From Corynebacterium jeikeium (GTDB lineage: Bacteria > Actinomycetota > Actinomycetes > Mycobacteriales > Mycobacteriaceae), in assembly GCA_003955985.1 (NCBI GenBank), contig CP033784.1:124001-188000 (forward strand): a DNA stretch of 64,000 nucleotides, written 5' to 3'. Below the pieces are notes generated by a model. That model had not been told where the DNA came from. It did no database searches and was given only the letters and a program-made list of their open reading frames with translations. Every line of letters begins with the position of its first letter. Positions within the stretch are counted from its first letter, which is position 1. Positions 1-64,000 of this stretch are shown here, piece by piece. Both the position numbers and the translations under genes were made by a program.

Positions 1-15
1 AGCTGAATGGCGGTC

Positions 16-35
16 GCCCCCAGAAATTAGGGGGC
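16..35. repeat. Short GC-rich hairpin
   Basis: Six-base arms GCCCCC (16-21) and GGGGGC (30-35) enclose an 8-base AT-rich loop. It lies beyond the 3' end of the leftward HNH gene and could stop transcription from either side, but no clear T-run follows, so it is only a structural candidate. The rest of bases 1-168 shows no gene. Confidence 0.3.
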
Positions 36-168
36 TAGGAATCTTCAGAAAAATAGAAATGTTCGCGACTAGGAGGGGCGGAGGTTGCGAACACGTAGCT
101 AAATAGGTGACATATTCGCCGGCTTGAGCCTCGGTGTGTGGCATCGGTGAGCGCCGGAGGAAGTTGCC

Positions 169-1014
169 CTAATTCAGGGTTAGGGCGGCAAGTGCGGGCT
201 CATCCTCTGGTGTGCAGGTAGAGAGCCAACGGTCGATGGCATCGTACTCCGCCTGTGTGAGCCACAGGTGGTATTTCTGTTTTACTGCCACCTGGCGAGC
301 GACATACTGGCAGCGAAATGGCTTATTGGCGGGTACCCAGGATGCGGCATCGCTATCCCGCTTCTGTTGATTGGCGGGGCCATCGACGGCCAAGAGGTTG
401 AGGGGGTCATTGGCAAAGTCCTGCCGAACCTCGGGCGGGAGTTGCTGTGCCCCCTTTTGCCAGGCGTCGCTTAAGGCTACGACATGGTCGATTTGAACGG
501 CAGAAGAGGTATCGCGGCCACGCTGGAACTCAATCATCGTGCCGGTATAGGGATCCAGTAATTGCCCTGAAAGCACGACGCAATCGTGGCTATTTGGTTT
601 GTACTCCTTATTAATAAGGTCACGATTCAAAATATCGTTTCGCGTGTCACATCCGTTGTGCCCAAACTCGGCAGAGACGTCGTCGCTCCAACGTTGCCCG
701 AACTCATCGCGCGCATAGCCGGTTTTCGGTGCGCGCCCTTTTACCTCCAGCTGGTTGAGGGCGCTACGGATGCCGTCGATAGGCGATGTGCCGGGCGCTG
801 GGGTGTCCGGGGCGGCGGGGGTGTGGGGCGCTTCGGGAATCTCGGGCGCGGGTTCCTCTGGCTCGGGCGTAAATGCGGGTGCCGGTGCCGGGCTGTATGA
901 CTGGCTCTCTGGAGTGGGGGCTGTGGGGGCCGTGCAGCCGCTGAGGATTGTCGCTGCGCCGATAAGGAGGGCGAGGCCCTGCAGTGGCGAGCGGAAACGA
1001 CGGTTGGCGAGCAT
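169..1014 (-). CDS. Secreted HNH endonuclease-like lipoprotein (DUF1524 type)
   Basis: The protein has a basic n-region, a hydrophobic segment and a lipobox LSGC about 25 residues in, so it is probably exported and lipid-anchored. A proline/alanine-rich linker of about 60 residues follows. The C-terminal half carries the DUF1524/HNH signature: a DHVVAL motif, then a DPLNLLAVDGPANQQK stretch holding the conserved N, and K/D residues further on. The family cleaves nucleic acid, and secreted actinobacterial members are common. The start at 1014 is preferred because TATGGT stands 7 bases before that ATG (leaderless arrangement). An in-frame ATG at 1026 is possible, and neither has a Shine-Dalgarno site. 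It diverges from gltB. The domain call is good; the substrate is unknown. Confidence 0.8.
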   Translation of the reverse strand: MLANRRFRSPLQGLALLIGAATILSGCTAPTAPTPESQSYSPAPAPAFTPEPEEPAPEIPEAPHTPAAPDTPAPGTSPIDGIRSALNQLEVKGRAPKTGYARDEFGQRWSDDVSAEFGHNGCDTRNDILNRDLINKEYKPNSHDCVVLSGQLLDPYTGTMIEFQRGRDTSSAVQIDHVVALSDAWQKGAQQLPPEVRQDFANDPLNLLAVDGPANQQKRDSDAASWVPANKPFRCQYVARQVAVKQKYHLWLTQAEYDAIDRWLSTCTPEDEPALAALTLN

Positions 1015-1217
1015 GGAGCTAACCATAGCGGTGGGGGCGGATTGGGTATGGAGGGAGGTTTGCTAAAGAATCGAACAATTGTGCGTAGTTAGCGGGGGTG
1101 GTAGCTCGATTAGGGGGTTATGGCGTTAAAGCGGGTAGTAAAAGCCCGGTTTTAGTCGAACGGGAAGGGTGTTCTAGCTCCTTCGGGGGTGGGTAAATAT
1201 AGCTAGTTCCCTAAATA

Positions 1218-1231
1218 CGTATTGCAATACG
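1218..1231. promoter_or_regulatory. Perfect 14-bp palindrome upstream of gltB
   Basis: CGTATTGCAATACG is fully self-complementary and lies about 90 bases before the gltB start, in the 300-base gap shared with the divergent HNH gene. Its position suggests a repressor or activator site for gltBD. I could not match it to the AmtR consensus known from C. glutamicum nitrogen genes. The rest of the 1027-1322 gap is AT-richer promoter-like sequence without a gene. Confidence 0.35.
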
Positions 1232-1322
1232 CCTAGATGAATGTGCATTGTTAAAACAGTTGGAAATATAGATAACCCGTGTCCCCCAATTGGCACATTG
1301 CACCTACAAGGGGAAAACAGCC

Positions 1323-5955
<4,633 letters not shown>

Positions 5956-5963
<8 letters not shown>

Positions 5964-7497
5964 TCCGAAGGGTTTCATGAAATTCCAGCGCGAAGAGCCT
6001 GCTCATCGCCCGGTTCCGCTGCGTCTGATGGACTGGAAAGAGGTCTATGAGGAGGCTAGCAACGAGCAGGTGCAACAGCAGGCGACCCGCTGTATGGACT
6101 GTGGCGTGCCGTTTTGTCACTCGGCCTGCCCGCTGGGCAACATCATTCCGGAGTGGAATGACCTGGTTCGTCAGAACCGCTGGCACGAGGCTTTCGAGCG
6201 CTTGCACGCCACCAACAACTTCCCCGAGTGGACCGGTCGCCTGTGCCCGGCTCCGTGCGAGGGCGGTTGTGTGCTCGGCATCAACGACGATGCCGTGACC
6301 ATTAAGAACATCGAGCTGGCCATCGTTGAACGCGGCTTCGATGAGGGCTGGGTTCAGCCAATTGTGCCGACTTTCGACACCGGCCAGCACATCGCTGTCA
6401 TCGGCTCCGGGCCAGCGGGCCTTGCTGCAGCACAGCAGCTTACTCGCGCCGGGCATGATGTCACGGTCTTCGAGCGCGACGACAAGATTGGTGGTCTGAT
6501 GCGCTACGGTGTGCCGGATTACAAGATGGAGCAGCGCTTCCTCGACCGCCGTCTTGAGCAGATGGAGATCGAGGGCACCGAGTTCCGTACCAACGTCTCA
6601 CCGACAGCTGCTGACCTGGCCGATTTCGACGCAGTTGTGCTGGCTACCGGCGCATCGCTGGCCCGCGACCTGCCCGTCGATGGCCGTGATTTGGAGGGTA
6701 TTCACCAGGCTATGGAGTACCTGCCGGGAGCCAACCGCGTTGCCGCAGGCGAGCTCGACACCCCGCCGATTGATGCCAAAGGTAAGAAGGTTGTCGTCAT
6801 CGGTGGTGGCGACACCGGCATTGACTGCTTCGGTACCGCGCTGCGCCAGGGAGCGGCGTCCGTCACGCAGTTCGATATTCGCCCCCGTGCACCGAAGTCC
6901 CGTGCGGCGTCGACTCCGTGGCCGATGTACCCGCTGGTCTGGCGCGTGGCGACTGCTCACGAAGAAGGTGAGTACACCATCACCGGTTCCGAACCGCCAG
7001 AGGTTACCGAGGCGCTCGGCCTTAACGCTCGCGTCACCGGCGAGACCCTGGGCAAGCGCGTCTTCAACGTCAACACCGTCTCCTTCCACGGCGAGGACGG
7101 TCACGTGACCGGCCTGTCCGCCAACGAGGTCGAGGTCATCGATGGCAAGCGTGTGCCTATGGAGGATACGGATTTCGAACTCGATGCCGACCTAGTTCTC
7201 ATCGCGCTGGGCTTCTCCGGTCCGGAGCGCGGTGGTCTGTCGCATGAGCTGGGGATTCAGTTCAACGATCGCGGTGTGATGATGCGTGACGACGACTACC
7301 TCGCCGTGCGCAGCGACATCGAGCAGAACTTCGACGGTCCCGTGTTCGTGGCCGGTGACAATGGCCGTGGTGCCAGTTTGATTGTGTGGGCTATCGCCGA
7401 AGGCCGCGCCTGCGCCGAGGCCGTGGACCAGTACCTGATGGGCGAGTCCAATCTGCCGCGCGCTGTCGAGCCGGAGGATGCTCCAATTAAGTTGTAA
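5956..7497 (+). CDS. gltD: Glutamate synthase small subunit
   Basis: GltD is the FAD/NADPH subunit that passes electrons through 4Fe-4S clusters to GltB. The N-terminal ferredoxin-like part has the two expected cysteine groups, [17 protein letters not shown] near residues 48-62 and CPAPCEGGC near residues 95-103. A FAD dinucleotide fold ([12 protein letters not shown]) and an NADPH fold ([12 protein letters not shown]) follow. Length 513 is close to the usual 480-510. The start overlaps the gltB stop within ATGGCTGA. The gene ends 8 bases before the convergent NirK-like gene, leaving no room for a separate terminator. Confidence 0.97.
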
Positions 7498-7505
7498 GCC
7501 CTGGT

Positions 7506-10148
7506 TTAGTTCACCACTATGTTGCCGCGTGCCCCCATTTCGGCATGCACCATCTGGTGGTCGACAAAGCGGTACGTGCCTGGCTCCGGGAATTCGGCCT
7601 CAACATAACCACCCTGCGCGGCACCGAGGTCAAGGGCTTGGGCACCGCCCACGCCGTCGTCAAGCAAAAGCGCGCCCTCCTTGTACACGCGATGGAACTG
7701 CGTGCCGACGATATGGAAGCTCGTGCCCTTGTTGGGGCCGGCGGCAAGTACCCAGAAACGTACCGTCTCACCTGCGCGAATGCGAATTGGGTGGGTGAGA
7801 TACTGGTCGGGGTAGCCGTTGAACTTGTAGATATCGGGGTCCTCGGCCATGGTCTTGTCGGCGTCGGGGCTGTCCTCGCCCCAGTAGCTTTCCGACTGCA
7901 CCAGAAGAACCTCGTGGTCAACATCAGTGAGATTCGGTGGGTCGATGATGACGGCACCGTGCATACCGGCAGCGATGTGCATGGACATGGGCATGGTTGC
8001 GCAGTGGTACATCCAGATGCCCGCGCGGTCAGCACGGAAGCGGTACTCAAGCTTCTCACCAGGGGCGATGTCGCGCATTGGCTCGTCCGGCGAAACAATG
8101 CCGGCGTGAAAGTCGATGGAGTGACTCATGGTGCCGTCATTAATGAGCGTGACGACGAACTCGTCGCCCACCTTGCCGCGCAAAGTTGGCCCCAGCGGTT
8201 TGCCGTTGAATACCCAATGCTGCTGCTCGACGCCAGGGGCAGCGTAGCCGGTGAACTCGCTGGCTCGCAGCGTGACGTGGTGAACCGTGGCGTCCTCGGC
8301 GGGCGTCAACATTGGATTGATGGTGGGGGAGTCCGGACCGGGCTGTTCGCCGACATTCCCGAGTGCGCCTGGCGTTGCGTGGTCGGAGTGGCCGCTGTTC
8401 CCGGTGCGGTGTGAATGATTCGAGCCACCTGCATTGACCGTGAGCGTCATGCCCATCTGGCGGTGACCAGCAATGGTGCACCAGCCGTCAATGTCACCGG
8501 GAACAACCGGCACTTCAATGGTGGCGGAGTTGCCAGGGGCGACACGTCCGGTGTCCTCGCCGGTGGCCAAGCGCAGATCGTGGACCTGGGAATCAGCGTT
8601 GACCATGGTGATGACCAGTCGGTCGCCGGGGTTCGCCTCTATAACGTTCGGGGTATAGGTCATATCGTTGGCAGTAACCGTCACCTCGACGGTTTCTCCG
8701 GTGGGCGCAACATCGCTGGTGGTTTCAATGCTTCCCGTACCGCCACCGCCACCGCTCAGCGCAACGCCGACGGTTACTACCAGGCCCAATACAGCCAGAG
8801 CAGCGGTAGTTTGAGCACCGAGTCGACGTGCAGTTGCGTGCAGTTCGACCGGGTTCCGCGTTGCTTCCTTGTTGGCCCGTGCCTTCTGACTCTCTCTTAA
8901 CGCACCAATCTGAGCCTTCGCGGCACGGCCGACAAGTGGCAGATAAGACACCAAGGCAAGGGAGACCATTGCGGAGACCGCCACTTTGGTCCAGGAAGGC
9001 AGCGGCATCAGCCACAGTGCCAGACCAATATTGATGGTCGACCAGCGAAATGCGCCCGCGCGGTCAAGTTCCTTCATACCGGCAGAGACTGGGCCAGCAC
9101 CTCCGCCGATGGTGGCGGGCAAGAGTTGGCTCATCATGCCGATAAGCAACTGGGCGCCGAAACCGATTACCAGCGGCAGCGTGAGGGATGAGATTACGAA
9201 GCCGTCGTCAAGCGCCTTGACTGTGGCGACTGCGAGTGTGCCGATTAGCCAGACGACTGCAGCTGCAGCAGACAACGCCGGGTAGCTGAGGCGGTCGCGC
9301 GGGTCTTTAGCGACAGTCATGACGTTGTGTGCCCACGGGATGGCGGCTATGACCCAGCCGATAGTGATAATGCCAAGGCCGACGGAGTCCAACCAGTTGA
9401 AGCTGGTCAGTGCACCGATCGCGGTAATTGCGATACCTATGAGCTGTACTGCTAGTGCCAGCTTCGGGCGGGAATGCGGCGACATCCGGGTTCGCCACAG
9501 CGCTGGGAACATGGTGATGAGCGTGCCGCAGGCCGCGAGCCCGAGGAAGCCAATGAGGTTGACGGTTTCGTGTGCCAATAGGAGATCGTCGTGAAGCGCT
9601 TTGCCCTTAGGAGATGCGAGGATGGCGCCGAGTGCAGCGCCGATGGGCAGTAGGCATGCCGACGCGACGTAGTGTGCAACGGAGATGGCGAATGGCCGAT
9701 CGCGCTTCGCTACCAGGTCGCGTCCGAGGGAAAACGCATGCCATGCGACGGCGACGCCGACGACCGCCGCGCCGACGGTGGTCACTGGCCACCAGTCACC
9801 GAGCTTGCCGACGACCGTCGCGACAATACCTACGTTGAGCAGGTAAATATTTGCCAACTGAATCTTCCGATTGCCAACGGGCACGTCGATTTTCAGTAGC
9901 TTTTCGGTGAAGTGGCGGCCCCAGATGAGGATGGAGTTGGTGACGGCGCCGAGGGTAAAGAGATGCACCAACAGCCAACGGCCATCGGCGACGAAAGGGT
10001 GAATGAGTGCTGCCACAATGATGGAGGCGAACCACCAGCGCACTGGCATACCGGCCTTGCGATGCCAGGACATGCGGCGCTTCTTGCCAGGCTTAGTAGG
10101 CGGTTTGGTTGTGGGGGATTGGGGTTCTGGTGTGGCGTGCGACGACAT
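7506..10148 (-). CDS. Membrane-anchored NirK-like copper nitrite reductase / multicopper oxidase
   Basis: This 880-residue protein has three parts. Residues of about 30-430 form a polytopic membrane domain with roughly ten hydrophobic helices. A single cupredoxin domain of about 100 residues follows (DLRLATG; WCTIAGHRQMGM near its end). The C-terminal 330 residues match two-domain copper nitrite reductases: HSIDFH at about 676, WMYHCATMPMSMHIAAGM at about 713-730 with type-1 His-Cys-His-Met ligands, and later FHIVGTQFH and a VDHQMVH stretch where NirK carries its active-site His residues. NirK reduces nitrite to nitric oxide; the extra cupredoxin may feed electrons. TATTAT stands 6 bases before the ATG. 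No other denitrification gene is nearby, so nitrite as the real substrate is inferred. Confidence 0.82.
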   Translation of the reverse strand: MSSHATPEPQSPTTKPPTKPGKKRRMSWHRKAGMPVRWWFASIIVAALIHPFVADGRWLLVHLFTLGAVTNSILIWGRHFTEKLLKIDVPVGNRKIQLANIYLLNVGIVATVVGKLGDWWPVTTVGAAVVGVAVAWHAFSLGRDLVAKRDRPFAISVAHYVASACLLPIGAALGAILASPKGKALHDDLLLAHETVNLIGFLGLAACGTLITMFPALWRTRMSPHSRPKLALAVQLIGIAITAIGALTSFNWLDSVGLGIITIGWVIAAIPWAHNVMTVAKDPRDRLSYPALSAAAAVVWLIGTLAVATVKALDDGFVISSLTLPLVIGFGAQLLIGMMSQLLPATIGGGAGPVSAGMKELDRAGAFRWSTINIGLALWLMPLPSWTKVAVSAMVSLALVSYLPLVGRAAKAQIGALRESQKARANKEATRNPVELHATARRLGAQTTAALAVLGLVVTVGVALSGGGGGTGSIETTSDVAPTGETVEVTVTANDMTYTPNVIEANPGDRLVITMVNADSQVHDLRLATGEDTGRVAPGNSATIEVPVVPGDIDGWCTIAGHRQMGMTLTVNAGGSNHSHRTGNSGHSDHATPGALGNVGEQPGPDSPTINPMLTPAEDATVHHVTLRASEFTGYAAPGVEQQHWVFNGKPLGPTLRGKVGDEFVVTLINDGTMSHSIDFHAGIVSPDEPMRDIAPGEKLEYRFRADRAGIWMYHCATMPMSMHIAAGMHGAVIIDPPNLTDVDHEVLLVQSESYWGEDSPDADKTMAEDPDIYKFNGYPDQYLTHPIRIRAGETVRFWVLAAGPNKGTSFHIVGTQFHRVYKEGALLLDDGVGGAQALDLGAAQGGYVEAEFPEPGTYRFVDHQMVHAEMGARGNIVVN

Positions 10149-10724
10149 ATATCAATAATACGCATACTGGGTGCGCATTTAATATGGGCGCATGTAAGAG
10201 TGCTTTTATTTGGTCGGGTCTTCGCCGTTTTTGTGGGCCTGCCAGAACTGTGTGGTCTTCTGTGTCTGACCCATCCGGTTTTGAATCAGCATCAGGGTAG
10301 TAAGGAAGGGCTTCCGGGTGATGAAAGCGCGTGCCCGACGCGTTGATGATGTGCTCACGGGGAAGTGTAACCCTTTTGTCAAAAACGATTGTTTGAGTAT
10401 TCACGCAAATACTTCCTTGAATAAACATCTCAATAAAGAGGTGATTGTGCATTAATTGCAATCGTCAGGAAGTGGTTACGTTAGAAGCTAGTTTGTACAG
10501 CTAGTTAGATGAATGTAAACAGATTGAAGCTTCAGTAAACAGTTGGTGAAACGTTGTTTTACCAGGGAGAATGATGAGTGGTAAAGGTGGCTTTTTGGCT
10601 ACCCGAACGATGGGGTAGCCCTTTGTAGTAGGGGGCTGTAAATGTAGTTCATATCGCATAGTATGCCAAGCCTGTGGAACGCATTGTGCGTAAGAAAATT
10701 TAACCAGCAGTAAAAGGCATAAGA
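10149..10724. other. Long AT-rich intergenic region between divergent nirK-like and pglF-like genes
   Basis: About 575 bases without a convincing gene. It holds an inverted repeat AGTATT-6-AATACT at 10396-10413 and a hairpin GGCTACCC-8-GGGTAGCC at 10597-10620 followed by CTTTG. The second lies about 105 bases before the glycan locus and could be a leader hairpin or attenuator. The region is clearly richer in A and T than the flanking genes and is long enough to hold regulation for both directions or a small RNA. Confidence 0.4.
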
Positions 10725-12611
10725 ATGTTTATCCGAGACTGGAAGCAGCTCGCCTGGTGCGTATTTGACGTACTCGCCTGGCTGATTGCGCTGTCCGCCG
10801 CTAACGGAATCGTCCGCGGTGAATTGGTATCTTTCTCTGAAATATCAGGCACTAATTTTTTGGTTGTCGCTGTCGCCGTGGCCGTCATCGTCCTGCTCGG
10901 CCTGCTGCTCGGGGAGTACACCAACCCGCAACGCGTATGGCCCGGCAGTCGAACTGAAGATATTGTTCTGCTGAGCATCAGCATGGGCGGTGCTACCGCA
11001 GCCACTGGCTTGGCTCAAATCCTGAAGACCTTCCCGGAAATTGCGTGGTACGTTCCGTTCGCCGGTGGCTGTGTCGCAACTTTGGCAAGTATCTATACCC
11101 GCACTCTCGCTCGCTGGATTACCAACAACTTTGGCTCCCGTCAGACGGATGATCGCTTGATTGTTCTCGGTGCAGGCCGTCGCGCCAAGTTCTTTATTAA
11201 CAGTCTTACGGATTCCGGTATCTCCCGTGAGAACCGCTTCCACCTGGTTGGAATCGTCGATCCCAAAGAAAGCAGCGAGAGCCATATTTCTCGTATCCAT
11301 GGTCTCCGCGTGATTCGTGGAATTGATCAGCTGGGTGAGCTCGCATCGCGCACTTCGGCGCAGTCGGTCATCATTGCTACTGATGAGCCACTGTCCACTG
11401 AGTGCATCAACGTCCTCAACCACATTTGTGAGGAATCGTCCCTGCGCCTGCTCATTCTGCCGCCGGTGGAAGAGTACTCGCGCCACCGTGGTGCTGTCGC
11501 TACCTCGCAGGTGCGCGAAATTAACATCGCCGACCTCATTGGCCGTCAGCCTCTGCACCTGGATGAATCCAAGGTCGCTTCCATAATCCGCGGTAAGAAG
11601 GTGCTGGTCACCGGCGCTGGAGGTTCTATCGGTTCCGAAATCTGCCGACAGGTTCACCGCTTTGAGCCGGCAGAACTGATCATGCTGGATCGCGATGAGG
11701 GCGGCTTGCATGCCACGCAGCTGTCGCTGACGGGTTCGGCGCTTCTCGACGGCTCCGATACCGTCCTGGCTGATATCCGTGACGCGGAAATGCTGACGCA
11801 GATCTTCACCGAGCGCAAGCCCGATGTTGTCTACCATGCTGCAGCTCTCAAGCACCTGCCGCTGCTGGAGAGCTATCCCGCAGAAGCAGTGCAAACCAAT
11901 GTCATCGGAACTCAGAACGTCCTGGATGCAGCGGCTGCGGCCAACGTTTCAACCGTTATTAATATTTCCACGGACAAGGCTGCGAACCCGGCCTCGATTC
12001 TGGGTGAATCCAAGCGCGCTGCGGAACGTCTGACTGCGCACATGGGGAAAACTCACGAAGGTGTCTGGGCATCTGTCCGCTTCGGTAACGTGTTTGGCTC
12101 GCGCGGCTCGGTCATTACGACTTTCCAGCGTCAGATTGAAGAGGGCGGCCCGGTGACGGTGACGCATCCTGACGTTCAGCGCTACTTCATGACCATTCCG
12201 GAGGCATCGCAGCTGGTGCTGCAGGCTACCGTTATTGCAGAATCCGGTGAGACTCTGGTGCTGGAGATGGGTAAGCCGGTCAAGATTGCTGAGCTGGCGG
12301 AGAACCTGATCAGGCTCCATGACGCAGACGTAGAGATTGTCTACACGGGTCTTCGTGACGGTGAGAAGATCTCCGAGGATTTGGTTGATGACCGCGAGGT
12401 TCCCAAGATCGGTGATCGTCATCCGCTAATCACTGAGGTACGTGTTGAGCCGGAACGGCTGAATTCGCGGATTCTCCCGTGCACACATAATCACGATGCT
12501 GCACGTCGTTGGCTTGCAGAGCACGGTGGGGCGCAAAGCAGTATTGAGGCGCATCCCACCGGTGCACAATCACTTGCAACCGTTAGTGCGAAAGCAAAAA
12601 AGTTAGGATGA
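10725..12611 (+). CDS. pglF: Membrane UDP-GlcNAc 4,6-dehydratase, PglF/WbpM/CapD family
   Basis: The protein has about four N-terminal transmembrane helices (residues 10-125), a first Rossmann-like domain (VLGAGRRAKF near residue 148), then a short-chain dehydrogenase domain with GAGGSIGSEICRQ near residue 297. The catalytic region reads STDKAANPASILGESK: it keeps the Thr-Asp-Lys of 4,6-dehydratases, and a hydrophobic residue replaces the usual tyrosine, as in the long PglF/WbpM group. These enzymes make UDP-4-keto-6-deoxy-GlcNAc, the first step to bacillosamine or related sugars. It is the first gene of a tight seven-gene run reaching pglC. AAAGG lies about 10 bases before the start. Family certain; the exact product is inferred from the neighbouring PglE, PglD and PglC homologues. 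Confidence 0.85.
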   Translation: MFIRDWKQLAWCVFDVLAWLIALSAANGIVRGELVSFSEISGTNFLVVAVAVAVIVLLGLLLGEYTNPQRVWPGSRTEDIVLLSISMGGATAATGLAQILKTFPEIAWYVPFAGGCVATLASIYTRTLARWITNNFGSRQTDDRLIVLGAGRRAKFFINSLTDSGISRENRFHLVGIVDPKESSESHISRIHGLRVIRGIDQLGELASRTSAQSVIIATDEPLSTECINVLNHICEESSLRLLILPPVEEYSRHRGAVATSQVREINIADLIGRQPLHLDESKVASIIRGKKVLVTGAGGSIGSEICRQVHRFEPAELIMLDRDEGGLHATQLSLTGSALLDGSDTVLADIRDAEMLTQIFTERKPDVVYHAAALKHLPLLESYPAEAVQTNVIGTQNVLDAAAAANVSTVINISTDKAANPASILGESKRAAERLTAHMGKTHEGVWASVRFGNVFGSRGSVITTFQRQIEEGGPVTVTHPDVQRYFMTIPEASQLVLQATVIAESGETLVLEMGKPVKIAELAENLIRLHDADVEIVYTGLRDGEKISEDLVDDREVPKIGDRHPLITEVRVEPERLNSRILPCTHNHDAARRWLAEHGGAQSSIEAHPTGAQSLATVSAKAKKLG

Positions 12612-12620
12612 CTCCCCACC

Positions 12621-13865
12621 GTGACAACTACCAGCTCCTCTAACTCCGGGCAGCTGGCGCAAAGAGTTCGAACAGTTGCGACGATTTCGGCAGCTTCAGC
12701 GCTCGCCGCAGTCGTCGCCTTTGTGGTCAGTATTCTTTCCGCGCGAGTGCTGGGGCCCGCCGGTCGAGGCGAGGTCGCTACCGTTTTGCAGTTCGCCTAT
12801 ATTGTGGCGCCATTCGTCGGCTTTGGGGCCGATCGGCTTTTGCTGCGCCGCGATGATTACGACCACGGTCTCATTCCGAGTGGTTACGCCATGACCGTGG
12901 TCGCTCTGATTGCCTGCGCCATCGCAGGAGTCGTCTACGGACCGTGGACGGCAATGGCCGGCGTCGTCGCCTTGGTTACCGTGTCATTTTCCATGGTTCG
13001 TGCGATGGCTATCAGCCGCCATCGAGTGTCCTTCTTCGTCGCAGTATTCGTCGGCTTCCAGGGCTCAGTACTGCTGATTAGCGCTGCACTATATGTCGCC
13101 GGAGTCGAAGACTGGCGCTGGTGGGCTGCGGCCTATATCTTCCCGGCACTGCCACTGGCAATCTGGTCGCTAGCGAAGTCACGCAAACACACCGATTCTC
13201 GTGTTGGCGGAGTGGTAGAGACGGCTCGAACAAATGCCCCATTCATCGCATCGGGGCTGGGGCCGCTGACGACGACACGCTTGGGGCGCGTTTTACTGCC
13301 GGCGCTGGCCTCGCCGGCGTCGTTAGGTCTTTTCGTAGTCGTGGCGACGGCGACGGAACCGCTGTATTGGATCGCGCAGTCAGTCGCCGATCAGCGCACC
13401 AGCGACCAGAGGGGGCGCGAACTCACCCCGTCTCGTGTGCTCCGACACCTTGGCATAGTCACTGCAGCGTACGGCGCGCTTGGTGCGCTCGGTGGTATGG
13501 CACTCTACTTCCTCATCGTGCCGGTATTCGGCCATGAGTTTGAGCCTGCTCGGGAGTTGGTGCTGCCACTGACTATCGCGGCCGTGGTGCTCGGCTGCTA
13601 CCGACACCTGTGCGGTGAAATTCTCGGCAGCGACAATCCCCGTCGAATTGGCCGAGTGGAGCTCATTTCCGCCGTTATCGCTGTCATTTGTTACCCGATT
13701 GGCATTCTTCTCGGAGACGCCCTCGGTCTCGCGTGGACCAGCGCAGTTGTCTACTTTGCAGCAGCCGTTGTTGCCGCAGTGGCGTTGATGCAGCCGAGCA
13801 GAGGCCCGAAAAATCCATCAACCACCAACGAAGAACTTCCCGTCGACGTAATCGAGGAAAGCTAA
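12621..13865 (+). CDS. Polysaccharide flippase (Wzx/MurJ-like MOP superfamily)
   Basis: A 414-residue protein made almost entirely of hydrophobic helices (about 12), with the SAxxxxGPAGRGE-type signature near residues 47-58 typical of O-antigen and teichuronic acid flippases. It should move an undecaprenyl-linked oligosaccharide across the membrane. The GTG start lies 9 bases after the pglF-like stop, with no obvious ribosome-binding site, so translation may be coupled. Its place between the sugar-biosynthesis and glycosyltransferase genes supports a Wzx role. Confidence 0.8.
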   Translation: MTTTSSSNSGQLAQRVRTVATISAASALAAVVAFVVSILSARVLGPAGRGEVATVLQFAYIVAPFVGFGADRLLLRRDDYDHGLIPSGYAMTVVALIACAIAGVVYGPWTAMAGVVALVTVSFSMVRAMAISRHRVSFFVAVFVGFQGSVLLISAALYVAGVEDWRWWAAAYIFPALPLAIWSLAKSRKHTDSRVGGVVETARTNAPFIASGLGPLTTTRLGRVLLPALASPASLGLFVVVATATEPLYWIAQSVADQRTSDQRGRELTPSRVLRHLGIVTAAYGALGALGGMALYFLIVPVFGHEFEPARELVLPLTIAAVVLGCYRHLCGEILGSDNPRRIGRVELISAVIAVICYPIGILLGDALGLAWTSAVVYFAAAVVAAVALMQPSRGPKNPSTTNEELPVDVIEES

Positions 13866-13868
13866 ACA

Positions 13869-15059
13869 ATGCGAATCACTTATATCCACCAGCACTTTGT
13901 TCTCCCCGGTGAGCCGGGTGGTTCCCGACCCTACGAGTTTGCCCGCCGAATGGCCGCTGCAGGCCACGAGGTGACAATGATCTGTGGTCGCGATGAGGCC
14001 ATGGATAAAACGGTCGATGGCATCCACGTGCGTCGTTTAGCGATTCCGTACCGCAATGAAATGTCGAAGCGCGAGCGCATCGTCAGTTTCTTCAACTTCC
14101 TGGTGCGCGCCTCCGCGGTTGCTGCCCGTGTGCCTGCCGACGTGATTTACGCGTCCTCGACTCCGCTGACTGTGGCGGTTCCGGGAATTGTGGCGAAGTT
14201 TACCCAGCGTGCGCCGTTGGTGGCGGAGATCCGTGACCTGTGGCCAGAGGTGCCAATCAAGTTGGGCTACCTCAATAATCCGGTGGCGATTTTCCTGGCC
14301 AAGCAACTGGAGAAGGCATTTTATGCGGCATCGAGCGAGGTCGTGGCGCTGTCGCCGTCGATGGCCGATGGCGTCAAAGAGGTAGCTCCGAAGAAGTGCG
14401 TGACTGTCATTCCGAATGCGTCGGACTTTGAGCGTTTTGATGTCCCGGTCGAGCAGCGTGCAGCTTTCCGTAAGGAGCAGGGCTGGGGCGATGACGTGGT
14501 GGCGGTCTACGCTGGTGGTTTTGGCATGTCCTACCAGCTGGAGTGGCTTGTGGATTTGGCGGCGCAGCTGCGTCGTGATGGCGTGGAGAATGTGCGCTTT
14601 GTCCTGCTGGGGCAGGGAAGCGACTCGGATGCGTTGTACCAGCGCGCTGAGAACGCTGGCCTCGATGCCGATGCGATGTTCCTCGGCCGTCAGCCGAAGG
14701 AAGATGTCGCCAAGTACGTGTCTGCCGCCGATATCGCGCTATCGCCGCTGCGTGATGACCCCTGCCTGGAGGGCAATTCCCTGAACAAGGTCTTCGATGC
14801 CATGGCCGCATCGCGTCCGGTGGTGTTCAACCACGGTGGCTGGCTGGAGGAAGCCGCAACCGAGCACGATGCCGGTTGGCGTCTCTCGCGCGATATTCCG
14901 ACCGCGGCCAAGCGATTCGCTGAGATCATCTCCGACCGCGATGAGATGCGCGCAGCGGGACAGCGAAATCGCGAACTGGGTGAGAAGCGTTTTGCCCGTG
15001 ACAGCCTGTACTCCCAGCTCATCGAGGTACTCAACCGCGTCCGAAAGGTGCAGAAGTAA
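13869..15059 (+). CDS. GT4 family glycosyltransferase (WbuB/WcaI-like)
   Basis: A GT-B fold retaining glycosyltransferase of 396 residues. The N-terminus MRITYIHQHFVLPGEPGGSR has the GGS/R pattern of the WbuB-like GT4 group, and AEIRDLWPE near residue 118 is another hallmark. The C-terminal donor domain has VAVYAGGFG and a conserved acidic ALSPLRDD-CLEGNSLNK region. It probably adds the second sugar to the lipid-linked bacillosamine-type sugar. GGAAAG stands before the ATG, three bases after the flippase stop, and it overlaps the next gene by one base. The donor sugar cannot be told from sequence. Confidence 0.85.
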   Translation: MRITYIHQHFVLPGEPGGSRPYEFARRMAAAGHEVTMICGRDEAMDKTVDGIHVRRLAIPYRNEMSKRERIVSFFNFLVRASAVAARVPADVIYASSTPLTVAVPGIVAKFTQRAPLVAEIRDLWPEVPIKLGYLNNPVAIFLAKQLEKAFYAASSEVVALSPSMADGVKEVAPKKCVTVIPNASDFERFDVPVEQRAAFRKEQGWGDDVVAVYAGGFGMSYQLEWLVDLAAQLRRDGVENVRFVLLGQGSDSDALYQRAENAGLDADAMFLGRQPKEDVAKYVSAADIALSPLRDDPCLEGNSLNKVFDAMAASRPVVFNHGGWLEEAATEHDAGWRLSRDIPTAAKRFAEIISDRDEMRAAGQRNRELGEKRFARDSLYSQLIEVLNRVRKVQK

Positions 15060-16237
15060 TGACTAACGCTGACGCTAACAAGCCCAATGAGCGGATCTTT
15101 CTTTCGCTCGCGACAGTCACCGAAGCAGAAGAACAGGCTGTCGTTCGCGCACTCCACTCTGGTTGGGTGGCTCCGTTGGGACCCGAGGTAGACGCGTTTG
15201 AAGCGGAGATTGCCAAGCGCTGCGGTGTTGAGCACGCGCTCGCGCTGTCTTCCGGCACCGCTGGCCTGCACTTGGCGCTGCTCGCGCTGGGGATCGGTGA
15301 AGGTGACTACATTCCGGTTTCCACCATGACCTTCGCGGCCACGACCAACGCCATTGCTTACGTTGGTGCTACGCCGGTGTTCGTCGATGCCGCAGAGGAC
15401 GGAAACATCGACCCTGAGCTGCTGCTCCGCACCGTCGATGAGCTGCTTGCCGAGGGCAAGAGCGTTCCCGCCGTGATGATTGTGGACCTCTTTGGCCGCT
15501 GCGCCGATTACCCGGCCTTCGCGCCACGCCTGGAAGAACTCGGCATCGCGCTCATCGAGGACGCCGCCGAGGCGCTCGGTGCCAGCGTCCATGGTCAGCC
15601 GGCCGGCAGTTTCGGCCGTGCCGCCGCGCTGTCTTTCAACGGCAACAAAATCATGACCACCTCCGGCGGTGGCATGCTGCTGTCCGATGATGCCGATCTC
15701 ATCGCTCGCGCGCGCTACCTGTCCACCCAGGCGCGTCAGCCCGTCGCTTGGTACGAGCACACCGAAATCGGCTACAACTACCGCCTGTCCAATCTGCTCG
15801 CCGCACTGGGGCGGGCGCAGCACTCGCGTCTGGACGGCATGATTGCTCGCCGCCGCCAGATTCGCGATGCATACCTAGATTTGCTCGCCTCGCTTGACGA
15901 CGATGCCCCTGGTAAAGGTACCCGCTTGCTCTCTGACTCCGACGAGCGTTTCACCGAGAACTGCTGGTTGACCTCAATTGTGCTGCCGCAGGAGGCCGTC
16001 GATAAGGGTGTGCTGACCCCGGACAGCGTGATTGCAGCACTTGGTGAGGCCAGCATTGAGGCTCGTCACCTGTGGAAGCCGATGCACCTGCAGCCGGTAT
16101 ACGAGGGCGCACGAGCCAGCATCAACGGCACCGCTGAGAATCTTTTCTCCCGCGGCATTACTCTTCCTAGTGGTCCGGCGCTGGACGATGACGACGTCGC
16201 GCGGGTGATAGGTGTTTTGAAGGAAGTGCTGGGATGA
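15059..16237 (+). CDS. pglE: PLP aminotransferase, PglE-like (DegT/DnrJ/EryC1/StrS family)
   Basis: The sequence follows C. jejuni PglE closely in recalled blocks: SGWVAPLGPEVDAFE near the N-terminus, IEDAAEALG, SFNGNKIMTTSGGGML with the PLP-binding lysine, YLSTQAR, GYNYRLSN, ARHLWKPMH and GITLPSG. PglE converts UDP-4-keto-6-deoxy-GlcNAc to UDP-4-amino-GlcNAc using glutamate. Length 392 is typical. It overlaps the upstream GT4 gene by one base and the downstream Wzy-like gene by 4 (ATGA), so the operon is translationally coupled. Family certain; the specific PglE role is strongly suggested by the shared motifs. Confidence 0.9.
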   Translation: MTNADANKPNERIFLSLATVTEAEEQAVVRALHSGWVAPLGPEVDAFEAEIAKRCGVEHALALSSGTAGLHLALLALGIGEGDYIPVSTMTFAATTNAIAYVGATPVFVDAAEDGNIDPELLLRTVDELLAEGKSVPAVMIVDLFGRCADYPAFAPRLEELGIALIEDAAEALGASVHGQPAGSFGRAAALSFNGNKIMTTSGGGMLLSDDADLIARARYLSTQARQPVAWYEHTEIGYNYRLSNLLAALGRAQHSRLDGMIARRRQIRDAYLDLLASLDDDAPGKGTRLLSDSDERFTENCWLTSIVLPQEAVDKGVLTPDSVIAALGEASIEARHLWKPMHLQPVYEGARASINGTAENLFSRGITLPSGPALDDDDVARVIGVLKEVLG

Positions 16238-17790
16238 CTCCTACAGAGGTAGCTGGAGAAACTGTAAAACAGCGAAAACCAATACTGCAGTCGCTGTTTA
16301 TTGTGGTGGCCGCAGGAATGTTTGCTGGTGTCCTCTACGTTGGCGACACGACGATGAAGGACGTCTCTTCGGCGCTTCCTGATCTCTCTCTTGCATTGCC
16401 GATTTTGGTGGTTGTTGCAATCCTTACCGCCTTCGGCACCCCAGAAGCGCAGCGCCAGAGTTGGCTGAATGCGATGAAAGGCGCTGGCAATGTAAAGCAG
16501 TGGCCGATGGCCGTGTGGGCATTAGTGGCTTTCTATGCCTGGTTGTTCTGGATGATGCTGTCCGGACTGTGGGCCCCCGAAGCTGCCGAAGTTGCTCCTG
16601 TCGTTACTGCGTTGATAACGCTTGGGCTCATCGCCACGATGTCAGCAATACTGTTCTATTTGCATCCTCAGGCACTGGTATGGCTGTGGTTAGCAGTAGC
16701 CATTTGCTCGCTTATTTTTCTCTACGGTGGCATTACTGGTCCGAAATATGTCGGGCGCATGACGGCGTTCGGCGGTGGACCGAATGTCTTTGCCCGTTTC
16801 ATGCTGTACGGCATCGCGGCAGCTGTGTTTTTCATGCTGTGGCGTAAGTTCATGTGGGCAGTTCTCTTGTTTGCTGCACCATTTGCTTACGGTCTCGTTG
16901 CGTCGGGAAGCCGCGGTGTACTGGTTGCTACCACCGTGGTAGTCCTCTTTACCGCAATAGCTGTGTTTTTTCACTGGGGTTGGAAGTGGGCGACTGTTTT
17001 TTACGTCGCAGTCGCCGCAGCGGTCGCGTACGGATACTCGCGGTTCATCGCAGGTACCGAGATTGAAGAATACTTTAAGACGCGCTTTATCCAATTGACC
17101 TTCGAAAAAGAACATGATTCCGGACGCGGTTATCTCCATGATGAAGCTTTCCGAATCATGAGTGAACACCGCATCTTTGGTGGAGGCCTGCATAGCTTCG
17201 TTGTGCTGTCGACACCGAGGTCTTCACGTCCACTGGAGCATCCGCACAATATCTTCTACACAGTCGGATCTGAAGCGGGTGTCATAGGTATCGGTCTGTT
17301 TGTGATTGTGCTGGTTGTGTTGGCAATCGCCTGTCGCCACCTATTCAAGTTTCTTCAAGCTGGTCTGACCGCAGCCGTGGCATTCTCGGTTCTTGTGGCA
17401 CAGGTTTTTTCCGGCTACTACTACGATTCCCGTTCGCTATGGCTATTTGGCTTTGCAGCAGCATTTGCGATGCTGAGCCTACGGCGCAAGGACGCAGCAT
17501 CGGCAGAACCAGAGCTGGAGCCGCAACCAGAACCCGCAGCCGAGCCCGAACCAGTCATGGTCACCGATACCGCGGGGCCGGTTGTGCCGGAGCCGGAGCC
17601 AGCGGTGGCCGTCGTCAAGCAAAGTGCGCCTGACAACAAGAATGACAACAGGAAGCTGCGCGTTGCGGCAGCGTCGTTTGCCGCGGCCGGTGTAGTGGGT
17701 GCGGTTGGTTGGCTGGTCAGGAACCGTTCCAATGAGGAAGTCGATGCGCGTGCCGAAAAGCTTCTGCGCGAAATGTTCAACGAAAAGTAG
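16234..17790 (+). CDS. O-antigen ligase/polymerase-like membrane protein (Wzy_C family)
   Basis: A 518-residue protein with about ten to twelve transmembrane helices. A large external loop contains FGGGLHSFV and EHPHNIFYTVGSEAGVIG, the His-containing loop pattern of the Wzy_C/WaaL/PglL superfamily. Such proteins either polymerise repeat units, ligate glycan to an acceptor, or transfer it to protein. After the last helix comes an unusual cytoplasmic tail rich in Pro-Glu-Ala repeats (about residues 425-470) and a further hydrophobic segment (AAASFAAAGVVGAVGWLV). Because the locus has only one glycosyltransferase besides PglC, the role as polymerase or as O-oligosaccharyltransferase is open. Confidence 0.75.
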   Translation: MTPTEVAGETVKQRKPILQSLFIVVAAGMFAGVLYVGDTTMKDVSSALPDLSLALPILVVVAILTAFGTPEAQRQSWLNAMKGAGNVKQWPMAVWALVAFYAWLFWMMLSGLWAPEAAEVAPVVTALITLGLIATMSAILFYLHPQALVWLWLAVAICSLIFLYGGITGPKYVGRMTAFGGGPNVFARFMLYGIAAAVFFMLWRKFMWAVLLFAAPFAYGLVASGSRGVLVATTVVVLFTAIAVFFHWGWKWATVFYVAVAAAVAYGYSRFIAGTEIEEYFKTRFIQLTFEKEHDSGRGYLHDEAFRIMSEHRIFGGGLHSFVVLSTPRSSRPLEHPHNIFYTVGSEAGVIGIGLFVIVLVVLAIACRHLFKFLQAGLTAAVAFSVLVAQVFSGYYYDSRSLWLFGFAAAFAMLSLRRKDAASAEPELEPQPEPAAEPEPVMVTDTAGPVVPEPEPAVAVVKQSAPDNKNDNRKLRVAAASFAAAGVVGAVGWLVRNRSNEEVDARAEKLLREMFNEK

Positions 17791-17800
17791 GAGATGACCA

Positions 17801-18466
17801 ATGGATTCACTGAGCATCCGCGCGCAACGGGTAATTAAGCGTGGCGTCGACATCGCGGCATCTGCAGCGGGCTTGATTGTGCTGTCGCCAGTTATGGGCG
17901 CTACGGCTCTGGCAGTGCGACTTTCCATGGGAAAGCCAGTCCTATTCCGCCAGGAACGTCCGGGGCAGGATGGTGAGCCGTTTAATATCCTCAAGTTTCG
18001 GACGATGCACCACGTCAATCCGGCAAAGGGGCTTGTCGACGATGCGTCCCGCCTCACCGAGGTGGGAAAATTCCTTCGGTCCACAAGCTTGGACGAACTC
18101 CCGGAGCTCTTTAACGTTCTGCGTGGCGACATGAGCCTCGTTGGCCCGCGCCCGCTGCGCATGAAGTACCTAGAGCGCTATTCGCCGCGCCAGGCACGCC
18201 GCCATGAGGTGCCACCGGGAATTACGGGGCTTGCCCAGGTCTCGGGCCGCAATGGCATCACCTGGGAAGAACGTTTCGAGTACGACGTGCAGTACGTGGA
18301 TAATTGGTCGCTACTGCTCGATGCAAAGATCCTGCTCGACACAATATTGGTGGTGCTCAAGCGTGAAGGGATCTCGGAAGAAGGGCAAGTGACCATGACC
18401 GAGTTCACCGGTTCGTCGGATGAGAATTCGGCGGAGAAGGACGTCTCGGCTAGCGCAGGTTCTTAA
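17801..18466 (+). CDS. pglC: Undecaprenyl-phosphate phosphosugar transferase, PglC-like
   Basis: A small monotopic phosphoglycosyltransferase of 221 residues. It has the reentrant hydrophobic segment near residues 18-42, RQERPGQDGEPFNILKFRTM, the catalytic Asp-Glu in SLDELPELFNVLRGDMSLVGPRP, and PGITGLAQVSGRN. The C-terminal block EGISEEGQVTMTEFTG mirrors the end of C. jejuni PglC, which transfers phospho-di-N-acetylbacillosamine to undecaprenyl phosphate. GGAG lies 8 bases before the ATG. It converges on the pglD-like gene and overlaps it by 17 bases, tail to tail. Confidence 0.9.
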   Translation: MDSLSIRAQRVIKRGVDIAASAAGLIVLSPVMGATALAVRLSMGKPVLFRQERPGQDGEPFNILKFRTMHHVNPAKGLVDDASRLTEVGKFLRSTSLDELPELFNVLRGDMSLVGPRPLRMKYLERYSPRQARRHEVPPGITGLAQVSGRNGITWEERFEYDVQYVDNWSLLLDAKILLDTILVVLKREGISEEGQVTMTEFTGSSDENSAEKDVSASAGS

Positions 18467-19145
18467 TCACACTTGCAGGAACACCGGCGACAACGGTGTA
18501 GTCATCGACATCGCTAGTAACTGCGGCTCCGGATCCGATGTACGCTCCCTCGCCAACGGTGAGGCCGGGGTTGATTACGGAGTTGGCTCCTAGCGTGCAG
18601 GCCTCGCCAAGCGTGACAAAGCCCGACACGGCATTGAGCGGGAAGATTGTGCAGTAGTCCCGCAGCACCGCATCGTGGCCAATCGTGACATTCATATTGA
18701 TTTGGGCGTGCTTGCCTACCTCAATATTGCAGGTCAGGCGCGCTCCGGGGCAGATGACCGTGCCCTCGCCGAGCGAGACCAGCGCGCCAATGCTGGTGTC
18801 TGGGTGGACCAGAGTCGCAGGCACGAGCCCTTCGGTATCTGCGCGTTGCGCAATCGAACGTCGAGCAGCGCCGCTGCCGATTGCGACTGTGTAGTAGACC
18901 CCCTCGGGTAAGTCCGCGAGGATTTCGGTTTTGCCCAAGAGTTGCACACCCATTTTGTGGAAAAAGGTCATATCTGGGGTGCCATCATCAATAATGCCTA
19001 GGATTTCCCACTGCGGTGGTAGGCCGTTGGCTGCTGCGTAGTCGTTGATGTCCTTGATGAAGCTGACCACGTTTCGCCCAAAACCACCAGCGCCGACGAT
19101 GACAATCTTTTCGGTCGTCGTGTTGTTAATCCACTGCTTTGGCAT
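18450..19145 (-). CDS. pglD: Sugar N/O-acetyltransferase, PglD/NeuD-like
   Basis: An N-terminal Rossmann-like domain (IVIVGAGGFGRNVV) is followed by a left-handed beta-helix with hexapeptide repeats and a closing VAGVPASVIKNLR, as in NeuD and PglD. The conserved His of the PglD active site matches IGHDAVL. PglD acetylates UDP-4-amino sugar to UDP-di-N-acetylbacillosamine with acetyl-CoA. The frame is open as far as 19259 but overlaps the HPP gene there, so the ATG at 19145 (or 19154) is preferred. It is transcribed opposite to the other glycan genes, its last 17 bases overlapping pglC. With pglF, pglE and pglC it completes the bacillosamine set. Confidence 0.85.
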   Translation of the reverse strand: MPKQWINNTTTEKIVIVGAGGFGRNVVSFIKDINDYAAANGLPPQWEILGIIDDGTPDMTFFHKMGVQLLGKTEILADLPEGVYYTVAIGSGAARRSIAQRADTEGLVPATLVHPDTSIGALVSLGEGTVICPGARLTCNIEVGKHAQINMNVTIGHDAVLRDYCTIFPLNAVSGFVTLGEACTLGANSVINPGLTVGEGAYIGSGAAVTSDVDDYTVVAGVPASVIKNLR

Positions 19146-19203
19146 GAGTGTCATTATCCCACTGATAGCCGTATTCAGCCGGAGTGCGTGACCCCGAATC
19201 CAC

Positions 19204-19731
19204 CTACCACCAGTATGTGGGATAGCGGAGGCCGCGCAGTCGATTTGCGAGGATGCCAAGCATCACGATCATGATCGACGAAGCGAAAATGAAGCCTATG
19301 AAGCGGAAATCGTTGGCGAGCCCATGACCGTGTGGCATCAGCACAGTGACCATAGCGGTAGCGGTGGCAGGGGAGTGCGCCGCGCGAGCAAGAAGCATGA
19401 GCGCGAAGGCGACGCCGGCGGCAACCGCTGCAGCAATGATGGTCGAACCCAACATGTGCAGAATTGCGATGCCAGTCGTGCAGCCGATGAGGTGTCCGAC
19501 CACGACATTTCGTGGCTGAGCCAGAGGCAAGTTGGGCGCACCGACAATAAGCGCCATGGCAGCGCCAATAGGAGGCAGAAATAGCAGGTCAGAGACAGAA
19601 GTTGAGATGAGTGCCAGGGTCATCAGCGGCAGGCTCACGGCTACCGAGGCGGCGATAACATGGCGTAGCGGAGGGCGAGGTGGCGCTTCGCTGGCGATCC
19701 GGGGCCACTTCGGAGACCGTGAATTAGACAT
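19204..19731 (-). CDS. HPP family integral membrane protein
   Basis: A 175-residue protein with about five hydrophobic helices. The family signature region reads HSPATATA here in place of the usual HPPAGATA, and a FLPPIGAAMALI segment precedes it. HPP proteins are small membrane proteins; some plant members move nitrite, but bacterial roles are mostly unknown. TAACAT stands 7 bases before the ATG, suggesting a leaderless message of its own. It lies upstream of the pglD-like gene on the same strand and could share transcription with it. Confidence 0.75.
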   Translation of the reverse strand: MSNSRSPKWPRIASEAPPRPPLRHVIAASVAVSLPLMTLALISTSVSDLLFLPPIGAAMALIVGAPNLPLAQPRNVVVGHLIGCTTGIAILHMLGSTIIAAAVAAGVAFALMLLARAAHSPATATAMVTVLMPHGHGLANDFRFIGFIFASSIMIVMLGILANRLRGLRYPTYWW

Positions 19732-19895
19732 GAGAACGATGTTAGGGTGTGCTGCCTCATCCGCGTCGCGGTTCGAGGTTTTTATTGAAATAGAAGTTTA
19801 AATGGGGTGGCGTCCAGGTCTCCCAAGCCTCCAAACCCGAACCAGACCCGAACCAAGCTCCGACCATTTTCACCGGGTATGACACACTTAAGGAC

Positions 19896-20189
19896 ATGGA
19901 GCCTATCGATGTCGCAATCCGGGATGAGTCCATCCGTCTCGGGCAATTCCTGAAGTTGGCAAACCTGGTGGAAACGGGCGGTCTGGCCAAGGAACTCATT
20001 GCCGAGGGCCAGGTCAGCGTGAACGGTGAGGTCGACACTCGCCGTGGCAAGGTGCTGCGTCCAGGGGACGTCGTCTCTGTTGCCGGTATGTCGGCACGCG
20101 TGGCCACCGCCGATGAAGTCGATGATGACTACTTTGATGAGGCCACCGCCGACGATGACTTTGATCCTGAAAAGTGGAGGAACTTGTAA
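19896..20189 (+). CDS. S4-domain RNA-binding protein (YbcJ-like)
   Basis: A 97-residue protein made of one S4 fold: IRLGQFLKLANLVETGG, AKELIAEGQVSVNGEV and a RRGKVLRPGDVV segment. Small stand-alone S4 proteins of this type bind structured RNA. The tail is strongly acidic. AAGGA lies just before the ATG. The VOC-fold gene begins 3 bases after its stop, so the two form an operon. The cellular target is unknown. Confidence 0.85.
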   Translation: MEPIDVAIRDESIRLGQFLKLANLVETGGLAKELIAEGQVSVNGEVDTRRGKVLRPGDVVSVAGMSARVATADEVDDDYFDEATADDDFDPEKWRNL

Positions 20190-20192
20190 CTC

Positions 20193-21074
20193 ATGCCCGC
20201 ATTTCCCGCCGAATTTGGCATGCCCCTGCGCGTAGATCTGCTCTCCGCCGCACCGCGTAAGACCGAGCGCTTCTACCGCGGCGTTCTTGGGTGGGCTTAT
20301 CGCAATACCGCGCCAATCCATGAGGATGCCCGCGAGGCATCCGCTGGTCGCCGCGTTGCCATGCTGTCCGGAATGCCGGTGTCGGTGCTGCTTGAGGCCG
20401 ATAAGGACGCTGAGGATGCCTTCGTCAACCAGTGGCGCGTGAATTTCCATGTCGACTCCGCCGCTGGTGCCGTCGAGAAGGCGCGTGAGCTCGGCGCCGA
20501 GGTCTTCCAGGAACCGACCCCGCTTGTCGACGGATCCACGATGGCCGTCGTTTCCGACCCCGCCGGTGGCCTCATTGGGCTGCTGGAACAGCCGGGTGAG
20601 CAGGCCTTTATCGCAGCGGGCGAGCCCGGCACCCCGGTGTGGTTCGAGCTGGTCGCAGGCCCGGAGGAGACCTTTGAGCAGGTCGCGGACTTCTACCACA
20701 ACTTCTTTGGCTGGGAAATCGCAGTGCGCAACAAGAATGAGCACGGCACTTTCGCAGTTGCGATGGAAGACGGGGCGCCGTTCGCTGGCTTGGTAGCCAG
20801 CTCGGTTGCTGCACAGACCGATGCGGCAGATAAGAGCTTCGTTGGCTGGCTGGCCTACCTTGGCGTGGAGAACATCGACACCGCTGTCGCCAAGGCTGAG
20901 GAACTGGGCGGTTCCGTGCTCGTTGCCCCGCAGGCTACCGAGTTCGGTCCGCTGGCAACTGTGCAGGATCCATGTGGTGCGGCAGTTGTGCTCTGCGAGG
21001 TGCCGCTGCCACCGGAAGAAGATATCCGCGAGTCGGACCCACTGGAAGGCATTGACCTCAGCCAGTTCCAGTAG
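20193..21074 (+). CDS. Tandem VOC (glyoxalase/bleomycin-resistance fold) protein
   Basis: 293 residues with two vicinal-oxygen-chelate modules, about residues 1-130 and 140-275. Each shows the F-Y-x-x-x-L/F-G-W pattern (FYRGVLGWAY; FYHNFFGWEI) and ends in a VSDPAGG or VQDPCGA turn followed by a Glu. These proteins bind metals or sequester or convert small molecules; substrates vary widely. It follows the S4 gene directly. No specific activity can be assigned. Confidence 0.8.
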   Translation: MPAFPAEFGMPLRVDLLSAAPRKTERFYRGVLGWAYRNTAPIHEDAREASAGRRVAMLSGMPVSVLLEADKDAEDAFVNQWRVNFHVDSAAGAVEKARELGAEVFQEPTPLVDGSTMAVVSDPAGGLIGLLEQPGEQAFIAAGEPGTPVWFELVAGPEETFEQVADFYHNFFGWEIAVRNKNEHGTFAVAMEDGAPFAGLVASSVAAQTDAADKSFVGWLAYLGVENIDTAVAKAEELGGSVLVAPQATEFGPLATVQDPCGAAVVLCEVPLPPEEDIRESDPLEGIDLSQFQ

Positions 21075-21123
21075 GAGCTAGAGCTCTTCTTCGTCGTCCT
21101 CAGGGTCCTGTTTTCCGGTGTAG

Positions 21124-21471
21124 TTAACGTGTAAAGGATCGTCTTCGTTTTTTAGCCAATGCAGCGAAGAAGTCATTGGTCCAGGTAAAAAGTTCACTTT
21201 TACCAAGGTTGACTTGCTGCTGGAGCAATGGGTGATAAACAACCCGCTGTGACGGTGGGCAGTCGTAGTAAAAGATTCGGTACAGTCCAGCGCGCGATTC
21301 ACGTATATGGCGATGGCAGTACTTGACCAGTTCATCAGCGCGATCCTCTGCGGTCTTATGACCAAACAGTGTTGCCGCACGTTTGCGGTAAAAGCCACCA
21401 TCAACAAGCACTGCTGTAGTGATCTCGCGTAAAGGCACAGCTCGCGCAGCACTATATCTGTTTCTACTCAT
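21124..21471 (-). pseudogene. C-terminally truncated NYN-domain (LabA/DUF88) gene
   Basis: The reading frame starts with the NYN-domain hallmark TAVLVDGGFYRKRA and continues in family register through LYRIFYYDCPPS, VVYHPL and FFAALAKKRR, then stops at about residue 115. Family members known to me run to about 200-240 residues and carry the later acidic residues of the nuclease site (a GDSDF-like motif), which are missing here. An alternative frame continues past the break with an acidic tail to 21078 but shows no family match, so this looks like a remnant cut off near the VOC gene rather than a simple frameshift. A short, still expressed form cannot be excluded. Confidence 0.6.
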
Positions 21472-21496
21472 ATTTCTTGGCCCTCCCCCTATGAGT

Positions 21497-21548
21497 AATC
21501 CCAGTCATCGGCGCTCTCCTTATCGGCGGAGGGTCAACGGCTGGGATT
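21497..21548. repeat. Nested inverted repeats between NYN remnant and dehydrogenase gene
   Basis: AATCCCAG (21497-21504) pairs with CTGGGATT (21541-21548), and an inner CTCC/GGAG pair (21516-21519, 21528-21531) sits in the loop. The structure lies just past the 3' end of the leftward dehydrogenase gene and before the NYN start. It may end transcription or be a remnant of the event that truncated the NYN gene. Confidence 0.35.
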
Positions 21549-21590
21549 GATAGCAACCACTTTAATTGCGCTTCGTAATCGAGTCAATGC

Positions 21591-22775
21591 CTACAACCCC
21601 AGCTCCGCCCGCACTGCAGTCACAAACTCGCTGGTAGTCGCGGTGCCGCCGAGGTCTGGCGTCGGCGCGGTGCACTTGGCGGCGTAGACGGCCTCGCGCA
21701 GCTTGGCTGCGGGCGCAAGTTCCGAGGTCGGATGCCCAAGGTGCTCCGCGCACATTGCCGCAGAGAGCAAAAACGCAGCCGGGTTGGCGATGCCGCGCCC
21801 GGCAATGTCCGGTGCCGAACCGTGCACCGGCTCGAAAACCGCAAAGTCGTCGCCAACATTCGCCGATGCCGCCAGCCCCAGCCCGCCAATCAAACCGGCA
21901 CCGATGTCACTGAGAATGTCGCCGATGAGGTTTTCCGCGATGATGACATCAAAGCGCGCCGGGTCGGTCACCAGCTGCATTGCCACGGCATCCGCATTGG
22001 CAAAATCGAATGCGACCTGCGAATACTCCTCCGCCACTTCTTCAACTGCCCCGCGAATCACACGCGCAGAGTCCCGCAGGATATTCGGCTTGTCCGCCAC
22101 CGTCACCGTCGGCGTGGCCTCCGAATCGGGGTTTGCCGCCTGGCGCGCGAGAGCCAACTTGGCCGCCTGTCGCGCAAGGCGGTGCCACGCAAAGGACGTC
22201 GTCACGCGCAAAGAAATCGCAACGTCGCCACGCTTATCGACGGCGCGAGCCACCGTCGAGTCCTCTGCCACCTCTGCCCACAGGTGGTGGTGCGGGGAGT
22301 CGGTCGGGGTGTCGTAAGGCGGGAGGAGATAGTCGTGACTGTAGAGACCCTCGGTGTTTTCGCGGACGATGGTGAAGTCGGCAGCCGCGCCGGGCAGGGT
22401 GACCGGGCGGATGTTGGCGAAGAGGTCGAGGCGCTGGCGCAGCTGGAGAACAGGGGAGCGGTAGGTCAGGCCGGTATCGCGCAGATGCGGTGCTAGTTCT
22501 TCCTCAGCCTCGCGAGCGGGCTTGGAGGTAATCGCCGCGAGCAGAGCGGCGTCGCTGCGTCCGAGTGTTTCCCAAGTTTCCTGCGGGACGGGATTGCCGT
22601 GCGCGCACCACTGGGACCAGCCAATTTGTGCCTCTGTCAGCTCCCAGTGCGGGAAGACATCGGCGATGAGTCCTCGGCAGGCATCGGTGATTTCAGGGCC
22701 GATGCCGTCGCCGGGCAGGAGTGTGATGCGGCGCGGTGCCGCTTCTAAAGCAGTCGCAGGCTGGTCGGTTTCCAT
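21591..22775 (-). CDS. Isocitrate/isopropylmalate-family beta-decarboxylating dehydrogenase
   Basis: The protein opens with ITLLPGDGIGPEITDA, the nucleotide-site start of the family, and has IVRENTEGLYSH, then NADAVAMQLVTDP, IIAENLIGDILSDIGAGLIGG, and FEPVHGSAPDIAGRGIANP. The RENTEG loop is closer to isocitrate, homoisocitrate or tartrate dehydrogenases than to classical LeuB, and 394 residues is longer than corynebacterial LeuB (about 340). It should oxidise and decarboxylate a malate-like 2-hydroxy acid with NAD(P). TAGGCT stands 7 bases before the ATG with no ribosome-binding site, so a leaderless transcript is likely. Substrate uncertain. Confidence 0.75.
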   Translation of the reverse strand: METDQPATALEAAPRRITLLPGDGIGPEITDACRGLIADVFPHWELTEAQIGWSQWCAHGNPVPQETWETLGRSDAALLAAITSKPAREAEEELAPHLRDTGLTYRSPVLQLRQRLDLFANIRPVTLPGAAADFTIVRENTEGLYSHDYLLPPYDTPTDSPHHHLWAEVAEDSTVARAVDKRGDVAISLRVTTSFAWHRLARQAAKLALARQAANPDSEATPTVTVADKPNILRDSARVIRGAVEEVAEEYSQVAFDFANADAVAMQLVTDPARFDVIIAENLIGDILSDIGAGLIGGLGLAASANVGDDFAVFEPVHGSAPDIAGRGIANPAAFLLSAAMCAEHLGHPTSELAPAAKLREAVYAAKCTAPTPDLGGTATTSEFVTAVRAELGL

Positions 22776-22819
22776 GGCTCTTAGCCTAGGACTGCGACGC
22801 CTGCGCGTGTGCGGTTTGG

Positions 22820-23368
22820 CTACTTTGCGAAAGCAACCGGGATCTCGGTGATGTCCTCGAAGCCCTCGCTGTGGTCACCGAAGAGCTTCAGCACGCAGTC
22901 CTGCTGGGTGCAGTCCACGGCCTCGCCGCTGGGCACGACGCTGAGCTCAAAGTGTGCGGTGTTGTCGTCGGCGATGGTGGTGGTGCCGCCGGACTTCTTG
23001 GTAATCCACTGCTGCGACTGGGTGCCGGCACTGCGGTCGCCGGTGCAGTCCGGGACGGGGTTGCCTGGAGCCTTCTCGGCGGCGCAGAGTGCGGCGTAGT
23101 AGCCGTAGTCGGGGTCGAGACCAGACAGGTCGACGGAGATGACATCGCCCTCGGAGAGGTCGTTGACCGGCTCGGCCTCCATGGTTACTTCGCCGGCGCT
23201 GGCGTCGGTTTCTTGATCTGCAGCGGAGCTGGTGGTTTCCGAAGCGTTGGCAGCATCCTGCGCGGCATTGTCCGCGTCATCTGCGCCACAGGCGGCGAGA
23301 AGTGGAAGTGCGGCGACGGCCGGAATAGCCAGGAAAGCCGCGCGACGCTGGAGTGTACGAGTAGTCAT
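22820..23368 (-). CDS. Neocarzinostatin-fold lipoprotein
   Basis: The first 26 residues form a lipoprotein signal ending in LLAAC. After an acidic, alanine-rich linker the last 115 residues follow the neocarzinostatin (enediyne apoprotein) fold: DLSEGDVISVDLSGLDPDYG, YYAALCA with a paired Cys, a serine/threonine-rich middle, then EAVDCTQQDCVLKLFG and IPVAF, matching the VDCTTAACQ end of neocarzinostatin and its two disulphides. Apoproteins of this fold bind hydrophobic chromophores. The gene is divergent from hmuT across a gap holding a DtxR-like box, so it may be iron-regulated and could bind haem, but that is inference. Confidence 0.7.
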   Translation of the reverse strand: MTTRTLQRRAAFLAIPAVAALPLLAACGADDADNAAQDAANASETTSSAADQETDASAGEVTMEAEPVNDLSEGDVISVDLSGLDPDYGYYAALCAAEKAPGNPVPDCTGDRSAGTQSQQWITKKSGGTTTIADDNTAHFELSVVPSGEAVDCTQQDCVLKLFGDHSEGFEDITEIPVAFAK

Positions 23369-23415
23369 AGGAGGTAACGTCCTTCCGAAAAACTGTAGAA
23401 ATTACTATCTTTATT

Positions 23416-23434
23416 TAAGGGTAGGCTAACCTAG
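23416..23434. promoter_or_regulatory. DtxR/IdeR-type iron box
   Basis: TAAGGGTAGGCTAACCTAG fits the 19-base DtxR consensus TWAGGTWAGSCTWACCTWA at 17 of 19 positions. It lies in the 203-base gap between the divergent neocarzinostatin-fold lipoprotein and hmuT, so DtxR with bound iron should repress one or both. A second, poorer half-match (TAGCCTAA) follows at 23445-23452. Confidence 0.8.
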
Positions 23435-23571
23435 AACTAAAAGATAGCCTAAGATTCTTTGGGTGAGTAGAGCAAAGTCCTTTCTAAGCTCTTTGTTACT
23501 AGTGTTAGTCGTTATTTAGTCAATCTTTTTGTCGTCTATCTCCGTGCAGCGTCAGCTCACAGAGGGGGAAT

Positions 23572-24681
23572 ATGTTCACCGTGCCTGCCTGTCGCGTTCG
23601 CAGCCTTGCCGGAACACTGCTGAGTGTTGTCCTAGTCGCAGGACTAGTCGCCTGTGGTTCCGATGATGCCGCGAGGGAGGGGGCATCGTCGTCAAGCGCT
23701 GGCGTGACGACGGTTCCGCGCGCCGACAACATTTCCGCTCACGGTGCCGCGCATGCGAACCTACCTTCGGAAAACCCCGAAGTGCTGCTGAAAGACCCGA
23801 AGCCGGCAGAAGATAAGGACTACCAGCGTATTCTCACGCTTGACCGGGCGGGAGCACTCAGCCGAGCGGTCTACACGCTTGGCCTCGGAGACCGTCTGGT
23901 GGGGCGCGACTCCACCTCCGATTTCCCGGCGGTAAAGGATTTGCCGAACCTCACCATCGGCGGGCATGCAGTCAATGCTGAGTCGGTGATGAAGCTAAAG
24001 CCGGAGCTCATCATTACCGATGGCACGATTGGCCCTAGCCGTGTCTTCGACACGTTTGAAAAAGCGGGGATCACCGTCGTCCATGTGTCGGACGAGCGCA
24101 CTCCCGAGACGATCAACACGCTTATCGACGAAGTCGCGGGCGCAGTCGGCCTGGCTGACCAAGTTGGCCCGGTGAAGGAGCACCTGGACAAGGAGCTGGC
24201 GGCTGCGACCGAGTACGCGCAGGCCAAGGCCGATGGCCGCAAGATGATGATTCTCTACGTGCGCGGAACCGGTGTGGCCATGATTGCGGGACCGGATTCT
24301 GGTGGGCGTTCTCTGATCACTCGTCTCGGCGGTGTCGATGCCGGTGAGGGCGTGGGTATTGAGGGTGCGTTCACGCCGATTACGCCAGAGTCGCTCATCG
24401 CTGCGGCTCCAGACACCATCCTGGTTATGTCTGGTGGCCTGGAGTCCGTCGGCGGGATTGAAGGCTTGAAGGAAATCCCGGGCATCGCACAGACCCCGGC
24501 GGGCCAGAATGAGTCCGTTGTGGACGTGCCCGATTCGCAGCTGCTGTCCTTTGACTCGCAGTCGCCGCGTGCGATTCGCGCCATTGCGGATGCTCTCTAC
24601 GGTGGCGGTGCTGGTGATGGTGCAGGTGATGGCGCTGGTGCAGGCTCTCGTGTGAGCGCTGACAAGACTGCGGGGAAGTGA
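23572..24681 (+). CDS. hmuT: Haemin ABC transporter substrate-binding lipoprotein
   Basis: The N-terminus is a lipoprotein signal ending in GLVAC. The mature part is a class-III periplasmic-binding fold of the TroA/BtuF group: RILTLDRAGALSRAVYTLGLGDRLVGRD, then AESVMKLKPELIITDGTIG, a long linking helix, and a second lobe with ILYVRGTGVAMIAGPD. HmuT receives haem at the cell surface and docks on HmuU. The end carries a Gly/Ala/Asp repeat (GAGDGAGDGAGAG). GAGGGGG stands about 5 bases before the ATG. It is the first gene of the hmuTUV-hmuO operon behind the DtxR box. Confidence 0.92.
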   Translation: MFTVPACRVRSLAGTLLSVVLVAGLVACGSDDAAREGASSSSAGVTTVPRADNISAHGAAHANLPSENPEVLLKDPKPAEDKDYQRILTLDRAGALSRAVYTLGLGDRLVGRDSTSDFPAVKDLPNLTIGGHAVNAESVMKLKPELIITDGTIGPSRVFDTFEKAGITVVHVSDERTPETINTLIDEVAGAVGLADQVGPVKEHLDKELAAATEYAQAKADGRKMMILYVRGTGVAMIAGPDSGGRSLITRLGGVDAGEGVGIEGAFTPITPESLIAAAPDTILVMSGGLESVGGIEGLKEIPGIAQTPAGQNESVVDVPDSQLLSFDSQSPRAIRAIADALYGGGAGDGAGDGAGAGSRVSADKTAGK

Positions 24682-24692
24682 CTGGCTGAGCA

Positions 24693-25772
24693 ATGCAGAC
24701 AACCGCGAACAAAACTAGTCCGTTCAGACAGGCGGCCGTTTTCATTGGGCTCGCCCTAGCGCTTGTGCTGGCAATAGGTTGGTCGGCCTCCGTGGGGCAG
24801 TTCGGCGCCACCATCGGCGAATCACTGAGCTCAATGGTGAGGCTAGTGTTCAATGGCGGTCTCGGTGACGCGCCAGAGCCCATCGACACCGTGCTGTGGC
24901 AAGTGCGATTGCCGCGCATCGCGCTGGCCTGCCTCGTTGGTGCGGGACTAGCCCTCGCGGGTGTGGCGCTGCAAGCGGTGTTCGGCAACCCGCTTGCCGA
25001 ACCCGGCCTCATCGGCGTTTCCTCCGGCGCCGCGGTCGGCGCTGCCACCGCCACAGTTTTGGGCACCGCCGCCGGGCTTTCCGGAGTGCTCGGCGGAGTG
25101 TTGAGTGTCTTCGCCAGCAGCTGGGCCATTGCGGTCTCAGCTTTTATCGGTGGCGCGGTAGCCACGGCTATTGTGGCCGCCAATGCGCACGGTGGCCGCG
25201 ATATCGCCCGAATCATTCTGGTCGGTGTGGCTGTGAACTCCATCTGCGGTGGTCTGGTGTCGCTCCTGACATTCGTAGCCTCCACAGCTGCCCGCGACCG
25301 CATTGTGTTCTGGCAGATGGGCTCGTTTGCCAGCGCCACCTGGACGCAGGTTGTCATCATTACGCTGGTGACAGTTCCGGCCGTAATTGCCATGTGGGTC
25401 AGCTACCGCAAGCTGGACATTCTGAGTCTTGGTGAAGCGCAAGCCCGCCACCTGGGTATTAACGTCGTCACGCTGCGTCGCGCCATCATTTTTGGCACGT
25501 CCCTGGTCGTGGCGGCTGGAGTGGCATTTTCCGGCATCATCGTCTTCATCGGCCTGGTCGTGCCGCACGCTGCACGACTGCTGCTGGGACCAGCGCATCG
25601 CACGCTGATTCCCGCATGCATCCTCGGCGGCGCGCTAGCCACAACGCTGGCCGACCTCGCGGCCCGCACCATGATCACCGGTGCGGACCTGCCGCTGGGA
25701 ATGCTCACCTCGATCGTCGGTGGACCACTGTTCTTCTGGCTGCTCCTGCGTTCGAAGAGGGCGGTGCACTAA
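24693..25772 (+). CDS. hmuU: Haemin ABC transporter permease (FecCD family)
   Basis: A 359-residue inner-membrane permease with about nine or ten helices. It has LPRIALACLVGAGLALAGVALQAVFGNPLAEPGLIGVSSGAAVGA-type FecCD signatures near residues 70-115 and the VVPHAARLLLGP loop near residue 290 that contacts the ATPase. It moves haem delivered by HmuT. It begins 11 bases after hmuT and its stop overlaps the hmuV start (TAATG). Confidence 0.93.
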   Translation: MQTTANKTSPFRQAAVFIGLALALVLAIGWSASVGQFGATIGESLSSMVRLVFNGGLGDAPEPIDTVLWQVRLPRIALACLVGAGLALAGVALQAVFGNPLAEPGLIGVSSGAAVGAATATVLGTAAGLSGVLGGVLSVFASSWAIAVSAFIGGAVATAIVAANAHGGRDIARIILVGVAVNSICGGLVSLLTFVASTAARDRIVFWQMGSFASATWTQVVIITLVTVPAVIAMWVSYRKLDILSLGEAQARHLGINVVTLRRAIIFGTSLVVAAGVAFSGIIVFIGLVVPHAARLLLGPAHRTLIPACILGGALATTLADLAARTMITGADLPLGMLTSIVGGPLFFWLLLRSKRAVH

Positions 25773-26596
25773 TGGAAATTCACTCTGGCCTGGGTATTTC
25801 TGCCGAAAATGTCAGCATCACCCTGGACGGTCACCGCATTCTCAACGATATTTCCGTGGTCGCCGAGCCCGGAAAAGTCACCGCGCTGGTCGGCCCGAAT
25901 GGTGCTGGAAAGTCGACACTGCTCGCAGCGCTTTCCGGCGACCATGAGCTGAGCGGCGGCGACGTCCGGATCGGCGAGCACTCCATTACCGAGCTCTCCA
26001 TCGCCGACCTGGCCCGCTACCGCGCCGTCCTGGTACAGAGCCAAGAACTGTCCGTGCCATTCACCAGCCGCGAAGTCATCGACTTCGGACGCAACCCCTG
26101 GGGCGGCCCGAACGAAGAGCTGCTCGAGGAAGTCATCACCGAATGCGACGTCGCGCACCTCCTTGACCGGGAAGTCCCGACCCTCTCCGGCGGCGAGCGC
26201 GCCCGCGTCCACAGCGCCCGCGTGTTCTACCAGGACACTCCCGTCGTGCTTCTCGACGAACCGACCGCGGCCCTGGACCTCCACCACGCCGAAAAAATCA
26301 TGGGAATGATGCGCGCCCGCGCGGCGGCGGGCAAAGCCGTGGTCGTGGTCCTGCACGATTTGTCCGCCGCAGCGGCGTATGCCGATCACGTTGTGGTGGT
26401 GGCGCAGGGGCGCGTCGTAAAGCAAGGCCCGCCTGCGGAAACCCTGGATGCACAGACCGTCAGCGAAGTCTACGGCATCGGTGTGGAAGTGCTTCAGGAC
26501 TCCGCGGGCAACTCCGTGCTGGTGCCTCAGCGCGCGAGCCACAATCTCTCACCCCAGTCTCCGAACCTCACAGAGAAAGAAGAAAACCATGGTTGA
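25772..26596 (+). CDS. hmuV: Haemin ABC transporter ATP-binding protein
   Basis: ATPase of the haem importer. Walker A GPNGAGKST, signature LSGGERARV, Walker B VVLLDEPTAALD and the switch His in VVVLHDLS are all present. The ATG at 25772 is chosen because it overlaps the hmuU stop by one base; the frame is open further upstream but only inside hmuU. The gene ends 8 bases inside hmuO. Length of about 274 residues is normal. Confidence 0.93.
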   Translation: MEIHSGLGISAENVSITLDGHRILNDISVVAEPGKVTALVGPNGAGKSTLLAALSGDHELSGGDVRIGEHSITELSIADLARYRAVLVQSQELSVPFTSREVIDFGRNPWGGPNEELLEEVITECDVAHLLDREVPTLSGGERARVHSARVFYQDTPVVLLDEPTAALDLHHAEKIMGMMRARAAAGKAVVVVLHDLSAAAAYADHVVVVAQGRVVKQGPPAETLDAQTVSEVYGIGVEVLQDSAGNSVLVPQRASHNLSPQSPNLTEKEENHG

Positions 26597-27275
26597 AAAC
26601 ACGATTAAAGAAGGTGACAAGCTGGCTGCTCAGCCCCTGGCAGATCGACTCAAAGTGGAGACTGCGGGTGTCCACAGTGAAGCGGAGAACTCCGACTTCA
26701 TGTCGAGGCTGCTTGCGGGTGAACTGAATGCGCAGGCGGCCATCGATTTAACTGGTCAGCTCTACTTTGTGTACGAGGCGTTAGAGCAGGCAGTGCGGTC
26801 CACTGCGGAGTCGCCGCAGGTCAGCGCGGTCTACGATACGCAGCTGGAGCGCCTGGAAGCGCTGGCAGCCGACCTTGAGCATTTGGTGGGGCCCGACTGG
26901 CGGGAAAAGATCTCGCCTGTGGAGGCGACAAAGAACTACGTGGCCGAGCTTCGTGAAATCGAAAGCAACGGTAACGCCAACGCCGCATTGGCACACCATT
27001 ACGTTCGCTACCTGGGCGATCTTTCTGGTGGTCAGGTGATTGCGTCCATGCTGGCCAAGCATTACGGCATCGGTGCGGAGGGAACCCGATTCTATGACTT
27101 CTCCGCGATCGGAAAAATTAAGCCCTACCGCGACGGCTACCGACAGAGTCTGTCTGAGCTGGGCATTTCGGATGCCGACAAAGATGCCGTGGTTGACGAG
27201 GCGAAAAAGGCATTTCGTCTCAACCGGGCCATTTTCCACGACCTAGCTGGCGGCCTAGACGACGCAGTGGCGTAG
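26589..27275 (+). CDS. hmuO: Haem oxygenase
   Basis: A 228-residue cytoplasmic haem oxygenase close to C. diphtheriae HmuO. The axial haem ligand is His29 in AGVHSEAENSDFMSRLLAGEL, and the distal helix motif HHYVRYLGDLSGGQVIA is complete, including the two glycines over the haem. It opens haem to biliverdin, CO and iron. The ATG at 26589 lies in the end of hmuV (8-base overlap), so haem import and breakdown are coupled in one transcript. Confidence 0.95.
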   Translation: MVENTIKEGDKLAAQPLADRLKVETAGVHSEAENSDFMSRLLAGELNAQAAIDLTGQLYFVYEALEQAVRSTAESPQVSAVYDTQLERLEALAADLEHLVGPDWREKISPVEATKNYVAELREIESNGNANAALAHHYVRYLGDLSGGQVIASMLAKHYGIGAEGTRFYDFSAIGKIKPYRDGYRQSLSELGISDADKDAVVDEAKKAFRLNRAIFHDLAGGLDDAVA

Positions 27276-27319
27276 GTCGCGGACTGGAGTGCTGTGACCG
27301 TGGCGGTGGGCGGTATGCG

Positions 27320-27991
27320 TTAGCCGATGTACACCACTGCGTTACGGCCGCCCGTGCACTTGATGTTGCCGCCAGCAGGACGGCACCACATGTTGTAGGT
27401 CAGGCCAGTCGTTGGGCTGTAGGCCGTGATGGTGCCGGATTCCGCACCAGTGGAATTGCGATAGCGGACGTAGGCGCTGTGTACATTTCGAACGAACGGA
27501 TCGCTCGTTGAGGACGTGCCCTTCCATGCGCTGGAGAGGTTGCCGCCAGCCAGGCCCGATGAGCGAGACGAGCCCGAATTACCGGATGAGCCACTCGAAT
27601 CTTGAACAACCACGGTCTCAGTCTGTGTGACCGGTGGGTTGGGCTGGCTCGAAGCATCGGCAGCGGCCTGTGTAGTGGCAGCCGTCTGTGTGTCGGCCGC
27701 AGTTACCGAGTCATCTTTACTCAGGGTGACATAAAGTACCGCGCCAACCAGGCCCAGCAGGACCACGACCAGCACTGAAATGAGCGCAATCATTGCGCCG
27801 GAAGTACCTGATCTTTGCTGCGGATACGCCGGGGCTGCGTAAGCGAAAGTTGGTGCCGGCTGCGCAGCGAATTGGGGCTGCGGCTGTGGTTGGGGTTGAG
27901 GTGCCTGGTTCGGGTACACGGGGCCGAAAGAACCGGTGGAAGGATTCGAATTGTAGTTGGGGTCTGAGCTGGGGAACTCGTTATGCGACAT
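27320..27991 (-). CDS. Membrane-anchored protein with Pro/Gln-rich N-terminus, unknown
   Basis: About 223 residues. The N-terminal 60 are rich in Pro, Gln, Asn and Ser (with PQPQPQPQ), followed by one strongly hydrophobic helix (MIALISVLVVVLLGLVGAVL), a Thr/Ala/Ser-rich spacer, a SSGSSGNSGSSRSSG stretch, and a compact C-terminal domain of about 60 residues with two cysteines (WCRPAG, KCTGG). The layout suggests a cytoplasmic tail, one membrane pass and an external domain. The start at 27991 (MSHNEF) is chosen by content; no good ribosome-binding site is seen and an in-frame ATG exists at 28066. Function not recognised. Confidence 0.65.
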   Translation of the reverse strand: MSHNEFPSSDPNYNSNPSTGSFGPVYPNQAPQPQPQPQPQFAAQPAPTFAYAAPAYPQQRSGTSGAMIALISVLVVVLLGLVGAVLYVTLSKDDSVTAADTQTAATTQAAADASSQPNPPVTQTETVVVQDSSGSSGNSGSSRSSGLAGGNLSSAWKGTSSTSDPFVRNVHSAYVRYRNSTGAESGTITAYSPTTGLTYNMWCRPAGGNIKCTGGRNAVVYIG

Positions 27992-28160
27992 GCTGGACGT
28001 ACCAATCACGAGGAGGAAGTGTTCCCCCTGTGATGAGCCCAACCCGCGTAGCGAATGGTGTTCCATCCCCTGGGGACACGGTTAACGGCTTTTATTGTAT
28101 TACTGGGAAAACTGTAAAGCATGTTAGGAGACGCATGTCTTGCGCAAAATGCGGCAAGGA

Positions 28161-28211
28161 CGGGTTTAGCTAGACCCGAAATGAGGTGGTGAGCTTCAAA
28201 TGAGGTTGTGA
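28161..28211. repeat. Near-palindrome and 14-bp direct repeats
   Basis: CGGGTTTAGCTAGACCCG (28161-28178) is self-complementary apart from one T-G pair. AAATGAGGTGGTGA (28179-28192) is repeated as AAATGAGGTTGTGA (28198-28211), period 19. They lie in the 450-base gap upstream of the membrane-protein gene and may be binding sites; no known motif is recognised. Confidence 0.35.
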
Positions 28212-28325
28212 CCATCGAGAAACTGCCTAAGTTTATGTCAGTTTCGGCACTAATTTCTGCTTGTTTTTGTCATAAACCTAGTCAGTAACTTGTGAGCCGG
28301 CCCAAGACTCCGGGCTGCACATGCG

Positions 28326-28391
28326 AAACTGGGGTGCGCGTGAAACCCCACGGCCATTTTTCGGCCGTTTTGTTCATGCGCACCCCAGTTT
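28326..28391. terminator. Large composite hairpin, probable terminator
   Basis: Two 19-base arms (28326-28344 and 28373-28391) pair at 18 positions plus one wobble, starting AAACTGGGGTGCGC. Inside lies a second hairpin ACGGCC-7-GGCCGT (28350-28368) followed by TTTT. It sits about 50 bases past the 3' end of the leftward pmmB-like gene, so it most likely ends the pmmB/deoC/deoA transcript and could work in both directions. Confidence 0.6.
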
Positions 28392-28438
28392 GTTGCGAGG
28401 TGTAGCTGGTAGCTGCCTATTGGTTAGCTGCTTAGTGG

Positions 28439-30202
28439 CTACATCCCCAGGATTTCCTTGAGTTCGGCCTTAATCTGGTCGAGCCGCTCGGCCGCGGCCA
28501 CGTGCGGAATCGCGGCCGAAGCGACCGGCAGCACGACTTCCAGGTAGCACTTCAGCTTCGGTTCCGTGCCGGAAGGCCGGGCAATGACGCGGTCGTTGGC
28601 CTCGGTGAGGATGAGAATGCCGTCAGTAGGCGGGATGTGATAGCTCTCGCCCTTGGCGTCGACCATGTCTAGGCCATCATTCATGTCCGTGACCTGCGTG
28701 ACCTTCGAACCAGCCAGTTGTGCAGGCGGGTTGGCGCGCAGAGTGTCCATGCCCTTGGTGATCAGCGAGCGGTCCTCGACACGGAAGGTCAACGGTGCGG
28801 TCTTGTAGAGACCATGGGCACGGGCGACATCATCCAGAAGGTCCTGGATGCCAAGACCCTGGCCCTTCAGTCGCGCCACCGCGTCGGCGACACGCACCGC
28901 CGCAGATACGCCGTCCTTGTCTCGCACGACTGCCGGGTCAGTGCAGTAGCCAATGGCCTCCTCGTAGCCGAAGACGAGCCCGTCCACACCAGCAATCCAC
29001 TTAAAGCCGGTCAGTGTAGCGCGATAATTCAGTCCGTGACCTGCGGCAATCTTGCCCAGCAGGCGTGAGGACACAATCGAGTTAGCCATTGTGGCCGGAA
29101 ACTCTGCGCCCTCATCATTGGTCACGGTCGCAATCCCACGGGCCTCGGCATCCGCAGCGATGACTTCACCCAGAAACGCACCGATGTCGTCGCCGGAGAG
29201 CTGTCGCCAGCCGCCATCGACGCCGCTGTCCGGAATAGCTACCGAGCAGCGGTCCGCATCCGGGTCAGCCGCGATGATGACATCCGCGTCTTCGGCACGT
29301 GCCAGCTCAAACGCAAGATCCAGCGCGCCGGCTTCCTCCGGGTTCGGGAACGATACCGTCGGGAACTCCGGATCCGGCGCGAACTGCTTTTCGACCACGC
29401 TGACATTCGAGAAACCTGCCGCGTTCAGTGTGCGCACGATGGTCTCGCCACCGACACCATGCATCGGGGTGAGAACAATCTTTGCTGCCTGCTTCTCTTC
29501 GCTTGACGACGTCGTTGCGAGCGCAGCCGCCCGTTTCACATAGGCATCCAGCAGTTCAGGACCAACCTGCTCGACGGCATCGAAGTCACGCGGGACCTCA
29601 TCAGCCGGTGGAGCAGCGGCGATGGCGTCCGCAATTTGCTTGTCATGGGGCGCGATGATTTGGACGCCTCGGCGGGAATCCGACTCCACCGCGCGGCCAC
29701 CGAGGTAAACCTTGTAGCCGTTGTCCTTCGGTGGATTGTGGCTGGCCGTGACCATGATGCCGGCATCGGCATTGAGGTGGCGCACGGCAAAGGCGGTCAC
29801 CGGTGTGGGCAGCTGCTGTGGCAGAGCCAGGGCCTTGCCACCGGCTGCGGCGACAACCGCGGCGGCATCGCGGTGAAAATCGGCGGAGCCGTGGCGGGCA
29901 TCGCAACCAATGACCACGGTGAAGTCGTCGCCCACAATGTTCTTCAGATGCGCAACCAGGCCAGCGGTGGCACGGATGACCGTGGCACGGTTCATGCGGG
30001 ACTGACCAGCTGCAACGACACCGCGAAGACCTGCAGTGCCGAATTCGAGTGGCCCGGCGAAACGGCTTTCCAGCTCGGCAATCGCATCGGGGTTGGCGGC
30101 CTTGGCTTCGTCGTAAAGCGAGGAGAGCTCAGCGGCGGTGGCCGAGTCCGGATCGTGGGCGATCCAATCGGTGATGGTGGCTTGTAGCTGTTCGGAGAGC
30201 AT
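28439..30202 (-). CDS. pmmB: Phospho-sugar mutase (phosphomannomutase/phosphopentomutase-like)
   Basis: A 587-residue alpha-D-phosphohexomutase. The catalytic phosphoserine lies in TASHNPPKDNGYKVYLGG, the metal loop is ADPDADR, and the sugar loop reads GYEEAIGY; the phosphate-binding RPSGTEPKLKCYLE closes the protein. Its position downstream of deoC and deoA suggests that it interconverts ribose or deoxyribose 1- and 5-phosphates for nucleoside breakdown, as proposed for the pmmB gene near deoA/cdd in mycobacteria. TAGGCT stands 7 bases before the ATG but is partly the deoC stop codon, so an internal promoter is uncertain. Confidence 0.88.
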   Translation of the reverse strand: MLSEQLQATITDWIAHDPDSATAAELSSLYDEAKAANPDAIAELESRFAGPLEFGTAGLRGVVAAGQSRMNRATVIRATAGLVAHLKNIVGDDFTVVIGCDARHGSADFHRDAAAVVAAAGGKALALPQQLPTPVTAFAVRHLNADAGIMVTASHNPPKDNGYKVYLGGRAVESDSRRGVQIIAPHDKQIADAIAAAPPADEVPRDFDAVEQVGPELLDAYVKRAAALATTSSSEEKQAAKIVLTPMHGVGGETIVRTLNAAGFSNVSVVEKQFAPDPEFPTVSFPNPEEAGALDLAFELARAEDADVIIAADPDADRCSVAIPDSGVDGGWRQLSGDDIGAFLGEVIAADAEARGIATVTNDEGAEFPATMANSIVSSRLLGKIAAGHGLNYRATLTGFKWIAGVDGLVFGYEEAIGYCTDPAVVRDKDGVSAAVRVADAVARLKGQGLGIQDLLDDVARAHGLYKTAPLTFRVEDRSLITKGMDTLRANPPAQLAGSKVTQVTDMNDGLDMVDAKGESYHIPPTDGILILTEANDRVIARPSGTEPKLKCYLEVVLPVASAAIPHVAAAERLDQIKAELKEILGM

Positions 30203-30212
30203 CGGGGTTAGC

Positions 30213-30875
30213 CTACTTCAGACCGTCGAGGACAGCGGCGGAGGAAGAAAGGCCCAGGCGAGAGGCGCCAGCGGCGATCATTTCCTCAGCGGCAGCGGCA
30301 TCGCGGATACCGCCAGAGGCTTTGACTCCAAGGCGGTCGCCCACGGTTTCGCGCATGAGTTTCACGGCGTGAGCGGAAGCGCCGCCAGCTGGGTGGAAAC
30401 CTGTGGAGGTCTTGACGAAGTCTGCGCCTGCGGACTCGGAGGCCTTGCAAGCTGCGATGATTTCCTCATCGGTCAGGGCGGCCGACTCGATGATGACCTT
30501 CAGAACCTTGCCCGGAATGGCATCGCGAACAGTCTTGATTTCGGCCTCAAGGTCGTCGAAGCGGTGCTCCTTGGCGAAGGCGATGTTAATGACCATGTCG
30601 ACTTCTTCAGCGCCATCGGCCACAGCGCGAGCGGCTTCAGCGGCCTTGATCTCGGCCTTCACCGCGCCGGAGGGGAAGCCGACGACAGTGGCGATGTGCA
30701 GGCCTTCCGGTACCTCGACTGGGAGCTGCGAGGGGGAGATGCAGATGGAGTAGGTGCCGAGCTTGCCGGCCTCAGCGATAAGAGCCTTGACCTGGTCAGA
30801 GGTGGCTTCTGGCTTGAGCAGGGTGTGGTCAATCATCTTGGCAACATCAGCGCGGGAAGTCATGGGAGAAATCAA
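30213..30875 (-). CDS. deoC: Deoxyribose-phosphate aldolase
   Basis: Class-I aldolase of 220 residues splitting 2-deoxyribose 5-phosphate into acetaldehyde and glyceraldehyde 3-phosphate. The Schiff-base lysine is in [27 protein letters not shown] near the start and VKASGGIRD near the end are family marks. AAAGGA precedes the ATG by about 12 bases. It lies between deoA and the mutase in the same direction. Confidence 0.95.
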
Positions 30876-30967
30876 GTCCTTTCGGAAATTTGGGAGAGAG
30901 CGTCAAGGTAGGGAGGTGGCGGGCTCGGGGCGGGAAGTGGCGCCGGCGCGAGTCTGTCAGTAATTTT

Positions 30968-32254
30968 CTAGGACACGCGATCGAGGATAATCTCGCGCTC
31001 GGCTGTAGGCGCGGTGTCGCCGATTTCAATGCCCGGCTCGATGGACTCGAGAGCGCGCTCGAACTTATCCGGAGTTTCAGTGTGCAGCGTGAGCAGCTTC
31101 TGGCCCTTGACCACCTTGTCTCCCGGCTTGGCGAAAATCTCAATACCGGCAGTGGCCTGCACCGGATCATCCTTACGAGCACGTCCCGCGCCCAAGCGCC
31201 AGGAACCAACGCCGAGAGCCAGTGCATCCAGCTTGGTCAGGTAACCGTCGGCCTGCGCAACCACATCGTGCGTGTGAGGTGCCACCGGCAACGCGGCATC
31301 CGGATCGCCGCCCTGAGCGCGGATCATCTTCTTCCACGAATCCATTGCGCGGCCGTCCTTCAGAGCCTGCTCCACGTCAGCATCGTGTACGCCGGCCAGC
31401 TCCAGCATGTTTCGGGCCAGCTCACAGGTCAGCTCCACGACGTCCGCGGGGCCGCCGCCGGCGAGAACCTCCACCGATTCGCGGACCTCGAGGGCGTTGC
31501 CGATGGTCAGGCCCAGCGGAGTGGACATGTCCGTTAACAGTGCGCGGGTATTCACGCCCGCGTCGTTGCCCAGGTCAACCATGGTGCGGGCCAGTTCGCG
31601 GGCCTGATTCAGATCCTTCATGAAAGCGCCTGAACCGACCTTGACATCCAGCACCAAGCTGGAGGTGCCCTCCGCAATCTTCTTGGACATGATCGACGAG
31701 GCAATCAGCGGAATGCAGTCCACCGTCGAGGTGATGTCACGCAGCGCGTAAATCTTCTTATCCGCAGGTGCCAGACCCGCACCGGCTGCTGCGACGACCG
31801 CGCCGGAATCCTCCAGGATCTGCATCAAGCGGTCATTCGGAACATCAGCCTGCCAGCCAGGAATGGATTCCAGCTTGTCCAGGGTGCCGCCGGTGTGGCC
31901 GAGGCCGCGGCCGGACAGCTGCGGGACGGCCACGCCGTAGGAGGACACCAGTGGGCCCAGCGGCAGCGTGATCTTGTCACCGACACCACCGGTGGAGTGC
32001 TTGTCCGTGGTGGGCTTGCTCAGCGATGCGAAGCTCATGGTCTCGCCCGAGTCAATCATCGCCTGAGTCCAATCCACAATTTCGCGACGGTTCATGCCGC
32101 GGATAAAGATGGCCATGTTCAGCGCCGCCATCTGTTCATCGCCCACGACGCCGCGAGTGTAGGCGTCAATGACCCAGGAAATCTCTTCCGGACTGAGTTC
32201 ACCGCCATCACGCTTTACCTTGATGACGTCAACTACATCGAACTTTTCAGCCAT
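30968..32254 (-). CDS. deoA: Thymidine/pyrimidine-nucleoside phosphorylase
   Basis: A 428-residue phosphorylase releasing the base and (deoxy)ribose 1-phosphate. The N-terminal helical domain ends with FIRGMNRREI, and the phosphate/substrate motif KHSTGGVGDK, the VPQLSGRGLGHTGGTLDKLESIPG signature and KVGSGAFMK follow. AAAAGGAG stands 6 bases before the ATG. It is divergent from cdd across a 169-base gap with an inverted repeat, so both may share one regulator. Confidence 0.95.
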   Translation of the reverse strand: MAEKFDVVDVIKVKRDGGELSPEEISWVIDAYTRGVVGDEQMAALNMAIFIRGMNRREIVDWTQAMIDSGETMSFASLSKPTTDKHSTGGVGDKITLPLGPLVSSYGVAVPQLSGRGLGHTGGTLDKLESIPGWQADVPNDRLMQILEDSGAVVAAAGAGLAPADKKIYALRDITSTVDCIPLIASSIMSKKIAEGTSSLVLDVKVGSGAFMKDLNQARELARTMVDLGNDAGVNTRALLTDMSTPLGLTIGNALEVRESVEVLAGGGPADVVELTCELARNMLELAGVHDADVEQALKDGRAMDSWKKMIRAQGGDPDAALPVAPHTHDVVAQADGYLTKLDALALGVGSWRLGAGRARKDDPVQATAGIEIFAKPGDKVVKGQKLLTLHTETPDKFERALESIEPGIEIGDTAPTAEREIILDRVS

Positions 32255-32336
32255 TGTTCGCTCCTTTTATAGGCGATTGTGCTTAGCGATATTGGTCTTG
32301 TGAACTCTGCTGATTCCGATTATCATCAGCACTAGA

Positions 32337-32366
32337 ACAAATGTCAATAGTTAACTTTCCATTTGT
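32337..32366. promoter_or_regulatory. Inverted repeat in the deoA-cdd divergent gap (candidate operator)
   Basis: ACAAATG (32337-32343) and CATTTGT (32360-32366) form perfect 7-base arms around a 16-base AT-rich spacer. The half-site CATTTGTA reappears at 36644-36651 in front of the SorC/DeoR-type regulator, which supports a common operator element for the nucleoside regulon. Confidence 0.5.
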
Positions 32367-32423
32367 ACCCACATAAGTATGTTTGCATAAACACCTCGCA
32401 CAGGCTCGGGGAGGGAGAGCACA

Positions 32424-32843
32424 ATGTCCCACATCTCAGACGAAGAACTACTGGCTAAGGCCTACGCAGCCACGGAAAACTCGTACGTCCCCTATTCAGG
32501 TTTTCCGGTCGGTGCCGCACTTCTGCTTGACGACGGCACGGTGGTCACAGGCTGCAACGTGGAAAATGCGTCCTATGGGTTGACCAACTGCGCAGAGCGC
32601 ACAGCCGTGTTCCGCATGGTCGCGGAGCACGGCGGCAACCATAAGATTGCGGCCTGTGCCATTGTCGGGCGAAAGGCGGCACCGTGCCACCCCTGTGGTG
32701 CCTGTCGGCAGGTCCTGCACGAATTTGGGTGCAAGCGTGTCATTGTGGAATCCGAGCGCCCGGAAAATGGTGGTTTAGGCGCTCCGGCCAGCATCGACTT
32801 CGAAAAAATTCTCCCTTACGCCTTTGGTCCCGAGGACCTGTAG
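32424..32843 (+). CDS. cdd: Cytidine deaminase
   Basis: A 139-residue zinc deaminase converting cytidine or deoxycytidine to uridine or deoxyuridine. The catalytic motif is TNCAERTAVF (zinc Cys and proton-shuttling Glu) and the remaining zinc cysteines are in PCHPCGACRQVL. GGGAGG lies before the ATG. nupC starts 45 bases after it on the same strand. Confidence 0.96.
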   Translation: MSHISDEELLAKAYAATENSYVPYSGFPVGAALLLDDGTVVTGCNVENASYGLTNCAERTAVFRMVAEHGGNHKIAACAIVGRKAAPCHPCGACRQVLHEFGCKRVIVESERPENGGLGAPASIDFEKILPYAFGPEDL

Positions 32844-32888
32844 GCATCATCACCACAGCCTCTTTTATCAAGAAAGAAGACCTTAGTC

Positions 32889-34106
32889 ATGGATAGACTG
32901 CAAGGCTTACTGGGCATCATCCTCGTCATCGGATTTGCCATTGCTATCTCAAAGAACAGGAAAGCCATTAACTGGCGCACGCTCGGCGTTGGCCTGCTGC
33001 TGCAAGCGGTGTTCGCGCTGGTAGTGCTGAAGTGGGAACCCGGCTTCCAGGCGTTGAAGAGCGTCGCCGGTGCCATTGAGAAGATGATCGACTTTACAAA
33101 TGAGGGCACCTCATTTGTCTTCGGTAATCTTTTCGACGGCACGGGGAAAAACTTCGTCTTCGTGCTCAACGTGCTGCCAGTGATCATCTTCCTGGGCGCA
33201 GTCCTCGGTGCCCTCTACTACCTGCGGGTAGTGCAGTACTTCGTTGAGTATGTCGGGTCCGCACTGAAGTTCATTATGGGAACCTCGAAGGTAGAGTCCG
33301 TCTTCGCTTCCACGGTGATTTTCCTCGGGCAGTCGGAGGCTCCGCTCGTCGTTAAGCCGTATATTCCGAAACTGACCAAGTCGGAGCTGTTCGCATGTAT
33401 GTCGGGCGGTTTTGCGTCGGTGGCCGGATCGACCTTGATCGGTTACTCCCTGCTCGGTGCGCCGTTGGAGTACCTGCTGGCGGCATCGGTAATGAACGCG
33501 CCGGGCTCGCTGCTGATTGCGAAGACTTTCTGGCCGGAGACGGAGGAATCCGATCTGGATGCGTCGGTGAAGGATGTCCGCGACACTGAGTCGAAGAACG
33601 TCATTGACGCGCTCGGGGCGGGTGCGTTGGCCGGCGGTCGTATCGCTGTGGTTGTGGCATGTTTGTTGATTGCGTTCATCGCTGTGATTGCGATGCTGTC
33701 GGCGATGATTGGCGGCATCGGCGGCTGGTTCGGTCAGGAAAACTGGTCGCTGGAGGGGCTGTTCGGCCTGGTCTTCGCGCCGATTGCCTGGCTGATTGGT
33801 GTGCCGTGGGAGAACGCAGGGCTGGTCGGTAGCTTCATTGGTGAGAAGACGATTCTGAACGAGTTCGTCGGCTACACCTCGTTCTCGGAGCACGTCGACT
33901 CGCTGGATCCGAAGTCCATCATGCTGGCGACCTTCGCCCTGGCTGGCTTCGCCAACCTGTCTTCCATTGCAATTCAGATCGGTTCCTTCGGTGCGCTATC
34001 GCCGGAACGTCGCGGTGAGATTGCCAAGAACGGTCCGCTGGCGCTGATTGCGGGCCTGTGCACCAACCTGCTCAACGCTGCAATTGTGGGTGTGATTGCG
34101 CTATAG
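32889..34106 (+). CDS. nupC: Concentrative nucleoside transporter (NupC/CNT family)
   Basis: A 405-residue membrane protein of the CNT family with N-terminal helices, GQSEAPLVVKPYI, a SGGFASVAGSTLIGY segment, GSLLIAKTFWPETEES, NEFVGYTSF, and a final ALAGFANLSSIAIQIG region; these contain the conserved nucleoside- and sodium-binding polar residues. It brings nucleosides into the cell for Cdd, DeoA and the mutase. AAGAAAGAAGA precedes the ATG. It converges on the YihY-like gene 31 bases away. Confidence 0.94.
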   Translation: MDRLQGLLGIILVIGFAIAISKNRKAINWRTLGVGLLLQAVFALVVLKWEPGFQALKSVAGAIEKMIDFTNEGTSFVFGNLFDGTGKNFVFVLNVLPVIIFLGAVLGALYYLRVVQYFVEYVGSALKFIMGTSKVESVFASTVIFLGQSEAPLVVKPYIPKLTKSELFACMSGGFASVAGSTLIGYSLLGAPLEYLLAASVMNAPGSLLIAKTFWPETEESDLDASVKDVRDTESKNVIDALGAGALAGGRIAVVVACLLIAFIAVIAMLSAMIGGIGGWFGQENWSLEGLFGLVFAPIAWLIGVPWENAGLVGSFIGEKTILNEFVGYTSFSEHVDSLDPKSIMLATFALAGFANLSSIAIQIGSFGALSPERRGEIAKNGPLALIAGLCTNLLNAAIVGVIAL

Positions 34107-34137
34107 CTAGGTGCTGTGTGATTAGTTACTGGCCCTG

Positions 34138-35331
34138 CTAGTCGATCTTCTGGAACGGATCGGTAGCAGGGTCAGTCTCAGCAGCGGGCTGCGAGGAAAA
34201 ATCTTCAGTTGCTTCTGCTGGCATTTTATCCAGGCGGTCGGGTTCCTCAGTTCGGAATTCGGCCGCCTGCTTTTCTAGATTCTGATGGATCTTCTGCTCG
34301 CCCTCGGCGGCCGCGGTAGCTCGGGGTGGAAGCTGGATGTATCGCTCTGCGGGCAGGCCGGCGCGCAGTTGGCGCATCCTCTCAACCTCGGCATCCAGCT
34401 TGAAGCCGAAGACCACGACGACATTAATGCCCCAAAGTGCAGTCATGAGAGCAATGACGGCACCCATGGCGCCGTAGGGGTTTGAAGCCGCAAAGTTGAA
34501 CAGGTAAAGCTGCAATGCCTTGCCAATACCCAGCGAGCTGATAATTGCCAGTGCCGAACCGGTACTGAGCCAGCGGAATTTGCGCATGCGCACGTTCGGT
34601 GTGAAGTAGTACAGCGAGCCAATCAGAATCATTGACATGACGATAATGACCGGCCAGCGCAGCCAACTCCAGACGGAGATGCAGAAGTCAATGACCTGTC
34701 GCGTGGTCGATTCAATGCCCAACGGGCGGGCAACCGGTTCGACGATGGTGATAACTAGCTGGTCATTGACAATAATCGCAATAAGCAGCACCACCGTGCC
34801 AATGAGCAGCAATAGCGTAATGGCGACCATGAGCAGGTGGTAGCGAATTAGCGTGCGACCTTCGGAAACGCCATAGATGGAGTTACCCGTGCGCGAAAAT
34901 GCGCGTGTGTAGGCCGACGACGAAATCAGCGCAAGAACAATACCGATAGTCAGTGCGACAAGACCGCCCGTGGCGGAGCCGATAATCGTTGAGATGACAT
35001 TGCGAATCGGTTCGGCATACTCAGCCGGGATGTAGCTGCGGATGAAATCCTCGGTCAGTCGGTTTAGGTCATCGGTGTAACCGGCCAACATCAGCGTGGC
35101 AATTGAGTAAATCGCAAGCAGTGCGGGTGCGAAGGTTAGCACCGTGTAGTAAGTCAACTTCGCGGCAGCGTCGAAACCGAGCTCCAAGAAAAACTCGATA
35201 CCCGCACGCTTGAGAGCGTAGAGCGCTCCTTTCCATCCCACGGATGGCAATTTCTTCGCGGACTGAGCGAAAGATGCGTCTGCCGACTCGTAGGCCTGGA
35301 GTGTGTGCTTGATCTGCTGTGCTGGTGACAC
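34138..35331 (-). CDS. YihY/BrkB family inner-membrane protein
   Basis: A 397-residue protein with about six transmembrane helices between residues 35 and 290. The opening AAKLTYYTVLTFAPALLAIYSI and the conserved NVVVVFGFKLDAEVERMRQLRAG end segment mark the YihY (UPF0761) family, whose function is not settled. The last 90 residues are charged and probably cytoplasmic. The start is a GTG. It does not appear to be part of the nucleoside operon. Confidence 0.85.
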   Translation of the reverse strand: MSPAQQIKHTLQAYESADASFAQSAKKLPSVGWKGALYALKRAGIEFFLELGFDAAAKLTYYTVLTFAPALLAIYSIATLMLAGYTDDLNRLTEDFIRSYIPAEYAEPIRNVISTIIGSATGGLVALTIGIVLALISSSAYTRAFSRTGNSIYGVSEGRTLIRYHLLMVAITLLLLIGTVVLLIAIIVNDQLVITIVEPVARPLGIESTTRQVIDFCISVWSWLRWPVIIVMSMILIGSLYYFTPNVRMRKFRWLSTGSALAIISSLGIGKALQLYLFNFAASNPYGAMGAVIALMTALWGINVVVVFGFKLDAEVERMRQLRAGLPAERYIQLPPRATAAAEGEQKIHQNLEKQAAEFRTEEPDRLDKMPAEATEDFSSQPAAETDPATDPFQKID

Positions 35332-35474
35332 CTAAAGAATCGTCCTCTCCGACCGGACAGCGGCTGCAACATATATGCGGACATCTGCGCTCGCTTAAGT
35401 CTATCGGTCGAAGAGGACAAAGACGCTTCTCGGGTGTTCGTGTTAGTTCTTTGTACTGATGCGTCCCGAGACGG

Positions 35475-36494
35475 TTATTCCGTGGCAGAGGGAGGGGTGG
35501 AGCTAGGGGGTGAGTCTGGCGAGCCCGGTGAGCCCGGTGAGCCCGGTGAGTCCGATGAGTCCAGCGAAAGTAGGCGCTCGGCAGTGGCATCGTCAATGAC
35601 CAAGTGAGTGGCCAACTTTGTTCGAAGGGCCACATCGATGGCCTCGGCCTTGTGTGCGCCACCGGCGACAAGTACCCGAGTGGGGATTCGGCGCAGGTCA
35701 GAGAGGCTGATACCTACCGTGCGGGCATCGACCTCTGGCAGCGCAATGCCACCGTCCGGACGGTAGAAGCGTGAGCAGGCATCGCCCACTGCGCGCTCCA
35801 CGAGTAAGTCCTTTTCGGTTGCCGACAGCTGCCCCAAGTTCAAGGCCAGTGAATCATGGTCGACTGCGCCGACAGTGAAAACGGCAATGTCCACCGTCCG
35901 GCCAAGCGCCAATACGCTGGCGATGAACCGATCCTGTTCCACGATGCGCTTGGTCTCGACCGAATCGAAAATCACCGGCAGCGGCAATGTGCGGGCATAG
36001 GCGTGGAAAGCGTGGCAGAACCCGCCAATGGTGCGGATGTCATTCGTTGACTTATCGGAATGGCTCATTCCGCCCTTGAGCTGCACAATTTCCACGCCCG
36101 AGACATCCTTGGACTTCAGTTGCGTGGATACGGAGTACATGGTCTTGCCCCACGAAACACCGAGAAGGGTACCGTCGACCACCAGCTCGTCGAGAAGCTC
36201 GGCGCCCACACGCCCCAACTCGCGGAGCAAGACCGCGTTGCCAGCGCGTGCCGGTTGCGCCAGGCGCACATCGTTCAACTTGTAGCGATCCCGCATCTGC
36301 GTAGCGGTCTCTGAGGCTTCCTCTCGCGGATCGTGGATCTCAATGCGCACGTAACCGCGCTCACGGCCAAGGTTGAGCAGTTTAGAGACCGTTGGACGGG
36401 AAACCCCGAGTTCGGTTGCAACCTGAGACTGTGTGAGCCCCTCGCCGTAATAGAGTTTGACGGCGGTGAGTGCTTGGATGTCGCGAGTGTCCAC
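35475..36494 (-). CDS. SorC/DeoR-type sugar-binding transcriptional regulator
   Basis: The N-terminal winged helix-turn-helix reads YYGEGLTQSQVATELGVSRPTVSKLLN. The rest is a SorC-family effector domain (ELLDELVVDGTLLGVSWGKT, GGMSHS, FTVGAVD) that binds phosphorylated sugars; the B. subtilis deoxyribonucleoside regulator DeoR is of this type. It lies 1.4 kb from nupC and is the best candidate repressor of deoA/cdd. The GTG at 36494 is chosen because GGAGGAGG stands 5 bases before it; a GTG at 36518 lacks this. The C-terminus is extended by a Ser-Pro-Gly repeat. Confidence 0.85.
   Translation of the reverse strand: MDTRDIQALTAVKLYYGEGLTQSQVATELGVSRPTVSKLLNLGRERGYVRIEIHDPREEASETATQMRDRYKLNDVRLAQPARAGNAVLLRELGRVGAELLDELVVDGTLLGVSWGKTMYSVSTQLKSKDVSGVEIVQLKGGMSHSDKSTNDIRTIGGFCHAFHAYARTLPLPVIFDSVETKRIVEQDRFIASVLALGRTVDIAVFTVGAVDHDSLALNLGQLSATEKDLLVERAVGDACSRFYRPDGGIALPEVDARTVGISLSDLRRIPTRVLVAGGAHKAEAIDVALRTKLATHLVIDDATAERLLSLDSSDSPGSPGSPGSPDSPPSSTPPSATE
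35519..35553. repeat. 9-bp tandem repeat in the 3' end of the SorC-type regulator
   Basis: The unit GAGCCCGGT is repeated about three and a half times and decays into GAGTCCGAT. On the coding strand it gives a (Ser-Pro-Gly) tail. Since the period is a multiple of three, copy-number changes would lengthen or shorten the tail without a frameshift. Confidence 0.7.
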
Positions 36495-36618
36495 AGCGGC
36501 CTCCTCCAGCAAGAGCACTTAGCAAGCGCACATGTAACAGGAACCTCGCTTGATTGGGCCCTGCCCGACTTGATCATCGGGAAAGCGTGCGCCTCACCTG
36601 TGATTTTAGTTCCACGTT

Positions 36619-36645
36619 TGCAAAAACAAAAAGTCAGCTTTTGCA
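36619..36645. promoter_or_regulatory. Inverted repeat upstream of the SorC-type regulator (candidate autoregulatory operator)
   Basis: TGCAAAA (36619-36625) and TTTTGCA (36639-36645) are perfect arms 13 bases apart, about 125 bases before the regulator start, followed by ATTTGTA shared with the deoA-cdd repeat. The location fits autorepression. The rest of 36495-36752 shows no gene. Confidence 0.45.
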
Positions 36646-36752
36646 TTTGTAGTAAACGGTGAGGCGTTGGCTGTCCCCGGAGGCTGCGGAAGGCATCGGA
36701 GAGCCCGGAAAGCATCGGAGGATAAGGCAGCGCAGGTTGGGTTCCCGCAGAA

Positions 36753-38786
36753 TTACCAGATATTCACGCGCTCATTCGGCTCACGCCACATGCCGTCCCC
36801 CGCTGAAGTGCCGAAGGCCTCATGGAACTCATCGATGTTGCTGGCAATGACGTTGCAGCGGAACTCCGCTGGCGAGTGCGGGTCAATGGCAAGCAGCTGG
36901 CGTGCAAACTCCGGACGAATCTTGGAACGCCAGACCAGTGCCCACTGCTTGAACAGGTCACGGTAGGTCTCGGGGGTGTCCTCCAACCCGAGTTCCTTTC
37001 CGCGGGCAGCGAGGAAACGGCGGAAAGCGACGACAGCAATACCAAGCCCGCCCAAGTCACCGATGTTCTCTCCCAGGGTGAAGCGACCGTTGACACCGGG
37101 CAGGTCAGCGCCCTCCTCGGCCTGCTCGCGCAGAGCCTGCGGAACCAGGCCCTCGTACTGGTCCACCAGTGCGGAGGTCAGCTTCTCAAAAGCTGCGCGA
37201 TCCTCATCGGTCCACCACTGGTGAAGGTTGCCGTGACCGTCATACTGCGAGCCCTGGTCATCAAAACCATGACCAATCTCGTGACCAATAACCGCACCGA
37301 TGCCACCGAAGTTCTCCGCCGGGGAAGCGTCCGGTGAGAAGAACGGCGACTGCAAAATCGCAGCCGGGAACGTGATGTCATTGACCACCGGATTGTAGAA
37401 GGCATTGACCGTCTGCGGAGTGCCATGCCACTCATCACGATTGGCCGGGGTTCCCAGCTTTGCCACCTCATAATCATGCGCAAAAGCGCTGGCAGCGCGA
37501 GCATTGTCCATCAGTGAATCCCCGAGCTCCATCGCCGAGTAATCACGCCAACGCTCCGGGTAGCCAATCTTGGCCTTAAACAGCGACAGCTTCTCCAGCG
37601 CCCGCTCCTGTGTCGCCTTCGTCATCCACGGCAGCTTCGAAATTCGCTCCCGGTACGCCGCCAGCAGGTAGTCCACCAGTTCCAGGACCTGCTCCTTGTA
37701 CTCCGGAGGGAAGTGCTTTTCCGCATACAGCTTGCCGACGTCATGTCCAACCGCCCCGTCCGCAAAGGCAACACCACGCTTCCAGCGTGCACGCTGCTCG
37801 GTCGAACCCTGCAGGGTGCGGCCGTAGAAGTTAAAGCTCTCCGCAGAGAAGTCATCCGACAGGTAGGCGGCGCGCTGGTGGAGGACGCGCCACAGTGCCC
37901 ACAGGCGCAGATCTGCCAGGTCAGTGTCCTGCCACAACTTGCTCAAGTGCTCGAAGTACGACGGCATCATCACCACGATGGTGTCGATGGCAGTCTGGTT
38001 CGTCTCATTGACACCGGTGGCCGCGAGCCACTCCGCGACCGGGAAGCCGGTGGGGAGGTCAGAAATGGCCGTCTTGTTATAGGTCTTCAGTGCATCGCGG
38101 GTATCGACCACATTCCAGTGACCAGCGGCAATACGCTTTTCAAAAGCCACGATGCGCGCCGCCGCAGCGGCCGGGTCCACCAACTCGAATGCAGCAAGCG
38201 CGGTGGAGAGTTCCCCCGCGCCGTCGTCATGCGAGGAGAGAAGCTTCAACATAGCGGCAACATGCTGCTCATAGGCAGCGAGGGTGTCGGCGTGACCAGG
38301 CTCGCGGTAGTAAGCCTCATCCGGGAGGCCGAGGCCCGACTGCAACAGATAGAGAGCATCCAGGTCCGAGCCGGAATCCTTCTCTACCCAGTACCCGAGC
38401 GCACCACCGACACCGAGGCGGTCGAGGCGGCCGAGCGCCAACGCCAGCTCATGCGCGTTCTCGGCGGAGGCAATCATTTCTAGATCCTGCGCGAGAGGAG
38501 CTGCGCCGGCGTTATTAATAGCGGCTTCGTCCATAAAAGAGTTGTACAAGCGAGCGACGCGGGAATTCTGATCCGCATCGGCGGCAGTGGTGATGAGCTC
38601 GCGGACGTTTTCCTCCGCCTCATCCCTCAGCTTGTAAAAGGCGCCATCGATGGGGCGGTCAGCCGGGATGACGTGATTACTAACCCACTCACCGTTGGTG
38701 GCCAAGTAGAGGTCATCCTGTGGGCGAGGAGTCGTTGAGAGTTGGGACGTTGCGGACTGGGTCTCAGTATTAGTGCTATTTGTCAT
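36753..38786 (-). CDS. pepO: M13 family zinc metallopeptidase (neprilysin/PepO-like)
   Basis: A 677-residue endopeptidase. The substrate-binding NAFYNP and the zinc motif GHEIGHGFDDQGSQYDG are present, with the third ligand in the GENIGDLGG segment; the protein ends with VNIW, typical of the family's conserved C-terminal Trp. No signal peptide is seen, so it is probably cytoplasmic, cutting small peptides. TAGACT lies 6 bases before the ATG without a ribosome-binding site, suggesting a leaderless message. Confidence 0.93.
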   Translation of the reverse strand: MTNSTNTETQSATSQLSTTPRPQDDLYLATNGEWVSNHVIPADRPIDGAFYKLRDEAEENVRELITTAADADQNSRVARLYNSFMDEAAINNAGAAPLAQDLEMIASAENAHELALALGRLDRLGVGGALGYWVEKDSGSDLDALYLLQSGLGLPDEAYYREPGHADTLAAYEQHVAAMLKLLSSHDDGAGELSTALAAFELVDPAAAAARIVAFEKRIAAGHWNVVDTRDALKTYNKTAISDLPTGFPVAEWLAATGVNETNQTAIDTIVVMMPSYFEHLSKLWQDTDLADLRLWALWRVLHQRAAYLSDDFSAESFNFYGRTLQGSTEQRARWKRGVAFADGAVGHDVGKLYAEKHFPPEYKEQVLELVDYLLAAYRERISKLPWMTKATQERALEKLSLFKAKIGYPERWRDYSAMELGDSLMDNARAASAFAHDYEVAKLGTPANRDEWHGTPQTVNAFYNPVVNDITFPAAILQSPFFSPDASPAENFGGIGAVIGHEIGHGFDDQGSQYDGHGNLHQWWTDEDRAAFEKLTSALVDQYEGLVPQALREQAEEGADLPGVNGRFTLGENIGDLGGLGIAVVAFRRFLAARGKELGLEDTPETYRDLFKQWALVWRSKIRPEFARQLLAIDPHSPAEFRCNVIASNIDEFHEAFGTSAGDGMWREPNERVNIW

Positions 38787-38892
38787 GCCGCCAGTCTAGG
38801 GGCAAGGGCGGATTGAAGCTGTGACTGGAGGGGCGGGATAAGTTTAGGATTACGAATGGGGCTAAAGTGATTTAGGGGGTAAGGTGCAAACC

Positions 38893-39819
38893 ATGAAATT
38901 TCTTCCACTTTCCGCGACCGCGGTGCTGAAGCGACGCCCGGGCCGCGCCACTTTGGCAAGTATCGTGGCCGTTGCGCCGCTGACCTTGGGTGTTATTGCA
39001 CCGGCTGACGCGCAACCCCAGGACGCATCTGCACACTCCAACCCGTCCGCTGCTGATTCCAAGGGGTCGCTCGACTTTTTGACTGTTCAGGAGTCGCAGG
39101 GCTCTGGTGCCAACGGTTCCTCAACTGGTTCGGCTACCAGCGCATCGTCTAACTCGGCTCGCACCGGCTTCCACATGGGGCCGACCGGCGTGGACGTCTC
39201 CAAGTGGCAGCGCCCAGGTGGCGTCGCACTGAAATGGGACGAGGTCGCAGCCAGCGGCCAGAAGTTCGCTTTCATCAAGGCCACCGACGGTGTCGAAGGT
39301 GACCAGAAGTACTTCCTCGAGGACTCCATCGCTGCAGCGAAGGCCGGTCTGTATGTGGGCAGCTACCACAAGGCACACCCGGATCGCTCCGCAACCGCGC
39401 AGGCTGACCAGTACGTAGAAGCACTGCAGCAGCGCGATGAGCAAATCTCCACAGACAAGACACTGCCGCCGGTGCTGGACATCGAGCTGGACAATGGCCT
39501 CAACCCGACCCAGCTGCAGAAGTGGACCAAGGACTTCCTCGAGCGCGTAGAGGAAAAGACCGGCGAAACCCCGATGATTTACACCTACCGTTGGTTCTGG
39601 CAGAACCCGATGGGTAACTCGACCGACTTCACCGACTACCCGCTGTGGCTCGCCGCCTACGAAGACAGCGCTCCGACCTCACTGCCGGGCGGTTGGGAGA
39701 GTATGGCCTTCTGGCAGCGTTCCTCCACCGGCCGCGTCGATGGCATCCCGACCAACGTGGACGAGGACGTCTTCAACGGCACCGAAGCTGAGCTGCAGCA
39801 GCTGGCTGCTGCTCACTAG
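38893..39819 (+). CDS. Secreted GH25 muramidase (lysozyme)
   Basis: An N-terminal signal peptide (basic start, hydrophobic TLASIVAVAPLTLGVIA, ending near ADAQ) and a Ser/Ala/Asn-rich linker of about 60 residues precede a GH25 domain: GVDVSKWQ, FAFIKATDG, GSYHKAHP, VLDIELDNG and GWESMAFWQRSS. The Asp and Glu of DIE are the catalytic acids. It should cut the MurNAc-GlcNAc bond in peptidoglycan outside the membrane, perhaps in wall remodelling. The ATG at 38893 is preceded by AAGGTG; an in-frame GTG at 38884 is possible. Confidence 0.92.
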   Translation: MKFLPLSATAVLKRRPGRATLASIVAVAPLTLGVIAPADAQPQDASAHSNPSAADSKGSLDFLTVQESQGSGANGSSTGSATSASSNSARTGFHMGPTGVDVSKWQRPGGVALKWDEVAASGQKFAFIKATDGVEGDQKYFLEDSIAAAKAGLYVGSYHKAHPDRSATAQADQYVEALQQRDEQISTDKTLPPVLDIELDNGLNPTQLQKWTKDFLERVEEKTGETPMIYTYRWFWQNPMGNSTDFTDYPLWLAAYEDSAPTSLPGGWESMAFWQRSSTGRVDGIPTNVDEDVFNGTEAELQQLAAAH

Positions 39820-39845
39820 CAGTGTGTTGTGGGGTCTGGGGCAGG

Positions 39846-40874
39846 CTAAAACTTCGTCCGCCCCGCACGCCACGCAATCAACGCAGGCAGGAGCTTGTCG
39901 ACGTCGTCGACGACAATAAGCGCATCGAGAAGCTCCGGCCGCACAAAACCCGCATCAACAACGTTGCGGAGCAGAGCCAACAGCGGCTCCCAAAAGCCCG
40001 AAGGACCCAGCAACGCCACCGGTTTGGCATGAATCCCCAGGTGCTGCTGGGTCCACACTTCGAAGAACTCCTCCAGCGTGCCCGCGCCGCCGGGGAGCGC
40101 AACAAAAGCATCGCCAAGCTCATACATGCGCGACTTGCGGTCGGCCATAGTCGCAACAGTTTCCAGGTGAGTCAGCCGCGGATGGGCAATTTCCTTCTTG
40201 ACCAGGACCTCGGGGATGACACCGGTGACACTGCCGCCGTCGTCAAGCGACGCGTTAGCAACCGTGCCCATAAGACCAATCGCCGCGCCCCCGTAGACGA
40301 GCTCCACCCGATTTTCCGCGAGTGTCTGGCCGAGGCGTTCGGCGGTGACGCGCCAGGCGGGATCGTTGCCGAAGCCGGAGCCGCAGAAGACAGTCAGTGA
40401 CGACAGTGCGCGCTGTGGCTGCTCACGGCCAGCGGCAAGCTGGGGCAGCTCTTCGCGAAGCTTCGGCAGAGTGGTTTCGACCAGCATAGGGGCGATTTTC
40501 CCGGTCGGTAGCCAGGGGTCGAGCCAGCGGACCTCTTCAATTTCGGCGTGGGGCTGAACGTTCGCCAGCTCATCGGTGAACTCGCCGACATAGCGCACAT
40601 GGTGGCCGACGACCTCGAAGCCCGCCTCGTTGGCGGCGGCCGCACGGGCGATATTCCACGGACGCAACAGCGATAGGTCGATGTCCACGCCGAGCTCCTC
40701 GGAGACCTCGCGAGCGGCGGTGACCTCCGGGCGATCGACGGACTCACCCGGCTCGAACTTCCCGCCGGGCAGCATGAACGTATCCGTACCCCGCTTACGA
40801 ACGCACAAAACCCGTCCCACCGGGTCAGTCACAACCATTGCGGCGACAACGATGGAACGGGTTTGTGCAGTCAC
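39846..40874 (-). CDS. Fusion of a Nudix hydrolase and a LOG-family phosphoribohydrolase
   Basis: Residues 1-140 form a Nudix domain ([12 protein letters not shown] ... [13 protein letters not shown]). The Nudix box has three extra residues between its first Glu and the REVxEE core compared with the standard spacing. Residues 160-342 form a TIGR00730/LOG Rossmann domain: [56 protein letters not shown]-type region with the key [9 protein letters not shown]. LOG enzymes release adenine-type bases from nucleoside monophosphates; a joined Nudix domain might process related nucleotides. GTG start with AAGGAG 5 bases away, inside a hairpin. Same strand as embC. Confidence 0.88.
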   Translation of the reverse strand: [342 protein letters not shown]

Positions 40875-40904
40875 TCGGTCTCCTTAGGTGAAGGAGGCAC
40901 CGAG
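40874..40904 (-). promoter_or_regulatory. Hairpin that hides the Shine-Dalgarno site and start of the Nudix-LOG gene
   Basis: On the minus strand CTCGGT-GC-CTCCTT pairs with AAGGAG-ACCGAG around a 5-base loop: 12 pairs with a 2-base bulge. The 3' arm is the ribosome-binding AAGGAG (40880-40885) and reaches the GTG start. The structure begins about 10 bases after the embC stop. It may attenuate transcription from embC or block translation until opened by ribosomes, protein or temperature. No T-run follows, so simple termination is less likely. Confidence 0.55.
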
Positions 40905-40914
40905 GCTCTTTCGC

Positions 40915-43900
40915 CTAGGGATCCTTCACAATCATCTTCCCGGGCGAGTATAGACCCGAGCGAGTGATATCTTCATACTCAATTTCGGCGACATCCGGCT
41001 TGACCTTGTCCTTATTCGGACGCGGCGAGAGCTTCTCGACGGAACCCCAGTCGCGGCGCCAGTCGTTCTTGAGGTAAGTCGGTACGGACGTAGCCTCATT
41101 CACAGCGTCGGAGAATCCGAGCGGACCACCGCCATCGACCGACTGCCAGACATCTGCACCGACGACCTTCAGGCCACGGTCCGGAGTGATGCGGTACTCC
41201 GGAAGCTCTGCGACACCTGCGTAGTGGTCGAACGGACGCTGGCACGGGAACTGGAAGGCAACCGGCCAGTCCGGGATAGTCGCAGTTTCCGGCGAAATGA
41301 CATCAGTCATCGACTGCAGCTCGGCCAGGCGCGGCGGGGTCAGTGCCAGCCACTGATCCTCGGAGACGTCATTGTCCTCCGCGACCAGTCGCACAGCGGT
41401 CGCTCCCTCTGGGATCTCCTCGGTCAGGAAGCGCAGGTTACGCCAGGTCGGAGCAGGGCCGATATCAATCGGCTCCGACTCGGAGAGGACCTCGAAGCCA
41501 TCCTCGTCGCCGCCCTTGCGACCGTACTCTGCCACCAGCTTGCGACCCTGCTGAGCCACACCGTTGATGTCGTGGTGGAAGATACGGCCAGCCGCCGATA
41601 CGACGAGTAGCGGGTGGTCCTCGTCAATCTCAGGCAGCTGGAACCAGGAAGTTTCCAGGCTTGCAGGACGCTGAATGTCCTCGGAGTAGGAGCCAAGCAC
41701 CGGCACCTTATCCGGATCCAAGCCAAATGGCAGCTCGACCTGCGAGCCGTTGACACCCTTGTCGGCGCGCTTGCCGCCGTCGGTGCCCGACGCGGAACCG
41801 CCCTCAACTGTGGCTTCCGGATCAGTAGATTGATCATCAGTGTCGGCAGTACTTGCCTGGCTCTGGCTGGCGTCCACAGCTTCGGCCTTCATATTTGACG
41901 GGACGCCGTTCGGGTCGAAGCCACGGTTCTTGCCGCCACCGCGCAACGATTCCGCTAGCGGCTTGCCATCGACGGTATTCAGGAAGCCATCGTTCGGATC
42001 GGTTTCCATCAGCACATCGCTCGCCATATTACATGTCTGACCAGCCAAGGAGCGGATATTACCAGCGGCGACCGAGTATGCCGGGTACTGCGATACTGCG
42101 CCCTTGCCCAGTGAAGCCACCATGAACATCGTCACCAGCAGCGTCGTCACTGCAATCGGGGACGATGCAACTGCATTGATGCGGCGCGCGCGTGCCGACT
42201 TTTCCTGCGACTTCGGCTTGGTGCGGAACTCCTGGACGAAGTTCATTACGGCACCAGCCAGCAGCAGTAGCAAGGCTAGAGCCAATACTGCTGAACCCAG
42301 CTGGTGGCCGCGCAACTGAATAGTCTTGTCGAACCACGGCACACCGTAGGACGACACATACCACCAGCCGTTAATGCCCATCAGCGAGAAAGCGAGGATG
42401 AAGGTGATACCACCGGCAAAGAACAGCTGGTTGCGCGGGTTACCTGCTACCCAATGGCTAATGGCCATGGCGGCAAGTGCTGCCAGGGAAGCCGCGATGC
42501 CCGCGTACACGCCGAAGTGGTGCGTCCACTTTGTCGGCGTGAAGGTCAGGAAGAACATGGTGCCGATGAACATGAACACCAGGCGTGCCGACGGGCCGGC
42601 CAGAGCCCCCGGAACGGTGCGGTGACGAAGCAGCGCGGCAATCGTGATGGTCAAGCACGCCAGTGCAATCAGAACTGGGAAACGACGCGGGAAGGCGCCG
42701 TCGACCGACTGCAGCACCAGCCAGTAGTAGCGGACGTACTCGTTGTACCAAGGCTCCGACGGGCCGATGATGCTGCGGACGCGAATGGACTCGCGGACCG
42801 TGGCCAAAGTCTGGTCGCCGAAGACACCGACCAAGATTGCGGTGCCCGCAGCCAGGAACGGCGCAATCTGCATCAGTGGGGCCTGCCAACCACCACCGAG
42901 AGCCTTATGGCGCTCAACGACAATGCGCACCAGCATCGGGATGCCTGCGAGCAGGGCAGCAACTGCCATTAGGCCCGTTGGGCCCGAGCCCAGTGCCAGC
43001 GTGGCGATAACCACTGCGACTGCAGCTGGCAGCAGGCGTCGAGTCAGAATTGCGCGCTCAATGAATACCCAGGTCAGCAGGGATCCCAGAGCAATGACCG
43101 GCTCCGGGCGCAGTCCGTTGTTGTACGGCAGCCAGAAGGCCAATAGCACACCAGCAGCAGACCAGTAGGCCACCCGGCGCTGGGCAATCTTCTCGCCGAG
43201 GCGTGGGATAACCATTCGGGAAATAATGAACCACACCAGCAGTGCGGACAGCAGCGCCGGTAGTCGCATCCACAGTGACGAGGTGGACACCTTCACCATC
43301 AGCGACAGCAGGTCGTAGTAAGGGCTGCCGAACGGTGACTCAGGCGCGCCGAACCAACGGTAGTAGTTCGCCATGTAGCCCGACTCGTCGGAGACGCGCG
43401 CCATGGTGAAGATGTAACCGTCATCGGAGGTGTTGCCACCGATGAAGTGCCAAACAACCAAAATCGTGCCGACCAGGATGTCCAGCGGAGTCGGCTTCAA
43501 CGCACCGCGCTTGAACAGCGGAGTGAAAGGGGAACCATCAATACGGTCAATGCGAGCCAACGCGACCAGGGAAGCCAGCGTCAGAAGCAGACCCAAGTAC
43601 ATGACGATGTACTTCACCACTGTCGGGTGTGAGGTGTAGCGGGAGTCGATGTTCATGTGGACATCGAGTCCATCGGCTACGGCCTTGGCCGCGTCGCCGT
43701 CAGCGGGCAGGTCAGTGTAGATACCGGTGACCTGCGGACGGTAATCGCCGTGTGTGGTGGCGGTGAGCTTCTCACCATCTGAGTTCTTGGCGCCGTCGAT
43801 GTTGACGGTGGTCTCATGCTCGTTTGAGCGGATCTCCAGGATCTTGCCCTTGTTGCTGGCAAGCTCCTTTTTATCCAGGCTCATCACCACGCTGTCGCGC

Positions 43901-44313
43901 AGAATGACGTCGAGGCCGTCCTTGCCCGAACGCACCATCAGGCCCCGTTTGGTCGGCTTATCCGCGGTCGGGGGGATAGTCGACAACAGGGTCGTCCGTT
44001 TGTCGGAAAGTTCATCCGTCAGGGACAGAGGCAGATCGATGCTCAGATCCAACGGTGCCTGCGCCATAAGCGGTGCATCCACTGAGTTCAGTGTGTCGCG
44101 CTGAGGCCAAGACACGGAGGACTGAGTATTCACGACCGGGAGGAACGGTGTGATGACAAAGCAAATGAAACCGACGATTCCAGCGATAATCGCTGTCCAA
44201 CGAGTCAGTGTCGTAGGAGAGGGGCCGTCCATAGGCGGTCTCTCCACGCGGTCGATGGTCACTTCGGGTGAGCCGTCGACACTTTCTTTGATTTCTTTAG
44301 TTTCGGCAGTCAC
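40915..44313 (-). CDS. embC: Arabinosyltransferase EmbC/Emb
   Basis: A large GT-C glycosyltransferase of about 1132 residues extending arabinan on the galactan with decaprenyl-phospho-arabinose. About 13 helices are seen; the first external loop is a domain with beta strands, the catalytic pair is in GGNTSDDGYIF near residue 300, and the C-terminal 350 residues form an external carbohydrate-binding domain. The low-complexity stretch (Ala-Ser-Asp-Gly) near residues 820-860 is an insert. The GTG at 44313 is chosen because TAGTAT lies 8 bases before it; there is no ribosome-binding site, so the message is probably leaderless. Confidence 0.94.
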   Translation of the reverse strand: MTAETKEIKESVDGSPEVTIDRVERPPMDGPSPTTLTRWTAIIAGIVGFICFVITPFLPVVNTQSSVSWPQRDTLNSVDAPLMAQAPLDLSIDLPLSLTDELSDKRTTLLSTIPPTADKPTKRGLMVRSGKDGLDVILRDSVVMSLDKKELASNKGKILEIRSNEHETTVNIDGAKNSDGEKLTATTHGDYRPQVTGIYTDLPADGDAAKAVADGLDVHMNIDSRYTSHPTVVKYIVMYLGLLLTLASLVALARIDRIDGSPFTPLFKRGALKPTPLDILVGTILVVWHFIGGNTSDDGYIFTMARVSDESGYMANYYRWFGAPESPFGSPYYDLLSLMVKVSTSSLWMRLPALLSALLVWFIISRMVIPRLGEKIAQRRVAYWSAAGVLLAFWLPYNNGLRPEPVIALGSLLTWVFIERAILTRRLLPAAVAVVIATLALGSGPTGLMAVAALLAGIPMLVRIVVERHKALGGGWQAPLMQIAPFLAAGTAILVGVFGDQTLATVRESIRVRSIIGPSEPWYNEYVRYYWLVLQSVDGAFPRRFPVLIALACLTITIAALLRHRTVPGALAGPSARLVFMFIGTMFFLTFTPTKWTHHFGVYAGIAASLAALAAMAISHWVAGNPRNQLFFAGGITFILAFSLMGINGWWYVSSYGVPWFDKTIQLRGHQLGSAVLALALLLLLAGAVMNFVQEFRTKPKSQEKSARARRINAVASSPIAVTTLLVTMFMVASLGKGAVSQYPAYSVAAGNIRSLAGQTCNMASDVLMETDPNDGFLNTVDGKPLAESLRGGGKNRGFDPNGVPSNMKAEAVDASQSQASTADTDDQSTDPEATVEGGSASGTDGGKRADKGVNGSQVELPFGLDPDKVPVLGSYSEDIQRPASLETSWFQLPEIDEDHPLLVVSAAGRIFHHDINGVAQQGRKLVAEYGRKGGDEDGFEVLSESEPIDIGPAPTWRNLRFLTEEIPEGATAVRLVAEDNDVSEDQWLALTPPRLAELQSMTDVISPETATIPDWPVAFQFPCQRPFDHYAGVAELPEYRITPDRGLKVVGADVWQSVDGGGPLGFSDAVNEATSVPTYLKNDWRRDWGSVEKLSPRPNKDKVKPDVAEIEYEDITRSGLYSPGKMIVKDP

Positions 44314-44445
44314 AAGGAAAGATACTACGGTAATTGGCGTTTTTCTTTGAGTTTGCAACGCGAAAGTTACATCACAGTTTCCACATTAGTAACAGGAATC
44401 ACGTTTACAGCAGGGGATAGCCGCCCAATACCTACTTGCGAATAC

Positions 44446-46467
44446 CTACTTGCGAACCGCCACTACGAACGGGCCGACCTGGTTTAGCTCCCAGTGCTTC
44501 TCAAATGCAGAGCGGGCAAAATTCAGGCTCCGGAAGACCACATTCGGATTGTTCGGATAGATATCATCCGCGATGTCCAACGTCAGTGGAGCGGCATCCT
44601 CGCCATCAGGTGTCTCAACCTCGCCCCGCAGCACAATGGCATCCGGTCCGCGCCACGGCGTTGCATCCATGGCCTGCACGAGCTCATCGGGATCGCGAAT
44701 CTCCGACCATTCCTCCAATGCCTGATTACGGCGGTCAAACTCACCCAGAGGGTTAGCGTAGTGGCTGGTCAGTGCCTGGAATCCATACCAGGGATAGAGT
44801 GCTTGGAAATTCTTCTCATCCGTCAGCACCACTGTCTGGGCCGGATCGAGCCCGGCCTCCTTCAGCGTTTGGTCCACCGCTGAGTACCACGCCCCGGCAT
44901 TCGGTGGGAAGCGGTCCGCGCGCTCGCCGTTACCGTCGGTGTCGGTATGCGCCAAGTCGATGGCACCATGCAACTTATTCGGAATCGACTGCGCGTAGCC
45001 AATGCCCGCCAGCAGCAAGACTGCCGCCATTACCGCGGAAACGCGCTTGGCAATGTGAGCTGGTGCCGCCTGCGGCCAATACTTCTCGATGCCGTTGAGA
45101 CGGGCGTCGGCAAGCGCGACCACACCAGCCGCGATCAGCATGAACGTAATCGGTGCGGTGAGGCGGAACCCCAGCAGCGTGCGTCCGAGCAGCGTCGCCA
45201 CCATCGAGGCCACTACCCAGCCATAGAGCACCAGCGTGCCCAGGCCGAGCGCGCGGGCATCCGGCTCCGTGGCGCTGACCAGCATGCGCACGACGCCGAT
45301 GAAACACAGCACACCGATTACGCTGGCGGCGAGCATCGGCAAAGGCAGCTGCGCACCCTCCGGGGGCAGGTAGTGCGTCGCTGTCGCGCCCGAGCGCGGT
45401 GCCCCTGTCGCAACCGCCAGCATGTACGGCCCCCACACCGTCGCCGCAATCAGCATCGATCCCACGCCCATAATGATCAGACGCACTACAGGCATCCAAG
45501 AGCTTGACGACGTCCACGCGACCACGGCCAACACGACCACAATAAGCGCGCCTACGGCAGTGTAAAGAGTGTAGAAAGTCGCAGAAATACCCAGGAAGAC
45601 GAGCACGCCAAACATGGCGGACCAGGCGCCGGTGAGACCGCGCCAGGCCATCACGGTCATCGCCGGAAGACCCATAGCAACGACTGCGGCGTAGGGCTCA
45701 TCGGCGACAGTGGCCAGGGCGACGGCCGTGGTTGTCAGCGCAATGCCAGTGGCTACGGGCAGGGAGCCACTCAGGCGTTGCCACACCGGAACCAAAACAC
45801 AGCCAGCAGCGGCGAGTGTAATCAACGCCCAGGGCTGGAAGACCTCCCAGCCGGCAATGCCAAGAATATTGGCCAGGCGTCCGCCCAGGAAGAACCAACC
45901 AGCGGGGTAGAAAGACGGGATGTCGATGTACGACATGTCGTGCAGGCCAGGCTCCGAGGCCATCCTGGTGAGGTATTCGGTGCGGAACTCCTGGTCGACA
46001 GACAGACCGTCCAACCACAGCTTGGTCGAGCCCATCGGTAGGCCGACGGCAGAGACCACCAAAATGGCCGGTGACATGTAAGCCATCAGATACGTCAACC
46101 ACGTTAGCCATCGGGGGCGATTATCTTTGCCCTTGGTGGCGAAGAAATACAGCAGGACGGTGGTGAGCGTCAGAGTGATGACAATCATCGCTGTTGCGAC
46201 CGCCCTGGTCAGCTGCGAGCCGCCAAAGGCCGGCAGCGACAGGCGGTGGAACACAAACCAGGACACTAGAGCGATAACCGAACCGCCCACAAGCGCTGCG
46301 AACAGGTAGGTCAGAGCAGCCTTGAGGGAGAGCTGGTCATCGTTGAAGATTTCGTAGCGATCTTCGTCAACCAGCTCACTGTAGGATCGTGCGCCCGTTG
46401 TGTTGGCGCTAGTGTTGTCGGCACCCGTGGTGTCAGCGCTCGAGGTTTCGGCCTGCTTGTCTACCAT
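44446..46467 (-). CDS. aftA: Galactan 5-O-arabinofuranosyltransferase
   Basis: A 673-residue multi-pass protein with about eleven helices, adding the first arabinose to the galactan chain. The external loop after the first helices has STKLWLDGLSVDQEFRTEYLTRM and DIPSFYPAGWFFLGGR, conserved in AftA, and the last 200 residues form a soluble external domain (ADRFPPNAGAWY, LYPWYGFQ, NPLGEFDRR). GAGGG stands before the ATG. It lies between embC and dprE2, the usual actinobacterial order. Confidence 0.92.
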   Translation of the reverse strand: MVDKQAETSSADTTGADNTSANTTGARSYSELVDEDRYEIFNDDQLSLKAALTYLFAALVGGSVIALVSWFVFHRLSLPAFGGSQLTRAVATAMIVITLTLTTVLLYFFATKGKDNRPRWLTWLTYLMAYMSPAILVVSAVGLPMGSTKLWLDGLSVDQEFRTEYLTRMASEPGLHDMSYIDIPSFYPAGWFFLGGRLANILGIAGWEVFQPWALITLAAAGCVLVPVWQRLSGSLPVATGIALTTTAVALATVADEPYAAVVAMGLPAMTVMAWRGLTGAWSAMFGVLVFLGISATFYTLYTAVGALIVVVLAVVAWTSSSSWMPVVRLIIMGVGSMLIAATVWGPYMLAVATGAPRSGATATHYLPPEGAQLPLPMLAASVIGVLCFIGVVRMLVSATEPDARALGLGTLVLYGWVVASMVATLLGRTLLGFRLTAPITFMLIAAGVVALADARLNGIEKYWPQAAPAHIAKRVSAVMAAVLLLAGIGYAQSIPNKLHGAIDLAHTDTDGNGERADRFPPNAGAWYSAVDQTLKEAGLDPAQTVVLTDEKNFQALYPWYGFQALTSHYANPLGEFDRRNQALEEWSEIRDPDELVQAMDATPWRGPDAIVLRGEVETPDGEDAAPLTLDIADDIYPNNPNVVFRSLNFARSAFEKHWELNQVGPFVVAVRK

Positions 46468-46577
46468 GCCCTCAAGTTTTGCACAGGAACCGGACTCCGA
46501 CGAACGGCGGAGCTAAAGGTGGGTACGTCAGCCCGTCAAGCTCCGCTGAGTTCTATCAAGTCCCCCGAGTCTTACTT

Positions 46578-47339
46578 TTAAATCGGCAGCTTCTTGAAGA
46601 TCGGGCGCGGAATGTGCTTCAGCACCATCATCACCAGCTGGAATGCCGGCGGAGCCCAGACCAATGTCTTACCGGCCTCGACGGACTTCACCGCGAGCTT
46701 GGCGACATCTTCCTTGTTCACAGTCAGCGGGGCCTCGTCCACGTCAGCGGACATACGGGTACGGACCTGACCAGGGCGGATAACCAGGGTCTTGACGCCG
46801 TACTCCTCCAGGGCCTCGCCCAGGTTCAGGTAGAAACCATCCAGGCCGGCCTTGGTGGAACCGTAGACAAAGTTGGAGCGGCGCACACGCTCACCAGCGA
46901 CGGAGGACATGGCAATGAACTGGCCATGACCCTGCGCCTTGAACTTCTGACCAACCAGAACACCCATCGACATCGCGCCGGTGTAGTTGATGTTCGCAGC
47001 CAGGACGGCCTTGCGCTGGTTCTGCCAGAGCTCCTCGGCGTCGCCAAGCATGCCGAACGCGACGATGCAGATATCCACGTCGCCGTCGGCAAATGCCTTA
47101 TCGACGACCTCCGGGTGGGAGTCGAAGTCCGTTGCGTCGAAGTCGAGGGTGACCACCTCGGAAGCGCCGGCGGCCTTCATCTTTTCAGCGGAGGCCTCGC
47201 GCAGCGGATCGTTCGGCAGGGAAGCCAGGATGACCTTGGCCGGGCCCTTCTTCAGGAACTCGGCGGTAATGGCCAGACCGATTTCACTAGTGCCGCCGAG
47301 CAGTAGGATGGACTGGGCAGCGCCTACAGCATTAATCAT
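46578..47339 (-). CDS. dprE2: Decaprenylphosphoryl-2-keto-ribose reductase
   Basis: Short-chain dehydrogenase of 253 residues ([12 protein letters not shown] nucleotide motif, [25 protein letters not shown] with catalytic Ser, Tyr and Lys). It reduces the keto-intermediate made by DprE1 to decaprenyl-phospho-arabinose, the donor for AftA and EmbC. GAGAGG stands before the ATG, 25 bases after dprE1, so the two form an operon. Confidence 0.95.
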
Positions 47340-47364
47340 TGGGGCTTAAATCCTCTCGGTTCTT

Positions 47365-48834
47365 TTAGTGCAGTTCCAGTCGACGCGACATGTCAGAGGC
47401 GAAGACACCGTGTGGGTCAATCTCATTGCGGGTGTCCAGCCAGCTCTGCATCTCGGGGTACATCTGGTGGAAGTTAGCGGCGGAAGTGCGCGACTCCTTG
47501 GCCAGGTAGAGGCGGCCGCCGAACTCCATGACGCGCTTATCCAAATCATCGAGGAAGGCGCCGAGACCCGGTTTGATCGGGAAGTCCACGCAGACGTTCC
47601 AACCCGGCATCGGGTAGGACAGCGGAGCGCGGTTACCCTCGCCGAACAGCTTGAATACGTTCAGTGCCGAGTAGTGGCCGGAGCGCTGGATATCGCGGAC
47701 AATCTCCTTGAACGGCTCGACGGCCTCGCGCGGAACAACGAACTGGTACTGCAGGAAGCCCTTGGAACCATATCCGCGGTTCCACTCGCCGATGAGATCC
47801 AGCGGCTGGTAGAACTGCGTGAGGTTTTGCACCTGGTTGCGGTAGGTACCGGACTTCAGCCACCACAGCTCACCAATGCTGATCATGGTCAGCTTGTTCA
47901 TGGTGAAGGACGGGAAAATATCCGGCACAGTCACCAGCTGTGGAGCGTTGAACTTCAGCGGATCTTTGGCCAGCTTCGGGGCGTATTCCTCCAGCTGAGC
48001 CAAGGTTGCCAGCGAACCGCGGGAAATTGCGGCGCGTCCCAGCTTCGGCTCCGGTGAGATGGCGTCGAACCACGCGGAAGAGTAGGTGAAGTTCTCCTCG
48101 GAGCCATCGGAGTGGAACTCGATGGTCTCGTCCAGAGTGTGGGTCATGTCGCCGTCAGCGATGAAGTAGGCCGTCTCGGTCTTGGTCATCTTGATCCGAG
48201 CGCGGACAATAATGCCGGTCAGGCCCATGCCGCCGACAGTTGCCCAGAACAACTTGCCGTCCGGGTCATCTGCAGAGCCCTCCGGCTCGAGATGCAGAAT
48301 ACGACCGTCGGCGACCAGCAGCTCCATCGACAGCACATGGTTGCCGAAGGAACCTGCGGAGTGGTGGTTTTTACCGTGAATGTCCGGGCCAATGGCACCA
48401 CCGATGGTGACCTGGCGAGTACCCGGCAGTACCGGCACCCACAGGCCGTAGGGCAGCGCGGCCTTCATCAGCTGGTCCAGCGTGACACCGCCGTCGACAT
48501 CAACAATCGCCGACTCCTGGTCAATGGAGTGGATTTTGTTGAGCTTCTGCATGTCGATGACAAGACCGCCCGAGTTCTGGGCGGGGTCGCCGTAGGAGCG
48601 GCCCATACCGCGGGCAATCACACCGCGGCGCAGGTGGGCAGGCTTGTCGGAGTTCTGGTCCGCGACAGCCTTGACGGCGTTAACGATTTCATCCAAGTCC
48701 GGCGTCGACAGCACCTGGGACTTAGCGGGGGCAGTACGACCCCAACCGGTCAGGGTCCTGGCTTCTGTGTGTACGGCTCCGTAGGCACCGTTCGAAGCAT
48801 CGGTGCTGGACTTGCCGTTAGTGTTAGTGGACAT
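47365..48834 (-). CDS. dprE1: Decaprenylphosphoryl-ribose 2-oxidase (FAD)
   Basis: An FAD oxidase of about 489 residues of the VAO family. The FAD part has [53 protein letters not shown], and the substrate part [11 protein letters not shown] with the Cys-containing [10 protein letters not shown], near the residue targeted by covalent benzothiazinone inhibitors in mycobacteria. It oxidises decaprenyl-phospho-ribose. The ATG at 48834 has TAGCCT 7 bases upstream (leaderless type); the frame is open further upstream without support. Confidence 0.95.
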
Positions 48835-48947
48835 CAAGGCTAGGCTACCCCTTTGCACTGGCTCCGTCGCCCGTGACGCTCCGAGGTGTTGGTCACGCTT
48901 GGGGCCGCGCACGGGTCGTCGGAAAGCGAGCGAAATGTACGGAGAGG

Positions 48948-49175
48948 CTATAGATCCATAATTTTTCGGATCTCTTCCGGCAGCATTTCCTGCGAGGTGA
49001 TCTGCGGGCCGTCGTAGGCCTCGAGTGCGCGGTAGACCTGTGCGCGCTCTGCGCTGTCGAGGATGGGCAGCTCCTCGGCGAATAGCATGACCATCTGGTT
49101 CGACAGCGGGGTGTTGGTGTACTCGGCGGCCATGTTGATGGTTTCGCGCGGCTTCTTCTTGAAAAAGTCGAACAT
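48948..49175 (-). CDS. Small conserved hypothetical protein (75 residues)
   Basis: A short charged protein starting [11 protein letters not shown], with [29 protein letters not shown] and a helix-rich C-terminus. No membrane segment or known motif is recognised. TAGCCT lies exactly 7 bases before the ATG, matching the leaderless pattern of its neighbours, and it is upstream of dprE1 on the same strand. A much longer frame on the same strand continues to 50399 but has the composition of an antisense shadow. Confidence 0.65.
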
Positions 49176-49227
49176 GCGATAAAGGCTACCCCGCTTCGAA
49201 TCCGTCACTCGCGATACCATCAACCTC

Positions 49228-49848
49228 ATGATGTCCACGCCTGCTGCTACTCCGCAGACCCTTGCCGTATGTAGTTCCACATCGCCCGTTGTCATTTGGC
49301 ATGTGGAGCTCTCGCCGTCCTTTGCAGGCGAGAGGTTGTCGGGTGCATGGCTGGTGGATCCGCTTGACGACGGAGCCCTGGAGACCGCCACCAATCTGCT
49401 CACCGGTTGCTTTGTTGCAACTGTGACCGCGGGCGATGGTGACGGTGACGCTGCGGCAGAGAGCGCTGAGGGTGCTGAGGGTGCGGACTTGCTATCGCAA
49501 GCGATTGAGCAGGCGGGGGCCACGGTGATTGACCTGCCGGCATCCGTGGCCGGCATTCGTGACCACATCGGACAGCTGCGCGCCGCCGCGAAGGAAGAGA
49601 AGGCCAAGCCCGGCAAGGGAAATCTGACGGAGCCGCGGTTTCCCAAGGTCAACGACGTGGAGGTTATTGATTTTCCGCATGTTGGCGAAAAGGTCGCAGG
49701 GCCGGTGCTGGGGCTTGCCCGCGGGGTAGAAGAGCTGGTGGCGCAGTGGACCGCGGTGGAGTCGCAGCGCCTGCGTCGCAAGTACTTGGTAGAGCCATGG
49801 GGTGCGGAGCCGCGCCAGATTCCGCTGGTAAAAACGCGCGCATTGTAG
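49228..49848 (+). CDS. Hypothetical protein
   Basis: 206 residues, not recognised. It has an alternating Ala/Gly/Asp/Glu stretch near residues 70-90, a central KEEKAKPGKG turn, and ends with VESQRLRRKYLVEPWGAEP. No signal or membrane segment is seen. TACCAT lies 7 bases before the first ATG; a second ATG follows at once. It diverges from the 75-residue gene, with the two promoters within about 50 bases. Confidence 0.6.
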   Translation: MMSTPAATPQTLAVCSSTSPVVIWHVELSPSFAGERLSGAWLVDPLDDGALETATNLLTGCFVATVTAGDGDGDAAAESAEGAEGADLLSQAIEQAGATVIDLPASVAGIRDHIGQLRAAAKEEKAKPGKGNLTEPRFPKVNDVEVIDFPHVGEKVAGPVLGLARGVEELVAQWTAVESQRLRRKYLVEPWGAEPRQIPLVKTRAL

Positions 49849-49899
49849 CGAGTTTTTGCTATCCAGGCCACATTGTTTTTCCTGCGTACGCTGTGAGGT

Positions 49900-50883
49900 A
49901 TGGCAGCACAGACCGATAACGTAGTCGCCTTCCCAGGCGTTCGCGTGGCCACGGAACCGGCCACGCTCATTATCGGTGCCTCTTTAGAGGAAGAACCGTG
50001 CAGTGCCCACCGCGTCTTCGGGGTCAATGACCAGATGGATTTGCGAAGCCTGTCCCGCGTGTTAGCGGTCATCTTTGGGTGGGGCGAGGAAAGCGTGCCG
50101 ACGAAGTTCCATTTGCCCGGCTCTGCGGTGGAGTCTGCGGCGCAGCTGGTGACTGGCGGCAGACCCGCAGCGGTCGGAGTCGTCGATGTTCCCCTGTCCA
50201 CCACAGTTGCCGAGGTGCTGCAAAGTCCCGGCGATACCCTTATCTGGCAGTGGGGCCTGTGGGAACATACCTTGCAGGTCAGAGAAGCTTTTGCCCGCGA
50301 TGAGGCCACCCCGGATGCCCTGTGCATCGGTGGCTCGGGTTCAATCCGCGCACTGGGGGATGTGGACGCGGAGGAGCCGGTAGATATTGCCGCAATCAAT
50401 AGGGAATTGACCGGACGGGACTCTATTCAAAATACGCTGGCCACCGCTCGTGCCGATATCGTGGACATCATCGAGAGGTCGGGGGTGTTTGAATTCGTGC
50501 CCCTGTTACAGGCTCTGGACCTGCAGAGGTCGGAAGCAACCGCGCTGGAATTGACCGGGGAGGCGGGGGAGAGCGTCGTTAAGCGATTGCGCGCATTGCC
50601 TATAGAGGACGCCGAGAAAGACCCAGCCGGGCACGATGCGGCATTGGTGGAGCTGCTGTGCTTGGCGGCGCTGACCTCGGATGAGCTACGGCATGATGTG
50701 GCGGCGCATGTCATGGAGCGCCTCGGCTGGGAGAGCGACGAGGGCATCCCGCTATCCGGCGAGGACGTGGAGGAATTGGCGGCGGCTAGCTGGGCGGAGA
50801 TGAGCGCGTTGGGGCTAGCTGGGGAGGATACGCTCTCGCCGGTGGAGCGGCTGGATCTACTGCGTGAGGCGCTGCGGCGTTAG
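49900..50883 (+). CDS. Hypothetical protein, acidic
   Basis: A 327-residue soluble, acidic protein that I do not recognise. The first half looks globular (TLIIGASLEEEP, AVIFGWGEESVP, DTLIWQWGLWEHTLQV), the second half is helix-rich and Leu/Glu-heavy. TACGCT stands 7 bases before the ATG. It follows the 206-residue hypothetical gene and precedes the gtrA-like gene, so it may be linked to cell-wall synthesis by position only. Confidence 0.6.
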   Translation: MAAQTDNVVAFPGVRVATEPATLIIGASLEEEPCSAHRVFGVNDQMDLRSLSRVLAVIFGWGEESVPTKFHLPGSAVESAAQLVTGGRPAAVGVVDVPLSTTVAEVLQSPGDTLIWQWGLWEHTLQVREAFARDEATPDALCIGGSGSIRALGDVDAEEPVDIAAINRELTGRDSIQNTLATARADIVDIIERSGVFEFVPLLQALDLQRSEATALELTGEAGESVVKRLRALPIEDAEKDPAGHDAALVELLCLAALTSDELRHDVAAHVMERLGWESDEGIPLSGEDVEELAAASWAEMSALGLAGEDTLSPVERLDLLREALRR

Positions 50884-50944
50884 TTCTTTTCTCCTCTTTA
50901 TTGCTTGTTTATGTTCGCGCTGGCTGTTTGTTAGCTGGCCGGTG

Positions 50945-50961
50945 GCCTAGAATTCCTAGGC
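50945..50961. promoter_or_regulatory. Palindrome covering the -10 region of the gtrA-like gene
   Basis: GCCTAG-AATTC-CTAGGC is a perfect inverted repeat directly touching the GTG at 50962. It includes TAGAAT, 8 bases before the GTG, which fits a -10 box of a leaderless transcript. A protein bound here would block the promoter. The overlap may be chance. Confidence 0.4.
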
Positions 50962-51495
50962 GTGTCAGCGAATGAAACAGCAAATGAAAACCCGAACCGC
51001 GACAACGGCAAGCTCGGAAACGGCTCCCACGAAAACGGTTTTGTCGTAGAGGACTCGGCCGCAGTGCCAATGGCGACGGAGGCCAAGGACGAGCACGGAC
51101 TGAAAGTGCAGATGATGCGCTTTATTATCTCCGGCGTCATCGCGGCGGTGGTGGACTTCGGCCTGACGTTCATCATGCTCAACGCCTTCGGGGCGACCAA
51201 CTTCTGGGGCAAGACGGTCGGCTGGGTTTTCGGCACGATTACGGCGTACATCATTAACAGCCGCTGGACCTTCAAGTCGAAGTCCTCGGCGAAGAAGGTG
51301 CTGGCAGTTGCGGTGCTGTACCTGATTACCTACGCCACCCAGGTCGGCATCTTTAATGTGTTGCAGCCCTGGCTTGTCGAGGCCTGGGATTGGAACGCGC
51401 AGTGGGCACAGTTCGGCGCATTCGTCGTCGCACAGGGCGTTGCGACGGTAATTAACTTCATCATTCAGCGTGTATTCATCTTCCGTGTGAAATAG
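50962..51495 (+). CDS. GtrA family membrane protein
   Basis: 177 residues with four transmembrane helices (MMRFIISGVIAAVVDFGLTF, WVFGTITAYIINSRWTF, VLYLITYATQVGIF, a final INFIIQRVFIF). GtrA-type proteins help move or recognise polyprenyl-linked sugars; the mycobacterial homologue beside dprE1 (Rv3789) is linked to arabinogalactan. The first 45 residues are polar and variable. The GTG start is embedded in a palindrome. Confidence 0.88.
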   Translation: MSANETANENPNRDNGKLGNGSHENGFVVEDSAAVPMATEAKDEHGLKVQMMRFIISGVIAAVVDFGLTFIMLNAFGATNFWGKTVGWVFGTITAYIINSRWTFKSKSSAKKVLAVAVLYLITYATQVGIFNVLQPWLVEAWDWNAQWAQFGAFVVAQGVATVINFIIQRVFIFRVK

Positions 51496-51513
51496 CGCGA
51501 TACGCTGGGGGAC

Positions 51514-53436
51514 GTGACTTCGACTGCTTCTAATAAGGCATCCACTCAGCTGACCGCCGAAACCGATGTTGACATGCTGACTATTCAGCGCGTGCTGTTT
51601 GCTCCGCCCGCAGACTGGGTGGAGCCGGATTTGTACTACCGAGTCGAAGGCGTTGGCGCCTACGACAGCTCGGTGCAGGCCACCCGTAACTCGATCACGC
51701 TCGGTCGCCACACCGTGGTGCGCACTGACACCTACTTCGGTCGCTTCCGAGCTTCTTACTGGCAGCGCTGGACCTCAATTAAGCAGGTCGAAATCCGTGC
51801 GCGCGTGGTCGGTTCCGCGCGTGTGCTGGCCTACACCGAAGATATTGGGGGCCACCTCCGCTTGGAGGACTCCTGGGCAGCGGGCGGCTCGGATGCCGAC
51901 GGCAACTGGACCGGTGAGCACTCGCCGATGTCAGGTTCTGCCAATGAAGAGGTGCGCCTGACCGTCCCGCTGGACCGCTTCGCCGATGGCGGTGCCATTC
52001 ACTTGCGCTTCGACACCGAGGACGCAGGCGCAAAGATTTCCGATGTCCGCTATGTTGTGCCCAAGTCGGCTATCAAGCGCGATATTCCGACTGACCTGGT
52101 CATTTGTTCCTACAACCGGCCGGTTGACTGTGCTCGAACCGTCGCCACGCTGGCAGAGGACCTGCCAGCCCTTGAGCGCGTTCGCACCATCCGCGTCGTT
52201 GACCAGGGCGAACAGCACCCGGCCGACGAAGCCGACTTCATCCAGGCCAAGGAGATCCTCGGCGAGCGCCTGAACGTTGTCCACCAGCCAAACCTCGGCG
52301 GCGCCGGCGGTTTCTCCCGCGGCATGCGCGACGCCACCGCTGCGGGCGACTGCATGGTTCTGCTTACCGACGACGACATCCGCCCCGAGCCCGAAACCAC
52401 CCTGCGCCTATCCGCCCTGGCCGTATGCGCGGAAAAGCCGATGCTGCTCGGTGCGCAGATGCTCTTCCTGTTCAACCCGACCAGCCTCTTCCGCACCGGC
52501 GAGACCTACAACTGGAAGGCGCTGACGGTCGAGGAGAACGACCCCAAGTTCGGTTACGCCGACGTGGACGTGCGCAAGTACCACCAGCTGCGTCGCCTGG
52601 GCGTTGACTACAACGCCTGGTGGACCTGCCTGGTGCCGTCCGAGGTCATTAAGAAGATTGGCCTGGCGCTGCCGCTGTTCTTCCAGTACGACGACATCGA
52701 CTACGGATTCCGCGCCGCCAAGGCCGGCTACCCGACCGACACCATTCCGGGCGCCGCCGTCTGGCACGCCGATTTCTACTGGAAGGACATCGAAAACGCC
52801 GCCCAGTACTTCGGCCTGCGCAACTCGCTTATCGCCGCCACCATGCACGGCGATGTCACCGCAAAGGACATGGTCAACGTCGCTTCACGACGAATCCTCT
52901 CGAACCTGGTCTCCATGCGCTACGGCCTGGCCTGGACGCAGATGGAAGCTGTTCGTGACCTGCTACGTGGCCCGGAGGTGCTGAAGAACGCATCGCAGGG
53001 CGACTTCGCTCGCATTTCTGCTGGTCGAAAGAACTTCCCGGAGACCGAGCTGCTGCCGATGCACGAGATGCCGGGTGGTCTGACCCCAGTTCGTCCGCCG
53101 TCACACGAGATCTCCAGCGAAAACAAGACGATGGCAAAGCGGCTTGCGTACACCCAGATGGGTAAGAAGCGCCCGGGGCCGGTGGCTGTGGCCTTCGAGG
53201 ACTCCTTCTGGTGGCACATTTCCACCTTCGACGACGTCTGGGTCACCGATGCCTCCCAGAACGGTGTGCGTCACCTGGTCCGCGACCTGGATAAGGAAAA
53301 GTCCATGCGCGCCGAGACCATCAGCCTCATGCGCGAACTGTCCTCCAAGTGGGACGACCTTGCGAAGCAGTGGCGTGCCGCCGTGCCATCTTTGACCAGC
53401 GAAGACAACTGGGAAAAGTTCTTCCAAGGCGAGTAG
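51514..53436 (+). CDS. glfT2: Galactofuranosyltransferase GlfT2
   Basis: A 640-residue GT2 enzyme that extends the galactan with alternating beta-1,5 and beta-1,6 galactofuranose. An N-terminal beta-sandwich (residues 20-180) precedes the GT-A domain: PTDLVICSYNRP, NLGGAGGFSRGM, the metal-binding TDDDIRPEPE near residue 287, then WWTCLVPSEVIKKIG and FFQYDDIDYGFRA with the catalytic acid, and AVWHADFYWKD. A helical C-terminal domain ends it. GTG start with TACGCT 7 bases upstream. Confidence 0.96.
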   Translation: MTSTASNKASTQLTAETDVDMLTIQRVLFAPPADWVEPDLYYRVEGVGAYDSSVQATRNSITLGRHTVVRTDTYFGRFRASYWQRWTSIKQVEIRARVVGSARVLAYTEDIGGHLRLEDSWAAGGSDADGNWTGEHSPMSGSANEEVRLTVPLDRFADGGAIHLRFDTEDAGAKISDVRYVVPKSAIKRDIPTDLVICSYNRPVDCARTVATLAEDLPALERVRTIRVVDQGEQHPADEADFIQAKEILGERLNVVHQPNLGGAGGFSRGMRDATAAGDCMVLLTDDDIRPEPETTLRLSALAVCAEKPMLLGAQMLFLFNPTSLFRTGETYNWKALTVEENDPKFGYADVDVRKYHQLRRLGVDYNAWWTCLVPSEVIKKIGLALPLFFQYDDIDYGFRAAKAGYPTDTIPGAAVWHADFYWKDIENAAQYFGLRNSLIAATMHGDVTAKDMVNVASRRILSNLVSMRYGLAWTQMEAVRDLLRGPEVLKNASQGDFARISAGRKNFPETELLPMHEMPGGLTPVRPPSHEISSENKTMAKRLAYTQMGKKRPGPVAVAFEDSFWWHISTFDDVWVTDASQNGVRHLVRDLDKEKSMRAETISLMRELSSKWDDLAKQWRAAVPSLTSEDNWEKFFQGE

Positions 53437-53446
53437 TTCTTCAATC

Positions 53447-54649
53447 ATGACCACGCACACACCCACGCCTTCGACTAGCTCAGGTGACAAAACCCGCAAA
53501 CAGCTCATCACCATCTTGGTGCTGCTGGTGTTGATTATCCTGTTGCTGGCTCTGTTCCTTTTCCTCCAGGTTTCTGGGGATCGAGGTGGCGATTCGGCGG
53601 CTGCTGAGGGCAGTGTGTCGTCGTCAAGCGAAAATGGCGATGCGCAGGTGCAGGCGCAGGCGGAGAAGGCCGTCGTTGTGTACAAGCAGGTGCTGGCGAA
53701 CCCGGCGCCACTGCAGACTTTTGTCGGAGAAGTTAGTCCTGGTGGGGCGATGAAATATGCGCTCGTGCATCTTGATGATGGGTGCGTGCCCGAGCTGGTG
53801 CTGAACTATGGCACAAGTGCGATGAGCGCCGAAATTGATGCGATTGGTGTCTACGGCGTTGACGAAAATGGTCAGGAAATTCAGTTTCAGAATTCCTACC
53901 ATGACGGCGTGACTTCTGTGGGCGGTGTACGTCGCGCTCTTCAGCGAGCTACTGGTCAGCCGGGTATGTTCTCGTTTTCTGCAGAGAGGATGGGGCGCGA
54001 TCAGGAAGATTTGCTGGTGACGCGCCAGGGCAATGAGCTGGTGGAAACGCCTGCGAATCCGGGTGCCGGGGAGTTCGAACAGTTTAACTGGATTCCGGTT
54101 GACAACCTGGATGTCGTCGAGGCCATTGCTGCTGGTAATGACTGCGCGCCGGGCTCGGGCTCGAATGGTACTGGCGCTGATGGTGGTAACGGTGGCAACG
54201 GTGGCCCGAATCCGACGGCGGGGCAGCAGGCTTCGGGGTCGGGTTCGAACTCGGACTCGGGCTCGGGTTCGCAGTCTGGGGCTTCGGGTTCTAGTTCGCA
54301 GGGGTCGAGCAACGGAACCAGCGGCCAGCAGACCGTGACCGGTACTGTGAAGGTTTTCCAGAATCGAGCCGAGGTTCTCGCTTATCAGCAGCGTGAGGAT
54401 CCCAACCCCCATACTGCCGACGATCGACAATTTGCGATTCTGGTTCTCGACCAGCCAACTGAAGTGACAGCAAAGCTTGCAGGAAGTAATGAATCTGAGA
54501 CACGCACTATTGACCATGTCGTGATTAACCCAAGTCTCCACAGCGACGGGGAAAGGGTAACGATTAGCTTCTCAGCTGACGAGAAGTACTGGCCGTCAGA
54601 CACCGGCATTCCGTTCGGTCTCGCAGTTGAGGACGGCGCCAAGTACTAA
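53447..54649 (+). CDS. Membrane-anchored exported protein with Gly/Ser linker, unknown
   Basis: 400 residues: a short cytoplasmic part, one hydrophobic helix (about residues 20-42), a domain of about 170 residues (with PLQTFVGEVSPGG, GCVPELVLNYG, ENGQEIQFQNSYHDG), a linker rich in Gly, Ser, Asn and Asp of about 75 residues, and a second domain of about 95 residues (GTVKVFQNRAEVLAYQ, HVVINPSL). The first domain resembles no family I can name. It starts 11 bases after glfT2 and ends before a strong terminator, so it is probably co-transcribed with glfT2, where other corynebacteria usually carry a PAP2 gene. Confidence 0.65.
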   Translation: MTTHTPTPSTSSGDKTRKQLITILVLLVLIILLLALFLFLQVSGDRGGDSAAAEGSVSSSSENGDAQVQAQAEKAVVVYKQVLANPAPLQTFVGEVSPGGAMKYALVHLDDGCVPELVLNYGTSAMSAEIDAIGVYGVDENGQEIQFQNSYHDGVTSVGGVRRALQRATGQPGMFSFSAERMGRDQEDLLVTRQGNELVETPANPGAGEFEQFNWIPVDNLDVVEAIAAGNDCAPGSGSNGTGADGGNGGNGGPNPTAGQQASGSGSNSDSGSGSQSGASGSSSQGSSNGTSGQQTVTGTVKVFQNRAEVLAYQQREDPNPHTADDRQFAILVLDQPTEVTAKLAGSNESETRTIDHVVINPSLHSDGERVTISFSADEKYWPSDTGIPFGLAVEDGAKY

Positions 54650-54687
54650 GTAAGCGACAGCTGGGTGTCCGCAGCTAGTTATCCACA

Positions 54688-54729
54688 GCCGCCAAATTGT
54701 CCACAGAAACGGGCAATTCGGCGGCTTTT
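54688..54729 (+). terminator. Rho-independent terminator
   Basis: GCCGCCAAATTG (54688-54699) pairs with CAATTCGGCGGC (54714-54725) at 11 of 12 positions, followed by TTTT. It closes the gtrA-like/glfT2/exported-protein transcript. Confidence 0.75.
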
Positions 54730-54811
54730 CTGCTGCCAATTTCCGCGGGGTCGACCATAACTAAAGGCACTAATTCCAATGCGTGAATTCCTGTAGCCCA
54801 CCTCGGGGAGC

Positions 54812-55954
54812 GTGCCTAAACCAATGCCTAACTGGACTTACGATTCCGATGGCCTCATCCACGCGGCTTCGCAGAAACAAATCAAGCATCCTTGTGAATA
54901 TGTCAGTGCCAAGTCAGAGCTGGATAATCTGCACGGGCACGTCGGAAGCGCAAATATTCGAGATGGATCCCTGCTCAGACTGGCGTACGGCACATACATC
55001 GAGTGCTCTCGCTGGAATGCGCTGTCAGCATTCGAACGTTTTCAACTGCAGATAAAGGCACTGGTCAAGCCAGGTTCCGGGACAATCATTACGGGTGAAG
55101 CAGCCGCTGCGTTGCATGGCATCCCGTTGCTTGTTCGAAATGCCACAATCGCGCTTGCCAATTCCGGCCTGCGCCGACCTGGCGGCGGATTGCGCCATGT
55201 CGGTGACAGAATCCTCGAACAAGACATCGTTCGCATTGGTGGGCGCTGCGTTACCGATGTGCCGAAAACCGTCATCGATATCTGCCGCACCGCCGAGTCC
55301 GAAAACGGGCCAGTCATCGTTGACACCGCACTGCGACAGTGGTGTGACCTCGAAGAACTGCACACCGTCCTCACAAATTACCCACGTTCGCCGGGTACCC
55401 GCCGCGCCCGCGAGCTACTTCGAACTGCCAGCGCACACAGCGAAACCATCGGTGAGTCAATCACAAAGAAATGCATAATCGACTCAGGAATTGCCACGCT
55501 TTACGACGAAAAATGCGTGCTCATGCAGCAAGTCGAGTTCTATGACAGTGAAGGATTCATTGGGCGCGTCGATTTTTATGTGCCTCATCTGAATTTGATC
55601 ATTGAGTTCGATGGGCTGATTAAGTATTCCGGTGGCGGGGTAGCAGCTACGGAGACTGTGCTTCTGAAAGAGCAAGCTCGCGAGAAGCGTCTGCGAAACC
55701 TCCACTTAGATGTACTCCGCTTCCAATGGTCACAGGTCATTAATGGGGACTGCGTGGAGGTCTTGCGACAGTTCGCTATTCGGCAGAGGCAGCGCATTCA
55801 GGCAGGTGGGTTGGTATTTTCGTCCGAAGTTGGGCGTTTTCGTCAAGCCACTGTCCCGTATAAAGATCGGCAGCTCCGTGATTCCAGAATCCAGGAGCGT
55901 AAGCAGCGTTTGCAGCTTCTGGAAAATGCACCGGCCTCGCGCGACTCAGGCTAA
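54812..55954 (+). CDS. AbiEi-like / DUF559-type protein (defence or toxin-antitoxin related)
   Basis: A 380-residue protein. The N-terminal part has a winged-helix-like AbiEi look (LLRLAYGTYIE, TGEAAAALHGIPLL), the middle is variable, and the C-terminus matches the DUF559/Vsr-like endonuclease fold: GFIGRVDFYVPHLNLIIEFDGLIKYSG with the Asp/Glu core, then REKRLRNLHLDVLRFQWSQV. Such proteins are common in actinobacterial accessory DNA, near AbiE systems or alone; no AbiEii partner is seen. It sits as an island between glfT2 and glfT1 with AT-richer codon use. GTG start by GGGGAG; an ATG at 54824 is possible. Confidence 0.65.
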   Translation: MPKPMPNWTYDSDGLIHAASQKQIKHPCEYVSAKSELDNLHGHVGSANIRDGSLLRLAYGTYIECSRWNALSAFERFQLQIKALVKPGSGTIITGEAAAALHGIPLLVRNATIALANSGLRRPGGGLRHVGDRILEQDIVRIGGRCVTDVPKTVIDICRTAESENGPVIVDTALRQWCDLEELHTVLTNYPRSPGTRRARELLRTASAHSETIGESITKKCIIDSGIATLYDEKCVLMQQVEFYDSEGFIGRVDFYVPHLNLIIEFDGLIKYSGGGVAATETVLLKEQAREKRLRNLHLDVLRFQWSQVINGDCVEVLRQFAIRQRQRIQAGGLVFSSEVGRFRQATVPYKDRQLRDSRIQERKQRLQLLENAPASRDSG

Positions 55955-55979
55955 GTTCAGCTGCTGACCTATTGCAATT

Positions 55980-56171
55980 GTGCTCACCGGACTTGGAACG
56001 ATTTCGAGCGGACTGGCTCGGATTTCCAGCGACTTATGGCCAACTTTCCGCCACTTGTCGATGACTTTTCAGGACTTATGGCCACGCTGTTGGCCTGGCC
56101 CGCGCACTTATCGTAGGACTATTCACTTATGCGCAGGCTGTAGCGCATCGATGAGTGAATACCTCATCGAT
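55980..56171. repeat. Repeat-rich intergenic region next to the AbiEi-like gene
   Basis: GACTTATGGCCA occurs at 56031-56042 and 56073-56084. ATGCGC (56129-56134) pairs with GCGCAT (56143-56148), and ATCGATGAG (56147-56155) pairs with CTCATCGAT (56163-56171) over a 7-base loop. No convincing gene lies in 55955-56317. Such overlapping hairpins may end the AbiEi-like transcript or be left by insertion and loss events. Confidence 0.5.
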
Positions 56172-56317
56172 ATGTCAGTGGAGGAGAAGGGAACCAGGGG
56201 TTAGGTAACACTTTTGCGCACTGAGCACTCGAAATGCGGACTACACGACCCGGGCGAGATCAAATATGCAGGCCAGCGCCACAGCCTCAGCCCCACCAGC
56301 CGCAACGCCAGCCCGAA

Positions 56318-57424
56318 CTACTTCGACTTTGGATCGAAGCGCTCGAAGTTCTCCGCGCGCCCCTGCTTCAGTAGCTTGAACCAGCGGTAGAAGCCGCGGA
56401 CATCGCGGCGCTGGACCAGGAAGAACCAGCCGAAGCGCAGGAACTCCTGCGGCATGAGCTTGCGCATGCCAGGCTGGCTCATCAGGTAGCCGCGGTTGCG
56501 GTAGGTGAAGTAGCGCTTGAAGTCATTGGTCGGGTACTGCGTGTGCATTTTGCCGCCGAGAATGGGCACAAATTCACCCGAACCGGAGGGGTGCAGGTAG
56601 GCCGTCGTCAAGCATGTGCCGAACCGGAGGCCGGAGCGGACCAGGCGGCGGTGGAATTCGACCTCGTCGCCGCGGATGAATAGGCGGTAGTCGGGAACGC
56701 CGAGCTGTTCCAGCGAGCGGGCGCTAAACAGCGCGCCGTTGAACAGGGATGCGATGCCGGGCAGGAGGTCGTGGTTGCCGTCGATGGTTTCGAGGTCGCT
56801 AGGCAGTTCGAGCCCGGTCGCAGCCTTCTGACCTGCGAAATTGGTGAACCACTTCGTGCCCTCGGAGTCGCGTACTTCCGGGAGTTTGGGGTTGATGCCG
56901 CTTTCGAAAAGCTCCTCGCGATGACGGCGCCACACCAGCCCGCGGCGCAGGGGGAATGCCAGCTTGTTCGGGGCCTTAATGTCGCAGACCACCGGCGAGA
57001 CAGCGTCGAGCTGGTGACGTCGCGCGCAGCTGTGCAGCGCCTTCAGCACGTAGGAGTCCTCCGGGCGCCCGTCATCATCGGCGCACCAAATCCACTCCGC
57101 GCCCAGCGACAGCGCAGTCAGCATACCCAGTGCGAAACCACCAGCGCCGCCCAGGTTCGTCTTGGAACCGACGTAGTGAATCTCCGGCGCCGATCCGCTT
57201 TCCGACGACTGCTGCGCCGCCACCTGCTCGGCGAGTTCCTTGACCTTCGGGTCGTTGCCGTTGTCGACGATGATGAGCCACTTCGGCATGTGGGTCTGGC
57301 TGGCAACGATGGGAAGCGATTGGCGCAGGTCCTCGATGCGGTTGTGAGTCACCACGATTGCGGCCGTTGCTGCCTCATCGTGATTTGGGTGGTCAGCCGA
57401 GTTTTCGCTCACTTCGTTCTCCAT
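56318..57424 (-). CDS. glfT1: Galactofuranosyltransferase GlfT1
   Basis: A 368-residue GT2 enzyme that starts galactan by adding the first two galactofuranoses to the decaprenyl-linked rhamnose-GlcNAc primer. It has TAAIVVTHNRIEDLRQSLP, NLGGAGGFALGM, the metal motif WCADDDGRPED near residue 119, LFIRGDEVEFHRR and the C-terminal RNRGYL block. It is the third gene of wzm-wzt-glfT1 on one strand, as in mycobacteria, with a 166-base gap from wzt that holds a GC-rich GCCGGCCGGC stretch and probably a separate promoter. Confidence 0.94.
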   Translation of the reverse strand: MENEVSENSADHPNHDEAATAAIVVTHNRIEDLRQSLPIVASQTHMPKWLIIVDNGNDPKVKELAEQVAAQQSSESGSAPEIHYVGSKTNLGGAGGFALGMLTALSLGAEWIWCADDDGRPEDSYVLKALHSCARRHQLDAVSPVVCDIKAPNKLAFPLRRGLVWRRHREELFESGINPKLPEVRDSEGTKWFTNFAGQKAATGLELPSDLETIDGNHDLLPGIASLFNGALFSARSLEQLGVPDYRLFIRGDEVEFHRRLVRSGLRFGTCLTTAYLHPSGSGEFVPILGGKMHTQYPTNDFKRYFTYRNRGYLMSQPGMRKLMPQEFLRFGWFFLVQRRDVRGFYRWFKLLKQGRAENFERFDPKSK

Positions 57425-57590
57425 CGGGGACGTACCGTTTATTACTGTTTTTATTGCTGTCTATCTTGCCATGTTGCTCCGGGTGAGCAATTCCAAGCAT
57501 CCGTGCCGCCCGCCAGCCGCCGGCCGGCTGCCCGCGAGCCGCTCGCTCGGCCACGATGGGGGAACCGCGCCCGGACTCCCGGCGAAGCTG

Positions 57591-58373
57591 CTACCGTCGC
57601 TGCGCGAGCACGCGGCGCACCTGGTCGGCGGCCTCTTTACCTTCGTAGGCTTCGACCACTTCGTCGACAAGCCCTGCCTGTCGAACCGTACCGTGATCAA
57701 TCCACAGCGCCGTGTCGCACAGCTGCGCCAGGAACTCATTTGAGTGCGACGCAAACACCAGCAGACCGGAGCGATCGACCAATTCGGTCAACTTCGTCCG
57801 GGCCTTCGCCATGAATGCGGCGTCGACGGCTCCGATGCCTTCGTCGAGAAGCAAAATCTCCGGCTCAATGGACGTGACCACGCCGAGCGCCAGTCGCACG
57901 CGCATACCGGTGGAGTAGGTGCGCAGTGGCATGTGCAGGTAGTCGCCGAGTTCGGTGAACTCTGCGATTTCGTCGAGCTTGGATTTCATCTGCTTGCGCG
58001 TCTGCCCCAGGAACAGACCGCGGATGATGATGTTTTCCAGGCCTGAGATCTCCGGGTCCATGCCGACACCGAGGTCGAACACCGGAGCCACACGGCCGCG
58101 CACATCGGCGGCACCGCGCGTGGGCTCATAGATGCCCGACAGCAGTCGCAGCAGCGTGGACTTACCCGCGCCGTTGTGACCTACCAGGCCGACGCGGTCG
58201 CCCTCACGCAGGTGAATGTTGATGTCCTTCAGCGCTTCAATGACCACGACGTTGGAGTCATTGCGGCCAATCGCACCACCCGCGGCGCCGAGGAACGCCT
58301 TCTTCATCGACCGCGATTTGGCGTCGAAAATGGGGAAGTCAACGCACGCGTTGTAAGTATCAATGCTGACCAT
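57591..58373 (-). CDS. wzt: Galactan/O-antigen ABC exporter ATPase
   Basis: ABC ATPase of 260 residues: Walker A GHNGAGKST, signature YSTGMRVRLAL, Walker B ILLLDEGIGAVD. It is of the short RfbE type without a C-terminal sugar-binding domain, as in mycobacterial Rv3781. With Wzm it is believed to export the lipid-linked galactan for arabinosylation. AAGGGAT lies before the ATG, 46 bases after wzm. Confidence 0.94.
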   Translation of the reverse strand: MVSIDTYNACVDFPIFDAKSRSMKKAFLGAAGGAIGRNDSNVVVIEALKDINIHLREGDRVGLVGHNGAGKSTLLRLLSGIYEPTRGAADVRGRVAPVFDLGVGMDPEISGLENIIIRGLFLGQTRKQMKSKLDEIAEFTELGDYLHMPLRTYSTGMRVRLALGVVTSIEPEILLLDEGIGAVDAAFMAKARTKLTELVDRSGLLVFASHSNEFLAQLCDTALWIDHGTVRQAGLVDEVVEAYEGKEAADQVRRVLAQRR

Positions 58374-58419
58374 GCTTATCCCTTGCTAGTTCTATTCGCT
58401 TTACGACGGCCCTTGCGGC

Positions 58420-59388
58420 CTAAACCCAGTAGCTCACGCGGGAGCGCCACAGGCGCATGGCCCCGAGTGCCAGCAGCAGGCCGACTGCGGTGCAGGCGAG
58501 GACAATCCACCAGTGGTAGGTATCCACCGGCTCGCCGGTTAGCGGGGCACGGATGATTTCCAGGTAGTGGAACAGCGGGTTGATCTCTGCGATGCGTGCG
58601 CGTTCGGCGACGGCACCGCCCTGTTCCTCCAGCGTCTTGGTGGTCCACACAATCGGAGTCATGTAAAACACCAGCTGAATTAGGGAATCCAGCAGTGGTG
58701 CCACGTCGCGGTAGCGCGTAGCGATGATGCCGAAGAACATCGTCACCCACACACCGTTGACCACCAGCAGCGCCATCGCGGGGATGACCAGGAAGAAGTT
58801 CCAGCCCAAATCCGGCCGGAAGACCAGCACGAGGATCAGCCAGATCACCATGTTGTGGGCCAGGAAGAGCAGCTGCCGCCATACCAGCCTGTAGACGTGA
58901 ACACTCAGCGCACTGGGCAACTGTTTGATCAGGCCTTCGTTTTCAATGAAGACGGTTGCGCCCTCGCGCACGCAGCCGGAGATGAATCCCCAGATGATCA
59001 GGCCAACGGTCACGTGTGGCAGGAAGAACGCCAGCTCCTGCTGGAACAGCAGCGAGTACAGCAGGCCGAGAGCGAGGGCCATGGCGCCGGTGGCAATGGT
59101 GATCCACAGTGGGCCAAGCGTGGAGCGGCGGTAGCGCTGCTTGATGTCCTGCCAGCCCAGCTGCAGCCACAGCTCGCGCTGGCCGAAGCCGATAGCTAGA
59201 TCCCGCCAGGCAGCGCCCATGGTGCGGGAACGCGACTTGAAAGCCGGTGCCTCGCCTGTTGCGTCAGTTATGCGCGCAATGTCGCGACGGAGAGTTTCCT
59301 CCGTGCGGATAGCGGAGCCATTGCGCACAGTATTGGCCGGCTGGTCGGCTGCAGCTGCGGATTGGCGATCATTTTCTGCGTTAGTCAC
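58420..59388 (-). CDS. wzm: Galactan/O-antigen ABC exporter permease
   Basis: A 322-residue ABC-2 permease. A 70-residue cytoplasmic start precedes six helices; REEDIRYRYRRSTLGPLW-type motif appears here as WQDIKQRYRRSTLGPLWITI, and GVRYGIIATRYRDVAPLLDS is seen as FFGIIATRYRDVAPLLDS. It pairs with Wzt. GTG start with GGAG 3 bases upstream and TAGTTT 6 bases upstream. Confidence 0.94.
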   Translation of the reverse strand: MTNAENDRQSAAAADQPANTVRNGSAIRTEETLRRDIARITDATGEAPAFKSRSRTMGAAWRDLAIGFGQRELWLQLGWQDIKQRYRRSTLGPLWITIATGAMALALGLLYSLLFQQELAFFLPHVTVGLIIWGFISGCVREGATVFIENEGLIKQLPSALSVHVYRLVWRQLLFLAHNMVIWLILVLVFRPDLGWNFFLVIPAMALLVVNGVWVTMFFGIIATRYRDVAPLLDSLIQLVFYMTPIVWTTKTLEEQGGAVAERARIAEINPLFHYLEIIRAPLTGEPVDTYHWWIVLACTAVGLLLALGAMRLWRSRVSYWV

Positions 59389-59534
59389 GTCTCCAAACTA
59401 CTAGCTAGGGCGGTTTAGATTGAATACCGACGGCACTGGGCGAGCCATTATTCCATGTCGTGACAGCGAACAACGGTCGCGTGGGACGGTCGTCATTGGT
59501 GGTGACGTGGTGCTTCTGAGACTGGTTCCACTGT

Positions 59535-59558
59535 TGGTTATGTGACTGGTTATGTGAC
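59535..59558. repeat. Perfect 12-bp tandem direct repeat
   Basis: TGGTTATGTGAC is repeated twice without a gap, about 150 bases upstream of wzm. It may be a binding site for a regulator that prefers direct repeats. The whole 59389-59859 gap otherwise shows no gene. Confidence 0.55.
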
Positions 59559-59859
59559 CCTGGAAAACTTACATACAATCGCCGCTGTAACTGCTTTATG
59601 GCATGCAGCTGGTGCATATGGTTCACGCATCGGGAGTGCTTGCGCATGGATACAGGCAGGAAAAGTTCGGCCAATTTTAAGCAACTGCTAAAAAGGGATA
59701 AAGATTATCCTATATGGGGTTGCTTCGATAGAATTGGCTCCAACTAAGATGTGCAAGCGATACACGGTTCGGGGCATGGATGCTCGATTCGTGGGTGATT
59801 GCACAGTTAACTCTGAAATAGATATCGCAGCTTGAATTCGAAACCGGGAAAGGGTTTTC

Positions 59860-61128
59860 ATGGCCTTCGATGTGCCGACAACCAGGGGTGCTTACTCGTC
59901 GCTTTCCGACGGGTGGACATACCTCAATGCGGGTCAACGCGCCCAGGTGCCCGAGCGTGTCCAGGCTGCGATGATTTCTGCATTTCGCAATGCGCAGAAG
60001 TCCCTTCCCGGTGAGACTGGGGCGGGGGCTCATGGCCAGTCTCGCAGCTCGGGCGTTCCCGCTGCAGCGGAACTAACCGCCAGTGCGCGCCGGGCTTTTG
60101 CGGACCTCACTGGCGGCCCGGTCGCCGGTGTGGTGTTGGGATCTTCGCGTGAGGTGCTCATGGAGCAGTTCACGTCCGCAATGAGTCGACGCTTGACGCT
60201 CGGCTCTAACCTGGTGATTTCTCGCATCGGTTCGCAGGTCGTACACGCGCCACTACGCCGAGCGGCCAATCTCTACGGAGCTCAAGTCCGCATTGCTGAG
60301 GCTGACTTGTCCTCGGGTACGTTGCCGTCCTGGCAGTTCGACGAGCTCGTAGACGAGCACACTCGCCTCGTTGTCGTCCCGGCCGCGGATCCGTTCATTG
60401 GCACCATTGCCCCGGTAGCTGACATTTCTCGGCGGGTGCATGAGTACTCCAACGCCTGGGTTTTGGTTGATGCCTCGGATATTGTCGCCTACCGCGATGT
60501 GTCGATGAGCAAGCTGGGCGCCGACATCATGCTGGTTGATGCCTCCGTGCTGGGCGGACCTGAGGTCGCAGCATTGGTGTTCAAGGATCCCGAGATGTTC
60601 GAGCGCATGACGTCGTTAAGCTATGTGCCGAATGTGCGCGGCGTCGAGCGGATCGAGGTTTCCCCGGTGTCGCCGGCATTGCTCGGCGGAGTGTCGGAAT
60701 CGGTGCTGCACCTGGCATCGCTGGATAGCACGGCGAGGGGGTCACGTAGGCATCGCATTGAAACGGCGATGCCGCAGGTTTCTCGCTACTTGACGACGTT
60801 GTCGGAACGCCTGATTGCGGCGTTGATGACCCTGCCGCGGGTGTACATCATCGGCATGGATACCGAAGATGATTCTTTCGCGAGTGTGTCGCGGGCACAG
60901 CACATTCCGCGCGTTAGCTTCCTCGTCGATGGGGTGTCGGCGAAGGTAGTCGTGGACAGGCTGCTGGATAATGGTCTCGTGACCAGCATTGTTGATGCAT
61001 ATGAATCACCACTGCTGGAGGCCATGGGCATCGATGAGGCTGGAGGCGCCGTGGGAGTCGGCCTCCAGCCGTTCAATACGCCGCACGACATTGACCAGCT
61101 CGTGCGCGCAGTTGCCTCGCTCGGTTAG
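59860..61128 (+). CDS. Class-V aminotransferase-fold protein lacking the PLP lysine
   Basis: 422 residues with the cysteine-desulfurase (SufS/NifS) fold: TYLNAGQRAQVP near the start, FTSAMSRR, WVLVDASDIVAYRDV with Asp204 where the PLP nitrogen partner lies, and GADIMLVDASVLGGPEVAALVF. In the family this last block reads S-G-H-K-L-x-G-P; here Val230 stands where the catalytic Lys should be and the preceding His is Ser. It should not work as a normal PLP enzyme. A class-V homologue beside wzm-wzt-glfT1 is known in mycobacteria (Rv3778c). GGAAAGGG stands before the ATG. Confidence 0.85.
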   Translation: MAFDVPTTRGAYSSLSDGWTYLNAGQRAQVPERVQAAMISAFRNAQKSLPGETGAGAHGQSRSSGVPAAAELTASARRAFADLTGGPVAGVVLGSSREVLMEQFTSAMSRRLTLGSNLVISRIGSQVVHAPLRRAANLYGAQVRIAEADLSSGTLPSWQFDELVDEHTRLVVVPAADPFIGTIAPVADISRRVHEYSNAWVLVDASDIVAYRDVSMSKLGADIMLVDASVLGGPEVAALVFKDPEMFERMTSLSYVPNVRGVERIEVSPVSPALLGGVSESVLHLASLDSTARGSRRHRIETAMPQVSRYLTTLSERLIAALMTLPRVYIIGMDTEDDSFASVSRAQHIPRVSFLVDGVSAKVVVDRLLDNGLVTSIVDAYESPLLEAMGIDEAGGAVGVGLQPFNTPHDIDQLVRAVASLG

Positions 61129-61144
61129 CTAGGCAGCCGGTTAA

Positions 61145-62122
61145 CTAGACGGTCAGCACAATCTTGCCGCTGACCGCGCCACTGTCGAGCAGCTCGTGGG
61201 CCTTGGCTGCGTCACGCATATCCATGACCTCATGAATTTGAGGGGTGACGGTGCCGTCGGCAAGCATTGGCCAGATGGTGTCCTCTGTGGCGTTGACGAT
61301 GCGAGCCTTGTCAGCGAGATCGCGGTAGCGCAGGCCGGTGGCGGTGATGGAGCCGCGCTTGCTCAGCAGGCGGCCGATGTTGAGCTCTCCCTTAACGCCG
61401 CCCTGCATGCCGATGATGACCAGGTGGCCGTCCTTCGCCAGGGCCTTGACGTTTCGGTCGAGGTATTTTGCGCCCATGATGTCCAGAATGACATTGGCAC
61501 CGCCCTCAGCTGAGACAATCTCCTCGAAGTCCTCTTCCTTGTAATTGATGAGGATGTCGGCGCCGAGCTCCTTGCACTTAGCCAGCTTCTCCGCCGAACC
61601 GGCGGTGACTGCGACGCGAGCACCGAGCCGCTTGGCCATCTGAATAGCGAAAGTGCCGATGCCGCCCGCGCCACCGTGGACCAGCAGCAGGTCGCCTTCC
61701 TTGAGGCCGGCAATCATCACGACATTCGAGAACACCGTGCAGGCAACCTCGACGATAGATGCGGCCTCGGTGAAGGAGTAGCCATGTGGTAGTGGGAGAA
61801 TCTGGCCGGCCGGGACTGCGACCTTTTCGGCGTAAGCGCCACCGGAGAGAAGGCAGCAGACCTCGTCGCCGACTTTCCAGCCCTGGGAGTCGCCCTTGAC
61901 CTCTTCAATGACACCCGCGCACTCCAGGCCGAGGGTGTCGGTCACGCCTTTCGGTGGCGGGTAGTGGCCAGCGGCCTGCAGCAGGTCAGCGCGGTTTACG
62001 CCAGCGGCTTTGACCTTGACCAGCACCTGCCCATCCTCGAGAGTCGGTTCCGGAGCATCGGCCCATTCCAGGGCGCGGGGGTTGGAAAGATCAGTCTGAA
62101 TGATTGCCTTCATAGTCTTCAA
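61145..62122 (-). CDS. NAD(P)H:quinone oxidoreductase (medium-chain, zinc-free)
   Basis: A 325-residue MDR protein of the quinone reductase/PIG3 group. GVNRADLLQAAGHYPPPKG and the nucleotide motif VHGGAGGIGTFAIQMAKRLGARV are clear; there are no structural-zinc cysteines. It reduces quinones or enones with NADPH. TACCTT stands 8 bases before the ATG without a ribosome-binding site. It converges on the class-V-fold gene, as do the mycobacterial counterparts (Rv3777/Rv3778c). Confidence 0.9.
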   Translation of the reverse strand: MKTMKAIIQTDLSNPRALEWADAPEPTLEDGQVLVKVKAAGVNRADLLQAAGHYPPPKGVTDTLGLECAGVIEEVKGDSQGWKVGDEVCCLLSGGAYAEKVAVPAGQILPLPHGYSFTEAASIVEVACTVFSNVVMIAGLKEGDLLLVHGGAGGIGTFAIQMAKRLGARVAVTAGSAEKLAKCKELGADILINYKEEDFEEIVSAEGGANVILDIMGAKYLDRNVKALAKDGHLVIIGMQGGVKGELNIGRLLSKRGSITATGLRYRDLADKARIVNATEDTIWPMLADGTVTPQIHEVMDMRDAAKAHELLDSGAVSGKIVLTV

Positions 62123-62310
62123 AGGTAATGCAAAAACTGGTTATGCACGCGGTATTTCAAGCTCTTTTGCAATTAGCAAAAATAGTTATGTCTGTAGAGG
62201 TGGATGCTTGGGGTGTGGTTTCCGATGAAGGGCTTGCGAAAGGTGCTGGCAAGGGGTGTTATGAGGGCGTTTGCTGCCTTACGGCGGTATGCGGTTATGA
62301 TGTTGGCGTT

Positions 62311-62395
62311 GGAAGTATGGCAGAGCGGCCGAATGCACTGGTCTTGAAAACCAGCGAGGGTCACACCTCCGGGGGTTCAAATCCCCCTGCTTCCG
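62311..62395 (+). tRNA. tRNA-Ser (anticodon UGA)
   Basis: A complete class-II tRNA: acceptor arm GGAAGTA pairs with TGCTTCC (one G-T pair), anticodon stem CTGGT/ACCAG with loop CTTGAAA giving anticodon TGA, a long variable arm GAGG...CCTC, and T arm GGGGG-TTCAAAT-CCCCC. Discriminator G; the CCA end is not encoded. It reads UCA and other UCN serine codons. Confidence 0.97.
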
Positions 62396-62400
62396 CAGAT

Positions 62401-62435
62401 AGAAACCCTCGGTAGATGTTCTACCGAGGGTTTCT
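62401..62435 (+). terminator. Rho-independent terminator after tRNA-Ser
   Basis: A 16-base perfect stem (62401-62416 with 62420-62435) and a TGT loop, followed by TCATTTCTCTT. It begins 5 bases after the tRNA and ends that transcript. Confidence 0.9.
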
Positions 62436-62935
62436 TCATTTCTCTTAAAAGTTGGCGTATGTGCTGAGGTCAGCGACGGATAGTCGGACCTTTGGGAGGC
62501 TTTCGTGGTTAACCCCGTTATGGGGTGGTCGGACGGGCATGTAATTGGGCTCTTTGGATACCCCTGAACAGCGTTACAGGGGGCAAGCTGGGGTGTTTTG
62601 TCGCGGGATGGAAAATGGGGGCAATTTTGGCAGCGGTGAGGAACAGCCATTTCAGGGCAGTGCGTATTTCTATAGTTAAAAGTATTCCAGCCGGCCCAAA
62701 CCTGTAATGCATGTGCGGACATGTGACTGGTGTGACTGCTGTGGCGACATGGTTTTCGATTTTTAGGTTGATGTTCGAAAAATGGCTACTTGTTGCCGCC
62801 GTCGATAGGTGTCGTATTAACTATCGCCAAGTGAACCGCACGCCGATGCATCACGCGTGCATTCCTGCTGGAGAACCGCCATGTTGGCCTACTCCGACCA
62901 CAAGTCTTCGCATCGTTAAAAGGAGCCCGTGACAG
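62436..62935. other. 500-base gene-free region with several hairpins
   Basis: Arms ACCCC/GGGGT (62512-62526), CCCCTG/CAGGGG (62561-62566, 62577-62582) and TTTTCGA/TCGAAAA (62753-62759, 62775-62781) are seen. No coding frame has convincing content. It is probably the long leader and promoter region of the exported protein at 62936, whose AGGAG lies at 62921-62925. Confidence 0.45.
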
Positions 62936-63703
62936 ATGGCAACTCGCACCGTACGTAACCGCAGCATTGCTCGCATTGCTGCACTCTCTCTAGCCGCAGG
63001 TATGACCTTTGCGGGATTCGGTAATACTGCACATGCTCAGGACCTGCTGAGCGTTGATTCCATCACTCAGACTGTCACCGACGCCATTGGTGAAGTCACC
63101 GGTACTGGTTCCTCCAGCGCGACGCATAGCTGGAAGAACTCCAATGTGACGCGATCCGTTGAGGTCAATGGTGTCGCGGGTGCCGTCGTCAAGCCTGGCG
63201 ATGTCGTGACCTTTACTCTGACCTACACGGACAACAATCCGAAACTGTTTAAGTCCTACATTCAGCGCATGACCGATGTCATTCCGAACGGCCTGCAGTA
63301 CGTGGCCAACTCGGCGACGTACAAGGTCGGCAGCGATGACTGGGCGGATCCGAACGAGTCGGATAAGTGGCTGGAAATCGTTAACAACGGTGCGGTGGAG
63401 TTTAAGGCCGGCACCATCTTTCAGGCATGGGGCTCCCCGACCACGTCGACTGTGAGTTTCAAGTGGCAGTACCGCGTCACGGACGCGATTGCCGACGGTG
63501 CGTTGAATACGGGAACCGAAATCCACTTCAACCCAGGCGACAAGGTGGAGAAGCTGCATGACATGGGGCCGAAGCTCACTGTGAAGCGGGAGGCGCCGGC
63601 TCCGGGTATTCCGGGTGTTCCGGGTGGCTCGCTGGGCTCCCCGAGCCTGCAGTCGCCGGGCTTCCAGTCCCCGGGGCTGCCGTCGCCGGGCATTAACCGC
63701 TAA
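62936..63703 (+). CDS. Exported DUF11-like surface protein with SPGLxSP tail
   Basis: 255 residues: a signal peptide ending AHAQ near residue 34, then a beta-rich domain like the DUF11 repeat (VVKPGDVVTFTLTYTDNN, TDVIPNGLQYVANSATY), and a C-terminal collagen-like tail of Pro-Gly-Ser repeats (LGSPSLQSPGFQSPGLPSPG). No LPxTG sorting signal is seen. It is followed 62 bases on by another exported protein with the same SPGL repeat at its mature N-terminus. Function unknown, probably cell-surface or secreted. Confidence 0.8.
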   Translation: MATRTVRNRSIARIAALSLAAGMTFAGFGNTAHAQDLLSVDSITQTVTDAIGEVTGTGSSSATHSWKNSNVTRSVEVNGVAGAVVKPGDVVTFTLTYTDNNPKLFKSYIQRMTDVIPNGLQYVANSATYKVGSDDWADPNESDKWLEIVNNGAVEFKAGTIFQAWGSPTTSTVSFKWQYRVTDAIADGALNTGTEIHFNPGDKVEKLHDMGPKLTVKREAPAPGIPGVPGGSLGSPSLQSPGFQSPGLPSPGINR

Positions 63704-63765
63704 GTAGTTTCCATCTGCGCACTTTCATCTCGATAGTTCTCAGGTCTCACAGAAAGCTTCTCAAC

Positions 63766-64000
63766 ATGTACAACGCACACGCCCAGACCACTAAGGCCTC
63801 TCGTCCGCGACGTCGCTCCCGTACCGCCATTGCCGCAGTTACCCTCGCAGCTGGCTTGACCTTCGGTTTCGGCGCTCCTGCCATGGCGCAGTCCCCGGGT
63901 CTGCCCTCGCCGAGTCTGAACTCGCCAGGACTTAATTCGCCTGGTCTGACTCTGCCGGGCTCGAGCGCCCCGAAGGTGAAGCTCGGCACTGTCGGTGGCC
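63766..64000 (+). CDS. Exported protein with N-terminal SPGLxSP repeats (cut by the window end)
   Basis: Only the first 78 residues lie in the window. A twin-basic n-region (SRPRRRSR), a hydrophobic core and AMAQ cleavage site form a signal peptide. The mature part begins SPGLPSPSLNSPGLNSPGL, the same motif that ends the preceding protein. It is probably a paralogue with the repeat on the other side of its folded domain; the rest is unseen. AGAAAG lies before the ATG. Confidence 0.8.
   Translation, partial: MYNAHAQTTKASRPRRRSRTAIAAVTLAAGLTFGFGAPAMAQSPGLPSPSLNSPGLNSPGLTLPGSSAPKVKLGTVGG

What the first reader, a model, noticed from the sequence alone, without database searches (positions are those of the whole stretch)
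10725..19145. Complete bacillosamine-type (pglF/E/D/C) glycan locus in an actinobacterium
Seen: four genes whose motifs match the C. jejuni PglF, PglE, PglD and PglC blocks (STDKA...ILGESK; SFNGNKIMTTSGGGML; IGHDAVL; EEGQVTMTEFTG), with a Wzx flippase, one GT4 transferase and a Wzy/ligase-like protein. Known: these four enzymes make undecaprenyl-PP-di-N-acetylbacillosamine for protein glycosylation in Campylobacter. Inferred: this Corynebacterium-like cell builds an extra glycan, perhaps a capsule or glycoprotein, beside arabinogalactan. I know of no well-described counterpart in corynebacteria.
Basis: partly seen in the sequence, partly recalled or inferred. Interest (0 to 1): 0.78.

Follow-up and report, generated by a model that had tools for sequence, protein, structure and literature searches.

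The report
Bacillosamine-type polysaccharide locus with swappable polymerase
A Corynebacterium that seems to have lost its waxy outer layer carries a compact gene set that probably builds a surface polysaccharide starting from a rare amino sugar, and close relatives carry an unrelated chain-building protein at the same spot.

Summary
Seven genes at 10725-19145 encode PglF-, Wzx-, GT4-, PglE-, Wzy_C-, PglC- and, convergently, PglD-like proteins. The host falls in the Corynebacterium amycolatum group and has no Pks13, so it should lack mycolic acids. The locus is best read as a Wzx/Wzy surface polysaccharide begun with UDP-diNAcBac or a close relative, like Bacillus subtilis EpsCNM/L (PMC10653937), not Campylobacter N-glycosylation: no STT3 was found. 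A similar PglC occurs in 16 of 201 Corynebacterium genomes; this gene order was found in 7. Sister genomes hold two unrelated polymerase bodies at the same place, sharing one C-terminal tail: of 36 tail-bearing proteins found, 4 have body A and 32 body B, with no detectable similarity between bodies. Body B matches no Pfam family. This exchange points to a polymer that varies between strains. Against exact diNAcBac specificity: PglC lacks the GLLP loop reported for diNAcBac enzymes; none of the 49 rows of its actinobacterial clade has it in register. Sugar, polymer and anchoring are inferred.

The parts
10725..12611 (+). pglF-like membrane-bound UDP-GlcNAc 4,6-dehydratase (628 aa; Polysacc_synt_2)
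   Evidence: Pfam 333.5 bits; best solved relative WlaL (recalled as PglF), E 7e-73
12621..13865 (+). wzx-like flippase (414 aa)
   Evidence: Polysacc_synt E 3e-4, 20.7 bits, below Pfam cut-off; position; relatives at the same place in the fetched loci
13869..15059 (+). GT4 glycosyltransferase (396 aa), the only glycosyltransferase in the cluster besides PglC
   Evidence: Glycos_transf_1 and Glyco_trans_4_4; found in 9 of 201 Corynebacterium genomes at E <= 1e-60
15059..16237 (+). pglE-like PLP sugar aminotransferase (392 aa); the only full-length DegT-family match in the genome
   Evidence: Pfam 294 bits; best solved relative 1o61, E 3e-71; the other five DegT matches are partial and weak (E 5.5e-8 or worse), though over the family's cut-off
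16234..17790 (+). wzy-like polymerase, body A (518 aa; Wzy_C / O-antigen ligase family)
   Evidence: Wzy_C 56 bits; only Wzy_C match in the genome
17515..17790 (+). C-terminal tail of the polymerase (residues about 428-518): Pro/Glu-rich linker, weakly hydrophobic stretch, charged end; shared with body-B proteins of relatives
16239..17521 (+). stretch replaced as a block in L112 and L115 (body exchange); alignable sequence stops at 16238 and resumes at 17544 (L112) or 17522 (L115)
17801..18466 (+). pglC-like small monotopic phosphoglycosyl transferase (221 aa); only PF02397 match in the genome
18450..19145 (-). pglD-like hexapeptide acetyltransferase (231 aa from ATG; an upstream TTG at 19259 would give 269 aa), convergent with pglC
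   Evidence: NeuD/PglB/VioB subfamily above cut-off; PglD_N and Hexapep domains; VioB best solved relative

Best explanation
The locus makes a surface polysaccharide by the Wzx/Wzy route. PglF, PglE and PglD turn UDP-GlcNAc into UDP-N,N'-diacetylbacillosamine or a close 2,4-diamino-2,4,6-trideoxy sugar. PglC places its phosphate ester on the polyprenyl carrier, the GT4 adds the next sugar, Wzx flips the unit and the Wzy-like protein joins units. The polymer is then released or attached, possibly by one of the two LCP proteins of the genome. The polymerase body is exchanged between strains while the other genes and the polymerase tail stay, so strains probably make polymers with different linkages. 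Shown: the genes, their families, conserved order and the exchange. Inferred: each reaction, the exact sugar, the polymer and its attachment.
For: Enzyme families matched. PglE groups with 1o61 (recalled as C. jejuni PglE) apart from perosamine synthase and 7b0m, 100/99 support, midpoint root. B. subtilis EpsCNM/EpsL carries out this chemistry for an exopolysaccharide (PMC10653937: abstract and passages). Wzx-like and Wzy_C proteins lie in the same cluster. The gene order is kept in 6 genomes, own included, and in G171 with pglD 3.2 kb further on. Two unrelated polymerase bodies at one site with sharp edges. No STT3 and no NeuB found; two LCP proteins; one PGT of this family; one Wzy_C.
Against: PglC lacks the GLLP loop motif reported for diNAcBac-using enzymes. 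No Wzz-family protein found in the genome, although many Wzy systems have one. Only one GT4, so a repeat built by this locus alone would have two sugars. PF04932 also covers O-glycan ligases (recalled), so polymerase is not proven. The Wzx match is below Pfam's cut-off. Low-confidence models of both bodies gave nothing usable. pglF is interrupted in the assemblies of 2 of the 7 cluster-bearing genomes.
Confidence: 0.62

Rival explanations
1. General O-glycosylation as in Neisseria: the Wzy_C protein is an oligosaccharyltransferase that moves a short bacillosamine-led glycan to surface proteins.
For: PF04932 includes protein O-glycan ligases (recalled); one GT4 fits a disaccharide; no Wzz found; only one Wzy_C protein, so no separate polymerase of that family.
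Against: The gene is replaced by an unrelated body in relatives while the rest is kept, which fits a polymerase better than a ligase with fixed protein targets.
Confidence: 0.17
2. Same kind of polysaccharide, but the first sugar is not diNAcBac: another acyl group, a free 4-amine, or the galacto isomer.
For: GLLP loop absent from the window PglC; motif in register in 0 of 49 rows of its actinobacterial clade against 12 of 27 other rows, and the clade's loop is mostly shorter. The PglD-like protein is nearer VioB than PglD.
Against: PglE and PglF are nearest Campylobacter Pgl enzymes among solved structures; PglC keeps the DE dyad, the PRP motif and the C-terminal Phe.
Confidence: 0.16
3. Campylobacter-type N-glycosylation.
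For: The same four enzyme families.
Against: No STT3/PglB found in the genome (its control set has no bacterial PglB); a Wzx-like protein rather than a PglK-type ABC flippase in the cluster.
Confidence: 0.01
4. A decaying locus no longer making product in some strains.
For: pglF interrupted in the assemblies of G098 and G153.
Against: All seven genes are open in the window and in L113; the cluster proteins of L112-L114 are 93-99% identical to the window's outside the exchanged body.
Confidence: 0.04

Closest known systems
Bacillus subtilis eps pathway, EpsC/EpsN/EpsM/EpsL (PMC10653937, abstract and passages)
   Same: Dehydratase, aminotransferase, acetyltransferase and small PGT that begin an exopolysaccharide with diNAcBac; a GT4 acts next.
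   Different: Other host phylum; pglD convergent; one GT4 in the cluster; no Wzz found in the genome; GLLP loop motif absent from PglC; polymerase exchanged between strains. The EpsL sequence itself was not compared here.
Campylobacter jejuni pgl N-glycosylation
   Same: PglF, PglE, PglD and PglC families.
   Different: No STT3/PglB found; Wzx-like and Wzy_C proteins instead.
Actinoplanes missouriensis wps-3 cluster (PMC13390465, abstract, section 5 and passages)
   Same: Six Actinoplanes/Paractinoplanes loci (L039, L042, L043, L054, L056, L069) have relatives of pglE, gt4, wzx and wzy in the order described for wps-3 (DegT, GT4, Wzz, Wzx, Wzy); gt4 40-42% identical. That these loci are wps-3 is inferred from order; A. 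missouriensis itself was not searched.
   Different: No pglF, pglC or pglD relative at E <= 1e-8 in those six loci. Deleting wps-3 left sporangia normal.
Corynebacterium glutamicum cg0419-cg0438 wzx/wzy/wzz region (PMC7305114, passages)
   Same: Predicted Wzx/Wzy cluster in the genus; loss of cg0424 and cg0420 lowered mannose and arabinose.
   Different: Has wzz; linked to mannan and arabinomannan. Its genes were not compared in sequence here.

Membership tests
UDP-diNAcBac biosynthesis (PglF/E/D type) | Three enzymes of the right families together | tested here: met
   PglD only at subfamily level, and no NCBIfam equivalog cut-off reached by PglF or PglE
UDP-diNAcBac biosynthesis (PglF/E/D type) | Product is UDP-N,N'-diacetylbacillosamine | not testable with these tools
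   needs enzyme assay
diNAcBac-specific small PGT (PglC) | Catalytic DE dyad and PRP uridine motif | tested here: met
   SLDELPELFN and GPRPL align with C. concisus PglC; the motifs are named in PMC10653937 (passage)
diNAcBac-specific small PGT (PglC) | GLLP motif in the extended loop (PMC10942596, passage) | tested here: not met
   window loop AKGLVDDASRL against ANGELLPDDQRL; in register in 0 of 49 clade rows. So the protein is called PglC-like
diNAcBac-specific small PGT (PglC) | Aromatic box with C-terminal Phe | tested here: inconclusive
   C-terminal Phe present (TEFTG); the other box residues were not known from a held paper
Campylobacter N-glycosylation | STT3/PglB oligosaccharyltransferase | tested here: not met
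   0 matches in own genome. The 14-genome control rings only in 4 archaea, so no bacterial PglB served as control
Wzx/Wzy-dependent polysaccharide | PGT, flippase and Wzy in one cluster | tested here: met
   the Wzx match is below Pfam cut-off
Wzx/Wzy-dependent polysaccharide | Wzz co-polymerase | tested here: not met
   PF02706: 0 matches in own genome, control rings in 8 of 14 including C. glutamicum. Not every Wzy system has one (recalled)
Neisseria PglL O-glycosylation | Wzy_C protein that glycosylates proteins | not testable with these tools
   PF04932 cannot tell polymerase from ligase
Legionaminic/sialic-type acid synthesis | NeuB synthase | tested here: not met
   PF03102: 0 matches in own genome, control rings in 9 of 14

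The most novel reading that the evidence does not exclude
In mycolate-less corynebacteria this polymer is a main outer coat, and it varies between strains by whole exchange of the polymerase body. The fixed C-terminal tail is a docking module that lets two unrelated polymerases, one of them an undescribed family, work in one assembly line without Wzz.
Probability: 0.15. Interest if true: 0.78.

Novelty: new variant of a known kind. Interest (0 to 1): 0.52.

Why it matters
It gives a testable candidate for the surface coat of corynebacteria that lack mycolic acids. It would extend bacillosamine-primed polysaccharides to Actinobacteria, where the PglC-like enzymes of this clade lack the loop used to predict the sugar elsewhere. 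It also exposes a polymerase exchange with an unannotated polymerase-like family that the sources call hypothetical or 'procyclic acidic repetitive family protein'.

Tried and rejected
N-glycosylation: no STT3 found in the genome. Sialic-type acids: no NeuB found. A known regulatory RNA before the cluster: at Rfam's gathering scores only the tRNA was found in the whole window. Promoter and terminator scans of 10100-20300 stayed within the spread of shuffles (3 against a mean of 4.4; 12 against 10.8). Structure prediction: body B with tail mean pLDDT 44.8, body A 56.1; a Foldseek search with the body A model gave no match at E <= 0.001, so neither fold is claimed. Distant kinship of bodies A and B: BLASTP best E 2.2, hhalign probability 0.3% with shallow profiles. 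Solved relatives of the Wzy_C protein: none (best E 2.3). Short simple repeats that could cause slippage: none found in 10101-19300 of the window by the pattern used; the interrupted relatives were not scanned. A link between the locus and mycolate loss across the genus: it rests on one clade. 6 of 11 genomes of at least 90% completeness without a strong Pks13 match have the cluster; the other 5 lack the GT4 at E <= 1e-60; and G171 has both cluster and Pks13. Of the 19 genomes under the Pks13 cut-off, these 11 were counted; set aside were two less complete ones (G077, G118), the partial case G145, and five with long partial matches (G016, G053, G088, G091, G112). The C. amycolatum polysaccharide paper search was too loose (18,141 papers at three of five terms, 12 listed) to say much.
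Full report
What is there. Seven genes run from 10725 to 19145: pglF-like, wzx-like, GT4, pglE-like, Wzy_C and pglC-like on the plus strand, and pglD-like on the minus strand with its end overlapping pglC by 17 bases. Pfam and NCBIfam place them in the expected families, though no NCBIfam equivalog cut-off is reached. Among solved structures, the best relatives are C. concisus PglC for pglC, 1o61 (recalled as C. jejuni PglE) for pglE and WlaL (recalled as PglF) for pglF. The acetyltransferase is closest to VioB, so 'PglD' holds only at subfamily level. The Wzx match is weak (20.7 bits, below cut-off).

Host. PglC searches place the window with the C. amycolatum group. G098 and G056 have contigs of the same lengths as records named C. 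amycolatum and C. lactis, and their PglCs are 94% and 79% identical to the window's. That these are the same records is inferred from the lengths. A locus labelled C. vitaeruminis 1285_CVIT (L002) also falls in this group. Both C. amycolatum and C. lactis are reported to lack mycolic acids and the fadD32-pks13-accD4 operon (PMC8733736 passages; PMC9709149 passages and section 16). The own genome gives no Pks13 match better than E 1e-12, while 182 of 201 genus members pass the curated cut-off. Arabinogalactan genes are kept: emb, aftA and glfT2 lie in the window.

How common it is. Of 201 Corynebacterium genomes (own included), 57 have a PglC match at E <= 1e-30; in 16 the identity is 56% or more. 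I fetched larger stretches for 17 genomes: the other 15 of those 16, and two more, G172 and G085. The seven-gene order is present in the own genome, G101, G034, G098, G153 and G056. G171 has the first six genes in order, with pglD 3.2 kb further on. The GT4 is found in 9 of 201: these seven, G172 (on another contig than its PGT) and G085, which has relatives of pglF, pglE, wzx (24%), a PGT (47%) and the GT4 in another arrangement without a pglD match. All four pgl genes are present, at E <= 1e-8, in 33 of the 80, several loci being cut short by contig ends. Of the 80, only L002 has the four with wzx and wzy as well.

Phylogeny. In a tree of 96 PglE rows, 94 rows including 1o61 stand apart from perosamine synthase and 7b0m (100/99; midpoint root). 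The window's row is in an 8-row corynebacterial group with G171 and G029 (100/99), inside a 17-row clade with Intrasporangiaceae and relatives (100/99). Seven other corynebacterial PglEs sit in a Propionibacteriaceae-rich clade and one with Microbacterium, so the module entered the genus more than once, or was lost often. In the PglC tree (77 rows, bootstrap not settled) 49 actinobacterial rows form a clade (95/83), and C. concisus PglC lies outside it without firm placement.

Sugar. PMC10942596 (passages) says that PGTs using diNAcBac share a GLLP loop motif and an aromatic box with a C-terminal Phe; the original paper was not held. The window protein keeps the DE dyad, PRP and the C-terminal Phe, but its loop reads AKGLVDDASRL where C. 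concisus has ANGELLPDDQRL. Counting 76 rows, LLP occurs in 12 of 27 rows outside the actinobacterial clade; two of these 12, L013 and L014, are actinobacterial by title and on long branches. In the clade it occurs in 3 of 49, each directly after the Met and so in another register; in register it is 0 of 49. Either this clade reads the same sugar with another loop, or the sugar differs slightly. My reading therefore says diNAcBac or a close relative.

Polymerase exchange. G034 (L113) and G098 (L114) have the window's polymerase body A; G101 (L112), G153 (L115) and G056 (L116) have an unrelated body B at the same place. Between the window and L112 the DNA aligns at 95% up to 16238, the end of pglE, and again at 94% from 17544; no alignment at E <= 1e-10 lies between. 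The part from about 17515 encodes a tail of about 90 residues: a Pro/Glu-rich linker, a weakly hydrophobic stretch and a charged end. A search with the tail alone found 36 proteins at E <= 0.01 among 2096 candidates; 4 have body A (one a 284-residue piece) and 32 have body B, most of the latter 68-69% identical to L112's body. P0121 (body A) and P0123 (body B) end in an identical stretch of 89 residues; the window's own protein shares at most 17 final residues exactly with a body-B protein. In L116 the tail is diverged but of the same make-up, and in L118 (G171) it is absent. Body B matches no Pfam family; only its tail gives sub-threshold matches to an acidic-repeat family. A search with body B found 35 proteins, query included, from a capped candidate list: 34 at 59% identity or more, and P0159 at 41%. 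A and B show no detectable kinship, although both profiles are shallow. The simplest cause is recombination with edges in pglE and in the tail; a docking role for the tail is my speculation. That body B is a polymerase is inferred from its place and its multi-helix sequence.

Mechanism. UDP-GlcNAc is dehydrated (PglF), aminated (PglE) and acylated (PglD). PglC primes the polyprenyl carrier, the GT4 extends, Wzx flips and the Wzy-like protein polymerises. In the genome the searches found one PGT of this family, one Wzy_C, two LCP proteins, no Wzz, no STT3 and no NeuB. In B. subtilis the same four activities begin an exopolysaccharide, and Campylobacter PglC can replace EpsL (PMC10653937, abstract and passages). 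Protein O-glycosylation stays the main rival.

Literature. Searches for bacillosamine with Corynebacterium, for corynebacterial exopolysaccharide with wzx and a mixed search listed no paper whose title or abstract start concerns this locus; a C. amycolatum surface-polysaccharide search was too loose to count. I saw listings, and inside only the papers cited. The C. amycolatum pan-genome paper mentions one capsule-related gene in a figure legend, and I could not tell whether it belongs here.

Verdict. A real, coherent locus of a known kind, with three unusual points: a host without the mycolate machinery, an exchanged polymerase body with a shared tail, and a PglC-like enzyme without the expected loop.

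Noticed in passing
window 36753-53436: Peptidase M13 gene and arabinogalactan genes (emb 40915-44358, aftA 44446-46467, a FAD-binding oxidoreductase 47365-48912, glfT2 51514-53436) although the genome has no strong Pks13 match.
   Followed up: partly
L114 (G098) and L115 (G153), pglF: pglF is interrupted in both assemblies: a change of frame near codon 417 in L114 and an in-frame stop near codon 473 in L115. Could be assembly error, loss or variation.
   Followed up: partly
L117 (G116) and L125 (G029): pglC and pglD relatives are convergent here too, as in the window, in genomes without the full cluster.
   Followed up: no
L002 / G034: Record labelled Corynebacterium vitaeruminis 1285_CVIT falls with the C. 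amycolatum group and has no Pks13 match; the label may be wrong.
   Followed up: no
window 7506-10148: 880-residue protein with a hydrophobic N-terminal part joined to cupredoxin and multicopper-oxidase (nitrite-reductase-like, recalled) domains next to gltBD-like genes.
   Followed up: no
database proteins P0128, P0131, P0139, P0144, P0146: Body-B proteins are named 'procyclic acidic repetitive family protein' or hypothetical, apparently because of the Pro/Glu-rich tail.
   Followed up: yes
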